A stretch of DNA of 64,000 bases, taken from Clostridiaceae bacterium Marseille-Q4149 (GTDB lineage: Bacteria > Bacillota > Clostridia > Oscillospirales > Oscillospiraceae). The stretch is taken from assembly GCA_018228685.1 (NCBI GenBank), contig CP073691.1, forward strand, positions 1,674,001-1,738,000. The letters are read 5' to 3'. Each line of letters opens with the position of its first letter. The stretch's first letter is position 1. Below are positions 1 through 64,000 of this stretch, piece after piece. The position numbers and the translations under genes are program-made. Under the pieces are notes generated by a model. The model worked only from the letters and a program-made list of their open reading frames with translations. It had not been told where the DNA came from and searched no databases.

Positions 1-1442
1 TGCCGTCTCCCTACGGCATCGGGACTCTGGGCAAGGCCGCCTATGACTTTGCCGATTTTCTCCACGCCGCCGGGCAGCGCTGCTGGCAGATGCTGCCCCT
101 GGGCCCCACCAGCTATGGCGACTCCCCCTATCAGAGCTTTTCCACCTACGCTGGGAATCCCTATTTCATCGACCTGGATATGCTGATAGAGGACGGGCTG
201 CTGACCCGGGATGAGGTGGAGAGCCAGAACTGGGGCACCGAACCCCGGTACGTGGACTACGGAAAGATCTACGAAAGCCGCTTCGCCGTGCTGCAGAAGG
301 CCAAGGACCGGGGCTGGGTCCGGGACCAGGCAGAGGTGGCCGCCTTTCAGGCGGAGAACAGCCGCTGGCTGCCGGACTACGCCCTGTACATGGCCTGCAA
401 GCGCCATTTTGGCATGCGCTCCTGGACGGAGTGGGAGGACGCGGACATCCGCCTGCGGAAATCCCCGGAGGTGCTGGAGCGGTACCGCACCCTGCTGCGG
501 GAGGACGTGGAGCTGTTTACCTATCTGCAGTTCCTGTTCTTCCGGCAGTGGAACAAGCTGCGGGACTATCTCCACGGCCTGGACATCCAGGTCATTGGCG
601 ACCTGCCCATTTATGTGGCCATGGACTCCGCCGACGTGTGGGCGGAGCCGGAGAGCTTCCAGCTGGACGACCAGTGCGTTCCCACGGAGGTATCCGGCGT
701 GCCGCCGGACTACTTCAGCGCCGACGGTCAGCTCTGGGGCAACCCCCTGTACGCCTGGGACCGGATGCAGGCCGACGGCTTCGGCTGGTGGATCCGCCGG
801 GTAGACGGTGCCTCCAAGCTGTATGACGTGATCCGCATCGACCATTTCCGGGGCTTCGAGGCCTATTGGGCCGTGCCCTACGGCGAGACCACCGCCAAAA
901 ACGGCCATTGGGTCAAGGGCCCGGGCATGAGCCTGGTGGGGGTGCTCACCGGCTGGTTCCCCCAGCTGCGGTTCATCGCCGAGGACCTGGGCTATCCCAC
1001 CCCAGGCGTCCAGCAGCTTTTGCAGGATTCCGGCCTGCCGGGCATGAAGGTGCTGGAATTTGCCTTCGACTCCCGGGATACCAGCAGCTATCTGCCCCAC
1101 TCCTACGGGGAGAACTGCGTGTGCTACACCGGCACCCACGACAACAGCCCCCTGGCCCTGTGGAAGGACGAGGCCGCGCCGGAGGACATCGCCTATGCCC
1201 GGGAGTACCTGGGGCTTAACGATGGGGAGGGCTTCAACTGGGGCCTCATCCGGGGCGGCATGAGCTCCGTGGCCCGGCTGTTTGTGGCCCAGATGCAGGA
1301 CTATCTGGAGCTGGGTCTGCACCACCGCACCAACGTCCCCGGCACCCAGAGCGGCAACTGGCAGTGGCGTCTGCTGCCCGGCGAGGCCACCCCGGCCCTG
1401 GCCCGGCGCATCCGCCATATGACGGAAATGTACGGCCGCTGA
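1..1442 (+). CDS. malQ: 4-alpha-glucanotransferase (amylomaltase), start outside window
   Basis: The frame is already open at base 3 and ends at TGA 1440-1442, so about 479 residues are visible and only a short N-terminal piece is missing. The first visible residues contain SPYGIGTLG and MLPLGPTSYGDSPYQS, the N-terminal signature of glycoside hydrolase family 77. Further on come IRIDHFRGFE (nucleophile Asp region), FIAEDLGY (acid/base Glu) and TGTHDN (third carboxylate). The family transfers alpha-1,4-glucan chains between maltodextrins in the cytoplasm. Length and all catalytic blocks look intact. The gene ends 39 bases before a strong hairpin and is convergent with the sigma gene that follows. 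Confidence 0.95.
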   Translation, partial: PSPYGIGTLGKAAYDFADFLHAAGQRCWQMLPLGPTSYGDSPYQSFSTYAGNPYFIDLDMLIEDGLLTRDEVESQNWGTEPRYVDYGKIYESRFAVLQKAKDRGWVRDQAEVAAFQAENSRWLPDYALYMACKRHFGMRSWTEWEDADIRLRKSPEVLERYRTLLREDVELFTYLQFLFFRQWNKLRDYLHGLDIQVIGDLPIYVAMDSADVWAEPESFQLDDQCVPTEVSGVPPDYFSADGQLWGNPLYAWDRMQADGFGWWIRRVDGASKLYDVIRIDHFRGFEAYWAVPYGETTAKNGHWVKGPGMSLVGVLTGWFPQLRFIAEDLGYPTPGVQQLLQDSGLPGMKVLEFAFDSRDTSSYLPHSYGENCVCYTGTHDNSPLALWKDEAAPEDIAYAREYLGLNDGEGFNWGLIRGGMSSVARLFVAQMQDYLELGLHHRTNVPGTQSGNWQWRLLPGEATPALARRIRHMTEMYGR

Positions 1443-1480
1443 ACCCAACCGATCCCGTTTCATTGCGAACTTCTCTTAAA

Positions 1481-1519
1481 ACGTATGAACCCCGGCGCGG
1501 TGCGCCGGGGTTCATACGT
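1481..1519. terminator. bidirectional terminator hairpin
   Basis: A perfect inverted repeat with arms of 18 bp (acgtatgaaccccggcgc and its complement) surrounds a 3-base loop. It sits between the end of malQ and the end of the convergent sigma gene, and overlaps the last codons of the latter. No long T-run follows, so termination is inferred from stem strength and position. Confidence 0.7.
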
Positions 1520-2070
1520 TCTGTTCGTTGTGTTGGCTCTCCATCAGGCGGCGGGCCTTTCTCCTGGCCCGGGTCAGGGCCATGCGGACGCTGTCGGGCT
1601 TCACGCCCAGCTCCCGGGCCAGCTCCCCGTCCGAATAGTCCAGGATATACCGGGCCTCCAGCAGCCAGCGGGTGTTCTCGTCCAGCCGGGGCCACACCTG
1701 GGCCAGGGCGTCCAGCTCCAGGCGGCGCAGCACCCGGTCCTCCACCTCCTGCCGCTCATCCGGGACCTCCGGTCCGCCGTCCAGCGGCAGCCAGGGATGG
1801 CGGCCGCTGTCCCGGACGGCGTTATAGGCCGTGTGGCGGCAGGCGGCGGCAATATACCCCGCCAGCCCCTCCGGCTCCAGCCGGCGCAGGGTGTCCAGAT
1901 GGTCGATGAGCCCGCAGCAGGGTGGTTTGCAGCACGTCCTCCGTGGCCCACTTGTCGCCCAGGATATCATAGATGGTGCGATACATCAGCCGCTGATACT
2001 TCACAAACAGGCGGGTCATATAGGCCCGGTCGTCATCGTCCCGGATCGCAAGGATGCAGATCGGCAGCAT
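1512..2070 (-). pseudogene. ECF-type sigma-70 factor, broken by a frameshift
   Basis: Two overlapping minus-strand frames together make one sigma-70-like protein. The upstream part (from ATG at 2070) reads MLPICILAIRDDDDRAYMTR and continues with region 2 sequence ending in ATEDVLQTTLL. The downstream part resumes with LIDHLDTL and contains the region 4 helix-turn-helix (DYSDGELARELGVKPDSVRM). The frame changes at about 1910-1916 within a GC-rich stretch, consistent with a single-base indel. The product would resemble ECF sigma factors of about 180 residues. The DUF4367 gene is divergent and may encode its regulatory partner. A sequencing error cannot be excluded; if so, the gene is intact. 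Confidence 0.75.
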
Positions 2071-2124
2071 ATGGACCCTCCTCTCCCCGGCGGCAGCCGC
2101 CGGACCAAAAAATCGACATTTTAT

Positions 2125-2152
2125 ATTATAGAGGCCGTTCCCGGAAAAGCAA
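2125..2152 (-). promoter_or_regulatory. sigma-A type promoter for the sigma-factor gene
   Basis: On the minus strand TTGCTT (2147-2152) and TATAAT (2125-2130) are 16 bp apart, upstream of the ATG at 2070. The same intergenic region serves the divergent DUF4367 gene. Confidence 0.5.
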
Positions 2153-2253
2153 GAAATTTTTTCAAAAACCCGGTTGCAAATTCCCGGAACCGGTGTTACT
2201 TATATAGAGGGGTTACCAGGAAAGCGAAATCTGCGAAAGGAAGTGGATGCAAT

Positions 2254-2982
2254 ATGAACAACCGTCAACAGGCCCGGGAGGAGGCCCTGTTTGTTCTGCT
2301 GATGGAACAGGTGGCCCGGCAGCAGGACCGGCAGGCCCGGCAGCTGGGCCGGGCGCTGGAGGAGGACCCGGAGGCGGCCCTGTCCCCTGCCCTGCAGCAG
2401 CGCTGCATGCAGACCCTTCGCCGGGGCTTCCGCCGCCGGGACCGGCAGGCGGCAGGCCGGACCACCCGCCGCGTCATAAGCCGGGTGGCCGTGGCGGTGC
2501 TGGCGGCGGTGCTGTGTCTCACAGCGGCCTTCGCCGTGTCCCCTACCCTGCGCAGCAAGGCCCTGCACTGGGCGGCAAAGGTGTTCCCCACCCACACGGA
2601 GCTGCGGCTGAACCCTGACGCCGCCCCCGCCAACGGCCAGACCTATGAGCCGGTGGTGAACTGGCTGCCTGTGGGGCTGACCCTGGAGGAGCAGCGGTCC
2701 GACTGCGGATTTTCCAATTATCATTACACCGACTCCGACGGCTGCTGGCTGGACGTGGAGCTGCTGCTTTTCAGCAGCGGCGGCGTCATGAGCCTGGACA
2801 CGGAAAATGCCGACGTCCGGGAGACGGTCATCAGCGGCTATCCGGCCATCACCATCCACAAGGAGGGCGTGTCCGTGGCCGCCTGCACCCTGGAGGACCT
2901 GAACGCCATCCTGCTGGTCACCGGCCAGGGCTTCTCCGTGGACGACGTGGTCCGGGTGGCGGAAAGCGTCCGCCTGCAATAG
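2254..2982 (+). CDS. DUF4367-like membrane-anchored protein, possible anti-sigma partner
   Basis: The ATG at 2254 is preceded by AAGGAAG. The 242-residue protein has a basic, Arg/Gln-rich cytoplasmic N-terminus of about 75 residues, one membrane segment (about residues 77-98, RVAVAVLAAVLCLTAAFAV) and an extracellular C-terminal domain. That domain resembles DUF4367 modules: a WLPVGLTLEE-like stretch, GYPAITIHKEG, then a final segment on detecting or handling a value. Proteins with this layout are often encoded beside ECF sigma factors and are thought to act as their regulators. Here the neighbour is a frameshifted sigma gene on the other strand, which supports that pairing. The family call is moderately sure; the regulatory role is inferred. 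Confidence 0.65.
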   Translation: MNNRQQAREEALFVLLMEQVARQQDRQARQLGRALEEDPEAALSPALQQRCMQTLRRGFRRRDRQAAGRTTRRVISRVAVAVLAAVLCLTAAFAVSPTLRSKALHWAAKVFPTHTELRLNPDAAPANGQTYEPVVNWLPVGLTLEEQRSDCGFSNYHYTDSDGCWLDVELLLFSSGGVMSLDTENADVRETVISGYPAITIHKEGVSVAACTLEDLNAILLVTGQGFSVDDVVRVAESVRLQ

Positions 2983-3001
2983 CGGGGCCGCCAGTCATTC
3001 C

Positions 3002-3070
3002 CATTCTTTCCCCGCCACCGAGGGCGCCAAGCACAAGGAGTGCACCGTGTGCCCGGAGGATAAGGAGTAG
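3002..3070 (+). pseudogene. 3' remnant of a repeat-type surface protein
   Basis: Twenty-two codons ending in TAG read HSFPATEGAKHKECTVC followed by PEDKE. This matches the Cys-pair repeat (ATEGAKHKECTVC) found in large secreted repeat proteins of gut Clostridia. There is no start codon or ribosome-binding site, and the sequence abuts the end of the DUF4367 gene, so it looks like a leftover tail. Confidence 0.35.
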
Positions 3071-3084
3071 CTTTCTATAAACAG

Positions 3085-3125
3085 TCAACCAGGGGCAGCC
3101 CCGCACGGGACCGCCCCTGGTTGAT
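3085..3125. terminator. terminator hairpin
   Basis: The arms caaccaggggc and gcccctggttg are complementary around a 16-base loop. They lie between the DUF4367 gene and the convergent lipoprotein gene and are followed by a T-rich stretch on the plus strand. Confidence 0.65.
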
Positions 3126-3154
3126 CGTTTTAGAGTTTTCAGCGATGCCGCAGC

Positions 3155-3658
3155 TTACAGGCTGTTCAGATAGTCCCGCACCTCCCGAACGCCGATGAAG
3201 GCGTGGGGGCCTGCCTCGTACCGGGGATCGGCGGAGGCCAGGCACACCAGCAGGTCATCGGGATAGTCCGAGATGAAGAAGTACACCGGGGCATAGGAAT
3301 CCGCCGGATATTCATAAATCAGGTACGTTCCCTCGTCCAGCTTCATATACAGCATGGTCTGGTCCAGCTTCCGGCCCAGGCCCTCTATCTGTTCGTTTTT
3401 GTCCAGCTGCGCTTCCATCAGCGACCGGATCATGCCGGTGATCTTCTGATAGCTGTCGCTGCCCTTTTCAAACACCGCCTTCTCCCGTCCGTTCTTGGAC
3501 AGGACGATCCGTTCCGGGTCCGCCACGGTGCCCAGGGCCACGTCCTGATACGGGTGGTCCCTGTAGTCCTCGGGATTGGCCCGCTCCACCTTTTTTCCGC
3601 ACCCGGCCAGCAGCAAGAAGCACAAGGCCAGAGGCAGGAGAATTTTCGCGATTTTCAT
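3155..3658 (-). CDS. small lipoprotein of unknown function
   Basis: The chosen ATG at 3658 gives MKIAKILLPLALCFLLLAGC, a lipoprotein signal peptide whose lipobox is LAGC, so the mature 150-odd-residue protein should be anchored at the outer face of the membrane. An upstream in-frame ATG at 3682 would spoil the signal peptide. I do not recognise the mature domain. It contains a conserved-looking YPADSYAPVYFFISDYPDD stretch and ends with VREVRDYLNSL. It lies 40 bases downstream of the secreted caspase-like protein on the same strand and may be co-transcribed with it. Confidence 0.7.
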   Translation of the reverse strand: MKIAKILLPLALCFLLLAGCGKKVERANPEDYRDHPYQDVALGTVADPERIVLSKNGREKAVFEKGSDSYQKITGMIRSLMEAQLDKNEQIEGLGRKLDQTMLYMKLDEGTYLIYEYPADSYAPVYFFISDYPDDLLVCLASADPRYEAGPHAFIGVREVRDYLNSL

Positions 3659-3697
3659 ACGACACGTCCTTTCTGCGTCCACAAAGTCTAAATCCGT

Positions 3698-5203
3698 TCA
3701 CGCTGCGTATCCGTCGAAACCAACGTCACCTCGGAACCCGGGGTTGCAATCACTATAAATTCGAAGTGCGCTTGACCGGGCCTGCAAGACGGCATCTAAT
3801 ACAGTTGGTGTGTTAGATGCCATAAGGTTCCAAAAAATGAAGTCAAAGTACCTTGATGCTCCTGTTGTAATAGCTTCGTTCCATCCAACAAAGCATTTGT
3901 CATCCTTCTTTTCTCCAAGGAATGCATCTGAAAAATATGCCTTTTTGGCAGAATAGCATGCATCCAAAAGGACGAATCTAAAACCGCCGTTTATATCTTT
4001 ATAACTCAAATTCCATCTTTCATACCTTGAATCATCAAAATCCATGATCCGCTTGCTATGACTATCTCCATGGCACCTCAGATACAAAGCCTTTAAATTA
4101 GACTTATTCAGAATATAATCTATATCCGCTTCCTCAATGAAGTAACATACATCGTTCAAATGCTTAGTATATCCTAAAGCAGCCAAACCCTTGGATGCAT
4201 AGTTAACGCAATCCTGCCCCCCGGCCACATTGGGTATAGCACACACAGCACGCGAACGCATGGATAACGTCTGATCTCCCCCCAAAGTCTCGCCGGTCCG
4301 AGCATCAATGTAAATGGCAGAGCCGTCCTCCAAGGTCACGCGCCATGCCAAACGAATAAAATCCGCCTCTTGATAAGCAACTTCCGTGGATTCCCAATAG
4401 AAATTAGGCCGGAATACCGTCAACTCCGTGGAGGAAACCGCCAGTCCACCCAACTCCTGCCGCAGCGGCTGTGACCGGCGAATAGCACCGGTTTCCGTAA
4501 CGACAACATCCGCTTCATCCAGTGTTTCCTTATTGCGGTCCATCAGCATGACAGACCCGTCCCGGGCGTCCACTGTGACAGTCACCATATCATAGGGGTT
4601 CAATACGCCGTTATCCAGCTGCTTGTGCCAAAGCAGCAGCCAAGTGGCCGGAATATCGTTGGAGCATTCCACCAACTGGTAGCCATCCAATTGATAATCC
4701 TTAGCAATTTGGTCAGCCAAGGCCAGCGCTTCCCCCTTAGTCACAGGATATGCGCTGGGGTCGGTATTCTCTCCATCCAAAATGGTGTCATCATTATCAT
4801 GCATGTCAGCATAATTGGTCATGGATACGACTTGACCCGTTTGATCAATATCTGCTTCATAGGTATCAAAGGTCAGGCGAGTAACTTCTCGATTAAGAAA
4901 ATTATCCCGGATAAGTTGCGCTTGCTGTGGAATTTCATTACTCAATTGAAGGGTCGAAAGCTGTTCTTTCACATCTGAGGTTAAAAATCGAGTGGGTTCT
5001 CTCGAGAACGTCCGAAGCAAAGTTTCCGGCTCTGCTAGGTTGTCCTTCTCAATTCTTTCCACATCTTGCAGGATAGGGGCAGCAAATGTTGCTCCGTCAA
5101 AGCCTGCGGCTGATGCCGGAACTAAGACCAGACTCATCATGAATGCAAGGGACAAGAGCCAGGTAATCAGGCATTTTCCTCTTATGCGAGGTCTGTCATG
5201 CAT
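3698..5203 (-). CDS. secreted protein with PepSY-like region and caspase-like C-terminal domain
   Basis: The 501-residue product starts with a signal peptide (positive MHDRPRIRGK, then a hydrophobic core ending VPASA). Residues about 60-300 look like PepSY/YpeB-type modules, with repeated patterns such as VTVDARDGSVMLMDR and IYIDARTGETLGG. The last 170 residues contain LYLRCHGDSHS followed some 50 residues later by FVLLDACYSAKK and then CFVGWNEAI. A His-Gly after one strand and a Cys in LLDACYS after the next is the catalytic arrangement of clan CD (caspase/gingipain-like) peptidases. Base composition is more AT-rich than its neighbours. Proteolytic activity is inferred from these motifs only. 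Confidence 0.65.
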   Translation of the reverse strand: MHDRPRIRGKCLITWLLSLAFMMSLVLVPASAAGFDGATFAAPILQDVERIEKDNLAEPETLLRTFSREPTRFLTSDVKEQLSTLQLSNEIPQQAQLIRDNFLNREVTRLTFDTYEADIDQTGQVVSMTNYADMHDNDDTILDGENTDPSAYPVTKGEALALADQIAKDYQLDGYQLVECSNDIPATWLLLWHKQLDNGVLNPYDMVTVTVDARDGSVMLMDRNKETLDEADVVVTETGAIRRSQPLRQELGGLAVSSTELTVFRPNFYWESTEVAYQEADFIRLAWRVTLEDGSAIYIDARTGETLGGDQTLSMRSRAVCAIPNVAGGQDCVNYASKGLAALGYTKHLNDVCYFIEEADIDYILNKSNLKALYLRCHGDSHSKRIMDFDDSRYERWNLSYKDINGGFRFVLLDACYSAKKAYFSDAFLGEKKDDKCFVGWNEAITTGASRYFDFIFWNLMASNTPTVLDAVLQARSSALRIYSDCNPGFRGDVGFDGYAA

Positions 5204-5415
5204 AATAATCGCCCTTTCCAGTTAATTCCATTTTTGTGAAGTTTAACAGGCCCGTTTGTACCAATTATACCACAAAAAAACGAAAAGTAAAGCGAAAAAT
5301 GTAAAACAATTATTTATTAATGTAGGACTATTATTTATTAACGCATTGCATTATTTCAAATAGCAAAATCAGCATGGTGTCGAATAACGTCCTTTTGTTT
5401 TCTTCCATTTCCCGG
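5204..5415. other. AT-rich intergenic region
   Basis: This stretch between two divergent genes is far richer in A and T than the chromosome around it and holds no credible reading frame. It should contain the promoter of the secreted protein on the minus strand. It also holds two copies of the heptamer-like word TTATTTATTAA at about 5311 and 5331. Confidence 0.4.
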
Positions 5416-5465
5416 TTGCGCCCGGGCGGCGGAGGGTGTATAATACGAATCGTTCAAAATTGAAC
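5416..5465 (+). promoter_or_regulatory. promoter and probable MarR operator
   Basis: TTGCGC (5416-5421) and TATAAT (5439-5444) are separated by 17 bp. Just downstream GTTCAA-AA-TTGAAC (5452-5465) is a perfect inverted repeat, placed where a bound repressor would block transcription. The first gene of the operon encodes a MarR-type regulator, so autoregulation is likely. Confidence 0.65.
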
Positions 5466-5488
5466 CTTTCAAAATCGGAGGAATCGCC

Positions 5489-5932
5489 ATGACCAACGCC
5501 TATCAGGTATCCATTGCCGCCCGGCAGCTGCTGGAGGGCTACACCGCCGCCATGCAGCCCCTGTGCCGCCGGGAGGGTCTGGCCCCCAACGGGGTGGACA
5601 TTCTGCTGTTTCTGGCCAACAACCCGGGCCTGGACACCGCCCGGGACGTGTGCACCTATCGGGGGCTGAAGCCGGGCATCGTCTCCTTCCATGTGGAGAA
5701 GCTGGTGCAGGAGGGGTATCTGCTGCGGCAGCCCGCCCCCGGGGACCGGCGCAAGTGCCGCCTGGTGTGCACCGAGAAGGCCGGGCCTGTGGTGCAGCAG
5801 GGCCGTGAGCTGCAGGAGACGTTTTTCCGCCGCCTGGCCCGGGGCCTGGAGCCGGAGGACCTGGCGGCCTTCCGACGCTGCCTGGAGGGCTTCCGCCGGA
5901 ATCTATCCCAAATGACACAGGAGGACGCATAA
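5489..5932 (+). CDS. MarR-family transcriptional regulator
   Basis: The ATG follows CGGAGGAATCGCC, a good ribosome-binding site. The 147-residue length is typical. The winged-helix core runs from about residue 30 to 105, including LAPNGVDILLFLANNP, the recognition region RDVCTYRGLKPGIVSFHVEK and the wing APGDRRKCRLVCTEKA, whose DRR motif is characteristic of MarR proteins. Such dimers normally repress a neighbouring transporter until a ligand binds. The stop codon overlaps the start of the MATE gene, so the two are one operon, with a palindromic site beside the promoter. Confidence 0.9.
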   Translation: MTNAYQVSIAARQLLEGYTAAMQPLCRREGLAPNGVDILLFLANNPGLDTARDVCTYRGLKPGIVSFHVEKLVQEGYLLRQPAPGDRRKCRLVCTEKAGPVVQQGRELQETFFRRLARGLEPEDLAAFRRCLEGFRRNLSQMTQEDA

Positions 5933-7305
5933 TGACGCAGGACAAGGAATTTCTGGGCACGGAGCCGGTAGGACGGCTCCTGTGGAAGCTGGCGGTGCCC
6001 ACGGTGATCGCCCAGCTGGTGAATATGCTGTATAACATCGTGGACCGCATCTACATCGGCCATATCCCCGGTGACGGCAGCCTGGCCCTGACCGGCGTGG
6101 GGGTGTGCCTGCCCATCATCATGATCATCTCCGCCTTTGCGGCCTTTGTGTCCTCCGGCGGCGCGCCCCGGGCCTCCATCGCCATGGGCCGGGGGGACTA
6201 TGACCAGGCCCAGCGGATCCTGGGCGGGTGCTTCACTTTACAGGTGGGCATCTCCCTGGTGCTGACGGCAGTGCTGCTGATCTGGAACCGTCCTCTGCTG
6301 CTGGCCTTCGGCGCCAGCGGGAACACCATCGGGTATGCCGTCCAGTATATGCAGATTTATGCCCTGGGCACCCTGTTTGTGGAGCTGACCCTGGGCCTGA
6401 ACGCCTTCATCACCGCCCAGGGCTTCGCCCGGGTGGGCATGAAAACCGTCCTCATCGGCGCGGTGTGCAACATCCTGCTGGACCCCCTGTTCATCTTCGC
6501 CCTGGACATGGGCGTCCGGGGCGCGGCCCTGGCCACGGTGCTGTCCCAGGCGGTATCCTGCGTATGGGTGGTGACCTTCCTGCGGGGGAAGCAGACCCTG
6601 CTGCGGCTGGAAAAGGCGTCCCTGCCCATCCGGCCCCGGCTGATTCTGCCCTGCGTGGCCCTGGGTACCGCCACCTTCATCATGCAGGCCAGCGAAAGCG
6701 TCATCTCCGTGTGCTTCAACGCCTCCCTGCTGAAATACGGCGGCGACCTGGCCGTGGGGGCCATGACCATCCTCTCCAGCGTCATGCAGTTTGCCATGCT
6801 GCCCTTGCAGGGCATCGCCCAGGGGGCTCAGCCCATCTCCAGCTATAACTTCGGCGCCGGCAACGCCCGGCGGGTGCGCCAGACCTTCCGTCTGCTGCTG
6901 AAGGTCTGCCTGGGCTACGCCCTGGTGCTGTGGGCCTGCATCCAGCTGTTCCCCGGGGCCTTCGCCCGGATTTTCACGCCGGAGCCGGAGCTGGTGGCCT
7001 TCACCGCCGGGATGCTGCGGATCTACTGCGGGGCCCTGTTCCTGATGGGCATCCAGATCGCCTGCCAGATGACCTTCGTGTCCATCGGCAACGCCCCCTG
7101 CTCCATCATCGTGGCGGTGCTGCGGAAGTTCGTGCTGCTGCTGCCGCTGATCTATCTGCTGCCCCACCTGCTGGCGGACCAGACCCGGGCCGTGTTCCTG
7201 GCGGAGCCCGTGGCCGATACCATCGCCGTCACCGGCACGGTGCTCCTGTTCAGCTTCCAGTTCCGCAAGGCCCTGCGGAAGCTGGAAAGCGAAAACAAGA
7301 CGTAA
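5932..7305 (+). CDS. MATE-family multidrug efflux transporter
   Basis: The 457-residue integral membrane protein has about 12 hydrophobic helices arranged as two MATE halves. Recognisable blocks are LGTEPVGRLLWKLAVPTVI at the N-terminus, YNIVDRIYIGH, LTGVGVCLPI and, in the second half, GIAQGAQPISSYNFGAGN, which is the classic MATE loop. The family exports cationic drugs in exchange for Na+ or H+ across the cytoplasmic membrane. Its start shares one base with the stop of the marR-type gene, so its expression should follow that regulator. Substrate is not predictable from sequence. Confidence 0.9.
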   Translation: MTQDKEFLGTEPVGRLLWKLAVPTVIAQLVNMLYNIVDRIYIGHIPGDGSLALTGVGVCLPIIMIISAFAAFVSSGGAPRASIAMGRGDYDQAQRILGGCFTLQVGISLVLTAVLLIWNRPLLLAFGASGNTIGYAVQYMQIYALGTLFVELTLGLNAFITAQGFARVGMKTVLIGAVCNILLDPLFIFALDMGVRGAALATVLSQAVSCVWVVTFLRGKQTLLRLEKASLPIRPRLILPCVALGTATFIMQASESVISVCFNASLLKYGGDLAVGAMTILSSVMQFAMLPLQGIAQGAQPISSYNFGAGNARRVRQTFRLLLKVCLGYALVLWACIQLFPGAFARIFTPEPELVAFTAGMLRIYCGALFLMGIQIACQMTFVSIGNAPCSIIVAVLRKFVLLLPLIYLLPHLLADQTRAVFLAEPVADTIAVTGTVLLFSFQFRKALRKLESENKT

Positions 7306-7340
7306 TATCCGATAGGAATATTGCGACTTGTATACAAAAA

Positions 7341-7366
7341 GCATCCCCGGCAAAAGCCGGAGATGC
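7341..7366. terminator. terminator hairpin after the MATE gene
   Basis: The arms gcatccccggc and gccggagatgc (one mismatch) flank an AAAA loop. A T-rich stretch begins seven bases later on the plus strand. It also lies just beyond the stop of the small minus-strand membrane gene. Confidence 0.65.
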
Positions 7367-7369
7367 CCG

Positions 7370-7534
7370 CTACTTCTTCTTTTTTCCTCTCAGTTGGTAC
7401 ATGATAAACGCCCCCATGGTAATGACGGCAAAAGCAGCTCCTATGTCATATATACCATACGATATAATACTCACATATAACCCTGCAAAATAGGCGGCTA
7501 GGGAGCAAACCACACTGAGAATGACAACCCACAC
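7370..7534 (-). CDS. 54-residue small membrane protein
   Basis: A GTG at 7534, 8 bases after AGGTGG, opens 54 codons ending in TAG (7370-7372). The product is almost wholly hydrophobic with two predicted membrane helices (VVILSVVCSLAAYFAGLYV and a second around GAAFAVITMGAFIMY) and a basic tail RGKKKK. A near-consensus promoter lies upstream at 7580-7608, and a hairpin follows the stop codon, so it has all the parts of an independent gene. I recognise no family. Its position between the efflux operon and the macrodomain gene gives no clear functional hint. Confidence 0.65.
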   Translation of the reverse strand: MWVVILSVVCSLAAYFAGLYVSIISYGIYDIGAAFAVITMGAFIMYQLRGKKKK

Positions 7535-7579
7535 AAGAATTCACCACCTTTCCGTTCAAAATTTCTTCTTATATTGTTG

Positions 7580-7608
7580 ATTATAACATATAAGAAGCCA
7601 AAACGCAA
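7580..7608 (-). promoter_or_regulatory. sigma-A promoter of the small membrane gene
   Basis: Read on the minus strand, TTGCGT (7603-7608) and TATAAT (7580-7585) are exactly 17 bp apart. The start codon is about 45 bases downstream. Confidence 0.7.
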
Positions 7609-7676
7609 AGAGCTTTTTGACCTATTCAACATTTTTGCTGCCCGCAAAGCAGCAGCACATCGTACAGGAGGAACCC

Positions 7677-8207
7677 ATGGAAAACATCTCCATCATCCTG
7701 GGTGACATCACCCAATCCCGGGTGGACGCCATCGTCAACGCCGCCAACACCACCCTGCTGGGGGGCCTGGGGGTGGACGGGGCCATCCACCGGGCCGCCG
7801 GGCCCGGCCTGCTGGCCGAGTGCCGCACCCTGGGGGGCTGCGAAACCGGCCATGCCAAGCTCACCGGGGCCTATAACCTGCCCTGCCGCTATGTGATCCA
7901 CACCCCCGGCCCCATCTGGCAGGGCGGCGATCACGGGGAGGCGGCCCTGCTGCGCAGCTGCTATCTCAGCTGCCTGGAGCTGGCCCTGGCCCACGGCTGC
8001 CGCACGGTGGATTTCCCCTCCATCAGCACCGGGGTATACGGCTATCCCCTGCCCCAGGCGGCCCATGTGGCCCTGAAGGCCATGACGGACTTCCTCCGGG
8101 ACCACCCCGGCATGCACCTGCGGATGATCTGCCACAACCCCAACGCCCTCCGGGCCTATCAGGTGGATTGGAACATGTTCTATCAGGACGTAAAGCCCCA
8201 CGCATAA
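7677..8207 (+). CDS. macrodomain protein, O-acetyl-ADP-ribose deacetylase type
   Basis: The ATG at 7677 follows AGGAGGAACCC, so it is preferred to an in-frame ATG 60 bases upstream. The 176-residue protein consists of a single macrodomain. It shows [20 protein letters not shown], the loop [14 protein letters not shown] and the ribose-binding stretch [11 protein letters not shown], which are the conserved blocks of the MacroD/YmdB class. These enzymes bind ADP-ribose and can remove O-acetyl or ADP-ribosyl groups in the cytoplasm. It appears monocistronic and ends at a strong bidirectional terminator. Confidence 0.93.
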
Positions 8208-8210
8208 AAA

Positions 8211-8245
8211 CCGGGCGTGCCGCGCAGGCGGCACGCCCGGTTTTT
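8211..8245. terminator. bidirectional terminator
   Basis: The arms ccgggcgtgccgc and gcggcacgcccgg are perfectly complementary around GCAG. Five A precede and five T follow, so it can stop transcription from both the macrodomain gene and the convergent DUF362 gene. Confidence 0.9.
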
Positions 8246-8256
8246 GCAGATTCCGG

Positions 8257-9354
8257 TCAGATTTTGATCAGCTCATATTCCCGGCTGCCCATGCCCAGCT
8301 TTTCGGCGTGCTCCAGGCAGCTCATCCAGTCCGTCTCCGGATGGAGATGGTGGAAGTGGTCATGGCCGCAGTCCCCGGCGGCAGCGGCCCCCGGCAGGGG
8401 CGGCTGGGCGTTTACCGCGTCGGCGCAGGCCATGTCCAGGGCCACCGGGTCAAAGCTGGCGAACATGCCCACGTTGGGGATGATGGCCGCGTCGTTCTCC
8501 GGATGACAGTCGCAGTTGGGAGACACGTCGATGACCAGGCTGATGTGGAAGCAGGGCCGCCCGTCCACCACCGCCTGGGCATATTCGGCGATCTTCCGGT
8601 TCAGATTGGTGACCGTCTCGTCCCAGTTCACCCGGATGGCGTCCCGGGGACAGACGGCGATGCACCGGCCGCAGCCCACGCACCTGCTGTGGTCGATGGT
8701 GGCCTTGCGGTCCGTAACGGTGACGCCGTTGTGGGCGCAGATGCGGGTGCAGGCGCCGCAGCCCACGCAGTGGTCCTGGGCCACATGGGGCTTCCCGGCG
8801 TTGTGCTGCTCCATCTTACCGGCCCGGCTGCCGCAGCCCATGCCGATGTTCTTCAGCGCGCCGCCGAAGCCCGCCTCCTCGTGGCCCTTGAAATGGGTCA
8901 GGGAGATGAACACGTCCGCGTCCATCACCGCCCGGCCGATCTTGGCCTTCTGCACATATTCGCCGCCGCGCACCGGCACCTCCACCTCGTCGTTGCCCTT
9001 GAGGCCGTCGGCGATGATGATCTGGCAGCCGGTGGACAGGGGGGAGAACCCGTTGAGCATGGCGGCGTCCATGTGGTCCAGGGCGTTTTTCCGCCCGCCT
9101 ACATACAGGGTGTTGCAGTCGGTCAGGAAGGGCTTGCCGCCCCGCTCCTTCACGAAGTCTGCCACGGCCTTGGCCCAGTTGGGCCGCAGAAAGGCCAGGT
9201 TGCCGGGCTCGCCGAAGTGCAGCTTGATGGCCGCGAACTTGTCCTCAAAGTCGATCTGGCCCATACCGGCGGTTTTCATCAGACGGGTCAGCTTCTGGGG
9301 CAGATTTTCCCGATAGTCGGCCCGCAGGTCGGCCCAATAAACTTTCGATGCCAC
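8257..9354 (-). CDS. DUF362 protein with two 4Fe-4S clusters
   Basis: A GTG at 9354 is the likely start because AAGGAGG lies 8 bases upstream. The open frame extends much further 5' (to 10350), but that part is only the antisense of the RluA gene. The 365-residue protein carries the DUF362 domain (residues about 30-190, e.g. IKLHFGEPGN, SLTHFKGHEEAGFGG, LKNIGMGCGS). A bacterial ferredoxin module follows with CVGCGACTRIC and CVGCGRCIAVC, which should bind two 4Fe-4S clusters. A late SFDPVALDMACADAVN block is also typical. The family is widespread in anaerobes, but its electron partner is unknown. Confidence 0.88.
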   Translation of the reverse strand: MASKVYWADLRADYRENLPQKLTRLMKTAGMGQIDFEDKFAAIKLHFGEPGNLAFLRPNWAKAVADFVKERGGKPFLTDCNTLYVGGRKNALDHMDAAMLNGFSPLSTGCQIIIADGLKGNDEVEVPVRGGEYVQKAKIGRAVMDADVFISLTHFKGHEEAGFGGALKNIGMGCGSRAGKMEQHNAGKPHVAQDHCVGCGACTRICAHNGVTVTDRKATIDHSRCVGCGRCIAVCPRDAIRVNWDETVTNLNRKIAEYAQAVVDGRPCFHISLVIDVSPNCDCHPENDAAIIPNVGMFASFDPVALDMACADAVNAQPPLPGAAAAGDCGHDHFHHLHPETDWMSCLEHAEKLGMGSREYELIKI

Positions 9355-9441
9355 TTGGAGATCCTCCTTGAATCTGAGATGGTCATAGTGTATCATATTC
9401 CCACGGAATTTGTCACGCTTTTTTGAAGGGAGGCGGTATGT

Positions 9442-10341
9442 ATGCGCCTGCTGACTCATATCGTAGCCCCGGAGCAGGAGGGCTGGCCCCTGCGGCGGCT
9501 TCTGCGGCAGGAGCTGCGCATTTCCGGCAGCTTCCTGTCCCGGCTGAAATGGCGGCCCGGGGCCATCCTGGTCAACGGACGGCCCGCCACGGTGGCGGCG
9601 GTGCTCCACACCGGGGACGCCGTCACCGCCGACGTGTCGGACCTGCCCGGGGACAATCCCCATATCCGGCCGGTGGCCTGGCCCCTGGACATCCTGTGGG
9701 AGGATGAGGACCTGCTGGTGCTGAACAAGCCTGCGGGCATCGCCATCCATCCGGCGGCCCTGACGGAGGAGACCGTCACCGTGGCCGGGGCTGTGTGCCA
9801 CTATCTGGGCCAGGGGAGCTTCCACTGCGTCAACCGCCTGGACCGGGGCACCACCGGGGTCATGGTGGTGGCCAAAACCGGGTATGTCCACCGGCTGTGC
9901 ATGGAGCAGCTCCACTCCGGCGACTTCCGCCGGACCTATCTGGCGGTGTGCAGCGGCGTGCCCAGCCCGGCGGCGGGGTCCATCGACCTGCCCATCGGCC
10001 GGGAGCCGGACTCCCTGCTGCGGCGGCGGGTGGACCCGGCGGGTCTGGCGGCCCACACGGACTATGAGACCCTGTGGCAGGGGCCGGACCGGGCCCTGCT
10101 GCGGCTGACCCCCGGCACCGGCCGCACCCACCAGCTGCGGCTGCACCTGTCCGCCATTGGCCACCCCCTGCTGGGGGACTGGCTCTACGGCACCGAGGAC
10201 CGAACCCTGATCCCCCGCCCGGCCCTGCACTCCCACCGGCTGGAGCTGACCCACCCCGTCACCCGCCGCCGCCTGACGGTAACAGCCCCGCTGCCGGAGG
10301 ATATGGCCCGGCTCCTGCCGGAAGATATGAACAAATCTTGA
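9442..10341 (+). CDS. RluA-family pseudouridine synthase
   Basis: The 299-residue protein has an N-terminal S4-like region (RLLRQELRISGSFLSRLKW, VNGRPA) followed by the RluA catalytic domain. The catalytic aspartate is in HCVNRLDRGTTGVMVVAK, and TPGTGRTHQLRLHLSAIGHP is the conserved C-terminal block. Such enzymes isomerise specific uridines in 23S rRNA or tRNA; which one cannot be told here. It is divergent from the DUF362 gene across an 87-bp gap. The next gene downstream has its own promoter and operator. Confidence 0.92.
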   Translation: MRLLTHIVAPEQEGWPLRRLLRQELRISGSFLSRLKWRPGAILVNGRPATVAAVLHTGDAVTADVSDLPGDNPHIRPVAWPLDILWEDEDLLVLNKPAGIAIHPAALTEETVTVAGAVCHYLGQGSFHCVNRLDRGTTGVMVVAKTGYVHRLCMEQLHSGDFRRTYLAVCSGVPSPAAGSIDLPIGREPDSLLRRRVDPAGLAAHTDYETLWQGPDRALLRLTPGTGRTHQLRLHLSAIGHPLLGDWLYGTEDRTLIPRPALHSHRLELTHPVTRRRLTVTAPLPEDMARLLPEDMNKS

Positions 10342-10364
10342 AAAATGCAAAAAAAGGGTGGAAA

Positions 10365-10405
10365 TTTTGACAGTGTATAGTATAATAGTCTATACACTGT
10401 CAAAA
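10365..10405 (+). promoter_or_regulatory. large palindromic operator over the YhgE operon promoter
   Basis: The arms ttttgacagtgtatag (10365-10380) and ctatacactgtcaaaa (10390-10405) are perfectly complementary and separated by 9 bases. TTGACA (10367-10372) and TATACA (10391-10396) inside it form a sigma-A promoter with 18-bp spacing. The likely ligand is the TetR-type protein encoded as the last gene of this operon. Confidence 0.7.
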
Positions 10406-10451
10406 CGCCGCGCCCCGGCGCGGAATCTGTTTTTGGAAGCGGGAGGAACGT

Positions 10452-12536
10452 ATGCGGAACATCTGGCGCATCATCAAGGCGGACGCCCGTTCGCTGTTTA
10501 CGCATTTCTTTGCTCTGGCGGTGGCCCTGGCCATCGCGGTGCTGCCCAGCCTGTACGCCTGGCTGAATATCTATTCCAACTGGGACCCCTACGGCAACAC
10601 CGGCAACATCAGCATCGCCGTGGCGTCCCTGGATAAGGGCTGGACCGAGGAGGACGGCACCCAGGTCAACAAGGGCCGGGAGGTGGTGGAGGGCCTGCGC
10701 AGCAGCACCAGCATCAACTGGGTCATTGTGGACACCAAGGAGGAGGCCCAGCAGGGCGTCTATGCCGGGGATTACTACGCCGCCGTGGTCATCGGCCAGG
10801 ACTTCTCCTATAATATGTACCACATGCTGACGGAGTGGACCGGCAAGCCCACCATTACTTATTACGAAAACTACAAAAAGAACGCCGTGGCCACCAAGAT
10901 CACCGACACGGCGGTGTCGTCCCTGAAAACCACCATCAGCAAGAGCTATCTGGACGTGGTGGTGGACGCCATCTTCCGGGGGGCCAACGACCTGTCGGAC
11001 CAGCTGAAGGGCGACGACCCCGTGGGCTCCGTCCAGGGCCTGCTGGGCCAGACCCGCAGCCTGCTGCGCTCCTGTGCCAAAACCATCGACGCCTTCCAGG
11101 CCGCAGGCCAGGACAACAGCAGCTATCGCCAGGACCTGTCGGACCTGGTTTCCAACATCAACCAGAACCGGCCCGACGGCCAGGAGATTCTGGACACCGT
11201 AGCCCAGCTGAACCGGAAGGTCCACGCCGCCCTGGACAAGGCCCAGACCGCCCTGGACAAGGCCTTTGACGCGGCGGAGAAGTTCCTCAACGGCATCGAC
11301 GTGGACGCCCAGCTGCCGGAGATTCAGGAGAACCTCCGGGATGCCGCCCAGACCATGGGCGACATGGGCGACAGGCTCATGGCCTGGGCCAAGTCCGTGG
11401 CGGTGGAGGCCGGGCCCGTGGGGGCCGAGGCGGCGGCTGCCGCCCAGCGCCTGGCGGACAGCTGCTATCAGCTGCGGGACCGGCTGAACACCCTGGCCGA
11501 CGGGCTGAAGGAGAATTCCGCCGTGCTGCAGGACACCATCGCCCTGGCGGCCCAGCTGGAAAAGCTGGCGGACACCCTGCTGACCCCGGTGTTTGACGAC
11601 GTGGTCAACGACGTGAAGAACGTGCTGGATCAGTCCGAGGACCTGCTTCAGGGCTTCCACGGCACCGCGGCGGACACCCGGGACCTGCTGGCGGCGGCCT
11701 CCGCGGCGGCAGGGACCTTAGACGGGCTCATGTCCCAGGGGCGCACCGCCATGGGCCAGGCCATCGACAAGCTGGGGAGTCTGCTGGGCGGCCTGGAGGA
11801 CAGCGACAGCCCCGATTATCTGGATACCCTGCTGGACATTCTGGGGGGCAACCCCGAGGATTACGGCGCCTATTTCTCCCAGATGGTGCAGACCTCCGTG
11901 GAGCCGGTGTATCCCATTGATAACTACGGCAGCGCCATGGCCCCCTTTTATTCCGTGCTGGCCATCTGGGTGGGCGGCGTCATGCTGGTGGCCATTCTCA
12001 AGCCCCACGCCCGGCGGGAGGGTCTGGTGGCTCCCAAGCCCTATCAGCTGTTTTTCGGCCGGTATTTCCTGTTCTTTGTCCTGAGCCAGATCCAGGCCGC
12101 CGTCATCGTGGCCGGGGACCTGCTGGTGCTGAAAATTCAGTGCGTGGAGCCTGCCCTGCTGTTTGCCACCGGGGCCATCACCTCCCTGGTGTTCAGCCTG
12201 CTGATCTATTCCCTGACGATTTCCTTCGGCGACGTGGGCAAGGCCATCGTGGTGGTGGTCATGGTGCTCCAGATCGCCGGGTCCAGCGGCACCTTCCCCA
12301 TCGAGCTGCTGCCGGACGTGTATCAGAAGATCTATCACATCTTCCCCTTCCCCTATGCCATCGACGCCATGCGGGAGTGCATCTGCGGCCTGTATGGGCT
12401 GACCTGGCTGAAGAACATCGGCTGCCTGCTGATTTTCGGCGCGGCGGCCCTGCTCATCGGCCTGTGGGTGCGCAAGCCCTTCATGGGTCTGAACCACTTC
12501 ATGGAGGAGAAGCTGGAAGAAACCGAAATGCTGTAA
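10452..12536 (+). CDS. YhgE/Pip-family membrane protein (first copy)
   Basis: This 694-residue protein has the YhgE/Pip architecture. There is one membrane segment near the N-terminus (about residues 17-40, HFFALAVALAIAVLPSLYAW) followed by NIYSNWDPYGNTGN. A long extracellular region of about 450 residues rich in Gln, Ala and Leu heptads comes next, then five or six C-terminal membrane helices beginning near SAMAPFYSVLAIWVGG. Members include the phage infection protein Pip of Lactococcus and EsaA-like factors of type VII secretion. A transport role is suspected but not established. It heads an operon with a small membrane protein, a second copy and a TetR regulator. Confidence 0.88.
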   Translation: MRNIWRIIKADARSLFTHFFALAVALAIAVLPSLYAWLNIYSNWDPYGNTGNISIAVASLDKGWTEEDGTQVNKGREVVEGLRSSTSINWVIVDTKEEAQQGVYAGDYYAAVVIGQDFSYNMYHMLTEWTGKPTITYYENYKKNAVATKITDTAVSSLKTTISKSYLDVVVDAIFRGANDLSDQLKGDDPVGSVQGLLGQTRSLLRSCAKTIDAFQAAGQDNSSYRQDLSDLVSNINQNRPDGQEILDTVAQLNRKVHAALDKAQTALDKAFDAAEKFLNGIDVDAQLPEIQENLRDAAQTMGDMGDRLMAWAKSVAVEAGPVGAEAAAAAQRLADSCYQLRDRLNTLADGLKENSAVLQDTIALAAQLEKLADTLLTPVFDDVVNDVKNVLDQSEDLLQGFHGTAADTRDLLAAASAAAGTLDGLMSQGRTAMGQAIDKLGSLLGGLEDSDSPDYLDTLLDILGGNPEDYGAYFSQMVQTSVEPVYPIDNYGSAMAPFYSVLAIWVGGVMLVAILKPHARREGLVAPKPYQLFFGRYFLFFVLSQIQAAVIVAGDLLVLKIQCVEPALLFATGAITSLVFSLLIYSLTISFGDVGKAIVVVVMVLQIAGSSGTFPIELLPDVYQKIYHIFPFPYAIDAMRECICGLYGLTWLKNIGCLLIFGAAALLIGLWVRKPFMGLNHFMEEKLEETEML

Positions 12537-12552
12537 GAAAGGAGGACTTCCC

Positions 12553-13278
12553 ATGGACGAAAAGAAATACAGCCAATTATATCAGGCCCTTTTGCAGGAG
12601 GTCCTTCAGTTCCACAGCGGCAACCAGCGCCGCATCCGCAAGGGGATGCTGAGCCTGCTGCTGGTGCCGCTGGTGTTCCTGGTGCTGCTGTTCCTGTCGG
12701 AAGGCTCCCGGGTGATCTTCCTGCTGCTTTGGATCATGTCCATGTTCGGCATCGCGGCCTATCTCATCGCCGTGGAATACATCGACTATGAAATGCAGAA
12801 CAAGGTCAAGAAGATCACCAAAAAAGAGGTGGAGCTGGACCAGCTGACGCCGCTGCCCAGCGCCATGCCCCAGCTGCTGCCCATGCTGCTGGGCCGGGGC
12901 CAGGAGCCGGACCTGCCCCCCGACCCGCCCCAGGAGGAGCAGGAGAGCTTTGCCCAGTCCGCCGCCCAGGCGGAGGAGGATCTGGACCAGCTGCTCCAGG
13001 GTCTGCGGGGCGCCGAGGCCGCGCCTGCCGCACCGGAGCCTGCGCCCGTCTCCGTCCCGGAAAATCCTGCCCCCGTCCCGCCGGTGTCCACCCCTGTCCC
13101 GCCGGCATCCCAGGCCGCCCCGCAGCCTGTTTCCCCTGACCTGAACCAGGCGCTGGCCGGGCTTCAGACGGACGTGCAGCAGCTGGCCCGGGGTCTGGAG
13201 TCGCTGTCCCACGAGCTGGGACGCATCTTCCAATATATGGAGCAGCAGGGGAACGGCTCAAAGGAGGAACGGAAATGA
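12553..13278 (+). CDS. small two-helix membrane protein with Pro-rich linker
   Basis: The start follows AAGGAGGACTTCCC. The 241-residue product has two adjacent membrane helices (about residues 32-50 and 54-75, LLLVPLVFLVLLFL and VIFLLLWIMSMFGIAAYL). A charged region and a linker dominated by Pro and Ala (about residues 150-195) come next, and a C-terminal amphipathic segment that could form a coiled coil (LQTDVQQLARGLESLSHELG). I do not recognise a named family. It is sandwiched between two YhgE/Pip genes, 16 bases after the first and overlapping the second by 4 bases. A role as partner or scaffold of those proteins is the obvious guess. Confidence 0.75.
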   Translation: MDEKKYSQLYQALLQEVLQFHSGNQRRIRKGMLSLLLVPLVFLVLLFLSEGSRVIFLLLWIMSMFGIAAYLIAVEYIDYEMQNKVKKITKKEVELDQLTPLPSAMPQLLPMLLGRGQEPDLPPDPPQEEQESFAQSAAQAEEDLDQLLQGLRGAEAAPAAPEPAPVSVPENPAPVPPVSTPVPPASQAAPQPVSPDLNQALAGLQTDVQQLARGLESLSHELGRIFQYMEQQGNGSKEERK

Positions 13279-15389
13279 GAAATATCTGGAGAATCTTCCG
13301 GTCCGACTGGCAGCGCATCAGCGCCAGTGTGGTGGCCGTGGTGGTGGTCATGGGCCTGTGCCTGATCCCGTGCCTGTACGCCTGGTTCAACATTTTCTCC
13401 AACTGGGACCCCTATGGCCCGGACTCCACCTCCAACATCCGGGTAGCCGTTACCTGCGAGGACGAGGGCTATGAGCTGCTGGGCCTGAAGCTGAACATCG
13501 GCTCCATGGTGCTGGACGGTCTGAAAAGCAACCACCAGATGGGCTGGGACTTTGTGGATTCCCGGGAGGAGGCCCTGGAGGGCGTCCGCTCCGGCAAATA
13601 CTATGCCGCCCTGATCGTGCCCTCGGACTTCACCGGGGACTTTGTCAGCATTCTGGACACGGACCTGCGGCATCCCCAGATCCAGTATTATGAGAACCAG
13701 AAGAAGAACGCCATTGCCCCCAAGATCACCAACAAGGCCAAAACCGCCGTGCAGGACGAGATCAACGCCACGGTGGTGGAAACCGTGACCGACGCCGTCA
13801 CCACCGTCAGCTCCGTGTGCAAGGCCCTGGGCCTGGACGCCGACGACGTGTCCCAGGGCATCATCGAGAAGCTGGGCAGCGCCCAGCAGAGTCTCCTGGC
13901 CCTGGAGAACACCCTGACGGCCATGCAGACCCTGGTGGACCAGACGGACAGCATTCTGGCCTGTGCCGGGGTGGTGTCTGACGACCTGAACAACATCGTC
14001 AAAAGCGGCGACCTGTCCGGCGTGCAGGACGCCCTGAACCGGGGTGTGGGCCGCCTGAACGAGGCCGAGGCCGAGATCGCCCGGCAGCTGGAGGACATCG
14101 ACAACCAGCTGGACGTCATCGCCGCCGACCTGGCCGCCGCCATGGGAACGGCGGAGGACGTGGCGGGCTTTCTGGCGGGCCCCGCCCAGCTGATGGACCA
14201 GCGCCTGGAGGCGCTGCAGCAGCGGCTGGAGAAGCTGCGGGACTATGCCGACAACTATCCCGCCATCCAGGAGCGGCTGGGCAACGCCATTTACCACATC
14301 GGCGAGCTTCGGGACCTGCTGAAAAAGTTGGAGGACCCCAGCCAGCTGGAGTCCTGGAACCAGGAGGTTCAGGCCAAGCTGGATCAGGTCCGCCAGGACC
14401 TGCGGGAGGCGGCTCTGCGCATCAGCGAAAGCGTCAACCAGCGGGTGGAGGAGCTGAACCGGGACGTGCAGGAGAAGCTCCAGGCCGTACAGAACGTGTT
14501 CGACAACGTGTCCGGCGGACTGACGGCCCTGGGGGATAAGCTGGGCCGGTATCAGGACGCCATACGGTCCACGGATACCACCCTGGGCGGGGCCATCCAG
14601 CTGTCGGCCACCCTGCGGGGGGATCTGGGGAAGCTGTCGGACGATGTGGAGCGCATTGTCACCAGCGACGGCTTCCGCCGCTTTCTGGACGTGCTGGAAA
14701 ACAACCCCGAGGAGTTGGCCGGGTATCTGTCCGACCCCATCGCCATGGAGACGGTGCCCGTGTATGAAATCACCACCTACGGCAGCGCCATGGCCCCGTA
14801 TTACATCATGCTGGCCCTGTTTGTGGGCTCCCTGCTGACGGCCACCATGATCCATGTGAACGCCCCCATTCCGCCGCTGCCCCTGCTGCGTCCCTGGCAG
14901 CGGTTCTTCGGAAGATACCAGCTGTTCTTCCTGGTGGGCATGGTCCAGGCGCTGGTAACGGGGCTTGGCTGCGTGTACTATATCGGGATGCAGTGCCTGC
15001 ACCCGGGGCTGTTCCTGCTGGCCTGCTGCGTGTGCAGCCTGAACTTCACCATGATGAACTTCGCCCTGGTGTACGCCCTGGACAACATCGGCATGGCCCT
15101 GTCCGTGATCATCATGGTCATCCAGGTGGCCGGTTCCGGCGGCTCCTATCCCATCGACGTGCTGCCGGAGGTGTTCCAGAAGCTGTATGTCCTGATGCCG
15201 TTCCATTACGGCATGGATATGCTCCGGGAGACCATCGCCGGACGGTATGAAAACGTATATTGGACGAATCTGGCTGTGATGGCGGGCATGTGCGTGCTGT
15301 TTGCGGCGCTGGGTATGCTGCTGTACTACCCGGCCAGGCCGCTGAACCGGCTCATCGCCCGCAGCAAGGAAAAATCCGGCATCATGTAA
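13275..15389 (+). CDS. YhgE/Pip-family membrane protein (second copy)
   Basis: The ATG overlaps the preceding stop (ATGA). The 704-residue product repeats the layout of the first copy: an N-terminal helix (VVAVVVVMGLCLIPCLYAW), the family motif FNIFSNWDPYGPDS, a long coiled extracellular region and C-terminal membrane helices starting near SAMAPYYIMLALFVGSLL. The two copies are similar but clearly diverged, suggesting they form a heteromeric complex rather than a recent duplication. The membrane part resembles ABC-2 type permeases, so substrate or peptide export is possible, but function is unproven. Confidence 0.88.
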   Translation: MRNIWRIFRSDWQRISASVVAVVVVMGLCLIPCLYAWFNIFSNWDPYGPDSTSNIRVAVTCEDEGYELLGLKLNIGSMVLDGLKSNHQMGWDFVDSREEALEGVRSGKYYAALIVPSDFTGDFVSILDTDLRHPQIQYYENQKKNAIAPKITNKAKTAVQDEINATVVETVTDAVTTVSSVCKALGLDADDVSQGIIEKLGSAQQSLLALENTLTAMQTLVDQTDSILACAGVVSDDLNNIVKSGDLSGVQDALNRGVGRLNEAEAEIARQLEDIDNQLDVIAADLAAAMGTAEDVAGFLAGPAQLMDQRLEALQQRLEKLRDYADNYPAIQERLGNAIYHIGELRDLLKKLEDPSQLESWNQEVQAKLDQVRQDLREAALRISESVNQRVEELNRDVQEKLQAVQNVFDNVSGGLTALGDKLGRYQDAIRSTDTTLGGAIQLSATLRGDLGKLSDDVERIVTSDGFRRFLDVLENNPEELAGYLSDPIAMETVPVYEITTYGSAMAPYYIMLALFVGSLLTATMIHVNAPIPPLPLLRPWQRFFGRYQLFFLVGMVQALVTGLGCVYYIGMQCLHPGLFLLACCVCSLNFTMMNFALVYALDNIGMALSVIIMVIQVAGSGGSYPIDVLPEVFQKLYVLMPFHYGMDMLRETIAGRYENVYWTNLAVMAGMCVLFAALGMLLYYPARPLNRLIARSKEKSGIM

Positions 15390-15405
15390 AGGAGGACTGC
15401 TGCCG

Positions 15406-15960
15406 ATGAACGCAAAGCACGACCTGGCAGAGGCCCTGTGCCAGCTGCTGGAAACCAAAACCCTGGAAAAAATCACCGTCAAGGACATTGTGGCCCGGTG
15501 CGGTGTGAACCGCCAGACGTTTTACTATCATTTTCATGACGTGTACGACCTGATGCGCTGGATCTTTGAACGGGAGGCCGCCAACCTGGCCCAGACCGTC
15601 CGGGAGGCCGGCGGCGACTGGCGGCAGGAGCTGCACACCATCACCGATGCTCTGCGCAGCAAGCGGCACCTGGTGATGAACGCCTATCGCTCCGTGAATC
15701 GCCGGGACCTGGAGCGCTATCTGATGCAGGGCTACGGCCCGGTGATCCGCCGGATCGTGGATCAGGCGGCGGTGGGCCTGGACGTGGGGCAGGAGGACCT
15801 GGAGTTCGTGTCCCGGTTCTATGCCCGGGGCCTGCTGAGCGGCGTGTTCGACTGGATCGAGTCCGGCATGCCGGAGAACATCGGCGACGATCTGCGCCGG
15901 TGCATCCTGCTGCTGGACGGCAGCCTGCCCACCGCTCTGTTGAGCGTCAGCGGAAAGTGA
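15406..15960 (+). CDS. TetR-family transcriptional regulator
   Basis: The ATG follows AAAGGAGGACTGCTGCC and lies 17 bases after the second YhgE/Pip gene. The 184-residue protein has the TetR DNA-binding helix-turn-helix (KTLEKITVKDIVARCGVNRQ then TFYYHFHDVYDLM, the usual TFYYHF motif). Its C-terminal ligand domain resembles those of DhaS-type regulators. As the last gene of the operon it probably represses the operon through the 16-bp-arm palindrome at 10365-10405. The ligand is unknown. Confidence 0.88.
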   Translation: MNAKHDLAEALCQLLETKTLEKITVKDIVARCGVNRQTFYYHFHDVYDLMRWIFEREAANLAQTVREAGGDWRQELHTITDALRSKRHLVMNAYRSVNRRDLERYLMQGYGPVIRRIVDQAAVGLDVGQEDLEFVSRFYARGLLSGVFDWIESGMPENIGDDLRRCILLLDGSLPTALLSVSGK

Positions 15961-15972
15961 AAAAATATCGTC

Positions 15973-16008
15973 AAAAGGTCCCCGGCGCAGTGCGCCGGGG
16001 ACCTTTTT
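15973..16008. terminator. terminator of the YhgE/TetR operon
   Basis: The arms ggtccccggcgc and gcgccggggacc are flanked by AAAA on the left and TTTTT on the right. It can serve both the operon and the convergent membrane-protein gene. Confidence 0.85.
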
Positions 16009-16025
16009 GGGACAGTTCCTATTCC

Positions 16026-17888
16026 TTACTGCCGGACCTCCTCGGGGGGCGGCTCCACCGGGAGCTCTACCCGTCCGCCGTCGCCGGGGTCGGTGATGAT
16101 GTCGCCGATGCCCGGGGCGGGGTTGATTTTGATGGGGTCCGGGGGGTTGTCAACGGTGCCGGTACCGCTGCTGCCGGACACCAAAGTGACGGCGGTAGCC
16201 TCCAGAATGGAGGCGTCCTCCTGGGGCCGGTAGGTGATGGTCACCCGGTCGCCGGTGTTCAGGGTCACCACCTGGGGCGCGTCGGCGGCGGAGAGCACAT
16301 AGTACACACTCTCGCCCTGGAGCCGCAGATAGTACCGGCTGTTGCCGTCGATGACGGCGGTGCGGATATCCGTCAGCACGCCGGTGGCCTCCTGGGTATC
16401 AGCGGGGATGTTGGCGTCGGAGTTGTCGATGAGGTTGTTGCGGGCCAGCATCTGGCGATAGTTGCCCTCGCACTCAGCCACGTCGCTGCCGGTGGCCACG
16501 ATCTGATACTGGCTGACGTTGACCATGGCGTACATCTTCACCAGCCCCGCCGCGTCCTTCAGGGCCATGAAATAGGTGGGCTGGTCGGCGATGTTCAGCA
16601 GCAGCGGGAAGGTGGCGGTGTAGTTCATCTGCTGCACCTGGCCCCGGGCGGAATCCATGGCGGAGAACTCCTCCGCCCCGGCCACGGTATAGAACCGGGT
16701 CTCCTTGGTGCGCTGGTTGGACAGGATAAAGCCGATGTTGGACTCGTCGGACACCACGGAGGTGATGCCGGTGTACATATACACGTCGTCGCCGATGGCC
16801 AGATAGTTATACCCGTCGGTGGTGACGGTGACGTCCCGCTGGCCGAACAGGGAGTTGATGAAGCCGTTGATATAGGCGCCGTGGTAGTTATACTGCTGCT
16901 CGATGAGCTCCGCCGGGTACACATGGTCCACCCAGGCGGGCACGTCCGCCGCGTCGTAATAGGTGCACTGGCCGGTGACGGCGTTCACCAGCACCGCACC
17001 GGCAATGTCCGTGCCGCCGAACAGGCCGATGGTCTTTTTGATCCGGGGGCAGACCCAGAAGGGGTTGCCCTCCTCGTCGATCTCGAAGGCCGGGGTGTCA
17101 AACAGATAGGTGGGATAGTGGAAGCGCAGATAGCGGCCCAGGTTCCGGCTGAAGTGCTCGGCGGTGGTATAGCGGATGCCCTGGTCCAGGCGCACCACGT
17201 CCACGTTCTGGGTGACCATGTCGATGATGAGATAGGCGGGCAGGCCGTCGGAGCGGTTGTTCAGCCACTTGATCCAGTCGCCGTAGCGCAGGGGCGTCAC
17301 CCGCACCGGGCGGCCCTTGTAGTTGATCTGGGTATAGTCCCCGGCCACCTCGAACTGGGACACCATGTCCGCCAGCTCGCCCAGCTTGCGGTTGCCCAGC
17401 TTCTCAGCGGAGTCCCGGTCCAGCATGGGGATCTGGTCATAGCTGATCTCCTTGATGTCGGCAGCGAAGTCGCCGGTCTCCACCGTCAGCAGGTCCCGGT
17501 AGGACCCGGCCCGGAACACCTCCCAGCCGATGGCCGCGCCGATCAGCGCCGTGACCACCAGCACCAGGCCCAGCACAAAGGGGACGGTGCACTGCTTTTT
17601 CACAAAGCCGAAGTAGCCCTTAGCCCCGCTGCCCTGAAACCCGGAGGTCAGCACCGCGCAGCCGCAGTACACCGCGCACAGCAGCAGCACGAACACATAG
17701 AAGTCGCCGGAGTGCAGGTTCAGCGGCGGCAGCGTCACATAGAAATAGATGGCTCCGAACACCAGCGTCACCGCCAGGTTCAGCAGCGTCCGCCCCACAG
17801 GGGTGCCGATGGGCCGGCGCTGTTTTTTCGGCCGGTGGGGCACCGGCCCGCCCCCCTGGAAGGGGTCGTGGTTCCAGCTGTGATTCAT
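16026..17888 (-). CDS. large membrane-anchored protein of unknown function
   Basis: The 620-residue product has a short cytoplasmic Pro/Arg-rich head and three membrane helices within the first 120 residues (LLNLAVTLVFGAIYFYVTL, FYVFVLLLCAVYCGCAVL, FVLGLVLVVTALIGAAIGW). About 430 residues of extracellular sequence and a Pro-rich C-terminal tail ending EPPPEEVRQ follow. The extracellular part carries hints of tandem related modules (NAVTGQCTYYDAADVPAWVD resembles the YPEB/PepSY style of surface proteins). I cannot assign a family. It is monocistronic, convergent with the TetR operon and divergent from the GntR operon. Confidence 0.7.
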   Translation of the reverse strand: MNHSWNHDPFQGGGPVPHRPKKQRRPIGTPVGRTLLNLAVTLVFGAIYFYVTLPPLNLHSGDFYVFVLLLCAVYCGCAVLTSGFQGSGAKGYFGFVKKQCTVPFVLGLVLVVTALIGAAIGWEVFRAGSYRDLLTVETGDFAADIKEISYDQIPMLDRDSAEKLGNRKLGELADMVSQFEVAGDYTQINYKGRPVRVTPLRYGDWIKWLNNRSDGLPAYLIIDMVTQNVDVVRLDQGIRYTTAEHFSRNLGRYLRFHYPTYLFDTPAFEIDEEGNPFWVCPRIKKTIGLFGGTDIAGAVLVNAVTGQCTYYDAADVPAWVDHVYPAELIEQQYNYHGAYINGFINSLFGQRDVTVTTDGYNYLAIGDDVYMYTGITSVVSDESNIGFILSNQRTKETRFYTVAGAEEFSAMDSARGQVQQMNYTATFPLLLNIADQPTYFMALKDAAGLVKMYAMVNVSQYQIVATGSDVAECEGNYRQMLARNNLIDNSDANIPADTQEATGVLTDIRTAVIDGNSRYYLRLQGESVYYVLSAADAPQVVTLNTGDRVTITYRPQEDASILEATAVTLVSGSSGTGTVDNPPDPIKINPAPGIGDIITDPGDGGRVELPVEPPPEEVRQ

Positions 17889-17997
17889 GAAAAACTCTCC
17901 TTTCTCGCGGAAGGGGGTGGATACCTCTTTTCATCTTCCAGTATAGCTTTCCCGGCCCGCCCCGTCAACCGATGGGGAAAAAATTTACATTTGGGGC

Positions 17998-18026
17998 TTG
18001 ACAACGGGCCGCATTTGTATTATTGT
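17998..18026 (+). promoter_or_regulatory. promoter of the GntR/ABC operon
   Basis: TTGACA (17998-18003) is followed after 17 bp by TATTGT (18021-18026). The region from 18017 to 18032 is built of TATT/TATTAC words that could form the GntR operator. Confidence 0.55.
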
Positions 18027-18064
18027 ATTACTTGCATAAGACATTAACACAAGGAGGCGGGGCC

Positions 18065-18427
18065 ATGGAGTGGCATTTTCGCAACGACCAACCCATCTAT
18101 ACCCAGCTGACCCAGCAGATCACCCTGGCCATTCTGTCGGGCTCCATTCCCAGCGGGGGGAGGCTTCCCACCGTGCGGGAGCTGGCGGCGGACGCGGGGG
18201 TGAACCCCAACACCGTGCAGCGGGCCCTGGCGGAGCTGGAGGGCACCGGCCTGCTGCACACCCAGCGCACGGCAGGGCGCTTTGTCACGGAGGATACCGC
18301 CGTGATCCAGAGCGCCAAGGAGGACCTGGCCCGCAGCCGGACCCGGGAATATCTGGAGTCCATGGCGCAGCTGGGCTATGACCGGCAGCAGGTGAAGGCG
18401 CTGCTGGAGGAATGGAAGGAGGAGTAA
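18065..18427 (+). CDS. GntR-family (YtrA type) transcriptional regulator
   Basis: The ATG at 18065 follows AAGGAGGCGGGGCC. The 120-residue length, with only a short tail after the winged helix, is typical of the YtrA subfamily. The helix-turn-helix is evident in FRNDQPIYTQLTQQITLAIL, SGGRLPTVRELAADAGVNPN and TVQRALAELEGTGLL. YtrA-type regulators usually repress the ABC transporter encoded directly downstream. Here the ATPase gene starts 2 bases after the stop, and the promoter immediately upstream is a likely site of autorepression. Confidence 0.92.
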   Translation: MEWHFRNDQPIYTQLTQQITLAILSGSIPSGGRLPTVRELAADAGVNPNTVQRALAELEGTGLLHTQRTAGRFVTEDTAVIQSAKEDLARSRTREYLESMAQLGYDRQQVKALLEEWKEE

Positions 18428-18428
18428 C

Positions 18429-19130
18429 ATGGCGATTCTGGAATGCAGGGAGCTGACCAAATATTTCGACAGCTCCCTGGCCCTGGACCACGTCAGTCTG
18501 ACGGTGGAGCCCGGGCGCATCGTGGGGCTTTTAGGCCCCAACGGCAGCGGCAAGTCCACCCTGATCAAGCTGGCCAACGGCCTGCTGGTCCCCAGCAGCG
18601 GCGTTGTCACCATCGACGGCCATGCCCCGGGGCCGGAGACCAAGGAGCTGGTGTCCTATCTGCCGGAGCGGACGTATCTGTCCGGGTGGATGAACGTGGT
18701 GCAGCTGCTGGACTTTTTCTGCGATTTCTATCCGGATTTCGACCGGGACGCCGCCGAGCATATGCTGACGGCCCTGGAGATCAGCCCTAAACTGCGGATC
18801 CGGCAGATGAGCAAGGGCACCCGGGAAAAGGTGCAGCTGATCCTGGTCATGAGCCGCCGGGCCCGGCTGTATCTGCTGGATGAGCCCATCGGCGGCGTGG
18901 ACCCCGCCACCCGAGACTATATCATCCACACCATTCTCAGCAATTATAATGAGAATGCCTCCCTGGTGATCTCCACCCACCTGATCGCCGACGTGGAGAA
19001 CGTGCTGGACGACGTGATTTTCATCAACAAGGGCCGCATTCTGCTGCAGCAGTCGGTGGACCAGATCCGCCAGGAAAAGGGCTGCAGCGTGGACGAGCTG
19101 TTCCGGGAGGTGTTCCGCTATGCTGAGTAA
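18429..19130 (+). CDS. ABC transporter ATP-binding protein
   Basis: The 233-residue ATPase has Walker A GLLGPNGSGKSTLIKL, a signature-like RQMSKGTREKVQLIL in place of the canonical LSGGQ, Walker B LYLLDEPIGGVDPATRD and the H-loop STHLIADVE. The degenerate signature and size are usual for ATPases paired with YtrA regulators. The motor should drive the ABC-2 permease encoded next, whose start overlaps this gene by 11 bases. Cytoplasmic, membrane-associated; substrate unknown. Confidence 0.93.
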   Translation: MAILECRELTKYFDSSLALDHVSLTVEPGRIVGLLGPNGSGKSTLIKLANGLLVPSSGVVTIDGHAPGPETKELVSYLPERTYLSGWMNVVQLLDFFCDFYPDFDRDAAEHMLTALEISPKLRIRQMSKGTREKVQLILVMSRRARLYLLDEPIGGVDPATRDYIIHTILSNYNENASLVISTHLIADVENVLDDVIFINKGRILLQQSVDQIRQEKGCSVDELFREVFRYAE

Positions 19131-19923
19131 GCTGCTGAAATACGAGTTCCGGGCCACCGGGCGGATCATGCTGCCGGTGTATGCCCTGCTGCTGGTGTCC
19201 TGCGGGGGCTGCACCCTGTTCGGCAGCCTGCTGGGCCGGTATCCCGAGAGCACGGTGCTGTCCGTCGTCCAGACGGTGTTTGCCACCCTGTTCGGCGTGA
19301 CCACCTTCGGTATGCTGCTGCTGACCCTGGTGCTGATGGTGTACCGGTTCTATAAGAACCTGATGACCGACGAGGGGTATCTGATGTTCACCCTGCCGGT
19401 GAGCCGCAGCCAGCTGATCTGGTCCAAGCTGCTGGTGGCCCTGGTGTGGAGCGTCCTGTCCACAGTGCTGGCGGCGCTGGCGTGGATGGCGGAAATTTCC
19501 GTGGTGGGCCGGGAGAACGTGTTCTCCCTGATCGCCCAGGGGCTGCGGAGCCTGCGGCAGCATCTGTCCGGCAACCTCACCGGCTGCGCCGCGGCCCTGG
19601 TGGTGCTGTGCCTGGTGTCCTGCCTGGTGTCATTCCTGAAGTTCTACGCCGCCATCTCCCTGGGCCACAGCTTCTCCAACCACAAGGTCCTGCTGTCGGT
19701 GGTGTTTTACATCGGCTTCGGCATCGTCACCCAGACCATCGGGTCCATTTTCGCCTCGGTGGGCATTCAGATCAATATCAACCCTGACCTCTGGACCAAC
19801 CTGCCGGTGGTGCAGGTGTTCAGCTCCCTGGCGTGGGCGGCGGCGGGGGTGTCCGCCCTGCTGGGGGCGGCGTACTACATGCTGACCCTGCTGATGCTGA
19901 AAAAGCGGCTGAATCTGCAATAA
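19120..19923 (+). CDS. ABC-2 type permease
   Basis: The 267-residue protein has six hydrophobic helices, starting with MLSKLLKYEFRATGRIMLPV, a common opening of ABC-2 permeases, and includes FTLPVSRSQLIWSKLLVAL, the usual cytoplasmic loop motif. It overlaps the ATPase gene by 11 bases, so translation is coupled. With the GntR-type regulator the three genes form a small self-regulated exporter operon, a type often linked to cell-envelope stress or peptide antibiotics in Firmicutes. Substrate not predictable. Confidence 0.88.
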   Translation: MLSKLLKYEFRATGRIMLPVYALLLVSCGGCTLFGSLLGRYPESTVLSVVQTVFATLFGVTTFGMLLLTLVLMVYRFYKNLMTDEGYLMFTLPVSRSQLIWSKLLVALVWSVLSTVLAALAWMAEISVVGRENVFSLIAQGLRSLRQHLSGNLTGCAAALVVLCLVSCLVSFLKFYAAISLGHSFSNHKVLLSVVFYIGFGIVTQTIGSIFASVGIQININPDLWTNLPVVQVFSSLAWAAAGVSALLGAAYYMLTLLMLKKRLNLQ

Positions 19924-19935
19924 TTCCCGGCGGCA

Positions 19936-19981
19936 CTGCCTCCGGTTCTGTCAAAACGACAGGGCCGGAGGCGGTTTTTTT
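19936..19981 (+). terminator. Rho-independent terminator
   Basis: An imperfect stem whose core is gcctccgg and ccggaggc, with additional pairing of tctgtc and gacag around AAAAC, is followed directly by seven T. Confidence 0.85.
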
Positions 19982-20021
19982 GTGGGGTCCCACAAGGTTT
20001 GGTTCCCGCCGGAAATCACCG

Positions 20022-20050
20022 TTGACAAACCGGCCCGACACTGCCATAAT
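20022..20050 (+). promoter_or_regulatory. promoter of buk-iorAB
   Basis: TTGACA (20022-20027) and CATAAT (20045-20050) are 17 bp apart, about 50 bases ahead of the buk start codon. Confidence 0.65.
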
Positions 20051-20104
20051 GGAACTGTTCATTAAGTTATTCGGTGAAATTCTCATACAGAGAGGAGCCT
20101 GCCC

Positions 20105-21160
20105 ATGAAGGTATTAGTCATCAACCCCGGCGCCACCAGCACCAAGGTGGCCGTTTTCGACGAGGAGACGCAGGTTTATAAGACCACCGTGGACCACTCC
20201 CCCCAGGAGCTGGACCGCTTCGACCGGGTCATCGACCAGGCGGATTACCGCCAGCAGGCCATTCTGGACGCCGTGGCGCAGAGCGGATTCCGCCTGTCGG
20301 ACTTCGACGCGGTGTGCGGCCGGGGCGGCCTGTACCGGCCCATCCCCTCCGGCACCTACGCCGTCAACGACCGGGTCATGCACGACGTGGAGACCGCCCC
20401 CTATGGCGAGCATCCCTCCAACCTGGGGGCGTATCTGGCCCGGCGCATCGGCGACATGGTGGGCGTTCCCGCCTTTTTCGTGGACCCGGTGTGCGTGGAT
20501 GAGCTGACGGAGGTGGCCCACTACACGGGCTTTGCCCCCTTCCGCCGCCTGAGCCAGTTCCACGCCCTGAACCAGAAGTCCATCGGCCGGAAGGCTGCGG
20601 CGGCCCTGGGCAAGCCCTATGAGGAGGCGGACCTGATCGTCTGCCACCTGGGCGGCGGCGTGTCCGTGGCGGCCCACCACAACGGCCGCATCGTGGATCT
20701 GTTCAACGTCAAGGACGAGGGCTCCATGGGCATGGACCGGGCCGGAGGCCTGCCGGTGAACCAGCTCATCAACTTCTGCTTCTCCGGCAGGAGCCAGGAC
20801 GAGGTGAAGAAAATCCTGGGCCGCCAGGCCGGAATGTTCTCCTATCTGGGCACCACGGACTTCCGGGTCATCTGCGCCAGGGTGAAGGAGGGGGACCCCA
20901 AGTTCACGGAGGCCTATCAGGCCCTGGTATACCAGCTGGCCAAGGACATCGGCGCCATGGCGGCGGTACTGCATTTCCATGTGGACGCCATCGCCTATAC
21001 CGGCGGCATGGCCTATGAGCAGTCCTTCTGCGACGATATCACCGCCTATGTGGGGGGTCTTGCCCCGGTGCTGCGCTTCCCCGGTGAGGAGGAAATGCGC
21101 TCCCTGGCAGAGGGCGCCCTGCGGGTGCTCCACGGCCAGGCCAAGCCCCGGGAATATTGA
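20105..21160 (+). CDS. buk: butyrate kinase
   Basis: The 351-residue protein has the acetate/butyrate kinase fold. The phosphate-binding blocks are VLVINPGATSTKVAVFDEE at the N-terminus, VCGRGGLYRPIPSGTYAVN, VCHLGGGVSVAAHHNGRIVD and GGMAYEQSFC near the end. It interconverts butyryl phosphate and butyrate with ATP, or acts on branched acyl phosphates. The genes that follow encode indolepyruvate:ferredoxin oxidoreductase, which makes aryl-acyl-CoA. The set therefore suggests ATP formation from amino-acid-derived acyl-CoA rather than classic butyrate fermentation. No phosphotransbutyrylase is present here. Confidence 0.93.
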   Translation: MKVLVINPGATSTKVAVFDEETQVYKTTVDHSPQELDRFDRVIDQADYRQQAILDAVAQSGFRLSDFDAVCGRGGLYRPIPSGTYAVNDRVMHDVETAPYGEHPSNLGAYLARRIGDMVGVPAFFVDPVCVDELTEVAHYTGFAPFRRLSQFHALNQKSIGRKAAAALGKPYEEADLIVCHLGGGVSVAAHHNGRIVDLFNVKDEGSMGMDRAGGLPVNQLINFCFSGRSQDEVKKILGRQAGMFSYLGTTDFRVICARVKEGDPKFTEAYQALVYQLAKDIGAMAAVLHFHVDAIAYTGGMAYEQSFCDDITAYVGGLAPVLRFPGEEEMRSLAEGALRVLHGQAKPREY

Positions 21161-21201
21161 TACAAGAGAAAAAACAGCGTATAGAAAGGAAGGAGATCAC
21201 C

Positions 21202-22974
21202 ATGAAGCATCTGATGTCCGGCAACGAGGCCACCGCACGGGGCGTCTATGAGGCCGGGATCAAAATCTGTTCCGCCTACCCCGGCACCCCCAGCACGGAA
21301 ATTCTGGAAAATCTGCCCCAGTATAAGGACGACGTATACTGCGAGTGGGCCCCCAACGAGAAGGTGGCCACCGAGGTGGCCTACGGCGCGTCCATCGCCG
21401 GTTCCCGGTCCTTCTGCACCATGAAGATGGTGGGCCTGAACGTGGCCGCCGACCCCCTGTTCACCGCCGGTTACATGGGCGTGGGCGGGGCGTTCATCGT
21501 GGTCACCGCCGACGATCCCAGCTGCCATTCCTCCCAGAACGAGCAGGACAACCGCCACTATGCCCGGGCCGCCAAGATCGCCATGGTGGAGCCCAGCGAC
21601 GCCCAGGAGTGCAAGGACTTCGTGGCCCTGGCCTGCGAGGTGTCCGAGCTGTTCGACACGCCGGTGCTGTACCGCACCACCACCCGGGTCTGCCACTCCA
21701 AGGGCCTGGTGGAGTTCGGGGAGCGCCGGGAGCACACCCACGCCCCCTATGCCCGCAACGTCCGCAAGTTCGTGTGCACCCCGGCCCATGCCTATGCCAA
21801 CCATCCCATCGTAGAGGAGCGCCTGAAGAAGCTGGAGGAATACGGCTGCACCCGTGCCCTGGAAAACGGCCTGAACCGTCTGGAAATGGGCGACGGCAAG
21901 GTGGGCGTGGTCACCTCCTCCATCGCCTATGAATACGCAAAGGAAGTGTTCCCGGAGGGGACCTCCTTCCTGAAGCTGGGCCTGACCTTCCCCCTGCCCA
22001 TGGACCTGATCCGGGACTTTGCCTCCCGGGTGGAGAAGCTCTACGTCATCGAGGAGCTGGAGCCGTTTATGGAGGACCAGATCAAGGCCGCCGGCATCCC
22101 CTGCGTGGGCAAGGAGCTTACCGGCCCCCTGTACGAGCTGAACACCCAGCTTCTGCGGGAGCGGGTCCTGGGCCGGAAGGCGGACTTCCGCACCGTGGAT
22201 GTGACCCCGGCCAAGCGGCCCCCGGCCCTGTGTCCCGGCTGCCCCCACCGCGGCTTCTTCTATACCCTGTCCCGGAACAAGAACTATGTGGTCACCGGCG
22301 ACATCGGCTGCTATACCCTGGGCTGCGCCGAGCCCCTGAACTGCATGGACTCCGTAGTGTGCATGGGCGCGGGCTTCTCCGCCGGTATGGGCATCGCCAA
22401 GAGCTTTGAAAAAGAGGGCGTCACCGGCAAGGTGGTGTTCGGCGTGGTGGGCGACTCCACCTTCTTCCACAGCGGCATGACCGGCGCGGCGGAGATCGTC
22501 TATAACAAGGGACGGATGATCCCCTGCGTGCTGGACAACCGCATCACTGGCATGACCGGCCACCAGGATAACCCCGGCACGGGCTATACCCTCCAGGGGG
22601 ACCCCACCGCCCTGCTCAGCGTGGAGAAGATCCTCACCGCCCTGGGCTTTGCCCCGGTGCTGACGGTGGACCCCCAGGACCTGAAGGCCATGAAGGCCGC
22701 CGTGGACCAGGCGGTGTCCGCCCTGGACGCCGGACAGCAGCCCGCCATCGTCACCCGCCGTCCCTGCCTGCTGATCAAGCGGGATAAGTTCCGCAAGGGC
22801 ATGTGCCATGTAAACGCCGAGAAGTGCCGGGGCTGCCGCAGCTGTCTGCGGGTGGGCTGCCCCGCCATCTCCATGGAAAACGGCAAGGCCGTCATCGACC
22901 GCACCCAGTGCGTGGGCTGCACCGTCTGCGCCCAGGTCTGCCCCTTCGACGCCATCGAAAAGGAGGAAAACTGA
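21202..22974 (+). CDS. iorA: indolepyruvate ferredoxin oxidoreductase, alpha subunit
   Basis: The ATG at 21202 follows AAGGAAGGAGATCACC. The 590-residue protein has an N-terminal pyrimidine-binding domain (MSGNEATARGVYEAGIKICS, YPGTPSTEI), the thiamine diphosphate domain (CPGCPHRGFFY, GDIGCYTLG, GDSTFFHSGMTG) and a C-terminal two-cluster ferredoxin domain (CRGCRSCLRVGC and CVGCTVCAQVCPFDA). The enzyme oxidises aryl-pyruvates to aryl-acetyl-CoA and reduces ferredoxin during amino-acid fermentation. It lies 41 bases after buk and 1 base before iorB. Confidence 0.95.
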   Translation: MKHLMSGNEATARGVYEAGIKICSAYPGTPSTEILENLPQYKDDVYCEWAPNEKVATEVAYGASIAGSRSFCTMKMVGLNVAADPLFTAGYMGVGGAFIVVTADDPSCHSSQNEQDNRHYARAAKIAMVEPSDAQECKDFVALACEVSELFDTPVLYRTTTRVCHSKGLVEFGERREHTHAPYARNVRKFVCTPAHAYANHPIVEERLKKLEEYGCTRALENGLNRLEMGDGKVGVVTSSIAYEYAKEVFPEGTSFLKLGLTFPLPMDLIRDFASRVEKLYVIEELEPFMEDQIKAAGIPCVGKELTGPLYELNTQLLRERVLGRKADFRTVDVTPAKRPPALCPGCPHRGFFYTLSRNKNYVVTGDIGCYTLGCAEPLNCMDSVVCMGAGFSAGMGIAKSFEKEGVTGKVVFGVVGDSTFFHSGMTGAAEIVYNKGRMIPCVLDNRITGMTGHQDNPGTGYTLQGDPTALLSVEKILTALGFAPVLTVDPQDLKAMKAAVDQAVSALDAGQQPAIVTRRPCLLIKRDKFRKGMCHVNAEKCRGCRSCLRVGCPAISMENGKAVIDRTQCVGCTVCAQVCPFDAIEKEEN

Positions 22975-22975
22975 T

Positions 22976-23563
22976 ATGTCCAACGTGAAAAGCGCCCTGT
23001 TGGTGGGCGTGGGCGGTCAGGGCGCCATCCTGATCTCCCGGATCATGTCCAACGGCTTCATGCAGGCCGGATACGACGTGAAGCAGAGCGAGGTACACGG
23101 CATGGCCCAGCGGGGCGGCTCCGTGTCCACCCAGGTCCGCTGGGGCGACAAGGTCTACGGCCCCGTGTTCGGCAAGGGCGAGGCGGACATCATGGTGGCC
23201 CTGGAAAAAATGGAGGCCGTCCGCTATGCCGAGTTTCTCAAGCCCGACGGCGTGGCCGTGATCAACGACTATGCCATCAAGTCCACCACCATCGCCTCCG
23301 GGGCCGAGACCTATCCCCAGGGCTGCATCGAGGCCATGGAGAAGGTGTTCCGTACCATCGCCGTCCCCGCCAGCGAGATCGCCCTGGACCTGGGCAACGC
23401 CAAGTGCATGAACGTGGTGCTTTTCGGCGCCATGTGCGACAGCCTGGGCTGTCCCCAGATCGACTGGGAGCAGGTGGTGGCCGACACCGTCCCCGAAAAG
23501 GTGAAGGAACTGAACATCCGGGCCTTCCGGGCCGGACGGGAGGCCGCACAGAAGTGCCGGTAA
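22976..23563 (+). CDS. iorB: indolepyruvate oxidoreductase, beta subunit
   Basis: The 195-residue protein opens with KSALLVGVGGQGAILISRIM, the gamma/beta domain signature of 2-oxoacid:ferredoxin oxidoreductases. It then has VHGMAQRGGSVSTQVRWGD, which is typical of IorB. It assembles with IorA. The gene follows iorA by one base and is the last clearly chromosomal gene before the island. Confidence 0.95.
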   Translation: MSNVKSALLVGVGGQGAILISRIMSNGFMQAGYDVKQSEVHGMAQRGGSVSTQVRWGDKVYGPVFGKGEADIMVALEKMEAVRYAEFLKPDGVAVINDYAIKSTTIASGAETYPQGCIEAMEKVFRTIAVPASEIALDLGNAKCMNVVLFGAMCDSLGCPQIDWEQVVADTVPEKVKELNIRAFRAGREAAQKCR

Positions 23564-23776
23564 ATAAGTGATACAGAAAAGACGGGCAGGGCCAAGGGCG
23601 ACTCCTCATAAGGACATCTTGAAAACACCAGATTAAACCGATTGAGAGAATCTCTTGGTGTCGACCAAACGGGAATAGCCATCAACCATTTCATCGTGGT
23701 TGGTGGCTATTCCTGTTTAAAGGTATATTCATGTTGAAATCCGAACCGGAATCTTTGTAAAATTCCCTACCGCTCT
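23564..23776. other. left boundary region of the island, with hairpin
   Basis: About 210 bases without a gene separate iorB from vanT. The arms ggaatagccatcaacc (23672-23687) and ggttggtggctattcc (23698-23713), one mismatch, form a strong stem followed on the plus strand by TGTTTAA. It probably terminates transcription from one or both sides. This is where chromosomal gene order gives way to resistance and mobility genes, so an attachment site may lie here, but I see no clear repeat of it within the window. Confidence 0.45.
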
Positions 23777-25858
23777 TTAACCAGAAACAATGGGTAACCG
23801 CATGCCTAACCGGGAGAGCAGTTCGTTGGTAATCGTCCCACAGCATGCGGCCAGTTCCTCTGCCCGAATCACCTGACCGCCATCCCGGCCGATAATAGTC
23901 ACTGTATCGTCAGGAGCGACCTCCGAAAGATCGCTGACGTCCACCAGCAACTGGTCCATGCACATCCACCCCACCATAGGACAACGCCGGCCCTGAATCA
24001 GCACCTGGCCGCCCCGCTGAGGCAGATCCCGGGGCAGACCGTCCGCGTAGCCGATGGTGACCACCGTCAGTTTGGTTTCTTGCTCTGCCTGAAAGACCCG
24101 CCCGTACCCGGCGCTCTCTCCGGCTTGTACAGTGCGGATACTGGCCACTCTGGCCCGGAGAGACAGAACCGGCCGCAGGTCAAGGCTTCGCTGAACAGGC
24201 GCATCATCGCTTCGAACTCCATAGAGTGCGATTCCAGCCCGGACATAGTCACAGGGCTGAGCTGGGAGGTTCCAAAGTCCATAGCTGGACTGGATATGAA
24301 CTTTGCCGGGATCATATCCGGCAGTTCGGAGCCAGGCCACCGTATCATAGAACAAGGTCAGCTGCTCCTGGGTGTAGGCAACATCTTCGGCTTCCAGGCT
24401 GTCCGAGACGTATAGATGAGAAAAGACACCGTCCACTACCAGGTTTGGAAGCCGGAATGCCTCCAGGATCTCCTTCCGGTTTTCCGCCAGGATGCCCAGC
24501 CGGTGCATCCCCGTGTCCAGGGCCAGATGGACATGGACACGCCGCCCTCTGGCTGCCAAGGCCCGCCCGTGGTCAATATCCGCCACCGTCTGGGTCAGAT
24601 GCCATCGTGTCAAGAGCGGAGCTTCCTCCGGGGAGGTATAACCTAAGATCAAGATCGTCCCCCGGATGCCCGCCTTTCGCAGAGCAATCCCCTCGGCCAG
24701 GCAGGCCACGGCAAAGGCCCGGACGCCCGCTCGCTGTAAGGTGCGGGCGGTCACTGCCCCGCCGTGACCGTAGGCCTCCGCCTTTACCACCGCCATCAGC
24801 TCTGTCCCCGGGGCCAATGTGTTCCGCAGCACCTGGGCGTTGTGCCCAAGGGCCGCCAGATCCACCTCCCGCCAGGCCCGAGCGGTGGGGCTGGGCTTCT
24901 TTTGAAGCCTCAGCAGGCAAGGGGCGGAGAGCAGCGCACTGAGCGCCAGCACCACAATAAAATGGAGAACACTGTTTTCAATGAGCATTTCTCCCAGTCC
25001 CAGTAGCTTTGCCGCTCCCCGGACCAGTACGATGCAGAGGGGATGGAGCACATACATGGCTGTGGAAAATTCCCGGACTTTCCTGGACTCGCCCTTGTTT
25101 CCGCCCAGCAGCAGAGAAAAAAGGCATACTATGCACAGGGGGAGGGCGAGGTACATGCTGTCGTGGCGCTGGACATCCATGCGATGGAGCCACAGCCCCT
25201 CGGCGCTCATGGCTGCCAGAGAGAGGAAGAAGCCCGCCAGAGACAGCTTTTGGTTCCACCGCCTTCCGGCGGCCCCAAGCAGAAGGAACAGTGGCGCGAA
25301 GAACAGGCCATTGCGGGTATAGCCGCACAGTGTAAAAATGCCGTCGTAAAGGGTCCGAAGCAGCGGGATCTGGGAAACCAGTCCATAGTAACTGTCCCCG
25401 CCCAGACCGATGAGATAGAGTAGCGCCGCCACAGGCAGAGCCACCCGCAGGCCCAGCCGGCTGAGCCACCGGGCGATGACGATGCCCAGAATGGTCGCCG
25501 GGAAATACCACAGGTGGTAGAAGGTGCCGTCCACCAGCAGTTTCCGCAAAACATCCGCCGGACCGGTGAAGCTGCCGGCATAGAGATTCACTGGCAGATA
25601 CAAAAGGATGCAGACGCCGTAGAGCAGGCAGAGCTTTTTCAGCTGCCGCCCCACACCAGCCCAGTGATTCCGGCTCAGAAAGTACCCAGTGGTCATCAGA
25701 AAGAATGGGACTGCCACCCGGGCCAGTACCCGGGTAAGCCAGAAATCAGCCATGGCAGACACATCCGCCAGGGGCGAGGTGTGGTTTATCACCACCAGCA
25801 GGACTGCCGCCAGACGAAAGAGGTCCAAAGTCGGGACGGTTTTCTTAGCCGTTCTCAT
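23777..25858 (-). CDS. vanT: VanT-type membrane-bound serine racemase
   Basis: The 693-residue protein has two parts, as in VanT of the VanC and VanG types. Residues 1-320 form an acyltransferase-3-like membrane domain with about ten helices (VPTLDLFRLAAVLLVVINHT, GYFLSRNHW). Residues 330-693 are an alanine racemase-like PLP domain, with the cofactor lysine in VVKAEAYGHG, then VHIQSSYGLWN, YVRAGIALYGV, VTIGYADGLPRDLP and GWMCMDQLLVDVSD. It should racemise L-serine, probably taken up by the membrane part, into D-serine for the ligase. It is the last gene of the leftward operon and overlaps vanXY by 14 bases. Confidence 0.92.
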   Translation of the reverse strand: MRTAKKTVPTLDLFRLAAVLLVVINHTSPLADVSAMADFWLTRVLARVAVPFFLMTTGYFLSRNHWAGVGRQLKKLCLLYGVCILLYLPVNLYAGSFTGPADVLRKLLVDGTFYHLWYFPATILGIVIARWLSRLGLRVALPVAALLYLIGLGGDSYYGLVSQIPLLRTLYDGIFTLCGYTRNGLFFAPLFLLLGAAGRRWNQKLSLAGFFLSLAAMSAEGLWLHRMDVQRHDSMYLALPLCIVCLFSLLLGGNKGESRKVREFSTAMYVLHPLCIVLVRGAAKLLGLGEMLIENSVLHFIVVLALSALLSAPCLLRLQKKPSPTARAWREVDLAALGHNAQVLRNTLAPGTELMAVVKAEAYGHGGAVTARTLQRAGVRAFAVACLAEGIALRKAGIRGTILILGYTSPEEAPLLTRWHLTQTVADIDHGRALAARGRRVHVHLALDTGMHRLGILAENRKEILEAFRLPNLVVDGVFSHLYVSDSLEAEDVAYTQEQLTLFYDTVAWLRTAGYDPGKVHIQSSYGLWNLPAQPCDYVRAGIALYGVRSDDAPVQRSLDLRPVLSLRARVASIRTVQAGESAGYGRVFQAEQETKLTVVTIGYADGLPRDLPQRGGQVLIQGRRCPMVGWMCMDQLLVDVSDLSEVAPDDTVTIIGRDGGQVIRAEELAACCGTITNELLSRLGMRLPIVSG

Positions 25859-26597
25859 GGGTATCCCCCCACCATGTCAGGATAAATCCCTCCACATTGT
25901 CGCCGGATATCTGGCAGCAGCCCTCCGGCACTTCCACCTCTGTGACGGCTCCGGCGGCGGGCACATAGAACACCTGGGCCATACGGCCGTTTTCCAGAGC
26001 AACGCTCCGGGGACCCTGCCGCAAAAAGTCCCGGTACTCCTCCAGACACAGCCCGTTGGTTTCCATCAGCTGGGCGTGGGGCGCCCCCACATAGCGGAAG
26101 TGCCACGGCTCAGCCGAGATCCCGGTGACTTCCTCCTTGCCCCGCTGGTAGCGTTCGATAAAGCCGTACCGGGCCGCCAGACGCCTAAATCTTCCGCAGA
26201 CGCCGTCATAGGGAAAGGCAGGCCGGATGAAGTCGATGTATCCGGCAGCCTTTCCCAGGTCGATGGCGAGGCCGGTCTGATGCTCACTGCATCCTGGAAG
26301 GGCCACATACTGGCGGGTAAATGTCTCCCCATGCTCCGCCATGGAGTCGTCCCAGATCCGCTGCTGTTCCTGCTGGCTCCGCCAGCCGGACACCGGCACG
26401 ATCTCCCGCTGTCCCCCCGCCTTTTGGATACAGGCAGACAGTAGCTGCCGTGCCCGGCTTTCAAGAAGAATGTCGGGGTGGTGCGGGTCCACCGAGGTCA
26501 GCGCAGATCGCTCTTTTTCATGCAGGGGATGCGCCCGGTTGACCAGGACCAGCGGCCCCTGAAAAATCTGCTCCCGGGGAATCGACACGGTTCTCAT
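25845..26597 (-). CDS. vanXY: VanXY-type D,D-dipeptidase/carboxypeptidase
   Basis: The 250-residue zinc peptidase of the VanY family has the metal-binding motif SEHQTGLAIDLG (His and Asp ligands) and the catalytic ExxH motif in EPWHFRYVG. The upstream SGWRSQQEQQRIW is the usual substrate loop. There is no signal peptide, as expected of VanXY enzymes that act in the cytoplasm. It removes the D-Ala-D-Ala dipeptide and the terminal D-Ala of precursors so that D-Ser-ending precursors dominate. It overlaps vanG by 4 bases and vanT by 14, a tightly coupled operon. Confidence 0.9.
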   Translation of the reverse strand: MRTVSIPREQIFQGPLVLVNRAHPLHEKERSALTSVDPHHPDILLESRARQLLSACIQKAGGQREIVPVSGWRSQQEQQRIWDDSMAEHGETFTRQYVALPGCSEHQTGLAIDLGKAAGYIDFIRPAFPYDGVCGRFRRLAARYGFIERYQRGKEEVTGISAEPWHFRYVGAPHAQLMETNGLCLEEYRDFLRQGPRSVALENGRMAQVFYVPAAGAVTEVEVPEGCCQISGDNVEGFILTWWGDTHENG

Positions 26598-27634
26598 CCC
26601 GCCACCCCCAACTCGATCAGGCGGGTCACCAGCTCCCCAAAGGAAATGCCGATGCCCTGCATCATGCTGGGGTAGCGGCTGTGGGCGGTGAAGCCGGGGA
26701 TGGTGTTGACCTCATTGAAGACGATCTCCCCATCCGGGGTGAGGAACAGATCCACCCGGGCGAATACCCGGCAATCCAGGGCACGGTAAATGGTTTTTGC
26801 CGCTGCCTGGATCTCTGCCGCCTTCTCCGGCGGGATGCGGGCGGGACAGTGGATGGCGGAGGTCTTTAAGGTGTACTTCTCCTCATAGTTGAAAAAGCCC
26901 TCCGACAGCGCAATCTCGTCCACCAGACCCACGGTCAGTTCCTCGTTGCCCATGACCGCGCAGCCCACCTCAAAGCCGGGGATCGTCTCCTCCAGGATCA
27001 CGGCGCTGTCGTGGCGGAAGGCCTCCTCCATGGCGGCGGGCAGCTCTTCCGGCCCGGAGACTTTGGTGATACCGAAGGAGGAACCGGCCCGGACCGGCTT
27101 GACAAACACCGGGTATCCCAGTTCCTCCGCTGCCTGGGCGGTCCGGCTGAAATCATCGCTGGAATGAAAGACGTGGCTCCGGGGGACCCGGATGCCGGCC
27201 AGGGCCGCCAGCTGGTGGGCCCGGTCCTTGTCCATGCACAAGGCGCTGGACAATGTCCCGCAGCCGATGACCGGGACCCCGGCCAGTTCAAAGAGTCCCT
27301 GTACCGTACCGTCCTCGCCGTTCTTGCCGTGGAGGACTGGGAATACCGCGTCAAAGAGGAGACGGCGGCCGGAGCCGTCCAGCAGTAGTAAAGCGTGGGC
27401 CTCCCGTTCCACCAGTGGGGTGCAGGGGATACAGTCTGCCGCCTGCTGCCAAGTACCGTCCTCCAGCCGGGAGAGGTCGCCGGTATAGCAGAGCCACTGC
27501 CCCTCCCGTGTGATGCCCACAGCCAAAGGAGTATAGCGGGCGGGGTCCATGTGGGACAGCACCGCATAGGCGGAATGGAGAGAAACTTCGTACTCCGTGG
27601 AGCATCCGCCGAAGAGAACGAGAATGGTTTTCAT
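26594..27634 (-). CDS. vanG: VanG-type D-alanine:D-serine ligase
   Basis: The ATG at 27634 follows AGGAGGTCTTATCCC. The 346-residue protein is a D-Ala-D-X ligase of the ATP-grasp fold. It shows LFGGCSTEYEVSLHSA, the ATP loop GSSFGITKVS, VGCAVMGNE and the C-terminal FNEVNTIPGFTAHSRYP. The loop EEKYTLKTSAIHCP has Tyr at the position where D-lactate ligases have His, which fits D-Ser rather than D-Lac specificity. Replacing the terminal D-Ala of peptidoglycan precursors lowers vancomycin binding. The gene is separated from vanS by a hairpin. Confidence 0.92.
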   Translation of the reverse strand: MKTILVLFGGCSTEYEVSLHSAYAVLSHMDPARYTPLAVGITREGQWLCYTGDLSRLEDGTWQQAADCIPCTPLVEREAHALLLLDGSGRRLLFDAVFPVLHGKNGEDGTVQGLFELAGVPVIGCGTLSSALCMDKDRAHQLAALAGIRVPRSHVFHSSDDFSRTAQAAEELGYPVFVKPVRAGSSFGITKVSGPEELPAAMEEAFRHDSAVILEETIPGFEVGCAVMGNEELTVGLVDEIALSEGFFNYEEKYTLKTSAIHCPARIPPEKAAEIQAAAKTIYRALDCRVFARVDLFLTPDGEIVFNEVNTIPGFTAHSRYPSMMQGIGISFGELVTRLIELGVAG

Positions 27635-27662
27635 GGGATAAGACCTCCTAATCAAAATAAAG

Positions 27663-27701
27663 CGCCTGGTTCTGATACTGAAATGGTACCAGAACCAGGC
27701 G
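27663..27701 (-). promoter_or_regulatory. hairpin between vanS and vanG, possible attenuator or terminator
   Basis: The arms cgcctggttctg and cagaaccaggcg are perfectly complementary. On the minus strand the stem is followed by CTTTATTTTG and lies only some 20 bases before the vanG ribosome-binding site. A weak promoter candidate, TTGCAA-N16-TAGACA, precedes it at about 27714-27741. Confidence 0.55.
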
Positions 27702-27765
27702 TTTCATACTTGTCTATCTACCAACGGATGCCTTGCAAGTTTTCTGCGAAATTCTTGTGATTTTC

Positions 27766-28872
27766 TTACGGCGCTTCTGAATGGTCTGACGGAAGACAGA
27801 TGGTGAAGGTGATCCGATCCTCGGTGCTGTCCGCCCGAATGGTCCCGCCGTGGAGCTCCACGATCTCCTTGGCGATGGCTAAGCCAAGGCCCGCACCACC
27901 TGTCCGGGTGGCGCGGGAGCTGTCCAGACGGAAGAACTGTTCAAAGATCCGGTCCAATTTCTCCTGGGGGATGTTCTTTCCCGCATTGGAGAAGGTGAGT
28001 ACGATTTTCTCGGCCTCTATCCGTCCGGCAATTTCCACCGTGCTGTCCGGCAGGCTATAATAAGACGCGTTGCGCAGGAGATTATCAAAGACCCTTGCCA
28101 GCTTATCCGGGTCACAGGAATAGTGCAGCTTGGGCGGCAGATCCAGGCTGCATGACAGCCCCGATTCTGCGAAAATGGGGCGGAATTCGCTGGCGACCTG
28201 CTCCAGCATCCGCGTCAGGTCCACGCTCTGCCGCTCCAGCTCCAGGCGAGAGAGGTTGAAGCGGGTGATGTCGAAGAACTCGTTGATGAGGTCCTCCAGC
28301 CGCTCCGCCTTCTCCAGGGCGATGCCGGTGTACCTGGCCCGGATCTCCGGGGAGATCTGAGGCTCATCCCGCAGGAGGGTCAGGTAGCCGATGACGCTGA
28401 TCAGGGGCGTTTTCAGGTCGTGGGCCAGATAGACGATTAGGTCGTTTTTCCGCTGTTCTGCCTCCCGGGCTGCCCGGGCGTCCCGGAGAGCCTGCTCCCG
28501 GGCCAGATTCAGCTGGATGGAGATGTCCTCCAGGGAATCCGGCAGCTGGATGGGCTCCTCACTGGGGCGGGATAATTGCTCTGCCGCATTGGCCACCACG
28601 TCCAGCTGCTTGATGGGCTTGGAGATAAAATAGAAGCTGATGACCACCCAGCCCGCCAGCACTGTGACGATGCAGACCAGAACGATGTAGTCTCGAACCC
28701 AATTCAGGAAGTCGTGGAGCGGCGAGGGCTGCCAGGTGATGCTGGCGCAGATGATGAAGCCCAGGAATGCCAAGGCCATCACTGCGACCACCCAAGCCAT
28801 GAGGACCAGCAGGTAGCCGCCCCAGATGCGCAAAGATCTCCGGCGGCTGCGGGTATTTCCTTTCTTACTCAA
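27766..28872 (-). CDS. vanS: VanS-type sensor histidine kinase
   Basis: The 368-residue kinase has two membrane helices (about residues 15-45 and 62-85), a HAMP-like linker, and the phospho-acceptor box YLAHDLKTPLISVIGYL. The ATPase domain has the N-box NLLRNASYYS, the G1 region FSNAGKNIPQEKLDRIFEQF and the G2 box GGAGLGLAIAKEIVELHGG. It should sense glycopeptide exposure and phosphorylate VanR. It overlaps vanR by 8 bases. The short extracellular loop (about 15-20 residues) is in line with the VanB/VanG-type small sensors. Confidence 0.92.
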   Translation of the reverse strand: MSKKGNTRSRRRSLRIWGGYLLVLMAWVVAVMALAFLGFIICASITWQPSPLHDFLNWVRDYIVLVCIVTVLAGWVVISFYFISKPIKQLDVVANAAEQLSRPSEEPIQLPDSLEDISIQLNLAREQALRDARAAREAEQRKNDLIVYLAHDLKTPLISVIGYLTLLRDEPQISPEIRARYTGIALEKAERLEDLINEFFDITRFNLSRLELERQSVDLTRMLEQVASEFRPIFAESGLSCSLDLPPKLHYSCDPDKLARVFDNLLRNASYYSLPDSTVEIAGRIEAEKIVLTFSNAGKNIPQEKLDRIFEQFFRLDSSRATRTGGAGLGLAIAKEIVELHGGTIRADSTEDRITFTICLPSDHSEAP

Positions 28873-29560
28873 TGGTGTACCCCACCCCCCAAACGGTCTT
28901 GATGAATTTGGGCTTTCGGCTGGGCTCGTGCATCTTTTCCCGTAGCCGGGCGATGTGACTCATGACGGTGTTGTTGCTGTCCATAAACGCCTCGCCCCAA
29001 ACATGTTCAAACAGTTCCTCGCTGGACACCACATTCCCCCGGTGCTCACATAGATACCAGAGAATGGAGAATTCCAAGGGCGTCAGGGCCAGTTCCTCGC
29101 CGAACAGGACGCACTTGTGAGTGGCCTTGGAGATCTGAAGGCCTCGAAAGTCGTATTCGGTGACCTCCTGGACTGTCCCCTCCCTGGGGTTGTACCGGGT
29201 GTAGCGGCGCAGCTGAGTCTTGACCCGGGCCACCAGTTCCAGAGGATTGAAGGGCTTGGTGATGTAGTCGTCCGCTCCCAAGGTCAGCCCCATGATCTTG
29301 TCCATATCCTCCACCTTTGCGGTGAGCATGATGATGGGGAACAGGTGGTCCTCCCGGATGCGCTGGCAGAGGGTAAAGCCGTCCATGTCCGGCAGCATCA
29401 CATCCAGCACCGCCAGATTCAAGCGTGTCGTCCGCACACAAGCCAGGGCGTCGGAGGCATTATAGAATTTGTGGATGGTGAAGCCTTCGTTTTTCAGATA
29501 GACCTCCACCAGATCTGCGATCGCAGTCTCGTCATCGACGACTAAAATATGTGTAGCCAT
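28865..29560 (-). CDS. vanR: VanR-type response regulator
   Basis: The 231-residue protein is an OmpR/PhoB-type regulator. The receiver domain begins ILVVDDETAIADLVEVYLKN, with the phospho-accepting Asp in LAVLDVMLPDMDGF and the conserved Lys in GADDYITKPF. The C-terminal winged helix includes LTPLEFSILWYLCEHRGNVV and NNTVMSHIARLREKM. It should activate its own promoter and the vanG-vanXY-vanT genes. It is the promoter-proximal gene of the cluster. There is no vanU, vanY or vanW here, unlike the enterococcal vanG element. Confidence 0.93.
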   Translation of the reverse strand: MATHILVVDDETAIADLVEVYLKNEGFTIHKFYNASDALACVRTTRLNLAVLDVMLPDMDGFTLCQRIREDHLFPIIMLTAKVEDMDKIMGLTLGADDYITKPFNPLELVARVKTQLRRYTRYNPREGTVQEVTEYDFRGLQISKATHKCVLFGEELALTPLEFSILWYLCEHRGNVVSSEELFEHVWGEAFMDSNNTVMSHIARLREKMHEPSRKPKFIKTVWGVGYTIE

Positions 29561-29587
29561 AGTTGCCGGCCTTTCGTGTTTTTCTGC

Positions 29588-29651
29588 ATTATAGCACGGA
29601 ACGTATAAAAATGCGAGTATGACTCTTGATTTTTCCTAAACATGTCCTAAA
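29588..29651 (-). promoter_or_regulatory. vanRS promoter with direct-repeat regulator site
   Basis: TATAAT on the minus strand (29588-29593) lies about 30 bases before the vanR start. Upstream, the 7-bp word TTTAGGA occurs twice (29645-29651 and 29634-29640) at an 11-bp interval, one helical turn, which is the usual form of OmpR-family binding sites. No good -35 box is present, fitting an activated promoter. Confidence 0.55.
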
Positions 29652-30035
29652 GGGGACTGTTGCGGTCTCCTGTCTGCGCAAAATTCTCACCAGACTGTAT
29701 CGAAACTACGATCTTCCAGACTCCTGATTTCGTAGGGTCGAAGTCGTGAAGCTGCGCCGCAGTGCTCTGTCATCCTTCGCTGGCAGGATCGGTCTGCGTA
29801 TGATGCTCCCCTCCATTTCCGCTGGCCCCCTCCTCTGCAATAATTTGTCCTACTTGATTTTTAATCTGTCCATGCTTTTTATCAGGATACCATCTTTTCC
29901 ACCACGATACAAGCAGAGGGGCAAGGGGATGCTCAAAAGTCCTGTGGGTACTGCTCCTCTAAAAGAATACTACTCCCACTTCTTTCGAGGTGGGAGATTT
30001 TTGTATTCAGATATTTTGAATTGGAGGTACTGACT
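29652..30035. other. gene-poor gap with terminator-like hairpin
   Basis: No convincing gene lies here. A short stem (ctcccac 29973-29979 with gtgggag 29990-29996) is followed on the plus strand by ATTTTT. The RepA-like gene's ribosome-binding site TGGAGG is at about 30022. Confidence 0.4.
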
Positions 30036-31550
<1,515 letters not shown>

Positions 31551-31650
31551 TTATCCCCCTTTCACAGCATATAGCTTCGCTGTGGGGCTTCGGCGGCGTT
31601 GTGGTATGCTCCGTTACTTTTGCGGCGGGGTTAGGACCTCATTTTGGGCA

Positions 31651-31686
31651 GAAAAAAAGCAGGAGACCTTTTTCAGATTTCCTGCT
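31651..31686 (-). terminator. terminator on the minus strand
   Basis: On the minus strand agcagga and tcctgct pair around 15 bases and are followed by a run of seven T. It would end the transcript carrying the small genes at 31772-32919. Confidence 0.6.
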
Positions 31687-31771
31687 TGGTGTGCCGCTGT
31701 GTTGGCGGCTGATATTTAGTTGCAAAAGTTCGGGACAGGTTGACCCGATGGGTAGATGGTATACTTAAAAA

Positions 31772-32176
31772 TTATGGTTCTCTTGTCATTAGCTCATTAG
31801 CATAATGATTAAGAGCTTCACAAGGTTCATATTTGCATTTATAACCAATACCGTCAATTATAATAAATGGATTGTATGCTATAATCTCCACTTGAGAACC
31901 ATCTGCCAAAGACAGAGTGAAAATAACTGCTTGTCCGGCATATTCTGTATATGAGTTGTCCTTATTGTAAATAACTACCTCATTGAGATATGATACTAAT
32001 TCCTCTGTTTCTACTATCTGAATTGTTGTATCAGGTGGCGATAACCGAACACTTGCCGAAGTAATATCTGCTGCCTCTAAATCTTTGAATGGTCTATGAG
32101 CAGAAAACAAAAGAAAGCTAATACCTATACCGATTAAACATATCAGTGCAATTAACAAAAACTTTTTATGCTTCAT
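31772..32176 (-). CDS. small secreted or membrane-anchored protein
   Basis: The 134-residue product starts MKHKKFLLIALICLIGIGIS and has one N-terminal hydrophobic segment of about 20 residues, which may be an anchor or an uncleaved signal. The remainder is a mixed soluble domain with no family I recognise. A possible disulphide pair lies in KCKYEPCE. It is the last of four small leftward genes in a low-GC block that differs from the surrounding mobility genes, suggesting a separate origin. An immunity-type function is possible but speculative. Confidence 0.6.
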   Translation of the reverse strand: MKHKKFLLIALICLIGIGISFLLFSAHRPFKDLEAADITSASVRLSPPDTTIQIVETEELVSYLNEVVIYNKDNSYTEYAGQAVIFTLSLADGSQVEIIAYNPFIIIDGIGYKCKYEPCEALNHYANELMTREP

Positions 32177-32197
32177 TTGATTCTCCTTTACACACTA

Positions 32198-32452
32198 CTA
32201 TGAAATTTCTTTTTCATCATCTCTTGGTGGTCGGACATAACATAACATTTCTTTTTCACAAGCACCAAATTTTGAGAAATTGGATTTCGCTTCTTTTAGC
32301 GTTATTCCATGATTAGAGTCACTTGGTTCGTTATCAGAAGCAATGAACGGGTCATTCTCCCAAAAACAAACGGGACAGATATACCCACAATCTTCATTTG
32401 CCGGAACATTATAGGTAAAATATCCGCAGCAAGGACATTGATATTTCATCAT
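32198..32452 (-). CDS. Cys-rich CPCC-domain protein
   Basis: The 84-residue protein starts MMKYQCPCCGYFTYNVPANE and continues with CGYICPVCFWEND, giving two CPxC-type pairs that should form a single zinc site. This is the CPCC family of small proteins, found scattered in bacteria and often next to other small accessory genes or immunity proteins. Its function is unknown. It lies 21 bases downstream of the next small membrane gene and in the same direction. Confidence 0.75.
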   Translation of the reverse strand: MMKYQCPCCGYFTYNVPANEDCGYICPVCFWENDPFIASDNEPSDSNHGITLKEAKSNFSKFGACEKEMLCYVRPPRDDEKEIS

Positions 32453-32472
32453 TTCGTATTTTTAGCTCCCCA

Positions 32473-32655
32473 TTATAATTTCATATTTGAATAACAGCAA
32501 ATTATCAAAAATATCATTCCTAAAATCGCAAGACTTTCGCATATAGAAACTATTTTGAAATTCCTCAAACTCATTTTTCCTTTTTTATATTCGTCATAAC
32601 ACAAATAAATTGTAATCGCTGCAAATACAATCGTTATAATCTCGATAACCGGCAT
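32473..32655 (-). CDS. 60-residue membrane protein
   Basis: It has two predicted helices (IIEI-type start IEIITIVFAAITIYLCY and a second ESLAILGMIFLIICCY) joined by a basic loop KKGKMSLRNFK. The ATG is preceded by TAGGAGGGATATAG. No family recognised; it is one of four small genes in a low-GC cluster. Confidence 0.55.
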   Translation of the reverse strand: MPVIEIITIVFAAITIYLCYDEYKKGKMSLRNFKIVSICESLAILGMIFLIICCYSNMKL

Positions 32656-32706
32656 CTATATCCCTCCTAAAATTGATTTGTCGCTCGTCATGCAATCTGA
32701 AAGTTA

Positions 32707-32919
32707 TTATTTCAAAATAAAGGGTAGTATTATCATAACAACTCCTGATAGAGCAAATAAAATACCGCCAATTTTTGTGGTTTTCAGATATAACTCAGAT
32801 GGCTCATCTGCACGATAAGATTTCCATGCTTCTGTTAATTTCCACACTAAATCTGGCTTTAAAAAAATAAACACACCTAAAACAAAAATTATAACTCCAC
32901 CACTAATAGACCATAACAT
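32707..32919 (-). CDS. DUF6199-like small membrane protein
   Basis: The 70-residue protein has helices at both ends (GGVIIFVLGVFIFL and GGILFALSGVVMIILPFIL). Between them is a loop containing PDLVWKLTEAWKSYRADEPS, which matches the DUF6199 family of small two-helix proteins. Their function is not known. It is the first gene of the small low-GC cluster, with GGGAGGGACGCC just before the ATG. Confidence 0.65.
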   Translation of the reverse strand: MLWSISGGVIIFVLGVFIFLKPDLVWKLTEAWKSYRADEPSELYLKTTKIGGILFALSGVVMIILPFILK

Positions 32920-33005
32920 AGGCGTCCCTCCCGTTATTCAAGTCCAGTTTGTTATTGATTTCATTATACTTTATTACCTATCGAAAAGATAGCGTATTTT
33001 ATGAA

Positions 33006-33108
33006 ACTTGTCAGATGGGAACAGCTTGCAGCGCAAGGTGTCCCCAGATGGCAAGTCCACAAAAGGGTAGCTGGCGGCAGCCAGCGCAGGGGAAGCGTAG
33101 CGTCCCCT
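33006..33108. ncRNA. three-hairpin structured element, copy A
   Basis: The segment folds into a long stem (ACTTGTCA-ga-TGGG with CCCA-ga-TGGCAAGT) capped by CTTGC/GCAAG. A hairpin GCTGGC-ggca-GCCAGC (33070-33085) and a hairpin AGGGGA/TCCCCT (33088-33108) follow. A second copy at 59967-60069 has different bases in the stems but keeps the pairings. It is non-coding. Whether it acts as RNA or as a DNA structure, and on which strand, is not shown. Confidence 0.55.
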
Positions 33109-33180
33109 GTATGATTTGGAGCAGACCTTGACTGCGGAAAATCACAGCCCTCCGGCAAGGAGCCTTCGGAGAACGCAATG

Positions 33181-33215
33181 CACCAACCTCTGGGTGGTGT
33201 ATAATTGCGCCCTTA
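33181..33215 (+). other. candidate origin of transfer, IncQ/MOBQ-like
   Basis: The hairpin CACC-aacct-ctGGGTGGTG is followed at once by TATAATTGCGCCCT. The RSF1010/R1162 oriT has the same layout, an inverted repeat then TAAGTGCGCCCT with the nick in the last part, so this is a likely nick region. It lies beside a DUF3847 gene, a common neighbour of MobA/MobL relaxases, but no such relaxase is present in the window. A palindrome CCTTAGT-aa-ACTAAGG follows directly. Confidence 0.55.
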
Positions 33216-33220
33216 GTAAA

Positions 33221-33517
33221 CTAAGGGGTTTCCGGCTTCTCCCGTTCCAGCAGTTTTTTCAATAGTTCCTGCGTGTCCTGCCTGTGAAAAATGAGTTTCA
33301 ACAACAGCATGACATCATCATCTGTCAGGCGTTCCGGCTCTTGCAGAAAACTTTCCAGCATACCGCCACGGGTACAGAGCCGGTGCGTTCGTTCCTTTCG
33401 GGTAAGCTGCTTTAACTGGTACTGCAATGCCTTTTCATCATTGATGGCTTTCCGCAGTTTCTTTTCGCTTTTCTCCAGCTCCCAGTTGAGTTTTTCCAGC
33501 TTTGAGGTCTCAGGCAA
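33221..33517 (-). CDS. DUF3847 protein of mobilisable elements
   Basis: The 98-residue protein is highly charged with an N-terminal coiled coil (LEKLNWELEKSEKKLRKAIN). It then has QLKQLTRKERTHRLCTRGGM and ends DTQELLKKLLEREKPETP, the pattern of DUF3847. The family is known almost only from mobilisable and conjugative elements of Firmicutes, next to relaxase genes, and may be an accessory relaxosome protein. It overlaps the RepA-type gene by 8 bases and ends beside the candidate oriT. Confidence 0.8.
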   Translation of the reverse strand: MPETSKLEKLNWELEKSEKKLRKAINDEKALQYQLKQLTRKERTHRLCTRGGMLESFLQEPERLTDDDVMLLLKLIFHRQDTQELLKKLLEREKPETP

Positions 33518-33851
33518 GGGCAGCGTCCTCCTTTCCCGGTATCAGCACATAAATCCGGTTTGGTTCTCCCACGCCCTGACGCACCCGCATGATAAGCCCA
33601 GCGGTTTCCAGTTCATTCAGAGAACGCTTGACCGTCATGGAGTTGCGGGACAGGACTGTAGCAATGGCTGTGACAGGGAAGCAGACAAACAGGATTCCGT
33701 TTTCGTCCTCCTGCCCTTTGGATAGCATAGCGTCCAGCATCCGGCAGTACATGACCTTTGCGGTGCTGCTGACTGGAAATCCTGTCAACGCTATGGGAAA
33801 TGGCATACACGGCGGCAATGGTGTGTCTATCGTCATAAATTCAAAATTCAT
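33510..33851 (-). CDS. replication initiator protein A, N-terminal type
   Basis: The 113-residue protein matches the RepA_N domain: PFPIALTGFPVSSTAKVMYC then RMLDAMLSKGQEDENG, and a helix-turn-helix in VTAIATVLSRNSMTVKRSLN. Full-length initiators are longer, but short versions consisting of this winged-helix domain are usual in these transposons. It should bind DNA for replication or gene control of the element. It overlaps both neighbours, so DUF3847, this gene and the small Cys-rich gene form one leftward operon. Confidence 0.75.
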   Translation of the reverse strand: MNFEFMTIDTPLPPCMPFPIALTGFPVSSTAKVMYCRMLDAMLSKGQEDENGILFVCFPVTAIATVLSRNSMTVKRSLNELETAGLIMRVRQGVGEPNRIYVLIPGKEDAALA

Positions 33852-34036
33852 TCGGTGTGTTCCTCCTTTTTCTTTGCTCGTTTGGATAAATAACGGGGGC
33901 AGTCAACCACAACCGCCCGGAAGCTCTGCCTGCACCCATGCTGGCATTTCCGGCATAATTCGTTGTAAGTGACACGCCCCCGGTCATTGAGGTAAAAGGA
34001 AAGCTCATGCTTCCTCTTTTTGCTCATTCTCGGCAT
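33848..34036 (-). CDS. small Cys-rich element protein, paralogue of the one at 51522
   Basis: The 62-residue protein MPRMSKKRKHELSFYLNDRG contains CRKCQHGCRQSF and a later VDCPRYLSK, a set of four cysteines that could bind zinc. A close paralogue lies at 51522-51713 with the same start and cysteine pattern, again upstream of replication genes on the same strand. It is conserved across Clostridial elements; function unknown. Confidence 0.7.
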   Translation of the reverse strand: MPRMSKKRKHELSFYLNDRGRVTYNELCRKCQHGCRQSFRAVVVDCPRYLSKRAKKKEEHTE

Positions 34037-34518
34037 ATTGCGCTTCCTCCCGTTTTTGTGTATGGTTTCGGGGCGATTTTCGGCAAAATTACGGTCATAG
34101 AGCCGCTTAAAATCTCCCGAAGTATCAGCGATAGGGTAGACTATCCCCCTATCAGATTGTCGTGTTTCGGTATCATTTCGGTGTCAGTTCGCCAGTTCTC
34201 CCCGGTGTCGTTCCTCCCCTGAATCTCACAGCGGCGTATCGCTCCCTTTGGTACGCTCGTTTCGGTCAGGGTTCCTCCATATCCCTGCCAAAAGTCATGG
34301 CGCTACATCGCCGGGGAAGCATATCCCACACAGGCTGGTCATTCGATTGGAATAATCCATCGATGAACTACCTGTATCATAGAACATTTTTGTGCCCTGT
34401 GCCGTATATCCACAAAGTAGGAATCAGGGGGAAAATCAGAAATTTCCACGATTGCGGAAAGTGTGATATAATCCAGTTAAACGGCAGAAATAAAACCACC
34501 GGAAAGGAGCGTGCGCCC
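34037..34518. other. intergenic region with iteron-like word
   Basis: No gene is credible in this 480-bp gap between divergent genes. The 17-mer TTTCGGTATCATTTCGG occurs at 34165-34181 and again at 51875-51891, with a variant at 51775-51792. Both places are upstream of the paralogous small Cys-rich genes. The XRE gene's ribosome-binding site GGAAAGGAGC is at the right edge. Confidence 0.5.
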
Positions 34519-35325
34519 ATGAAAGTTGCAACAAGCATACAGGAACGCCTTTGGGAACTCCGCAAAGACAAAGGCTTAAATCTGGAAGAACTATCAAAGC
34601 TGACGGGCATTTCTAAATCAGCCCTTGGCAGTTATGAAAAAGAGGATTATAAGGAAATCAATCATGGCAACCTTATCACGCTGGCAGACTTCTATGGGGT
34701 TTCCGTCGATTATCTGCTGTGCCGGACAGAGAACAGGGAGCAGATCAACACGCCACTGACGGAGCTGCATTTGAACGATGAGATGGTGGCACTGCTGAAA
34801 AGCGGTCGGATTAACAACCGTCTGCTCTGCGAACTTGCCACCCATAAGGACTTTATCAAGTTTCTTGCGGACATTGAGATTTATGTGGACGGGATTGCCA
34901 CCATGCAAATCCAAAATCTCAACTCCCTTGTTGATACCGTCCGGCATGAAATTATTGAACGGTATCGCCCCGGCGAAGATGACCCGCATTTGAAGGTGCT
35001 GCAAGCCGCACATATCAGTGATGATGAGTATTTCAGTCACATGGTTCTGGATGACCTCAACCTGATTATCCGGGATATTCGGGAATTCCACAAAAAGGAC
35101 AGCGAGAGTGCGCCCCAAACTACCGTTGCCGATGAACTGAAAGAAAATCTGGAAGCGGTCGAAAATTTCAAGGGCAGTCGAGATGAAAAACTGGTTATCC
35201 TTTACTGCAAGCAGCTTGGTATCAACTATAAAAACCTGTCAGAAGAAGAATTTCGCTGGTTCATTCGTATTCTCAAAAAATCAAAGAAAATGGGAACGCC
35301 TATCAGCCAGAGGAAAAAACGGTAA
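34519..35325 (+). CDS. XRE-family transcriptional regulator
   Basis: The ATG at 34519 follows GGAAAGGAGC and starts a 268-residue protein. Residues 1-65 are a Cro/CI helix-turn-helix (SIQERLWELRKDKGLNLEEL, then SKLTGISKSALGSYEKED and LITLADFYGVSVDYLLC). The remaining 200 residues form an alpha-helical domain found in regulators carried by conjugative transposons, ending with RILKKSKKMGTPISQRKKR. It is divergent from the replication operon and likely controls element genes, perhaps at the iteron-like words between them. Confidence 0.85.
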   Translation: MKVATSIQERLWELRKDKGLNLEELSKLTGISKSALGSYEKEDYKEINHGNLITLADFYGVSVDYLLCRTENREQINTPLTELHLNDEMVALLKSGRINNRLLCELATHKDFIKFLADIEIYVDGIATMQIQNLNSLVDTVRHEIIERYRPGEDDPHLKVLQAAHISDDEYFSHMVLDDLNLIIRDIREFHKKDSESAPQTTVADELKENLEAVENFKGSRDEKLVILYCKQLGINYKNLSEEEFRWFIRILKKSKKMGTPISQRKKR

Positions 35326-35386
35326 AGGAAAACCGCTGTTGCATGGTTTGTTGGATTCCATGTAGCAGCGGTTTGTGCTGTGGTTA

Positions 35387-36349
35387 TTATTTCATTCGTT
35401 TTCTTAATATTCGGCGATAATTTGTTTCTCCCTTTGGTGCGTCCTGTATAATTTCCAACACACCATCTTCAAGCATTTTATCAATGCGATTGGAAATCCA
35501 TACATCACTAATTCCAAGTTGATATTTTCCTAAAACATTACCTATGACAATAGCCATTTTGAATTGCTCTGGCTGTTCCGCAATTTCACGAAGAATGAAA
35601 CTATCATATATATCTTCTGAAACGCTTTGCAATTTACCATTTAACATTGCACGCAAAGGTGCATTTTCATTTTGAAGTTGATTCCATTTCATAGTACAAG
35701 CTGAAAGAAATACAGGATTAGCTTTCTCTTGTAGAGTTATATAGTTTCCCCATTCGCCAGGAGACACCTCGCCCCATGCTATTTTGGATGTCATAGTATT
35801 TTCTTTTCCATATTCCCATGTAGGTAACTTAACCAAATAAATTGTTGTCTGGCAGTTTAATGGTTGAAGTTGTTTCATAAGCCAATACATACCACAAAGC
35901 TCATCTGGATTATAGCTATACCAAATGCGAATTTCTTCCCCAGCTACATATCGTTCAATCACTGAGGTCAATGTAGTTTTAATTTTCTGTATTTTTTCTT
36001 CAACCTGATAATCTAAATCCTCTACAAAGCAGACAGACAGCATTTTCTTGAAAATATTTTTCCGCTGTTCGCCAATTCCATTATCAGAAATATCTCCCAC
36101 ACTAAGAACCATATCAAAACAATAAACATCACTGCTCTTGCCTCCCAATGGAATAGCATTCTCCCAAGCAATGCGTTCTTGTTCCTGTGCTTGAAGCTGT
36201 GCCTTTTTCATTTCATCTGAAGATGGAACACTCCCGTCTTCGTGCCTCATAAATATTGAAACAGCACTTCCTCTATACTTTCCCTTGCCGTAAGTTTGGG
36301 CAATTTTCAAACTTCCACAGGCACTTTCACCAAATACAATTTCAATCAT
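35387..36349 (-). CDS. DUF1835/DUF3658-like protein
   Basis: The 320-residue protein opens MIEIVFGESACGSLKIAQTY and has the DUF1835 pattern of an N-terminal region that tracks a small-molecule-like GES motif. An acidic middle (WYSYNPDELCGMYWLMKQL, the usual S.nP.E..G..w.l) and the C-terminal DUF3658 block with a winged-helix end (GISDVWISNRIDKMLEDGVL) follow. The family's function is unknown; it occurs as accessory cargo in Firmicutes. It is in a lower-GC segment, 29 bases after tnpV on the same strand. Confidence 0.75.
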   Translation of the reverse strand: MIEIVFGESACGSLKIAQTYGKGKYRGSAVSIFMRHEDGSVPSSDEMKKAQLQAQEQERIAWENAIPLGGKSSDVYCFDMVLSVGDISDNGIGEQRKNIFKKMLSVCFVEDLDYQVEEKIQKIKTTLTSVIERYVAGEEIRIWYSYNPDELCGMYWLMKQLQPLNCQTTIYLVKLPTWEYGKENTMTSKIAWGEVSPGEWGNYITLQEKANPVFLSACTMKWNQLQNENAPLRAMLNGKLQSVSEDIYDSFILREIAEQPEQFKMAIVIGNVLGKYQLGISDVWISNRIDKMLEDGVLEIIQDAPKGETNYRRILRKRMK

Positions 36350-36378
36350 CTTATATACCTCCGATTTAATTGCTCCCG

Positions 36379-36756
36379 TTATGAATAAATCATCTCATAC
36401 AAAACAATTTCTTCTGCCCTGTTGTGAATGTTATTGCAACGCTGCACCCATTCCATTTGTCGGGTACACTTCAATTCCTCTGTCACGCCCTCGGTAGCTT
36501 TCATCTGCTCCATGATAGTGTCTAACCGTTTTTGTGCCTGTTCATTCAGGTCTGCAAGATATGTCAACAATTCTCCGGTCAGTATCAATGTATTCAATCT
36601 GGCTGGGTGGACTTCTCTTAAATATTCCCGGTGCATTCGTCCGTACTTTCCGATAGGGCGGTGTTCCTCCGGCAGTTTCAAGCCTGGAATGTAGTAATCT
36701 CCGACAAGGATATAATCAATTCCGTTTTCCGTTATTCTTGGTTTCAATTCGCTCAT
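36379..36756 (-). CDS. tnpV: transposon-encoded protein TnpV
   Basis: The 125-residue protein has the TnpV hallmarks: DYYIPGLKLPEEHRPIGKYG, RMHREYLREVHPA and the C-terminal RQMEWVQRCNNIHNRAEEIV. TnpV proteins are encoded near serine recombinases in Clostridial mobilisable elements and have no assigned biochemical role. A second, diverged TnpV lies at 49028-49399. This copy overlaps the small XRE gene upstream. Confidence 0.85.
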   Translation of the reverse strand: MSELKPRITENGIDYILVGDYYIPGLKLPEEHRPIGKYGRMHREYLREVHPARLNTLILTGELLTYLADLNEQAQKRLDTIMEQMKATEGVTEELKCTRQMEWVQRCNNIHNRAEEIVLYEMIYS

Positions 36757-36988
36757 GTTCCTTACCTCCTGTGGAAGCAGGCTCGTCTGGTACTAACTCA
36801 ATCACATCAGTAATCTCACAATTCAGAGTTTCACAGATACGGGCTAATGTATCCATGCTGATGTGCTTTCCCTCTTTGCTCATGTTGGCAATCATATTTG
36901 TTGTCATACCAGCAGCAAGCCTTAAATCCTCTTTTCTCATATCACGCTCTAACAGTGTGTGCCAGAGTGGTTTATAGCTGATGTGCAT
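36716..36988 (-). CDS. small XRE-type helix-turn-helix regulator
   Basis: The ATG at 36988 starts a 90-residue protein that is essentially one Cro/CI domain: ISYKPLWHTLLERDMRKEDL, then LAAGMTTNMIANMSKEGKHI and MDTLARICETLNCEITDVIE. Such small regulators accompany TnpV in related elements and probably control excision or element genes. Its 3' end overlaps tnpV by 41 bases. Confidence 0.8.
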   Translation of the reverse strand: MHISYKPLWHTLLERDMRKEDLRLAAGMTTNMIANMSKEGKHISMDTLARICETLNCEITDVIELVPDEPASTGGKEHERIETKNNGKRN

Positions 36989-37228
36989 ATTGTTTTCCTG
37001 CCTTTCTATCCATACCACCGGGGCGGTTGCCCCGGCAGGAACTTTTCTCTTATTATAACACCAATCTTGTGAAATCACAATTTATTCTTGTAGCCTGCCG
37101 CTGATACCGTCTGGATTGTGCATTCCCTTTCTTTTTGTTCCCTTTAATTAGCCATGAACTGCTTCATGCCCTGGCTCTTTGCTGATGTGTGATAAAGAAG
37201 TAGTAGAAGTGTAAAAAATTTTGCCGTT

Positions 37229-37261
37229 CCTATCCGGCGTTTGCGCATTGCGCCGGATAGG
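37229..37261 (-). terminator. terminator of the recombinase gene
   Basis: The arms cctatccggcg and cgccggatagg are perfectly complementary. On the minus strand a T-rich run follows, just after the recombinase stop codon at 37270. Confidence 0.8.
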
Positions 37262-37269
37262 TCGGGCGG

Positions 37270-38784
37270 TCATTCGGGCAGGTCTACCTTGCCAACGAAA
37301 GAGTAATAAATATCAATGTCCTGTCTGCGTGTGCCGTTCTCGTCATAGCTGCACTCATGCACAACGATTTTCTCCACAAACTCACGCAAAAGGGTAGGGG
37401 TAAGTTCTTCAAAGCTGGTGTACTTGCGGACAACATTCATAAACTTTTCTGCGTTTACCGTGGCTTCCTGCGCTTTGGAAAGCTCTGCCCGGATAGCGGC
37501 GGCTCTCTCTTTCAGTTCTTTCTGCTCGGCTTCATAGTCTGCCGACAGCTCCGTGAAACGCTCGTCTGAAATGCGCCCGGTCACGCTGTCCTCATACAGC
37601 CGCTTGAAGATAGCGGATAACTCGCTGATACGCTTCTCGGCGGCTTCCAGCTCCTTTTTCCTTGCGGCGTTCCTGCGCTTGCCCCCGTCCTCGTTCTGCT
37701 CGATCAGCAGCTTCATAAACCGGGCTTCGTGCTTCGCTGCATAGCTGGTGACTTTCCGCAGATTGTCGGTCACTCCGGCGGTCAACAGGTCGGTGCGGAT
37801 AAAGTGCGCCGTACAGTCACGGGTACGCTTCTTGTAGCTCCCGCAGATATAACAATCCTGCTTGCGGGTGGCGTTCTGGTAACGCTGCTGGTAAAGGACG
37901 CTGCCGCAGTCGGCACAAAAGAGTATGCCGGAGAATAAGCCCACTTCATCATAGCGGTTCGGGCGTTTGCGCTGCTTGCGTAACTCCTGCACACGCTCCC
38001 ACATCTGGGTGTCAATGATAGGCTCATGGTGGTTCTCGAAAATCGCCTGTTTCTCAATGGGGTTCTCTACGCTGTGCTTGGTCTTGTAGGACGGCTTCTC
38101 CGTCTTGAAGTTTACCAGACAGCCCGTGTACTCCCTGTTTTCAAGGATATGTACCACGGTATTGGTCGCCCACTTGCACTCATAGCCGGGGTGGTAGCGG
38201 CGGGTGCTTCCCGTCCGACGGTATTCCAGCGTTCCCGGCGTGGGGATCTCCTGCTCTGTGAGCATACGGGCTATCTTGGTCGGCCCGTTCCCGGCAAGGC
38301 ACAAGCTGTAAATCTGCCGCACAACAGGGGCGGCTTCCCCGTCAATGATAAAATTTTCGTCCTCGTCCATAAAGTAGCCGTATACGGGTTTGCTCGTGAC
38401 GGGCTTCCCGCTCATACCCTTAGACCGTTTTACTGCTTTGATTTTCTTGCTCGTATCTCTCACCAGCCATTCGTTAAAAATGTTCCGCAGAGGGGCAAAA
38501 TCATTGTCGCCCTGTGCGCTGTCCACTCCGTCATTGATAGCGATAAAGCGGACGCCTTTCTGTGGGAAAATCATTTCCGTATACATTCCCACTTGCAGAT
38601 AGTTTCGCCCTAACCGTGACATATCCTTGACGATAACGGTGCCGACTTTTCCGGCTTCAATGTCCGCAAGCATGGCTTGAAAACCGGGTCTTTGGAAGTT
38701 CGCCCCAGAATAACCGTCATCTGTGTACCATTGCAGATTGGAAAAGCCGTTCTGCTTCGCATAGGTTTCAAGAATACGCTTCTG
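37270..38784 (-). pseudogene. large serine recombinase, C-terminal 504 residues; N-terminus is at 49542-49640
   Basis: Homology begins in mid-protein with QKRILETYAKQNGFSNLQWY and continues through the resolvase core (VIVKDMSRLGRNYLQVGMYT), the recombinase domain and a four-Cys zinc ribbon (CADCGSVLYQQ, CYICGSYKKRTRDC). The coiled-coil C-terminus follows and ends FVGKVDLPE. The catalytic serine region is missing and an in-frame stop lies just upstream of the junction. The missing 33 N-terminal residues are at 49542-49640 on the same strand. Together they make about 536 residues, the normal size. The gene was therefore split by an insertion of about 10.8 kb. Confidence 0.88.
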
Positions 38785-38937
38785 AGATGGGATTTGTCAA
38801 GGATTTTTTCTGCAAATAATATGCAATGTTGTTAAGTGCTTATGACTCCAATTTTGCAGCATTAAGTTGCCTATTCTTGATGATGCAATTTAGCTAAAAG
38901 AAATCGGTGACGATAAGGCATAATAAGACAACGCACT

Positions 38938-40521
38938 TTACAAAGCATGTAACTCATCAATCTCTAAGACTCTGTCAAATGCACTATCAACGACATCATC
39001 GTGCGAGACAAATAATACTGTACTACTACTTAATCGCGTATTCAGCATTTCATAAAAAACCTTGGTGGAGTTTGAGTCAAGAGATGAGGTAATCTCATCA
39101 AATAAGATAATATGCGGACGATTGATTAATGTCCTAATTATTAGAATTTTTTGCTTTTCACCGCCTGAAAATTTGTTTCCAAAATCACCTGGTTTTTTCT
39201 GAAACAAGTCGTTTTCGCTAGTTATCAACGAATTAAGTCCGAATATGTTTATCAACTCATAGACTTCCTCTAAATTAGCATCGTCCATTGGATATATTAT
39301 ATTTTCATAGATTGACCTATTGAATAAATTTGTATTTTGAGAAACATACATTATGCCATCGATAGATGGGAGACCATATGTTATCTGCCCAGAGTCAATA
39401 TCTAATATCTTTGCTATAACTTTAAGTAATGTCGATTTTCCGCTTCCGTTCTCACCTCGAATGATGATATGCTCGCCTTTATTTACATACAAACTAGCAT
39501 TATCAAAAATTTTCTTGTTACCAAGCGTCAATTCAACATTCTGCATGGCAATCACCGTATTGGTAGGAACACTGATAAAAACTCTATGGCAATCTTTTTC
39601 ATTACTTTCGCTGTACCCCAATAGTTTTAACGCAGCTTTTAGTCTTGAGACCATTTCTATCATTGACAAGTATTCTCCACCAAAATCTCTCAAATTAAAT
39701 ATTGAGTAGATAAGTCCTAAATAGAATGAGATATTACCTATTCCCGTTGTGGAATAAATAGAAAATATAATCAGCTGTAAAAAGGTAATGAATACTAACA
39801 CAATGTGTTGAATCAGTTTTGCATTATCTATGGCCAACTGTAGACCATAGTAATTTTTTTGCTCACTATCCAAAAGGAAACGATATTTTTCTTTTTCTTT
39901 ATCATATGAACGGAATGAGTATATAGAGTCCAAATTCTGGCAGTAATCGATCAAATAAGAATTCACATCTGACGCAGACAACAGCGTACTATGAATCCTG
40001 TTATTTTGTTTTTTTAAAAGAACAATGGATATGAAGAAATATACTGAATAAGATAATATATAAGTCACACCAAGAAGGAAATGGAAATTAAAAAAAGCAG
40101 TTGAATTAATTATTATAATAGCGGAATGCTTGATTATAAATTGAACGCAGGAGTACAGCAAACTTCGTGTACAAAAAGATGATTCGGAAAAAAGATCCTG
40201 GATCTTCCCGGTTTCCATATCATCAAAATACATATATTTTTTTTTCACTAGGTCGTCAAAGAGAACCTGCTTTGAATATTTTCTAACACTCTGCATAGCA
40301 AGGTTGTTAGGATAATTCAAAATAGGGACTACTAAAAAGGATAAAATTGATAGGACCATGAAAAAAGGGTTTACGTGCAATCCCCCACTGCCGCTAAATA
40401 TCTTTGGCAAGGTATAAGGAAGTATGCTGTATAAACCATATCCTACAGACAAAAGAAGCAAATATATGGACACATTCAACCGACCTATTTTTTGTATAAG
40501 AGCACTTAAATATTGCTTCAT
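38938..40521 (-). CDS. ABC exporter, fused membrane and ATPase domains, no peptidase domain
   Basis: The ATG at 40521 gives MKQYLSALIQKIGRLNVSIY and a 527-residue half transporter. Residues about 1-290 contain six membrane helices. The ATPase follows with Walker A IIRGENGSGKSTLLKV, Q-loop YVSQNTNLFNRSI, signature KFSGGEKQKILIIR and Walker B HIILFDEITSSLD. The organisation is that of peptide or lantibiotic exporters, but the N-terminal C39 peptidase domain found in many of them is absent. A separate C39-like peptidase remnant lies 3.4 kb upstream on the same strand. Base composition is AT-rich. A DnaK-type precursor peptide was not found. Confidence 0.85.
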   Translation of the reverse strand: MKQYLSALIQKIGRLNVSIYLLLLSVGYGLYSILPYTLPKIFSGSGGLHVNPFFMVLSILSFLVVPILNYPNNLAMQSVRKYSKQVLFDDLVKKKYMYFDDMETGKIQDLFSESSFCTRSLLYSCVQFIIKHSAIIIINSTAFFNFHFLLGVTYILSYSVYFFISIVLLKKQNNRIHSTLLSASDVNSYLIDYCQNLDSIYSFRSYDKEKEKYRFLLDSEQKNYYGLQLAIDNAKLIQHIVLVFITFLQLIIFSIYSTTGIGNISFYLGLIYSIFNLRDFGGEYLSMIEMVSRLKAALKLLGYSESNEKDCHRVFISVPTNTVIAMQNVELTLGNKKIFDNASLYVNKGEHIIIRGENGSGKSTLLKVIAKILDIDSGQITYGLPSIDGIMYVSQNTNLFNRSIYENIIYPMDDANLEEVYELINIFGLNSLITSENDLFQKKPGDFGNKFSGGEKQKILIIRTLINRPHIILFDEITSSLDSNSTKVFYEMLNTRLSSSTVLFVSHDDVVDSAFDRVLEIDELHAL

Positions 40522-40835
40522 TATTATGACCATTCCTTTCCGCTGCACTCCAAGGCACAAAAGGGATACGAAACAGGAGTGCCTCTATCGCAGCTAAACG
40601 AAATTTGTTAGAATACGCTAGAGGAACGGGCACACTACACAGCATGTGGGGGGGTGAGTGGGTACAGCTATCCGCTGAACTGAATTATTATGTGTGCCGG
40701 ATGCTCTTTCAAGCGCAAATAAGTAGGGCGTAGAACCCTGTAAACTTATCTTTGGAGAGACAGACTGCTTCAAGCTTTCAGTGAGTGTCCAGTCCCTACC
40801 TGTTCCCTCAAATCTTCGAACTGAGGGGATGTGTT
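40522..40835. other. non-coding stretch ahead of the IS110 transposase
   Basis: This 310-bp gap contains the end of the ABC exporter's leader and, from somewhere near 40600, the left non-coding end of an IS110-family element. In active IS110 elements such a region encodes the bridge RNA. I could not place the exact element boundary by eye. Confidence 0.4.
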
Positions 40836-42117
40836 ATGCTCAAAATCGTTTATCCTATCTGCTGTGGAATGGATGTCCACAAATCGTTTCTGGTAGCCTG
40901 TATTGCCTCAATCAACGAGCAGGGCGTTACCACCTACAAAGGCAAGCGGTTTTGCACCTTTACAGGAGACCTCCGGCGGTGTGCCACCTGGTTGGGAGAG
41001 AACAACTGCAAGGACGTGTGTATGGAGCCTACCGGGATGTATTGGCTCCCTATTTACAACATCCTAGAACACGCCCGCAATATTGTCCTTGCCCACCCCA
41101 AGTACGTCAAGGCTATCCGGGGAAAGAAAACAGACAAAAAGGACGCCAAGTGGTTTGCGGACATCTTCAAGCACGACCTGGTTTCTGGCAGCTTTATCCC
41201 ACCATCAGATATTCGTCAGCTCCGGGATTTGGTGTGCTACCGCTGAAAACTCACCAATTTCACCACGGGAGAGAAAACCGGGCGCAGAATTGCTTGACTG
41301 TCTCCAATATCAAGCTGGATGACGTGTTTCCGGACGGCTTTGGCAAAGCAGCTACAGCTATTACCTCCGGCTGCTAGGAAGCAACGAATCCTTTCATGTA
41401 GCTCCATTCCTCAACAAGCGAGTCAAAACACCAGTTGAGAAAATCCAGGCCGCTGCGGACGGAGAGATGTGTGTGGAACAGGCCGAAAAACTCCGCATCA
41501 TCCGTTCCCACATGGACAGCCTTGAATTGTGCAAGGCCGATCTGGACTCTCTTATCCTGACCATCGCTGAGAAATATCTTCCCCAACTTAACCTCGTTAT
41601 GACGGCGCTAGGTATCCAAGCCTTTGCCACTATTGGCATCATCTCTTAAATTGGCGTGGATATGTCCGTTTTTTCCACCTCGAAGCATTTCTGCTCCTGG
41701 GCTGGGCTTACAATGAAAGTGCCGGAAAAAAAGAAAACCACCAGGAGCAGCCGGGCTGGGGCATACATCAAGCCCCTGTTGGTGCAGTGTGCGCTCTGTG
41801 CTATCCGGGCAAAGCAGTACCCAGAAGTCCGCAATCGCTATCTAGCTTTGAAGAAGCGCTGTGGTAACAAGAAGGCCATCATCGCCGTCGCCCTTGTGTT
41901 GCTGACTGCCATCTACAACATCCTCAAGAAGAACGAATCTTATAACCCTGAGCCTTACCGCAAGGCTGACCGTCCTCTCACACACCGTGAGATCTCTGCT
42001 GACCAGGCTATCTTAATCCTTCAAAGGCAGGGCTGTCTGGTAACCTCCCCGGCCTGGCTGATCTGCTCTAATTTTGGCCGCCATATGCCAGCCTGTTTTC
42101 GTGTCCCTTTTTCTGGA
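40836..42117 (+). pseudogene. IS110-family transposase, decayed
   Basis: The N-terminal DEDD/RuvC-like domain is recognisable: MLKIVYPICCGMDVHKSFLV, VCMEPTGMYWLPIYNIL and the catalytic-type KTDKKDAKWFADI. A TGA at 41244-41246 interrupts it after RDLVCYR. The Tnp_20 region then appears in other frames (CVEQAEKLRIIRSHMDSLEL; GIQAFATIGIIS then a TAA at 41646-41648; SVFSTSKHFCSWAGLT; KKKTTRSSRAGAYIKPLLVQ). At least two stops and several frameshifts make it inactive. It sits between the beta-propeller gene and the ABC exporter gene and separates what was probably one leftward operon. Confidence 0.88.
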
Positions 42118-42128
42118 TAATGATCAGG

Positions 42129-43793
42129 TTAAAATATTTCAAACTCCCCTCCTTCTTCACTTCTGATAAAATCATCTAAAGATTCAGCAGAATTACTAAG
42201 GACTCTTTTGAGAATTAGCCGCCATGTTTGGAAGTCTGCATCCTTCCAATTGCTTTTTCTTTTTACATAGTTAATCCTATCTCTAAAGTCTTTTTGCGAA
42301 ATGGACTTCCCATGAACCTTCATAAGTCCTTGCACCAATGCCGCTCCACTACTAAAAATATTCTCCTCTGTTGAAACCTTCAAATATTGATGTAGTACAA
42401 AGGAAGATGGCAACTGTTCTCTTTTGTCAATATAGATACTAATGCATGTTTTTTTAATTAAACCAAAATTTTCAAGCAAAACCGGAATTGCATAAAACCC
42501 ACTGACGCAATTGTTTTGTAAATTAAATTTATATGTAAAGGCATTTCCGATTTTTTTACCATTGACCACCCCATCTTTTGAAAAAACTGACACGTCAATA
42601 CTCGAAGATGTATATTCTCCACCTGTTTCGATAAGCACGCTCATAAGATTGCAATCTTTTTCTTCCAAAAAGTAGACGTCGTTATACATAGGCAAAGATA
42701 CATGTGCCTCTGAAACAACATCAAAACAAATCAGTTGACCATTTGCTGGTGGCTCGCCTGCTCCAATCAACGCCTTATTAGTTCCAAAACTGACCGCGCT
42801 ATAAGGAGTGTGACCAACTACTTTGTGCTGAAAAATTTCCCCCGTGTCCTTGTCTAATAAAAAAACTGAACAATCCGCCAAGACAAAAAGGGTCTTCCCG
42901 TAAATTGACGGTGGCGCAACAATAAGCCCTTCTCTGAACTTTTGCCTCCAAACAATACTTCCGTTTAATATGTCAGCACAACCAACCTCACCCTTTAGTG
43001 TTGTATAATACACTCTTTGGCTATCAACGACAGGAAAATGTCGTCCACAAAACCCAAAAACCCTTGTTCTCCATAGTTCTTTTCCTACTTTTAGATCAAA
43101 ACAAATGATGTCATGTCCGCATGATGCAAAAGCAAAGTCATCCTTTAGCCAAATGCCTGACGTATCCGAACTAATAACAGGGCTTCTACCTAACTCCATA
43201 GAATACATTATGCTTCCTTCTTGATTTATAAGCCATAAATAAGAACATGAGCAATCCCTTTCATTGTTGTGGAGCGTACCTGTGCATAATATGCCACCTT
43301 TGTACGGCGTAATATTACCGTAAATAAACGAATTGGGAATATGTAATTTTTTGACAACTTCTCCGTTTTTGTTTACGGCTAAAAGGGTGCTGCCGGAACC
43401 AAACCACAATGTTTCGTCTATAACATTTAATGTAGTTCGTACTCTGTGACCACCCTGAACAGCCCATTCTACAATGCCAGACTCAGCGGAAACAGCTTGT
43501 ACTGCATCAAACTCTTTTAGGAAAACAACAAGGTCGCCAAAAACAGTTGGTGTTCCATAACCACCATTGACAGCATCTATACTCCAAAGTATTTTCCCAT
43601 TATGCAGATCAACTTTCAATAAATGATACGCCTGTTCCATCTCAGAGTATGTAACGACATAGCCGAAGTATTCACTACAATTATTTCCATAAAATGGAGT
43701 TCTAACAACTGCTGGCATTTCTATACGCCAACTGTCATTAAGGAAATAACGTTGTTTGTCATTTTTATTTTTAATAATGTTTTTTCGGATCAT
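42129..43793 (-). CDS. PQQ-type beta-propeller protein
   Basis: The 554-residue protein has no signal peptide. Residues about 25-360 hold repeated blades of the PQQ/Trp-docking type, each with a pattern such as LHNGKILWSIDAV, ESGIVEWAVQ, KVGKELWRTRVFG and LNGSIVWRQKF. About 190 residues of a second domain follow that I do not recognise, ending GGEFEIF. Propellers of this kind often bind partner proteins. Its place between a C39-like peptidase fragment and an ABC exporter suggests a part in peptide processing, but that is inference. Base composition is AT-rich like its two neighbours and unlike the recombinase genes. Confidence 0.75.
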   Translation of the reverse strand: MIRKNIIKNKNDKQRYFLNDSWRIEMPAVVRTPFYGNNCSEYFGYVVTYSEMEQAYHLLKVDLHNGKILWSIDAVNGGYGTPTVFGDLVVFLKEFDAVQAVSAESGIVEWAVQGGHRVRTTLNVIDETLWFGSGSTLLAVNKNGEVVKKLHIPNSFIYGNITPYKGGILCTGTLHNNERDCSCSYLWLINQEGSIMYSMELGRSPVISSDTSGIWLKDDFAFASCGHDIICFDLKVGKELWRTRVFGFCGRHFPVVDSQRVYYTTLKGEVGCADILNGSIVWRQKFREGLIVAPPSIYGKTLFVLADCSVFLLDKDTGEIFQHKVVGHTPYSAVSFGTNKALIGAGEPPANGQLICFDVVSEAHVSLPMYNDVYFLEEKDCNLMSVLIETGGEYTSSSIDVSVFSKDGVVNGKKIGNAFTYKFNLQNNCVSGFYAIPVLLENFGLIKKTCISIYIDKREQLPSSFVLHQYLKVSTEENIFSSGAALVQGLMKVHGKSISQKDFRDRINYVKRKSNWKDADFQTWRLILKRVLSNSAESLDDFIRSEEGGEFEIF

Positions 43794-43865
43794 ATATATT
43801 ATGCTCCTTTCTCTTTGCGATTGATTGTAATTCGAAGTCTACGCAAAAAACATTTCGATAGGCAA

Positions 43866-43902
43866 CATGTGGGTGGAAGAGTTTCAATCATCCACCCACA
43901 TG
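43866..43902 (-). terminator. hairpin between peptidase remnant and propeller gene
   Basis: Perfect 12-bp arms, catgtgggtgga and its complement, enclose 13 bases in the 150-bp gap between the two genes. On the minus strand it is followed by TTGCC and later a T-run, so it may attenuate rather than fully stop transcription. Confidence 0.55.
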
Positions 43903-43942
43903 CCACCAATTCACAGTGGACTATATTGTCCAATACCGAGTT

Positions 43943-44659
43943 TTAGTAATTACTTGCATTGATGGAAGAAATAACGCTTTCCTTCTGCGACACACCACTA
44001 CTTCTGTTAATCTTCACCGTCTCCGTAAAGTCCATACAGATATTGTCCCTGTACTGATAAGGCCTGTCACTTGATAAGGTCGCAAGCACCTCGATTCTGA
44101 CATCGATATCTCCCGACAGTTCTTTTTCCAAAGGGAATGTAAATATCGCCTTTTCCCCAATCTTCCATTCGCCAGAAAGGCTCTGCGATTGCTGCTTTTC
44201 ATTTCCATTGAAGAGATAATGAATAGTCACTTTGAATGTTTCAAATTTCGTATTGTTTCTATCGATAACATAGCCTAAAGGCTCATAAAAGCCCAAATCA
44301 ACAGCAAGACTTGCATTTTCCTCGATAAGCACTGGCCTAATCTTGTGTGAAATCAAAGAAAGTCGCGTTCCTTTTTCAGCAGTGCAATTAACACATGCTA
44401 CATGGAGCGATTCATATGGGAGTTTGCCAACGCCGCCGTGTTGTCCACCCCAATTGGGGTTCCAAGGATCTACGATATCAAATTCCTCTTTGTCGTCATT
44501 ATACCCAACAATAAGGACACAATGAGACTCCATATCCAGGCGATGAGAGAGTTCTTCATTTTCGATTGGGTAGTCGGCGGCTGAATGAACACGAATCAAT
44601 GTGGGAACTCCGTTTACAATCGAGCTTTTTATGCTTTCAAGAGCTCTTAATGACCAATG
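43943..44659 (-). pseudogene. C-terminal part of a C39-like cysteine peptidase, joined to a recombinase
   Basis: About 238 residues follow the recombinase part in the same open frame. They contain ESHCVLIVGYNDDKEEFDIV then DPWNPNWGG, the His and Asp/Asn half of a C39_2-type papain-fold peptidase. A beta-rich domain of about 170 residues follows. The N-terminal part, with the catalytic Cys, is missing. The junction lies just after KDPENKYHW of the recombinase. The fragment is therefore the 3' portion of a cargo gene whose 5' end was lost when the two sequences were joined. Confidence 0.7.
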
Positions 44660-45193
44660 GTATTTGTTCTCCGGGTCTTTCTTGTAACCGTAAATGGCAC
44701 AGTTGGTGGTGGGCTTGCCGGATTCTCCCTTGACGCGGATGGCGGTTTTCTGCTTGCGGCTCAGGTCGCGCAGATACCACTCGTTCATGATGTTGAGGAA
44801 GGGGGCAAACTCGTTGCTGTTCTGGTCATCGCTGTCCACGCTGTTGGCGATGGCCACAAAGTGGACGCCGTGCTGTCGGAAGAATACCTCCGTGTAAAAT
44901 CCGGTTTGCAGATAGTCACGCCCCGCCCGGCTCATATCCTTGACGATCACATGGGCGACTTTGCCTGCCTCAATATCTGCGATGAGCTGCTTCCATGCCG
45001 GGCGCTCGAAATTACCGCCGCTCCAGCCGTCGTCCGTATAGTGTCGGCAGTTGGTGTAGCCTTTCTGCTGGGCATAGCTTTCGAGGTATTTTTTCTGATT
45101 CACGATGGAATTGCTATCCCCGGCGTTGTCATCGTCGCGGGACAGCCGCTCATAGAGAGCGGTAATTTTGCTTTCAGTCTGTTTCACGCTCAT
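44660..45193 (-). pseudogene. large serine recombinase, N-terminal 178 residues
   Basis: The ATG at 45193 overlaps the tnpW-like stop region. The complete catalytic domain is present: [20 protein letters not shown] with the active-site Ser, then VKDMSRAGRDYLQTGFYTEV and MNEWYLRDLSRKQKTAIRVK. Homology ends after IYGYKKDPENKYHW, where a peptidase fragment follows in frame. The DNA-binding recombinase and zinc-ribbon domains are lost. It is different in sequence from the split recombinase that flanks the segment, so it is most likely the insert's own enzyme. Confidence 0.88.
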
Positions 45194-45399
45194 GATGCGC
45201 TCCTTTCAGACTGTCGGCTCATTTGCGGTGTCTCCATTATACCATAGGTTCCGTCACTTGTAACCATATCATTGCGTACAATCCGTAAAATTTTATCCTC
45301 CATGGTCTCGCCGCCGCTTTCGTTGAACACGACTCTGACCTTGTAGGTGGTGCCGCCGATGCGGCGGATGATAAACTGTTCTCGTTTGTTCTGCTCCAT
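45190..45399 (-). CDS. tnpW: TnpW-like transposon protein
   Basis: The ATG at 45399 follows AAGGAGGATGCCT. The 69-residue product contains REQFIIRRIGGTTYKVRVVF, NESGGETMEDKILRIVRNDM, the short conserved module that precedes serine recombinase genes in these elements. An alternative in-frame start at 45492 also has a good ribosome-binding site and would add 31 residues. The stop overlaps the recombinase start, as for the TnpW at 49741. Confidence 0.7.
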   Translation of the reverse strand: MEQNKREQFIIRRIGGTTYKVRVVFNESGGETMEDKILRIVRNDMVTSDGTYGIMETPQMSRQSERSAS

Positions 45400-45644
45400 A
45401 GGCATCCTCCTTGCGTGATTGGTTGGTTCTTGATATAATGTGTTTGGTTCCGTTGGCTGTAAGCCAACCGTGTCTTTCGGTTGCTTTTCCATGCTCCATA
45501 TCCTCCTTTTCTCTGCAAACCGCCTCATAAGTAATCTGTGTAACTTGTGCTAAGATTACTTCCTCTACTAATAGGAGAAATACAGGGTGTAAATCGGAAC
45601 TGTTTTTGAAAAAAAAAATATTTTTTCGGGGAGGTGAAGCTGTC

Positions 45645-46577
45645 GTGGAACTTTGGGAGGATGAGCTGCTGCTGGATGATGATTTTTCCGATGAGGAAGA
45701 AGATGCCGAGGAGCAAATAGAGGAAACTGGTCTTGAAATAGATGCGGACGGCTTTGCCGATTGGGAGGATTCGTCTGACACTGCGCCGGTGGATGAGACG
45801 CTGGAGGAAGCGCTTGCAGAGGAACACACGCTGGAGCTGGAAAGCGAGCTGGAGCAGGACGAGCATCCCAGAGACTATCATGCCGAGCTGGAGGACGAGG
45901 AGGAAGAAGCCGCGCCCACCAGTGAAAAACGACTCAAGCGGGAGATTCGTGCAGAGGCGTTGAAGCGTTTAGAGGAAGCAGCCCGGACAGAATCGGATTT
46001 TCTGACTGTGGTAGACGAATGGAACAAGCTGGACAGGAACCGGGAGCGCCGGGAGCGTGACCACGAAAATCTGCGTGGAGACGTGCCGTTGGAGTTTCAG
46101 GCTGTACCTGATCCGAAGATTGCTCCCCTCTGGATGAATCTGCCAAGGTTCCGTCAGCTCTGTCAGGGAAACTTTCTCGACATCATCTTCTCCTGTCCCT
46201 ATGAGCTGCACGAGCTGACAGCAAACCGGTTTCTCTCCAAGCTCTTCTTCACCCTCAGCGATGAACAGAAGGAAGTGCTGTATTACCTGTTCGTCAAGCA
46301 ATACAGAACCACACGGCTTGCTGCCATCCGTGGGCAGTCCGACCGGAACATCCGAAAGCTGCGGATGACCATTCAGAAGAAGCTGCAAAGGCGGATGTAT
46401 GAGCATCTGAGCGAAAAGCTGGAAAACGATCATGGACTTACGCTGCGGGAGCGAGAGTTCGTAGAGGAATATGAAGCACTGCTGCAAACCATGGGCAAAG
46501 ATGCCGTGATCCGCCGGGAAAACAAAACCAAACCGAGAAAAAAGAAAACCGCCCTTGACGATGTCAAGGACGGTTGA
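45645..46577 (+). CDS. sigma-70-like factor with long acidic N-terminus
   Basis: A GTG at 45645, after GGGGAGGTGAAGCTGTC, is the best start; an upstream TTG at 45606 lacks a ribosome-binding site. The first 100 residues of the 310-residue protein are extremely acidic (LLLDDDFSDEEEDAEEQIEE). The C-terminal half has RFLSKLFFTLSDEQKEVLYY and TTRLAAIRGQSDRNIRKLRM, a region 4 type helix-turn-helix. It lies ahead of a DUF6076 gene in the same direction and is divergent from tnpW and the recombinase. A role in transcribing element genes is likely. Confidence 0.7.
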   Translation: MELWEDELLLDDDFSDEEEDAEEQIEETGLEIDADGFADWEDSSDTAPVDETLEEALAEEHTLELESELEQDEHPRDYHAELEDEEEEAAPTSEKRLKREIRAEALKRLEEAARTESDFLTVVDEWNKLDRNRERRERDHENLRGDVPLEFQAVPDPKIAPLWMNLPRFRQLCQGNFLDIIFSCPYELHELTANRFLSKLFFTLSDEQKEVLYYLFVKQYRTTRLAAIRGQSDRNIRKLRMTIQKKLQRRMYEHLSEKLENDHGLTLREREFVEEYEALLQTMGKDAVIRRENKTKPRKKKTALDDVKDG

Positions 46578-46633
46578 TACAATAGTAATATGGTTAATAT
46601 ATAGTTGGATTACGAGTTGAGAGGATCGACGCC

Positions 46634-47554
46634 ATGAAGAATCTCTTTGAGCAGTCCCGTTCCCATTGGGTGCGGTATGACCGCTATGAACTGAAAGCCG
46701 CCGCAGATGGGAAGCGGTACATCACGCCGGGAAAGAACGCTAAACCTGACATCTATAATCCCTTGAAGGAAGCGCCGGGAATCGTGCTGGATGCGCTGAA
46801 TGTGGGAATGTTGATGATGAACCGCAGTCCGGAGGACGAGGTGGAAAAGGCCATTCTGGAGTTTGTGACGCATTACGGCCTGCTGGGCCTGATGACAGCG
46901 CTGCCCACCACGCCGTCCTTCATGGACTATGAGAAAGTGTATCTGCCGAAAAACCATTTCATCAGGGCAGAATCCATGGAAACCGAGGACTATCTGGCGC
47001 TGTTCTATCCCTTTGACCAGCTGGATTTGGTCAAGAAGGGCATTGAGTCCAGCTGGAGCGTGTCCGGTGACCGCACGATGGTGGCGCTGACCATGACCTT
47101 TGCAGATGAACCCATGGCGAAAACCATGAGCTTCCAGCGGGAGTACGCTGAGCCGTATGAATGGGTGGCACAGCAGTTCAAGGACTGGGCCTTTACCCTG
47201 ACCACATCTATTCTGTACTACAACGATTATAATCTGATCGACGAGGATACAAGAAATCTGTACCGCATGGGCATGGCCGCCTTTGGCGGCATTGCGCCCA
47301 GCTATCATATTGAGCTGCTGGACAAGCCGACCATCTATTGGGATTTCCACTCTCTGCTGCTGGGCATCCAGATGATGTTCAGCTTCCTGCTGGTGGACGG
47401 AGAGAAGCCCCTGCGGCTGTGCAAGCACTGCCAGAAGGTGTTCCTGAGCAGCCGTTCCAATTCCGCATTTTGCAGTCCCCGGTGTAAGAATCAGTATAAT
47501 GTCTATAAGAGCAGAGGAAAAAATAAGGGACAGGACGGTGAGAATGATGATTGA
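46634..47554 (+). CDS. DUF6076 protein with C-terminal zinc-finger
   Basis: The 306-residue protein has a long alpha/beta region with no catalytic motif that I recognise. A C-terminal treble-clef-like finger, RLCKHCQKVFLSSRSNSAFC then SPRCKNQYNVYKSR, gives four cysteines for one zinc ion, and a basic tail follows. This is the DUF6076 pattern, often found after the acidic sigma-like protein in Clostridial elements. The finger suggests nucleic-acid binding. The last 11 bases overlap the AlbA_2 gene. Confidence 0.75.
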   Translation: MKNLFEQSRSHWVRYDRYELKAAADGKRYITPGKNAKPDIYNPLKEAPGIVLDALNVGMLMMNRSPEDEVEKAILEFVTHYGLLGLMTALPTTPSFMDYEKVYLPKNHFIRAESMETEDYLALFYPFDQLDLVKKGIESSWSVSGDRTMVALTMTFADEPMAKTMSFQREYAEPYEWVAQQFKDWAFTLTTSILYYNDYNLIDEDTRNLYRMGMAAFGGIAPSYHIELLDKPTIYWDFHSLLLGIQMMFSFLLVDGEKPLRLCKHCQKVFLSSRSNSAFCSPRCKNQYNVYKSRGKNKGQDGENDD

Positions 47555-48983
47555 CCGCTGGATCGCAGAAGCGACCGAATATGATTTCAAGGTCGCGCTG
47601 GAGGTAAAGAAGCCGAAAAGCTGGCTCAAAAGCGTCAGTGCCTTTGCAAACGGCATCGGCGGCACGCTGTTTTTCGGGATTGATGATGACAGAAACGTGA
47701 TAGGCTTGTCAGATGCGCAGACCGATGCGGAGACGATCAGCCGTCTGATCAAAGAGCGAATCACGCCCTATCCGAGTTTTGTCCTTGCTCCTGAACGAGA
47801 AAATGGTAAGGACATTCTTGTCCTGTCCGTATCGTCCGGACGGTCTACGCCGTATTACTATAAAGCGGACGGTATCATGGAAGCCTATATCCGAATGGGC
47901 AATGAAAGCGTGATCGCCCCGTCCTATGCGCTGAATCAGCTGATTCTCAAAGGGATGCACCGCACCTATGACGAACTGGTTTCCGAGTATGATTTCAAGG
48001 ATTACGCTTTTTCCAAGCTACGCGAACGGTATAAGGCTTGGACGGGCAACAGCATGGAAGAAAAGCTGTTCGATTCCTTCGATATGCGGGACGAACACGG
48101 CAAGCTGACCAATGCAGGCGCTTTGCTTGCGGATGATTCTCCCATCCGACATTCCCGCCTGTTCTGCACACGCTGGAACGGCCTTGATAAAAGCGGCGGC
48201 ATGGTAGATGCACTTGACAGTGCGGAATTCTCCGGCAGCCTGATCATTCTGCTCAATGAGGGCGTCAGCTTTGTCAAGCGGAATATGAAAACGCGCTGGA
48301 AGAAAACCGCCGATTCCCGTGTTGAGATGCCCGACTACTGCGAACGAAGCGTTTTCGAGGCCCTTGTCAATGCACTGATCCATCGTGACTATCTGATTTT
48401 GGGCAGCGAAGTCCACATCGACATTTACGATGACCGCCTTACCATATATTCTCCCGGCGGTATGGCAGACGGCACACGGATACAGGAGCGTGATCTGTCC
48501 AGTATTTCCTCCACGCGCCGCAACCCTGTCCTTGCAGATATTTTCGGACGGCTGGGCTATATGGAGCGGCAAGGCAGCGGCTTTAAGAAAATCACGGAAA
48601 CCTACCGCGCCGCTCACAATTACCGTGACGAACTGGAGCCTAAATTCTATTCAGATGCCAGTTCTTTTCAAGTTACGCTCTATAATCTGAATTACGGAAC
48701 TGCGGCAACCGCAAACAAGGTTACGATTGAGGACGAAAATGTTGCGATTGAGGTTGCGATTGACCGGCTGAACGCAAGCCAAGGTACGATTGCAAAGGCG
48801 AAAGCAGTATTTGCAAATATGGGCGCTGATGGCGTCTTTGGCCGATCTGACATTGCTGCTATCACAAAGGATTCTGTTACTGCCGCAGGCAATCTCATTA
48901 CAAAACTGAAAAATGCGGATTTGATCGAGCCTGTCAGCGGCTTTGGAAAGGGTAAATATAAGTTTATAGCACCAAAAGAATAA
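47544..48983 (+). CDS. AlbA_2-domain ATP-binding regulator
   Basis: The ATG at 47544, next to a second ATG, starts a 479-residue protein. Residues about 10-125 are the AlbA_2 (divergent AAA_4) domain, with KVALEVKKPKSWLKSVSAFA, NGIGGTLFFGIDDD and the YYYKADGIMEAYIRMGNE strand. The middle contains the GHKL-like ATPase part (ALVNALIHRDYLILGSEVHI, GGMADGTRIQERDLSS). The C-terminus looks like a winged helix (IAAITKDSVTAAGNLITKLK). Proteins of this kind are putative transcriptional regulators. It closes the sigma/DUF6076 operon before a strong terminator. Confidence 0.82.
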   Translation: MMIDRWIAEATEYDFKVALEVKKPKSWLKSVSAFANGIGGTLFFGIDDDRNVIGLSDAQTDAETISRLIKERITPYPSFVLAPERENGKDILVLSVSSGRSTPYYYKADGIMEAYIRMGNESVIAPSYALNQLILKGMHRTYDELVSEYDFKDYAFSKLRERYKAWTGNSMEEKLFDSFDMRDEHGKLTNAGALLADDSPIRHSRLFCTRWNGLDKSGGMVDALDSAEFSGSLIILLNEGVSFVKRNMKTRWKKTADSRVEMPDYCERSVFEALVNALIHRDYLILGSEVHIDIYDDRLTIYSPGGMADGTRIQERDLSSISSTRRNPVLADIFGRLGYMERQGSGFKKITETYRAAHNYRDELEPKFYSDASSFQVTLYNLNYGTAATANKVTIEDENVAIEVAIDRLNASQGTIAKAKAVFANMGADGVFGRSDIAAITKDSVTAAGNLITKLKNADLIEPVSGFGKGKYKFIAPKE

Positions 48984-48988
48984 AGATA

Positions 48989-49024
48989 ATGCCCGTTATT
49001 GGCCATACTGCCAATAACGGGCAT
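48989..49024. terminator. bidirectional terminator
   Basis: The arms atgcccgttattggc and gccaataacgggcat are perfectly complementary around CATACT. It separates the AlbA_2 gene from the convergent tnpV. Confidence 0.85.
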
Positions 49025-49027
49025 CTG

Positions 49028-49399
49028 TCATTCATATACAAGCTCAGTCAGAACGATTTCCTCTGCGCGGCTGTGGATGTTGTTCATGCGGCGCACCCAT
49101 TCCATTTGGTCGGCGGCTTTGAGCGCTTCGGTCACATCTTCCTGCCTTGCCATATCGGAAACGATGATTGCCATACGCTCGTTGCAGGCTTGGTCGATCT
49201 CGGCAAGGTGCCGATGCAGCGTTCCGCTTGTGAGCAGGTTTGTGTAGAGAATAGGGCGATGTTCTTTCAGATAGCTGCGGCGCATACGCCCGTACTTGCC
49301 GATCTGATATTCTGGTTCGTCCGGCAGCGCAAGGTTCGGGATAAGATAATCACCCTCCTGACGGTAAGTGCCGCCCATTTCCTCAAATAGAGATTTCAT
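49028..49399 (-). CDS. tnpV: transposon-encoded protein TnpV (second copy)
   Basis: The 123-residue protein shows the TnpV pattern (PNLALPDEPEYQIGKYGRMR, RSYLKEHRPILY, MEWVRRMNNIHSRAEEIVLT). It differs enough from the copy at 36379 to have come from a different element. It is close to the right junction of the inserted segment. Confidence 0.85.
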   Translation of the reverse strand: MKSLFEEMGGTYRQEGDYLIPNLALPDEPEYQIGKYGRMRRSYLKEHRPILYTNLLTSGTLHRHLAEIDQACNERMAIIVSDMARQEDVTEALKAADQMEWVRRMNNIHSRAEEIVLTELVYE

Positions 49400-49541
49400 A
49401 AAGTTCAGCTCCTTTTTGTGTTGATTTGCAACGGTTATAAGGTTTTTTGGGCTCCTTTCCTACAACTGCTGTTCCATTCACCACAAATGAGCCGCAGTCA
49501 TATGTATTAGGTGGGAGAAACCACCCTCTACATAGTAACTC

Positions 49542-49640
49542 TTGGTTTGAAATAGAATTGCTCTCACCTTGCAGCTCGTCCTCGTGGGATAATCTCGGAT
49601 AAAGGGCGGTAATAAGGTTTCGGGTGGTCTGTCTTAACAT
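49542..49640 (-). pseudogene. serine recombinase N-terminus, 33 residues, other half at 37270-38784
   Basis: From the ATG at 49640, preceded by GGAGGACACT, the sequence reads RNLITALYPRLSHEDELQGE then SNSISNQ, with the catalytic Ser in YPRLSHED. After this Gln the frame continues with unrelated residues (ELLCRGWFLPP). The next recombinase residues, KRILETYAKQ, are found at 38784 on the same strand, so this is the other half of a gene split by the 10.8-kb insert. Confidence 0.85.
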
Positions 49641-49740
49641 AGTGTCCTCCATTTCCGACAGCCAGCCCCACTATTCCGTATGACTATCATACCACACGCC
49701 GGGGCTGGCTGTACAGTCCTTTCTGCTTCTTTACGTCCCG

Positions 49741-49923
49741 TCAAATTGCCGATTTTTGTGTAGCAGCTTCCGCTTCCAGCACTTTCAGCATTTTATCGGC
49801 GGCGGTGGCGGTGGTGTCCTGCTTGAAATAGCCGGAAACGACAAGGACAGAATTACCTATGCGGATTTCCGTCACGCAATCCGGGCGGCGGGTGCTGCGG
49901 TCATTCTTTGGGGTGTTGGTCAT
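49741..49923 (-). CDS. tnpW: transposon-encoded protein TnpW
   Basis: The 60-residue protein reads DCVTEIRIGNSVLVVSGYFK then ATAADKMLKVLEAEAATQK, the TnpW consensus. Its ATG overlaps the stop of the DnaC-like gene. It directly precedes the recombinase fragment, the usual gene order of these elements. Confidence 0.88.
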   Translation of the reverse strand: MTNTPKNDRSTRRPDCVTEIRIGNSVLVVSGYFKQDTTATAADKMLKVLEAEAATQKSAI

Positions 49924-50777
49924 AGGCGGCTCTCCTTTCTGTTCATCAGCTTTTTCAGTTGTCCCATTTTCTCCTGCGCCGTGGCTTTTCGGAAGTTGCT
50001 CCCGGTAAAGCGGACAGGAGAACACATTTCAATCAGACGGTCATAAATGCGGGCGTGGGCGGTGTCCTCCGGGTGCTGCAAGTCCTCCAGCGTGAGATTA
50101 GTCGTGACGATCAGCGGCCTGCCGCTGCGGTAACGGCTGTCAATCACGTTGTAGACCTGCTCTAAGCCGTATTCCGTTCCCCGTTCCATTCCAAAATCGT
50201 CAAGGATAAGCAGCGGGAAGCTGCAAAGTCGGGAGATATATTCATTCCTGCCCTCAAAGCTGGCGGCAAGGTCACCCAATATCAATGCAAAGTTTGTCAT
50301 GCACACGGGGATTTCACGCTCCATAAGGGCATTTGCGATACAGCCCGCAAAATAGCTCTTGCCTGTGCCAACGCCGCCCCATAGCAGATAGCCAATGTTG
50401 CGCTCTTTCATGGTTTCCCAGTTCTCCACATAGAAATGGGCGTGTTCCATTTGCGGGCACTTGCCGTTGTCGTTCTCAAACGTCCAGCCCTGCATAGCCG
50501 GGTCTGTAAAGCCCCGCCGCTTCAACCGCTCGACAGTTTCAAGGTGACTGCGCTGTTTCTCTGCGGCTTCCCGTTCCTCACGCTCTGCCCGCTGGCAGTC
50601 ACATTCTGCCGGGTGGCGGTCACGCCCCAGCCATGCGGCGGTTTCTTTGGGGAAATAGCCCTCTTTGGGCTTGTGGCACTTCCCGCAGTATAAAAGCCCG
50701 TCCTCGCCGGTGTAGTCCTCCGGCTCCGGCGTGGTGTCGGTCATATTCAAAATCATTTCATCAAATCCATTCGTCAT
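49920..50777 (-). CDS. DnaC/IstB-like helicase loader
   Basis: The 285-residue protein has an N-terminal zinc-binding pair (LLYCGKCHKPKEGY, ECDCQRAE) and an AAA+ ATPase domain with Walker A YLLWGGVGTGKSYFAGC, Walker B FPLLILDDFGMERG and a sensor region VTTNLTLEDL. This is the layout of DnaC-type loaders in conjugative transposons, which load a helicase during element replication. It overlaps the replisome organiser gene upstream by 4 bases and tnpW downstream by 4 bases. Confidence 0.9.
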   Translation of the reverse strand: MTNGFDEMILNMTDTTPEPEDYTGEDGLLYCGKCHKPKEGYFPKETAAWLGRDRHPAECDCQRAEREEREAAEKQRSHLETVERLKRRGFTDPAMQGWTFENDNGKCPQMEHAHFYVENWETMKERNIGYLLWGGVGTGKSYFAGCIANALMEREIPVCMTNFALILGDLAASFEGRNEYISRLCSFPLLILDDFGMERGTEYGLEQVYNVIDSRYRSGRPLIVTTNLTLEDLQHPEDTAHARIYDRLIEMCSPVRFTGSNFRKATAQEKMGQLKKLMNRKESRL

Positions 50778-51532
50778 AAGCTCTCGCCCTCCTTACAGGT
50801 ATAATCGGGTATGCCCTTTTTCGGGGCTTTCTTGGCTGCGTCCTCCTGCGCCCACTTGAAAATCGTGGCTGCATGGCTCTTGTATTTCCTCCCGCTGGAA
50901 GCGATATGGCAGGATAGGCGGTCAATGTAATACTCCCACTTGCCGGGAAGCTCTGTTTTCAGCCCGTCAAGCTCCGTATCGGAAAGAATGACATTGTGGT
51001 ATCTGCCATAGGCGGCGGGGGCGGGGTGTCCCGTTTCTAACTCTCTCTCTTTTTCTATTTCTATATCTATCTCTTTCTCTATCTCTATCTCTGGTGGACA
51101 AATGTCCGCTCGATATGGTGGACATTTGTCCGCCCCTGTCTGCGGCAGGGCTTTTTGTTCCTGCAAAGCCAGCCGCGCCCTGCGCTTGCGCTCCCCCTCG
51201 GTAGAGGACTGGCCGATTAAAAGCTCAATGTTGCTCATGTAGAGTGCGCCGCTTGGCAAAGGCTCCACAAGCCCCAGCTTCATAAAGATTTTCAAAGCTC
51301 TCTCTACGGTACCTACCTGCTGGCGGGTAATGGTCGCAATCATCTGGGCGGTGTAGGGGATATTCTCGTCAAGCTGCAATTTCCCGCCGTTTTTCAGCGA
51401 TTTCAAGTACAGCTTCAAGAGAATGTTGGAATAGATAACGCCGTCCTGCATACTTTCCAGCAGAACGATTGCATCATCGTCAAAATAGCTCTCTTTCAGC
51501 TTGAGGTAGTAATATTTGCGGTTATCTGCCAT
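50774..51532 (-). CDS. phage replisome organiser-type replication protein
   Basis: The ATG at 51532 starts MADNRKYYYLKLKESYFDDD and a 252-residue protein. The N-terminal winged helix (VIYSNILLKLYLKSLKNGGK, IATITRQQVGTVERALKIF) matches the replisome organiser domain. An acidic/basic low-complexity linker (EIEIEKEIDIEIEKERE) follows, and the C-terminal region contains SSGRKYKSHAATIFKWAQED, typical of helicase-loader partners. It should bind the element's origin and recruit the DnaC-like loader encoded next. Confidence 0.85.
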   Translation of the reverse strand: MADNRKYYYLKLKESYFDDDAIVLLESMQDGVIYSNILLKLYLKSLKNGGKLQLDENIPYTAQMIATITRQQVGTVERALKIFMKLGLVEPLPSGALYMSNIELLIGQSSTEGERKRRARLALQEQKALPQTGADKCPPYRADICPPEIEIEKEIDIEIEKERELETGHPAPAAYGRYHNVILSDTELDGLKTELPGKWEYYIDRLSCHIASSGRKYKSHAATIFKWAQEDAAKKAPKKGIPDYTCKEGESL

Positions 51533-51713
51533 AGGCTGCGTCCTCCTTTTTCCAGCGTTTGGAATAATAGCGAGGGCATAGTATGATAACCGCCCGGAAG
51601 CTCTGTTTGCAGTCACGGGTGCAGCCCCGGCATAGGTCGTTGTAAGTGATACGGTTGCGGTGGTTGAGGAAGAAAGACCATTCCAGCCGCCGCTTCTTGC
51701 TCATTCTCGGCAA
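51522..51713 (-). CDS. small Cys-rich element protein, paralogue of the one at 33848
   Basis: The 63-residue protein MPRMSKKRRLEWSFFLNHRN has CRGCTRDCKQSF and ILCPRYYSK, the same four-Cys pattern as the copy at 33848-34036. It overlaps the replisome organiser gene by 11 bases and begins the replication operon of this module. Confidence 0.7.
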   Translation of the reverse strand: MPRMSKKRRLEWSFFLNHRNRITYNDLCRGCTRDCKQSFRAVIILCPRYYSKRWKKEDAAYGR

Positions 51714-51774
51714 TGGTAAGCTCCTTTCTGCCGTTCCTATCGGTGTAGCGGGATAGGGGGCATTTTCTGTATGT

Positions 51775-51891
51775 TCTCGGTATCATTTTCGGGCTTTTTC
51801 TGCCCTGTAAGCCCCGTTTGGAAGTCGGGGAGTATTGCGGTAAGGGTTCATATCATACCTGTATTTTTGTAGGGTTTCGGTATCATTTCGG
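51775..51891. repeat. iteron-like words upstream of replication genes
   Basis: TTTCGGTATCATTTCGG lies at 51875-51891 and a variant TCTCGGTATCATTTTCGG at 51775-51792. The same 17-mer is present at 34165-34181 in the other replication module. They could be initiator-binding or regulator-binding sites. Confidence 0.45.
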
Positions 51892-51899
51892 GGCGGTCT

Positions 51900-53531
51900 T
51901 TAACGCTCCTGTTCACGCTTTTTCTGCTGGCTCGGTGCGCCCCTTAAAATCTGGTCGATATTGCGTCTGACTGTCTGAAGCTCCTGCGCCCGCTGGCGTT
52001 TCTCCCGGTAGTCGTTATATCCGGCGTTCTTCTGGACGGTAAGCTGCTCAATCTCCCTTTGCAGGGCTTTGCTGGCTGGCAGCTTGGTTATTCCATGCTC
52101 CCGGAAATAACGGGCGGCTGTGTCCGCTATGATAAAATCGCTTTCGTGCTGTTCCCGGTAGGCTCTCCGGGCTTTCTCCGATTTCTGCGCTTTCAGACCG
52201 TCACGGGCGGGCTTCGTGCCGATATAGCCCAAAAGGTTGCGCTGCAATTCCTTTTTCTCCCGGATAGCGGCTTCCAGCCCTTTCAGTCCGGCAAGGCTCT
52301 CCTGCGTGGCGGTGTTGGCTGCGGAAATGGCAGCGTCCAGCTCGTCCGGGGAAGAAAAGCCATACTGCTGGTAGAGCATGAGGGTAGCCGACATCTGTTT
52401 GAGGTTGTGCATGGTCGCCCACTTCTCATAGCCCCGTCCTTTCCCCTCGGCTCGCTTGGCGGCTATGTCTACCATGCGCTGTACAGCGTCATTGTTCGGG
52501 GCGTTTTTCGCTTCTTTTTTCGTCCGTAAGCGGTCTTTGATACTGCCGGGGTATTCCGCTATGGCTGCGGGTTTTTCGGCGGCTCTGGCGGCGTTCTGCT
52601 CCAAAACGGAGAGGACAGCAGCCCGGTCAAAATCGTCCCCCAGCTTCCGGGCGGTAATTGGCTTCGTCCTGTCCGGCGTGAGGTAACTTAGCCGCCCCCG
52701 GCTCTCCTTGACGGTCACACCATGCCGGAGAAGCAGGGCGGCAAACTCATCAAAGCCGGAAGCAGCGGCAAGGGCTTCCCGGATAGTCCGGCGCAGCTTC
52801 GCCTTATCCGTTTCAAACTTGGTCTGCCGGGGCGCGATACCGTCCGCAGCAATAGGGGCGTTGGCTCTGTCAAGGGCAGCCTGTCCTTTCTTCTGCGCCC
52901 AATACTCACGCTCGGTAATGCGTTCTTTGCTGCCGTTCAAAAGGTCTATCTGGTAAAGCCCCTCGCTGTGGCACATCTCCATGACTTCGGCTTTCAGATA
53001 GTTCATAGCTGCGTCCGTACAGCGGTGCTTGCAGCCTGCTTTCCTGTCCGCTGGCCTGTCCATGTGGGGCAGCATGGGAACCTCCGCAATCCGCAGACTG
53101 TTAATGACGATATGCACATGGATATTTTCGGTGTGGCTGTGTCCGTCCGGGTGGGTGCAGACAAGGGCCTGGTGTCCGGGGAAATGCTCGGCGCAGAACT
53201 TCTCGCCCAGCTCCTGCGCCCGATCAACGGTCAAGCCGTTGTCCGGGCCGTCCCGTGGGTCAAAGCTGATGATGTAGTGGTGGCTCTTTACGTCCTCCCG
53301 TTTCTGGTTCTTGCCGTAGCGGAGATTGGAGCGCATACAGGCAACGGCAAAATCCTCCCCGCCACAATTCAGAGAGGATATGCGGTAGTCTACCCTCGGT
53401 ATGAGCCGCCCGTCTGCGTCAAGGGTGGGCTTCATGGTAAACTCGTCATGCTCGAATGTGAGGTATTTTTCAGCGTCCCCGTAGTTGGCATTTTTAGAGC
53501 TGATATGTTTGAGTATCGCCAACGGCTTCAC
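51900..53531 (-). CDS. MOBP-type relaxase
   Basis: The 543-residue protein has an N-terminal relaxase domain with HYIISFDPRD and the three-His metal motif HSHTENIHVHIVINS, preceded by candidate catalytic tyrosines near residues 17-23 and 49. The C-terminal 300 residues are charged and helical. It should nick oriT and pilot the strand during mobilisation. The MobC-like gene overlaps its start by 38 bases, and a candidate oriT lies beyond that gene. Length and motifs look intact. Confidence 0.9.
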   Translation of the reverse strand: MKPLAILKHISSKNANYGDAEKYLTFEHDEFTMKPTLDADGRLIPRVDYRISSLNCGGEDFAVACMRSNLRYGKNQKREDVKSHHYIISFDPRDGPDNGLTVDRAQELGEKFCAEHFPGHQALVCTHPDGHSHTENIHVHIVINSLRIAEVPMLPHMDRPADRKAGCKHRCTDAAMNYLKAEVMEMCHSEGLYQIDLLNGSKERITEREYWAQKKGQAALDRANAPIAADGIAPRQTKFETDKAKLRRTIREALAAASGFDEFAALLLRHGVTVKESRGRLSYLTPDRTKPITARKLGDDFDRAAVLSVLEQNAARAAEKPAAIAEYPGSIKDRLRTKKEAKNAPNNDAVQRMVDIAAKRAEGKGRGYEKWATMHNLKQMSATLMLYQQYGFSSPDELDAAISAANTATQESLAGLKGLEAAIREKKELQRNLLGYIGTKPARDGLKAQKSEKARRAYREQHESDFIIADTAARYFREHGITKLPASKALQREIEQLTVQKNAGYNDYREKRQRAQELQTVRRNIDQILRGAPSQQKKREQER

Positions 53532-53892
53532 CTACTTTCTGCAAGACTTCAAACTTCAAGGCGGCAAGGTCGGCGGCGGCTCCCCGCACTTCCTTTTCCA
53601 GCCCCCGGTAGGGGCTTCCGTATTCGTTCAGGCTCCGGGCAATCTGGTTTAAGTTGCCGCCGATTTTCCCGTACTCTGCCGTGAGCTTGGAGAGGGCGGC
53701 AAGCAGCCCGTCATTGACCGGGGAAACGGTGACAATGGGGCGTATGGTCGCTTTCCGTATGGCTTGCCGGATAAACTCGGACTGGCTGATTTCATAAGCC
53801 GCCAGCCGCCCGGTGAAGTCGGCGTATTCTTCATCGGTCATGCGGGTCTTTACCACATGACGGCGGTGGGGCGTATTGTATTTCTTTCGCAT
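53494..53892 (-). CDS. mobC: MobC-like relaxosome protein
   Basis: The ATG at 53892 begins MRKKYNTPHRRHVVKTRMTD. The 132-residue protein has a ribbon-helix-helix N-terminus (KTRMTDEEYADFTGRLAAYE, ISQSEFIRQAIRKA) and the MobC motif GGNLNQIARSLNEYG. MobC proteins bind oriT and help melt it for the relaxase. Its 3' end overlaps the relaxase gene. The repeats at 54094-54213 lie upstream and are its probable target. Confidence 0.88.
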   Translation of the reverse strand: MRKKYNTPHRRHVVKTRMTDEEYADFTGRLAAYEISQSEFIRQAIRKATIRPIVTVSPVNDGLLAALSKLTAEYGKIGGNLNQIARSLNEYGSPYRGLEKEVRGAAADLAALKFEVLQKVGEAVGDTQTYQL

Positions 53893-54093
53893 GGTCTGTG
53901 ACCTCCTTTCTCGCCCGACAGGGCGCATAGCAGGGTTTGGGGAAGGCACTCCCCAACAAGATTCCCGCAGGGGCAAAAATAAGCGGAGAGCGAATTTTGG
54001 CACCTCGGTAGAATCTTGCTCTGAAAAACTCCGGCGTTCCCCGGCTCCCGTCCTTTCCGCTAACAAAACGTTTCAAAAGGGCTTTGCTACCCG

Positions 54094-54213
54094 CTATTCC
54101 GGCTTATCTTGAAAATTTTCCTTTCACTACCTACAACACCACGCAAAGCAAAATGGACGGAGATTTTTAGAATTTCCCCTCTATTCCCTACAACACCACG
54201 CAAGCCGGAATAG
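54094..54213. other. candidate oriT region of the MOBP module
   Basis: Outer arms CTATTCCGGCTT (54094-54105) and AAGCCGGAATAG (54202-54213) are perfectly complementary. Within and at the right end, the 17-mer CCTACAACACCACGCAA occurs twice in direct orientation (54130-54146 and 54187-54203). TTATCTTG follows the left arm and resembles ATCCTG-type nick sites of MOBP systems. The position upstream of mobC-relaxase fits. The whole gap 53893-54425 holds no gene. Confidence 0.55.
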
Positions 54214-54425
54214 GCGGACAATGGCAGTATTTTTTTCTTTGATACCCTCTACGGATAAGTAAGGGATTTTGCCAACTGCGGCGGCTATTTTCCCTTTTGT
54301 TTTTTCATACTGGGGATTTTCAAAAATGCCAAACAGGAACGAAAAAAAGCAGCAAATCTGTTGAATAGATTTACTGCTTTCTGGTTGCCGGCGAAGCGGC
54401 GGTTATTCAGTTGTAGGCGGTAGGG

Positions 54426-54629
54426 CTATCTCCCAAAGCGGAACTTGAAAATAGCTGTGAGAAGCGTCTGGGTGATGTAGTCCTCTGTATCTTGGTCTAC
54501 CCGTCCATTCACACGGGCGGCACATTGTATGCGGCGGCGGTAATACTGCAATACAGTTCCCACCGCTTCCGGCTCCCCGCTGGCGGCTTGGACGATTGTT
54601 TCATAGGGGAGAAGCCTATTATTTCTCAT
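54426..54629 (-). CDS. small helix-turn-helix protein of conjugative transposons
   Basis: The 67-residue protein starts MRNNRLLPYETIVQAASGEP and resembles the HTH_16 proteins of Tn916-type elements, which look like a truncated sigma region 2 (LPYETIVQAASGEPEAVGTV, LQYYRRRIQ, DYITQTLLTAIFKFRF). It overlaps the sigma-like gene by 11 bases. The pair probably regulates transfer or excision genes. Confidence 0.75.
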   Translation of the reverse strand: MRNNRLLPYETIVQAASGEPEAVGTVLQYYRRRIQCAARVNGRVDQDTEDYITQTLLTAIFKFRFGR

Positions 54630-55065
54630 ATGCCATTCCCTCCATTTCCGCTTGGAGCTGCCGTAGGGCTTTTCGGATATGGTAGCCCGCTGTGCTGCGG
54701 CTGCGCCCGTACTGTCTGCCAATTTCGTGCTGTGGAATACGCTTGAAAAAGGACAGGTAAATCATTTCCCGCTCCCGTTCGTCCAGCCGTGACAGGGCTT
54801 CCGCAAGTAAACCGCTGCTGAAAATGACCGTATCGCCGCAAAGGGTAAGTATGTATTCCTCGTCCGGCTCCGGGGCTTGGAAATATTCATCTGTCGTGCC
54901 TAAAGGGTAGTGCTTTTCGTCTGTGAGGTATTCAAGGGATATTTCTCTTTTGTGCTTCCTGCTCCGTGTCCTCGCTGCGTTGATCGTTGCATTTCGGATA
55001 ACGACTTTGCAAAAGGCATGGAAAGTGTACTCGATATGTTCCCGATATTCTTCTGTACAGGTCAT
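54619..55065 (-). CDS. sigma-70-like factor of conjugative transposons
   Basis: The 148-residue protein has an N-terminal part with HAFCKVVIRNATINAARTRS, an acidic linker and a C-terminal region 4 type helix-turn-helix (LSRLDEREREMIYLSFFKRI, PQHEIGRQYGRSRSTAGYHI). It matches the ORF7-like sigma factors of Tn916 relatives. The ATG follows AAAGGGGGATTTTCC. It is the first gene of a two-gene leftward unit. Confidence 0.82.
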   Translation of the reverse strand: MTCTEEYREHIEYTFHAFCKVVIRNATINAARTRSRKHKREISLEYLTDEKHYPLGTTDEYFQAPEPDEEYILTLCGDTVIFSSGLLAEALSRLDEREREMIYLSFFKRIPQHEIGRQYGRSRSTAGYHIRKALRQLQAEMEGMAYEK

Positions 55066-55190
55066 GGAAAATCCCCCTTTCCTCCCAAAAGGGCTGTGGC
55101 TGGTTAGTAGTTGCTTTTTATGATAGTAAGGGGCGGCAGCACTTTAGGCTGTCGCTCCTTGACTGCCTAACTGCAAAACCGGGCGGGGCT

Positions 55191-55229
55191 GTCAACGGCG
55201 GGCGAAGCCCGTTCATCTTGACCGTTGAC
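55191..55229. repeat. nested inverted repeat in an intergenic gap
   Basis: GTCAACGG (55191-55198) pairs with CCGTTGAC (55222-55229), and CGGGC (55199-55203) pairs with GCCCG (55207-55211) inside. It lies in the 200-bp gap between the sigma-like gene and the methyltransferase gene. It could be a terminator for the latter's strand or a protein-binding site. Confidence 0.5.
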
Positions 55230-55269
55230 TGGCTCGGCCGGGTTTGCTATTTATCCGGCAAACTTGAAT

Positions 55270-56037
55270 TTATTTTAAGCTATCACGTTTTACCTTTTTA
55301 AGCCTTACTATCATTACCATAGGAATTTCTTTATTGTTTTTGAAACATTCTTCATAAAATCCATCAATGACAAATCCAGCTCTGAAACAAAGGTTAAAAA
55401 TATCTTGTATGGAACGATGATAATAAATCTGCTCCTCCGGCTGCCCTTCGATCGCTATATCATAGTAACTGTGCGGTGTCATATATTTTTCAGTCAATGT
55501 GATAAAACAAGGGTGCTGCGTTGCAAAGACAAAAATCCCGTTTTCCTCCAATAGTTCATAAACAGCCATAAAAAGCGGTTCAATATCCGTAATATCCATA
55601 ATTGCCATATTAGAAACTGCTTTCGTAAAGGCTCGATTTCTTTTTAATCCTAATAAGCTTTCTCTATTGGTCGCATCCGCTACGCAAAACTCAATTTGTT
55701 TTGCATATTGTGATCGCCGTCTTTTAGCCAATTCTATCATTTTTTTGCTGTAATCAAAAGCGACGACCGAAGCGCCTCTCTGTGCAAGATACGAAGAATA
55801 ATTTCCATTGCCGCACGCAATATCCAAAATGTAATCCGAAGGATCAGGAGAGAGAAGTTCCGTTACTTTGGGACGTACTACCTCTCTGTGAAATTCATTG
55901 GATTCGTCACCCATTGCATCATCCCAAAATTGTGCGTTTTTCTCCCAGATCTTTTTGCTTTCCTCTGTTCCCATGTTCTCTCCCACTCCCAAAATTTGCC
56001 TTTTTGCTTCCATTAAATCTTCCTTACTATATTCCAT
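55270..56037 (-). CDS. class I SAM-dependent methyltransferase
   Basis: The ATG at 56037 follows GGAGGGTAACA. The 255-residue protein has motif I in YILDIACGNGNYSSYLAQRG, motif II FDYSKKMIELAKRR, motif III ADATNRESL and the later LEENGIFVFATQHPCFITL. It belongs to the broad methyltransferase type 11/25 fold, with substrate unknown. The N-terminal 21 residues (MEYSKEDLMEAKRQI) resemble the start of an unrelated small element protein. A start at the internal ATG (55974) is therefore possible. AT-rich composition, like the tet region beside it, suggests common transfer. Confidence 0.8.
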   Translation of the reverse strand: MEYSKEDLMEAKRQILGVGENMGTEESKKIWEKNAQFWDDAMGDESNEFHREVVRPKVTELLSPDPSDYILDIACGNGNYSSYLAQRGASVVAFDYSKKMIELAKRRRSQYAKQIEFCVADATNRESLLGLKRNRAFTKAVSNMAIMDITDIEPLFMAVYELLEENGIFVFATQHPCFITLTEKYMTPHSYYDIAIEGQPEEQIYYHRSIQDIFNLCFRAGFVIDGFYEECFKNNKEIPMVMIVRLKKVKRDSLK

Positions 56038-56250
56038 TGTTACCCTCCATAACTTCTGATTGTTGCCGTCTTGACTATTATGTATCTTTTCTTTCCAAAA
56101 TGGTATAGGCTTTTATTTTTATAATGCTGCAAAACTTTTCTTCTGTAAGGTATTCAAAGGATATTTCCCTTTGCCGCCGCTATTGGAAAGCCAAAAGCAG
56201 CGGCTTTTTTACGCGATATGACCGAAAAGACTAGAAAGCAGGATATGTCA

Positions 56251-56705
56251 TCATTTGTCATTTCTTCTCAATGTAATAACTGCATGGCATATCAAGCCAA
56301 ATACAAGAGAAAAACAGCCACCGCCAAATAGTGATGCTCCCCACCCTGCACCCGACATTGTCATAAAACCGCCAACAAAGAAAATACCAATGCCAAGAAA
56401 TATCCCGACACCATAAAAAAGTCCAATTGCCATATCATACTTATTAAATTGTCGTTTCTCTTTTTTTCACATGTTTCCATTTTTGTTATTACCTCCTTCG
56501 CAAAATCGTCCATGTGGACTCCAAAAAGAAAACAAATTTTTTTCAACGTATTTAAATCGGGTTCATTAACATCTCTCTCCCAATTCGATAGCGCCTGCCG
56601 GGTAACATTCAATTTCCCAGCCAGTTCTTCCTGTGTCATTCCCGATTGTGTTCGCAGATGACGTATTTGCTTTCCTGTTGTAATATCCGTCTGTTTCTGG
56701 TTCAA
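56251..56705 (-). pseudogene. XRE-type regulator with membrane tail, frameshifted
   Basis: The N-terminal 80 residues are a clear helix-turn-helix (DITTGKQIRHLRTQSGMTQE, LNVTRQALSNWERDVNEPDL, ICFLFGVHMDDFAKEV). The frame then leads into a short unrelated tail. The natural continuation, two membrane helices (AIGLFYGVGIFLGIGIFFVG, GCFSLVFGLICHAVITLRR), is in the next frame down to 56251. A run of seven A on the coding strand (56461-56467) would restore the frame if it had eight. It may be an inactivating indel, slippage-dependent expression or a sequencing error. Confidence 0.7.
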
Positions 56706-56786
56706 AATGGTTCCTCCTCTCTGATGCTGATTTTATCAATGATATTTCGCAATAGCCAGCAATGAACGTTTGCATTGCGCAAGATG

Positions 56787-58706
56787 TTACATTATCTTCT
56801 GAAACATATGCCGGATCTTGTCTAAACGGCTGTTCGGGCGGCGTGGCTGAAACACAGGCTCGCCGGAAGTTTCCTGATACCCTTTTAATTCTGTAATGCA
56901 GACACTTCTTCCATTTGTATAAAAATTCAAATCATTTCTATATTCACCAATACAACGGGCAGGGATTTCCCCCTTAAAAATAACTTCATCTTTTTCAAGT
57001 CTGGTTGATTCAATGATTGCGCAATACTTTGGTGCGTCATTATAAGCCCGTGAAAGATATTCCTGCGGTGCAAAAAGGGTAAAGGAAAGGTATGGTTCCA
57101 ACAGTTGTGTTCCTGCTTTTTTCAATGCCTGCTCCAACACGACAGGCGCAAGAAAACGAAAATCAGCGGGGGTGCTGACCGGGCTGTAATAAACTCCATA
57201 ATCAAAACAAATTTGGCAGTCTGTCACTCCCCAGCCATATAAGCCCTGCTCCATTCCATAACGCACACCCTCCATGACGGCATTTTGAAAACTTTGGTTT
57301 AAATAGCCGAGAGATACCTCGCTTTTATATTGTGTTCCGCTTCCAACAGGAAGCGGTGTTACAGTCAAACCAATAGATGCCCAAAACGGATTCGGCGGCA
57401 CTTCAATATGAATCGTGTAGCTCGCTTTTTTTTGCGGTCTTTCCAGATAAATAACCGAAGGCTCTTTCATAGCCACGCCCACATGATATTTTTCTTCTAA
57501 TAGCGAACAAATAACTTCTAACTGTACTTTTCCCAAAAAAGATAATATAATCTCATGTGTAACAGTATCAATGTCAAAATGCAAAAGAGGGTCTGTATCA
57601 GCAATCTCTGTGAGGGCATTTAACAGGGCTTCCCTTTGCTCCGGCTTTTGCGGCTCTACCGTTGTCCGAAGTAATGGCATGGGATTATCAATCCGTGTTT
57701 TGTGAGGCAGGAGTTTTTCATTTCCCAGAATGTCGTTCAGTTTCAAAGTATCATCAGCTAAAATAACAATTTCTCCCGGACAGGCATGGTCAACCGGGAC
57801 GATTTCACCATTTGACGGAATACACATTTCTGTAATCTTTATTTTTTCCTTTTTTGACAGCAGCAGGGTATCCCGTAAATGGAGCGTCCCATGATACAGG
57901 CGTAAATAAGAAAGCCGTTTTTTCCGCTCTGTATACTCAACCTTAAAAACATATCCACATAATTCAGACTGAATATCGTCTGTTTCTGTAATGAAAGTTT
58001 CTGTAATCGCTTCAATCAGTTTTTCTGTTCCTAAATTGTCTTTTGCACTCCCATGATAAACAGGAAACAAAGAGCAGCATCTGGTTCTTTTGCACTTTTC
58101 ATATTGTAATTCCTGTATATCCAAAGAATCCTCTGCAACATATCGTTCTAATAGTTCATCGCTTCCGGAAATAATCATATCCCATTTGTCCAAATCAGAA
58201 ATATCGGTCATGGTTATCTTTGGCGACAGGGAAACCTCCTGCATGACAATCATATCACTGGTAAGTTTATCTTTAATGCTTTGGTAAACACGCCGCAGGT
58301 CGATCCCATTTTGGTCTATCTTATTTATAAAGATAATTGTCGGAATGTCCATTTTCTGAAGCGCATGGAATAATATACGGGTTTGTGCCTGTACGCCGTC
58401 TTTTGCCGAAATGACTAAAACAGCTCCGTCAAGGACAGATAAAGAGCGGTATGCTTCGGTTAAAAAATCCATATGACCGGGAGTGTCCACGATATTGATT
58501 TTATAATCATTCCAGCAAAAAGAAGTAACCGCTGTCTGAATGGTAATTCCGCGCTGCCGTTCCAAAATCATAGTGTCTGTTCTTGTAGTTCCTTTATCCA
58601 CGTTTCCTTGTTCCGCAATCGCTCCACTGGTGTACAGCAGGCTTTCCGTCAATGTTGTTTTTCCTGCGTCTACATGGGCGAGAATTCCAATATTGATTAT
58701 TTTCAT
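56787..58706 (-). CDS. ribosome-protection tetracycline resistance protein, Tet(W)/Tet(32)/Tet(O) group
   Basis: The 639-residue length is that of the Tet(M)/Tet(O)/Tet(W) family. It shows the translational GTPase motifs G1 [16 protein letters not shown]2 [19 protein letters not shown]3 VDTPGHMDF and G4 FINKID. EF-G-like domains follow and the C-terminus is [20 protein letters not shown]. The protein binds the ribosome and releases tetracycline using GTP. The sequence is close to several named classes, and such genes are often mosaic. I do not assign an allele. A leader with attenuator lies just upstream, and an NTPase fragment lies beyond it. Confidence 0.93.
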
Positions 58707-58990
58707 GTGATTGTCCTCCTTTTACAGCCCCAAAAGGGCATAAAAATCCCCAGCAGTAAAATACTTTTACCACTGGGGATTATAATTTGCGGACATACAC
58801 ATATACAGCATACACCTGTTTGTGATTGCTGTTTTTCGGATATGTCAAAATTGATAAGGCAAAAGTATTCTTAAATTGGGTACAAAAAACCAAGCCCCCA
58901 CAAAAGGGACTATCATAATCCTTTGTTCCCACTATTTGATTATAGTTTTATTTAAGAATACCTTGCCGCATATTTTTTACTCCTTTTTTG
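58707..58990 (-). promoter_or_regulatory. tet leader with transcription attenuator
   Basis: Between the AAAGGAGG-type ribosome-binding site and about 58990, the minus strand holds a short frame ending in codons for VYAVYVYVRKL before TAA. A strong stem (58746-58780, arms ATCCCCAG and CTGGGGAT) followed by TTTTT comes next. Upstream, GGTATTCTTAAAT and ATTTAAGAATAC can pair as alternative structures. This matches the attenuator known for tet(M) and tet(W), where stalled translation of the leader during tetracycline stress allows read-through. Confidence 0.8.
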
Positions 58991-59068
58991 GAATGATGCT
59001 ATTATATCACATTAGTTTTAGGAAAGAAAGTACCTAAAAGAAATTTTTCTTCCCCTTATATGTAACAA

Positions 59069-59311
59069 TCATACCGACTTTCTGGCGTTCAGAATGGTTT
59101 CTGCTGTCTGCTGTGGTGTTTGGTTGGAATTGTCCAGCCAAAAGCCGATCCGTGGTGTTGTCTGCATAAATGTATCGTATAAGGTTTCAACCGTAAAGCC
59201 GGAATAGCCTGTTTTCTCCCTGTATCGTTCCCTTCCTTTTATTGTTTCCACATCTGGACAAAGAACGACAACCTCAACAGGGTATTTATGCGGCACAAAA
59301 AATATGTACAT
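59069..59311 (-). pseudogene. C-terminal fragment of a P-loop kinase-like protein
   Basis: The 80 residues FVPHKYPVEVVVLCPDVETI, GRERYREKTGYSGFTVETLY and NQTPQQTAETILNA look like the lid and C-terminal part of a small AAA/shikimate-kinase-like NTPase, as in chloramphenicol phosphotransferase relatives. No P-loop is present upstream, and the ATG at 59311 has no ribosome-binding site. It is probably a remnant next to tet. Confidence 0.5.
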
Positions 59312-59430
59312 GTAACTAATTCAACACATTTATAATTTGAATAGGGACATTATAGCATTTACTAAATACAAATTCAATGTATACGGAAATAAAGATATAA
59401 GGAGTGGGAAGGATTCCGCCGTAGTCGGCA

Positions 59431-59466
59431 TTGTAGGAAAATCCAAAAGTTTAGATTTTCCCACAA
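59431..59466. terminator. hairpin in the gap left of maff2
   Basis: TTGT-a-GGAAAATC pairs with GATTTTCC-c-ACAA. It lies in a 230-bp gap between the kinase fragment and the Maff2 gene, and on the minus strand follows a short non-homologous frame. Confidence 0.45.
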
Positions 59467-59541
59467 TGCTTATCTTTTGGTCTTTGGTTCGGAATAGTGT
59501 AGTGCTGGCGGTCTATCTCTTGTTTTCGGTTGCTTGCTTCC

Positions 59542-59682
59542 TTACCGTACATGAGCATTTGCGCCCGGATTGTCATTGCCGTAGCCCTCCATCAGATTGA
59601 TTACGCCCCAGATACCAAGCCCGGCTCCAAGTGCTACAACAAGGGTCTGCAAAACGTCTACTGCGCTATTGAAAAATGCCAT
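59542..59682 (-). CDS. Maff2-family conjugative element protein, shortened
   Basis: The 46-residue product starts MAFFNSAVDVLQTLVVALGA and continues GLGIWGVINLMEGYGNDNPG, the well conserved start of Maff2 proteins with one membrane helix. After GANAHVR it stops, whereas full-length members carry a second membrane segment of some 25 residues. Maff2 proteins are pilin-like components encoded between coupling protein and mating-channel genes. Only this piece of the transfer operon remains. Confidence 0.7.
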   Translation of the reverse strand: MAFFNSAVDVLQTLVVALGAGLGIWGVINLMEGYGNDNPGANAHVR

Positions 59683-60093
59683 AAATATATCCTTTCTGCC
59701 GCGTCTGCGGCTGTCCGGCAAGCGGACAAAAGGCGGTCAGCGTATGGTCGCCGCCGCACAAAAAAACCGCCCTCTGGTAAAGGCGGCTGTCCCCGCGCTG
59801 CGTAAGTTCTGCGGCGCGGCGGTATTCAGTTGTAAGGGGTGCGGCTCCTGCCGCTGTGTACTGCGCCGGAAAGTGGGGGCGCGTATCATGTAGCCGGTAT
59901 GGATAGATGTGATTGCTTCAATCGCTCCTTTCTGTGTTCCGCTGTGCTGCCGGACGTTTTTTTCAGACTTGCGGGAAGTGAATAGCTTGCGTAGCAAGGT
60001 GTTCGCTTCCCGCAAGTTCACAAAGGGGTAGCTGCCGCAAGGCAGCGTAGGGGAAGTGTAGCTTCCCCTGTCCCCCGGCGGTCTGCCATGCTG
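59683..60093. other. non-coding gap holding the second structured element
   Basis: No gene is seen in this 410-bp gap. It contains a CCGCC/GGCGG hairpin at about 59768-59788 and the three-hairpin element at 59967-60069. Confidence 0.45.
59967..60069. ncRNA. three-hairpin structured element, copy B
   Basis: A 12-bp perfect stem ACTTGCGGGAAG/CTTCCCGCAAGT, extended by GAA/TTC, encloses CTTGC/GCAAG. GCTGCC-gcaa-GGCAGC (60031-60046) and AGGGGAAG/CTTCCCCT (60049-60069) follow. Compared with copy A at 33006-33108, several stem positions differ on both sides so that pairing is kept. Confidence 0.6.
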
Positions 60094-60264
60094 TCACTGT
60101 TGCGGGATAAGCCCCCGGCGCGTGACATACTCCGTTGCAAAACGGCGGTGTTCCGCTTCCTTTTCCCGCCAATACTCCCATAATGCAGCGTCGGCGGCTT
60201 CCGCAACATTCATTAAAAACCGTTCAAGCTGCTTTTGTTTTTCCTCTGCGCTACGTTTCCTCAT
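60094..60264 (-). CDS. small charged element protein
   Basis: The 56-residue product MRKRSAEEKQKQLERFLMNV continues with DAALWEYWREKEAEHRRFAT and is helical and charged. The ATG at 60264 overlaps the recombinase fragment's 3' end by 14 bases, so it is translationally coupled. The family is unknown to me; similar small genes accompany serine recombinases in these elements. Confidence 0.55.
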   Translation of the reverse strand: MRKRSAEEKQKQLERFLMNVAEAADAALWEYWREKEAEHRRFATEYVTRRGLIPQQ

Positions 60265-60694
60265 GGTCTGCGTCCTCCTGTAAGTCTGCCGCGTCAAGCT
60301 CGTAATAGTCAAAAACCTCGTCGGGCTTGACATTCTCGCTGTCAATGCCGTTGTTGACCGCGATAAAGCGCACATTGTTCCGTCTGAATATCTCCATCGC
60401 GTTGCCGACTTGGAGATAGTCGCGCCCCCAGCGGGTAAGGTCTTTCATAATGCAGACACCGATTTTCCCGTTTTCTACATCGTCCATCATGCGGGAGTAG
60501 GCAGAACGGTCAAAAAACCTGCCGCTTTCGTCGTCGTCAATGTAGTGCCGGATATTGGTTAGGTGCTGTCCTCTGGCGTAGTTCTCTAAAAAGATTTTTT
60601 GGTTCTGTATGCTGTTGCTCTCGCCGCCGTCCCTGTCCTCGTCGCCCACGGAAAGGCGGGAGTAAAGGGCTGTAATTTTGCTATAATCAGTCAT
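60251..60694 (-). CDS. short serine recombinase (catalytic domain only)
   Basis: The ATG at 60694 follows AGGAGGTTATGCAC. The 147-residue product holds a complete resolvase catalytic domain: KITALYSRLSVGDEDRDGGE with the active Ser, then [20 protein letters not shown]. It ends soon after with an acidic tail (YYELDAADLQEDADHEET) and lacks recombinase and zinc-ribbon domains. It may be a truncated relic or a short accessory form. It is directly adjacent to the broken VirD4 gene, so it marks a rearrangement in the transfer operon. Confidence 0.75.
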   Translation of the reverse strand: MTDYSKITALYSRLSVGDEDRDGGESNSIQNQKIFLENYARGQHLTNIRHYIDDDESGRFFDRSAYSRMMDDVENGKIGVCIMKDLTRWGRDYLQVGNAMEIFRRNNVRFIAVNNGIDSENVKPDEVFDYYELDAADLQEDADHEET

Positions 60695-60741
60695 GTGCAT
60701 AACCTCCTGTGCGTCCATGTATGTGTCATTTACACTTAAAA

Positions 60742-61047
60742 TTATGCACTCCAACGCGCCGAACCGTATTCTGTCCCGCGGCGGTATTTCTTCGCGTTCT
60801 TGCCTTTGGTGTAGATAATCAGCCGGACAATGACCGCCCCCGCAATGCCTAAAGCTAAGTCTGCCGGGTGGAAGCTCGGCGCGATACTGGAAAAGGCGGC
60901 GGTAAAACCGTCCCCAAGATGTAGCAGCTTTGCGCTTGCGTCCGCGCCGGGGGAGAGCCGGACAGCCGCGCCCACTTTATCAAAGAGCCAGACAAAGAGC
61001 AGATACGGGAGATTTAGGATAAGCAGCTTCTTGATTTCCGGCTTCAT
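60742..61047 (-). pseudogene. VirD4/TraG-type coupling protein, N-terminal 101 residues
   Basis: The sequence MKPEIKKLLILNLPYLLFVW with two membrane helices, then KYRRGTEYGSARW, matches the N-terminus of the VirD4-like coupling ATPase of Clostridial elements (normally some 600 residues). It stops right after RW, before the Walker A region. The DNA pump needed for conjugative export is thus absent. Its start overlaps the PcfB-type gene by 4 bases, the normal operon order. Confidence 0.82.
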
Positions 61048-61520
61048 AGCGATACCTCCCTGTCCTTGTTCTTGACCTTTGCCCGTTCCGCGTTTCTGCC
61101 CTGTGCAGCTTCTTTGAGGGTAGAGAGCAGCTTTCGGATTGAGGGCTTTTTCTCCTGTGTCAGCTTTTTTGCGGAAAATTCCTTAAAGGCTGCGGTCAGT
61201 ACGTCCGCGTCCCGCCCCTTGAAGAAAACCAGATAGCGGGGCGGGCTTTCCGTCGCGTCCTTTTTCAGCGCAAAGTCGATACCGTACTTTTTCGCCGTAC
61301 TCTCAAAGGCTTTGATATTGCCCTCGGTAATCTCAATGTTGGAAACGCCCGCGTTCTGCTTCATAAGCTGCTTTAAGCTCTGCTTGCCCTGTGGCGGTTT
61401 TGCAAGCTGCTTTTTGCCCTTTGACAGTATGGCTTTCATTGCCTTTTGGAGCGTCTGCGCGGTCAGCTTCCCGGTCTTGATGTAAAGGGCTATGGTCTTT
61501 TCGTTTACTTCGTCCTGCAA
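61044..61520 (-). CDS. PcfB-family conjugation protein (DUF3801)
   Basis: The 158-residue protein has the DUF3801 pattern: TIALYIKTGKLTAQTLQKAM near the start, NIEITEGNIKAFESTAKKYG, and YLVFFKGRDADVLTAAFKEF in the middle, with a basic tail. PcfB works with the coupling protein and relaxase as an accessory factor. It appears intact but its partner VirD4 gene is truncated. Confidence 0.88.
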   Translation of the reverse strand: MQDEVNEKTIALYIKTGKLTAQTLQKAMKAILSKGKKQLAKPPQGKQSLKQLMKQNAGVSNIEITEGNIKAFESTAKKYGIDFALKKDATESPPRYLVFFKGRDADVLTAAFKEFSAKKLTQEKKPSIRKLLSTLKEAAQGRNAERAKVKNKDREVSL

Positions 61521-61561
61521 TTTGTCGCGTCCTCCTTTCGCGTTTCTTTATGGGGCGGCGG

Positions 61562-61783
61562 TCAGATACGCACCCGCAGCCCGTTCAAGTCCTCGGCTCT
61601 GATACCCACAAGATACCAGTTGTCGCCGTACTCAATCCGGGTCGGCTTCCACTTGCCCCGCACGAATACGTCAAAGCACTCGCCGCAATGCAAGCCCCCG
61701 TAGTAGCTGTTTAAGTCAAAGCGGATGTCGTAACGGTCGGTGCGCTCGTCAAATACCAATGCTCCTGTCATTTTCTGTGCCAT
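61562..61783 (-). CDS. DUF5348-family small protein
   Basis: The ATG at 61783 follows AGGAGGATTTTATT. The 73-residue product contains GALVFDERTDRYDIRFDLNS, YYGGLHCGECFDVFVRGKW and GDNWYLVGI, the DUF5348 consensus. It is a common small gene between replication and transfer genes of Clostridial elements; role unknown. Confidence 0.8.
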   Translation of the reverse strand: MAQKMTGALVFDERTDRYDIRFDLNSYYGGLHCGECFDVFVRGKWKPTRIEYGDNWYLVGIRAEDLNGLRVRI

Positions 61784-61814
61784 AATAAAATCCTCCTTTT
61801 GTGGTTGTGGGTGG

Positions 61815-62798
61815 TTACAGGCTTTCGCCCTCATTGCATGAATAATAGTCCGGGTCGCCGTACTGCGGCTTTTTCGGTGACAGTGCGCCGCTTGCCATGT
61901 CATGGGCGACAAGGGAAGTGTAGTAGTTGCCGATTGTGGACGGGGCGTTGAAAAGGGCGGCTTTCAGATATTGCTTGATGTTGCGGATTTTGGTTGTGTT
62001 CTCCCGCATACAGTCAAGCACAAAGCGGATATGCTCGCCGTCTAGTTTCATAAACTTTGACTTCACAAGCTCTGCCGGGTAGTCGTCCCCCGCAATCCGT
62101 ACCCGCTTTCTGGCGGTGCATACGGTTTCAAGCATGAGGTCTACAATCTCGTCCAGCCTGTCACTGTCAAACTTCATGTCCTGTTTGAGAATGTGGTAGT
62201 CGATATTGTCCTTGATGATTTCCCGGTATATATCAACTGCGCTCTGTGCTGCCGCTTCCGTTCCTTTCCGTTCCGGCGGCGCAGCCGCTTCTCTGCAAGG
62301 AGAGGGGTTAGGGGAAAGGATAGGAATGGAATGGGTACTTGATAAATCTGTATTTGATTTTTCTTTTTTTGGTAAGTCAGTTCTTTGTATATCTTTATTT
62401 AATTGCGTTGGATTTTCCAACGTAGGTTTTTCCAATGTTGGTTTTTCCTGCATTGGATTATCCAATGTTGGATTTTCCAATGTAGGTAAATCCGGCGTAG
62501 GCGGCTGCGGCTGCTCGAATATCACATAGTCCGCGCCCCGCAAGCGTCCTTTCTCGTCGCGCTCCCTTGAACGGACGATATACCCGGCGCGTTCAAGTTC
62601 CTTAATGGCTTCGCGGATAGCGTCTATCTTCTCCCGGTTGATAAGGGATAAGCCTTTCAAGGTGTAGTCCCAATCTTCGGGGAGTGACAGCATTTGCGAC
62701 AACAGCCCCTTTGCCTTTAGGGAAAGCTCCTTGTTGCGTAGGTGGTGGTTGCTCATTACGGTATAGCCCTTGTTTCGTTCCACTCTGAAAACTGCCAT
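61815..62798 (-). CDS. replication initiator-like protein with winged helix (DUF6017 C-terminus)
   Basis: The 327-residue protein starts MAVFRVERNKGYTVMSNHHL. It has a winged helix (LSLKAKGLLSQMLSLPEDWD, REAIKELERAGYIVRSRERD), a linker of five-residue repeats (PTLEN, PTLDN, PMQEK, PTLEK) and a C-terminal domain with KKPQYGDPDYYSCNEGESL at the end, as in DUF6017 proteins. It is the first gene of the leftward transfer-region operon and probably acts in element replication. An unusual inverted repeat lies just upstream. Confidence 0.85.
   Translation of the reverse strand: MAVFRVERNKGYTVMSNHHLRNKELSLKAKGLLSQMLSLPEDWDYTLKGLSLINREKIDAIREAIKELERAGYIVRSRERDEKGRLRGADYVIFEQPQPPTPDLPTLENPTLDNPMQEKPTLEKPTLENPTQLNKDIQRTDLPKKEKSNTDLSSTHSIPILSPNPSPCREAAAPPERKGTEAAAQSAVDIYREIIKDNIDYHILKQDMKFDSDRLDEIVDLMLETVCTARKRVRIAGDDYPAELVKSKFMKLDGEHIRFVLDCMRENTTKIRNIKQYLKAALFNAPSTIGNYYTSLVAHDMASGALSPKKPQYGDPDYYSCNEGESL
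62410..62499 (-). repeat. six 15-bp coding repeats in the initiator linker
   Basis: Six consecutive 15-base units of the type GGATTTTCCAATGTT (plus-strand reading) encode degenerate pentapeptides beginning Pro-Thr-Leu. Unit number may vary by slippage. Confidence 0.75.
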
Positions 62799-63098
62799 AG
62801 TTCATAGCTCCTTTGCTTTGGATTTGTTACGCAGTAGAAGCGCGGTTTCGGGGGATAAGGTATAAATCCCTTTCCGCGCCAGATACGCGCCCGGAAAACC
62901 GCTTGTAGCAAGGCTTTTTCTGCCCCTACTGCGTAACAAAGGGCATGAAAAAAGCGGCGTTCCTGTTCTCCCATGTAGAGAGTAAGAAACGCCGCTTCTG
63001 CGTCGTATTCAGTTTTTAGTACAATACCCTGCTTGTCCGTCGCTCGAAAAACCTTGATTTTCCAGTGTTTTCAAAAGTATCGTTATCTAACGTCAGCT
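62799..63098. other. right-end region of the nested element
   Basis: This 300-bp gap has no gene. It holds a 15-bp inverted repeat (TTTGTTACGCAGTAG 62823-62837 with CTACTGCGTAACAAA 62926-62940). A 10-bp-arm hairpin AAGCGGCGTT/AACGCCGCTT (62952-62997) follows, then the junction to the recombinase gene. Confidence 0.55.
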
Positions 63099-64000
63099 TT
63101 CAATCGCCCAGCCTTTGAACAGATGATGGATGACATGAGCAACGGCGACATCGCCGTCATCATCACAAAGGATCTTTCCCGCCTTGGAAGAAACCAACTG
63201 CACACCGGTCTTTATATCGAGGAGATATTCCCTTCCAATGATGTGCGCTACATCGCTGTCAACGACAATGTTGACACCAAGTATGAAAACAGCAACGAGC
63301 TGATGCCTTTCAAGAATTTGTTCAATGAATGGCACGTGCGGGACTGCAGCCGCAAGGTGCGGAATGTAGTGAACGCCAAGGCACAGCGGGGAATCCGGGT
63401 GGGGACACGAGCTCCTTACGGCTACCGCAAGGGTGCAACCAAGGACTCTCCTCTGTTGGTGGATGAGGAGGCGGCGGCTGTCGTCAAACGCATCTTCGCC
63501 ATGTGCGCCGGCGGAATGGGACCAGCCCAGATTGCAAAGCAGCTCAAGAAAGAATGCATCTACAGTCCATCCATGTACGCCTATACGAAATTCGGCACAT
63601 CCCATTCCGGGCTGAATGCAGAGCGGCCCTACAACTGGACTGGCGACATGGTGGCGGATATGCTTCAGAACATGGTCTACCTTGGGCACACGGTCAACCT
63701 TCGCTACAGCACCAAGTCCTACAAGGACAAAAAACGATGTGAACGCCCCAAATCAGAGTGGCTTATCTTTGAGAATACTCATGAAGAGCTGGTGGATCAG
63801 GAAACCTGGGATATCGTACAGGAGGTGCGATCTCATAAGCGCCGCCGCACGAATATGGATGAGCAGAATATGTTCTCTGGATTGGTGTATTGTGCGGACT
63901 GCGGTAAGCCCATGGTATTGCACCGGGCGCACACCATGAAGCCGGAACAGAATCATTTCACCTGCCGCACCTACAAGAAGGACGGGGCAGAAGTGTGTAG
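63099..64000 (+). pseudogene. large serine recombinase lacking N-terminus, continues past window
   Basis: From TTC AAT CGC (63099) the plus strand encodes recombinase sequence: FNRPAFEQMMDDMSNGDIAV, ITKDLSRLGRNQLHTGLYIE, FNEWHVRDCSRKVRNVVNAK, then the recombinase domain and the first zinc-ribbon pair YCADCGKPM. It is still open at base 64000. The first 60-70 residues with the catalytic Ser are absent; sequence before 63099 has no start codon and no homology. It differs from all other recombinases here and is on the opposite strand. It is most likely the interrupted recombinase of the older, outer element that also carries the RepA-like gene. Confidence 0.82.

What the first reader, a model, noticed from the sequence alone, without database searches (positions are those of the whole stretch)
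37270..49640. A serine recombinase gene split in frame by a 10.8-kb insertion
The minus strand at 49640-49542 encodes the first 33 residues of a recombinase, ending SNSISNQ. The sequence at 38784-37270 resumes with QKRILETYAK and runs to a normal C-terminus. Removing 38785-49541 joins them within the Gln codon to give about 536 residues, the usual size. The junction falls in the conserved SNSIxNQK motif. Inserts at such a conserved coding motif would let elements stack in one another's recombinases, which explains the nested architecture.
Basis: partly seen in the sequence, partly recalled or inferred. Interest (0 to 1): 0.75.

Follow-up and report, generated by a model that had tools for sequence, protein, structure and literature searches.

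The report
Mobile elements nesting in recombinase genes
A recombinase gene in a mobile gut-bacterial element is split exactly at a conserved catalytic motif by a second mobile element, and relatives of that second element sit at the same spot in dozens of different recombinase genes, so one kind of mobile element seems to make its home inside the engine of others.

Summary
The split is real and precise. A genome with almost the same tetracycline-resistance element (G001, L013) has the gene whole (540 aa). In the window it is interrupted by 10,758 bp (38785-49542) with CA copied at each side. The insert has the two termini of a Tn4451-like integrative mobilizable element (IME) family: a left hairpin plus 19-nt motif before tnpV, and a right end CCTTGACAAATCCCATCT. 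Its own large serine recombinase (LSR) is truncated and its interior replaced. Scans for the left motif (capped) gave 129 ends with the window and earlier loci; in 52 the flank is an LSR gene cut at the same codon, S-x-S-[IV]-x-N^Q. Of 105 unique placeable ends, 49 are such insertions: 34 of 34 with core CA lie in the window's orientation, 15 of 15 with core TG are inverted; 56 lie elsewhere. Copies of about 13-18 kb with a full-length LSR occur in F. prausnitzii and other gut Clostridia. Best reading: site-specific integration by a DUF4368 LSR preferring DNA that encodes the conserved I-x-N-Q motif of other elements' LSRs. IMEs in backbone genes of conjugative elements are known; my ten searches found no report of recombinase genes as a recurrent target.

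The parts
49543..49652 (-). 5' piece of the outer LSR gene (MEDTMLRQ...SNSISN-CA), the host gene of the insertion
   Evidence: intact homologue L013:15009-16631
37270..38784 (-). 3' piece of the outer LSR gene (QKRILETYAK... to stop): Resolvase remainder, Recombinase, Zn ribbon, DUF4368
49543..49544 (-). core dinucleotide CA, left copy
38783..38784 (-). core dinucleotide CA, right copy
49498..49542 (-). left terminus of the insert: AGAGTTACTATGT arm inside a conserved hairpin
49482..49500 (-). conserved 19-nt left-end motif TGACTGCGGCTCATTTGTG
   Evidence: pattern matches elsewhere
38785..38830 (-). right terminus of the insert, ...TTGCAGAAAAAATCCTTGACAAATCCCATCT
   Evidence: compared by eye with right ends
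49028..49399 (-). tnpV of the insert
   Evidence: PF14198 E=3e-49
47499..48983 (+). AlbA/Schlafen-type ATP-binding protein gene of the insert
   Evidence: PF04326, PF13749
46634..47554 (+). 306-aa protein also seen in relatives
   Evidence: similar ORFs in L010, L215, L217; no Pfam hit
45606..46577 (+). 323-aa protein also seen in relatives
   Evidence: similar ORFs in L010, L215, L217; no Pfam hit
45190..45528 (-). tnpW of the insert
   Evidence: PF14202 E=2.5e-16
44654..45193 (-). N-terminal 180 residues of the insert's own LSR, truncated
   Evidence: Resolvase hit; relatives continue past this point
43943..44653 (-). C39-like peptidase fragment fused in frame to the truncated LSR
   Evidence: PF13529, sequence at the join
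42129..43793 (-). beta-propeller (PQQ_2) protein, cargo
40507..42120 (+). broken IS110-like insertion sequence (name recalled from its protein motif, not tested by profile)
   Evidence: ORFs; the strong DNA matches fall in this stretch
38938..40560 (-). ABC transporter (permease + ATPase), cargo
37151..59840 (-). outer tetracycline-resistance element that carries the interrupted LSR (insert included)
   Evidence: collinear with L013; tet gene 56787-58706 over NCBIfam cut-off, relaxase-like 51900-53531 (below cut-off)

Best explanation
The insert is a decayed copy of a Tn4451-like IME whose own DUF4368 large serine recombinase integrates a circular form by recombination at a 2-bp core. A preferred target is the DNA that encodes the conserved Ile-x-Asn-Gln-Lys motif near the N-terminus of other mobile elements' LSRs. 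The motif supplies the core (CA of the Gln codon), an A-T step 8-9 bp upstream (the Ile codon) and usually a T 9 bp downstream (a hydrophobic codon). The core sets the orientation. Insertion cuts the target between the presumed nucleophilic serine (RLS; recalled) and the rest of the catalytic domain, so the carrier's recombinase should be off while the guest is in, and precise excision would restore it. Shown: empty site, 2-bp copies, conserved termini, recurrence at one codon, core-orientation rule, relatives with full-length LSR and relaxase. Inferred: that this LSR does the reaction, that excision occurs, that the carrier is immobilised. The window copy has both ends but only the first 180 residues of its LSR and no relaxase that I noticed, so it could probably move only with help in trans.
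For: Uninterrupted gene in G001 with a single CA. Of 105 unique placeable ends, 49 are in LSRs: 34/34 CA core = window orientation, 15/15 TG core = inverted; 33 N-termini fall in 28 groups at 90% identity, the 15 C-sides are all distinct. Ten right ends (all 7 exact matches and 3), in genomes chosen for their left ends, abut the complementary half of an LSR (5 CA, 5 TG). The 45 unique non-LSR CA sites share the half-site preference (T at 8: 29; A at 9: 33; no formal test). F. prausnitzii APC923/61-1 element: TnpV, TnpW, 680-aa LSR, CHC2, DUF5906, MobA/MobL.
Against: 56 of the 105 unique ends are not in LSR genes. In an evenly drawn sample of 391 Clostridia genomes only 4 had the left motif, and 1 of these 4 was in an LSR. 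The exact right-end pattern gave 2 hits in that sample, no more than the reversed control (2), and neither flank was an LSR. Of the 8 places that one search returned as loci, 3 continue into an LSR half, L212 is a non-LSR flank (as is its left end, L110), L210 is a good right end whose 135-bp flank shows no LSR although its left end (L201) lies in one, and L211, L213, L214 are not recognisable right ends. Of 85 left ends with 600 bp downstream, 16 have no TnpV within 600 bp; of 19 with 6.5 kb downstream, 13 have an LSR of this clade at 60% identity or more. No excision or activity data.
Confidence: 0.87

Rival explanations
1. The recombinase bias is mainly selection: insertions land in many places, but those in a dispensable, mobile gene survive and spread.
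For: LSR genes are dispensable to the cell and travel (established knowledge); several of the other recovered targets are also mobile-element genes (relaxase, Tn916-type integrase, IS3 and Y1 transposases, TnpV).
Against: The 52 LSR insertions are at one codon; selection for LSR genes alone would spread them along the gene. Non-LSR sites share the half-site preference.
Confidence: 0.25
2. A gene-interrupting switch: the element is excised on cue to restore the carrier's recombinase (as skin or SPbeta restore sporulation genes), so guest and carrier are co-regulated.
For: In-frame, precisely reversible geometry; conserved hairpin and tnpV next to the target's start in CA-type insertions.
Against: No excision data; both orientations occur; carriers are diverse; the window copy has lost most of its own LSR.
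Confidence: 0.08
3. A group II intron or other RNA-type element, given the structured conserved terminus.
For: The window's left end with leader (147 nt) folds better than 200 shuffles (z=-3.4); terminal stems differ in sequence between classes but still pair.
Against: No Rfam hit; no reverse transcriptase ORF noticed (no dedicated search); both ends, 2-bp core and core-orientation rule fit a serine recombinase.
Confidence: 0.02
4. Two unrelated recombinase genes or an assembly join that only look like one gene.
For: The window's own assembly is not held, so reads could not be checked.
Against: Natural intact gene with the same flanks; the same junction type in many assemblies.
Confidence: 0.01

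Closest known systems
Tn4451 / Tn6104-type mobilizable transposons (LSR TnpX, TnpV, MobA/MobL; PMC3158075, passages read)
   Same: LSR with 2-bp core, TnpV, TnpW (recalled for Tn4451), MobA/MobL relaxase in the intact relative, integration inside a larger element (Tn6104-Tn6106 lie within ORFs of Tn6103).
   Different: Recurrent target is the SNSIxNQK codon of other LSR genes; core CA or TG; conserved hairpin end. Whether Tn6104 belongs to the same family was not tested.
Serine-integrase IMEs in ICE genes maff2, snf2, traG (PMC5357655, PMC5704250, passages read)
   Same: Site-specific IME insertion that disrupts conserved genes of another mobile element.
   Different: Target here is the recombinase gene itself, across many different carriers, by one conserved coding motif.
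IME_Rho_tet family (PMC12904643, passages read)
   Same: The outer element of the window has its gene plan: RPP tet gene, methyltransferase-like ORF, relaxase-like gene, serine recombinase.
   Different: It is the carrier, not the insert; judged by gene order only, the family's reference proteins were not compared.
Multi-targeting DUF4368 LSR clade (PMC10083194, passages read)
   Same: Element LSR has DUF4368 and several target genes.
   Different: The paper's target-gene Pfam enrichment left out the multi-targeting clade (methods passage); no LSR-gene preference is mentioned in the passages I read. Clade membership was not tested by a tree.
erm(B) element in an IME serine integrase gene, 'matrioshka' (PMC7168690, passages read)
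   Same: A guest inserted in an IME's integrase gene disables it.
   Different: One 1.7-kb element; no LSR of its own and no recurrent motif are mentioned in the passages read.

Membership tests
Tn4451-like IME | Large serine recombinase with Resolvase, Recombinase, Zn ribbon domains | tested here: met
   Relative L215:4172-6214 has these and DUF4368. The window copy keeps only the Resolvase part.
Tn4451-like IME | TnpV and TnpW | tested here: met
   Window: PF14198 and PF14202; relative. Among 85 left ends with 600 bp downstream, 69 have TnpV.
Tn4451-like IME | Mobilization relaxase | tested here: inconclusive
   MobA/MobL in L215; none noticed in the window insert's ORF list, which is decayed
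Tn4451-like IME | 2-bp direct repeat of the target at both ends | tested here: met
   CA at both ends, single CA in the empty site of G001; CA or TG at the ends of relatives
Tn4451-like IME | Excision as a circle by the element's LSR | not testable with these tools
   needs reads or bench work
Group II intron / Rfam RNA element | Match to a described RNA family at the element's end | tested here: not met
   no hits
IME_Rho_tet (outer element) | RPP tet gene, relaxase and serine recombinase in order, at the family's identity and coverage thresholds | tested here: inconclusive
   Order seen; relaxase match is below NCBI's cut-off; thresholds to the reference proteins not tested; the recombinase is split

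The most novel reading that the evidence does not exclude
A lineage of IMEs in gut Clostridia has specialised as a parasite of other mobile elements: its integrase reads the one DNA stretch that an LSR can hardly afford to change, so LSR-borne elements in general are targets, their mobility is switched off while the guest is resident, and the guest escapes self-attack because its own LSR has a Tyr codon where most targets have a T-containing hydrophobic codon 9 bp from the core.
Probability: 0.35. Interest if true: 0.82.

Novelty: new variant of a known kind. Interest (0 to 1): 0.66.

Why it matters
It gives a concrete rule for where one family of mobile elements lands and one reason why nested elements arise in gut Clostridia: the coding sequence of a catalytic motif is the attachment site. 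It predicts that some 'broken' recombinase genes in resistance-carrying elements are split by a removable guest, which matters for judging whether such elements are mobile. The natural set of sites with two core dinucleotides and matching orientations is a ready test of how serine integrases choose targets.

Tried and rejected
Viral-contig scans for the exact left end (GAGTTACTATGTAGAGGGTGG) and right end (TCCTTGACAAATCCCATCTCA) found nothing; a TnpV-based scan gave one locus at 52% identity that I did not pursue. The first tblastn for right junctions inside the loci (at most 8 kb for genome contigs) found no partner for the elements that start near a locus end, because the elements are longer; searching their genomes solved it. 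RNAalifold on the MAFFT alignment missed the terminal hairpin, whose stems differ between classes; single-sequence folds show it. The idea that target promoters drive tnpV was dropped as a general rule because inverted (TG) copies face away from the promoter. Self-avoidance through the Tyr codon stays a hypothesis: two target LSRs also have Tyr there (L187, L225), and the 18 own LSRs were picked by a pattern that includes the Tyr. Rows dropped: 129 left-end rows became 105 after removing duplicate flanks, flanks under 30 bp and ends that no terminus pattern placed; four ends (L111, L117, L148, L167) were placed by hand. Of the 52 LSR rows, three are not in the 49: L047 and L131 repeat the flank of another row and L159 was not placed. 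L088, a contig-end flank that reads like an LSR motif, was not counted. A join of two LSR halves in L106 was not resolved.
Full report
WHAT IS THERE. On the minus strand the window has the first 32 residues (from MLRQ) of a large serine recombinase (LSR) ending GESNSISN, then CA at 49544-49543, and the rest of an LSR from 38784 to 37270 beginning QKRILETYAK. The nearest held genome, G001, carries the same tet element with the gene whole: 540 aa, L013:15009-16631. Alignment of the window with L013 gives 99.8% over 10,298 bp on one side and 99.6% over 1,634 bp on the other, overlapping by exactly two bases. The empty site on the plus strand is CGCTTC-TG-GTTTG; the window has CGCTTC-TG-AGATGGG at one junction and AACTCT-TG-GTTTG at the other. 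So the insert is 38785-49542 with CA (minus strand) copied on both sides.

THE INSERT. From the left end inward: a hairpin, a conserved 19-nt motif, tnpV, a Schlafen/AlbA-type gene, two genes without Pfam family that recur in relatives, tnpW and the first 180 residues of an LSR. A metagenomic relative (MT838923, L010) is 88% identical to 44654-48851 and continues the LSR beyond 44654, where the window switches in frame to a C39-like peptidase. From there to the right end lie a beta-propeller gene, a broken IS110-like element and an ABC transporter. In 391 sampled Clostridia genomes the strong matches to this stretch fall in the IS part only; the rest gave scattered weak hits. The last ~45 bp resemble the right ends of relatives (by eye).

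THE FAMILY. A panel of 34 natural LSRs was aligned to the 400 bp outside each left end: 52 of 129 rows match. In these the junction lies just before the last bases of the codon for the conserved Gln, after S-x-S-[IV]-x-N (H or T in a few); I checked the positions in the flank listings. Among 105 unique placeable ends, 49 are in LSRs: 34 in the window's orientation, all with core CA, and 15 inverted, all with core TG. That is the core-sets-orientation rule expected of serine integrases (established knowledge). The targets are diverse: 33 N-termini fall in 28 groups at 90% identity, the 15 C-sides are distinct. Ten genomes examined have 3 to 24 DUF4368 matches each, so a randomly placed insertion would hit this codon in roughly one case in 10^5 (my estimate, not a computed test).

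BOTH ENDS. Right ends were sought in genomes already known to have left ends, so this is not an independent sample. One search (7 genomes) returned 8 loci: L207, L208 and L209 continue into the complementary LSR half; L212 is a non-LSR flank, as is its left end L110; L210 looks like a right end but its 135-bp flank shows no LSR although the left end of that contig (L201) lies in one; L211, L213 and L214 are not recognisable right ends. One search (10 genomes) gave 7 exact matches, each abutting an LSR half; its one- and two-mismatch hits were not examined. So of the ten LSR right ends, five have CA followed by Q[KQ]..., five have TG followed by the reversed S-x-SIxN half. Both ends lie on one contig in F. 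prausnitzii APC923/61-1 (about 18.5 kb), CE91-St56 (about 13.9 kb) and L116/L208 (about 13.5 kb), where contig lengths agree; for Angelakisella massiliensis and Traorella massiliensis (each about 20-21 kb) and L175, L182 (about 18 and 12 kb) the contig identity is inferred from numbering and coordinates. The F. prausnitzii element has TnpV, RhuM, TnpW, a 680-aa LSR with DUF4368, CHC2 zinc finger, DUF5906 and MobA/MobL relaxase: an IME. In CE91-St56 a 693-aa LSR and a 565-aa MobA/MobL-like protein lie between the ends (the latter by resemblance, not by profile).

TARGET RULE. Counting from the core, LSR targets have T at 8 (34/34) and A at 9 (31/34) on the N side and T at 9 (14/15) on the C side; the 45 non-LSR CA sites also prefer T at 8 (29) and A at 9 (33), and the five non-LSR TG sites have T at 9. 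No formal test against composition was made. I read this as the enzyme's own preference, which the Ile, Asn and Gln codons of the motif satisfy. Non-LSR targets include other mobile-element genes: relaxase nuclease domain (L087, L158, L164), tyrosine integrase (L113, L122), IS3 rve domain (L048), IS200 Y1 transposase (L121), TnpV (L156) (ten of 70 non-LSR flanks were put to Pfam). Others look chromosomal or intergenic.

OWN VERSUS TARGET RECOMBINASES. Eighteen element LSRs, picked by a pattern, are 57.5% or more identical to each other (median 73.5%); 14 target halves reach at most 54% to any of them. So the guests sit in other clades. The suggestion that a Tyr codon protects their own gene is untested and has two counter-examples among targets.

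RESULTS AGAINST. More than half of the unique ends (56 of 105) are not in LSRs. In an even sample of 391 Clostridia genomes 4 had the left motif and 1 of these lay in an LSR (L047), and the exact right-end pattern gave 2 hits against 2 for the reversed control, neither in an LSR. TnpV was missing within 600 bp in 16 of 85 ends, and an LSR of this clade at 60% identity was found in 13 of 19 ends with 6.5 kb downstream. L210 is told above.

THE CARRIER. The outer element (37151-59840) has a TetM/W/O/S-family gene over the NCBIfam cut-off, a methyltransferase-like ORF (by reading), weak MobC-like and relaxase-like matches and an LSR: the plan of IME_Rho_tet (PMC12904643, passages). That paper counts 504 complete and 1,090 partial elements; the passages I read do not mention guests in the recombinase.

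LITERATURE. Ten searches and passages of seven papers gave IMEs in maff2, snf2 and traG of ICEs and one erm(B) element in an IME integrase gene, but no report of LSR genes as a recurrent integration site. Most subscription papers, preprints and supplementary files were not covered.

VERDICT. Confirmed observation; a known kind of element (serine-integrase IME) with a striking target preference that I could not find described.

Noticed in passing
window 23777-29560: A vanG-like cluster (VanR, VanS, VanG ligase, VanXY, VanT homologues) lies next to the nested elements; VanR, VanG ligase and the VanT catalytic part are over an NCBIfam cut-off, VanS and VanXY are not.
   Followed up: no
window 30162-31520: Another LSR that keeps the Resolvase and DUF4368 parts but shows no Recombinase or zinc-ribbon match, apparently an internal deletion.
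   Followed up: no
window 60251-61047: N-terminal part of a further LSR fused to a VirD4-type C-terminus (by comparison with the VirD4 ORF of L013); an LSR with the same N-terminal type is a target in L208.
   Followed up: partly
window 36400-37182: 99.7% identical to a TnpV and helix-turn-helix region in the Vescimonas fastidiosa megaplasmid NZ_AP023416, so a further TnpV-bearing element abuts the outer one.
   Followed up: partly
L012 (NZ_OZ040764.1, E. coli): An E. coli chromosome carries an erm(G)-bearing element like the outer one (LSR, TnpW, relaxase) between two parts of autotransporter/AIDA-type genes, an apparent cross-phylum transfer.
   Followed up: no
L087, L158, L164: Left ends abutting relaxase genes in their conserved HNH region.
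   Followed up: partly
window 38795-38800: The right end carries TTGACA pointing outward, as do the right ends seen: a possible -35 box that could drive the target's 3' half. Chance -35 matches occur too (L211).
   Followed up: no
window 49438-49542: The left-end hairpin and 19-nt motif seem conserved beyond what a serine-integrase site needs; no Rfam family; RNAalifold finds a second stem in which 3 of 9 pairs have two-sided changes. Role unknown.
   Followed up: partly
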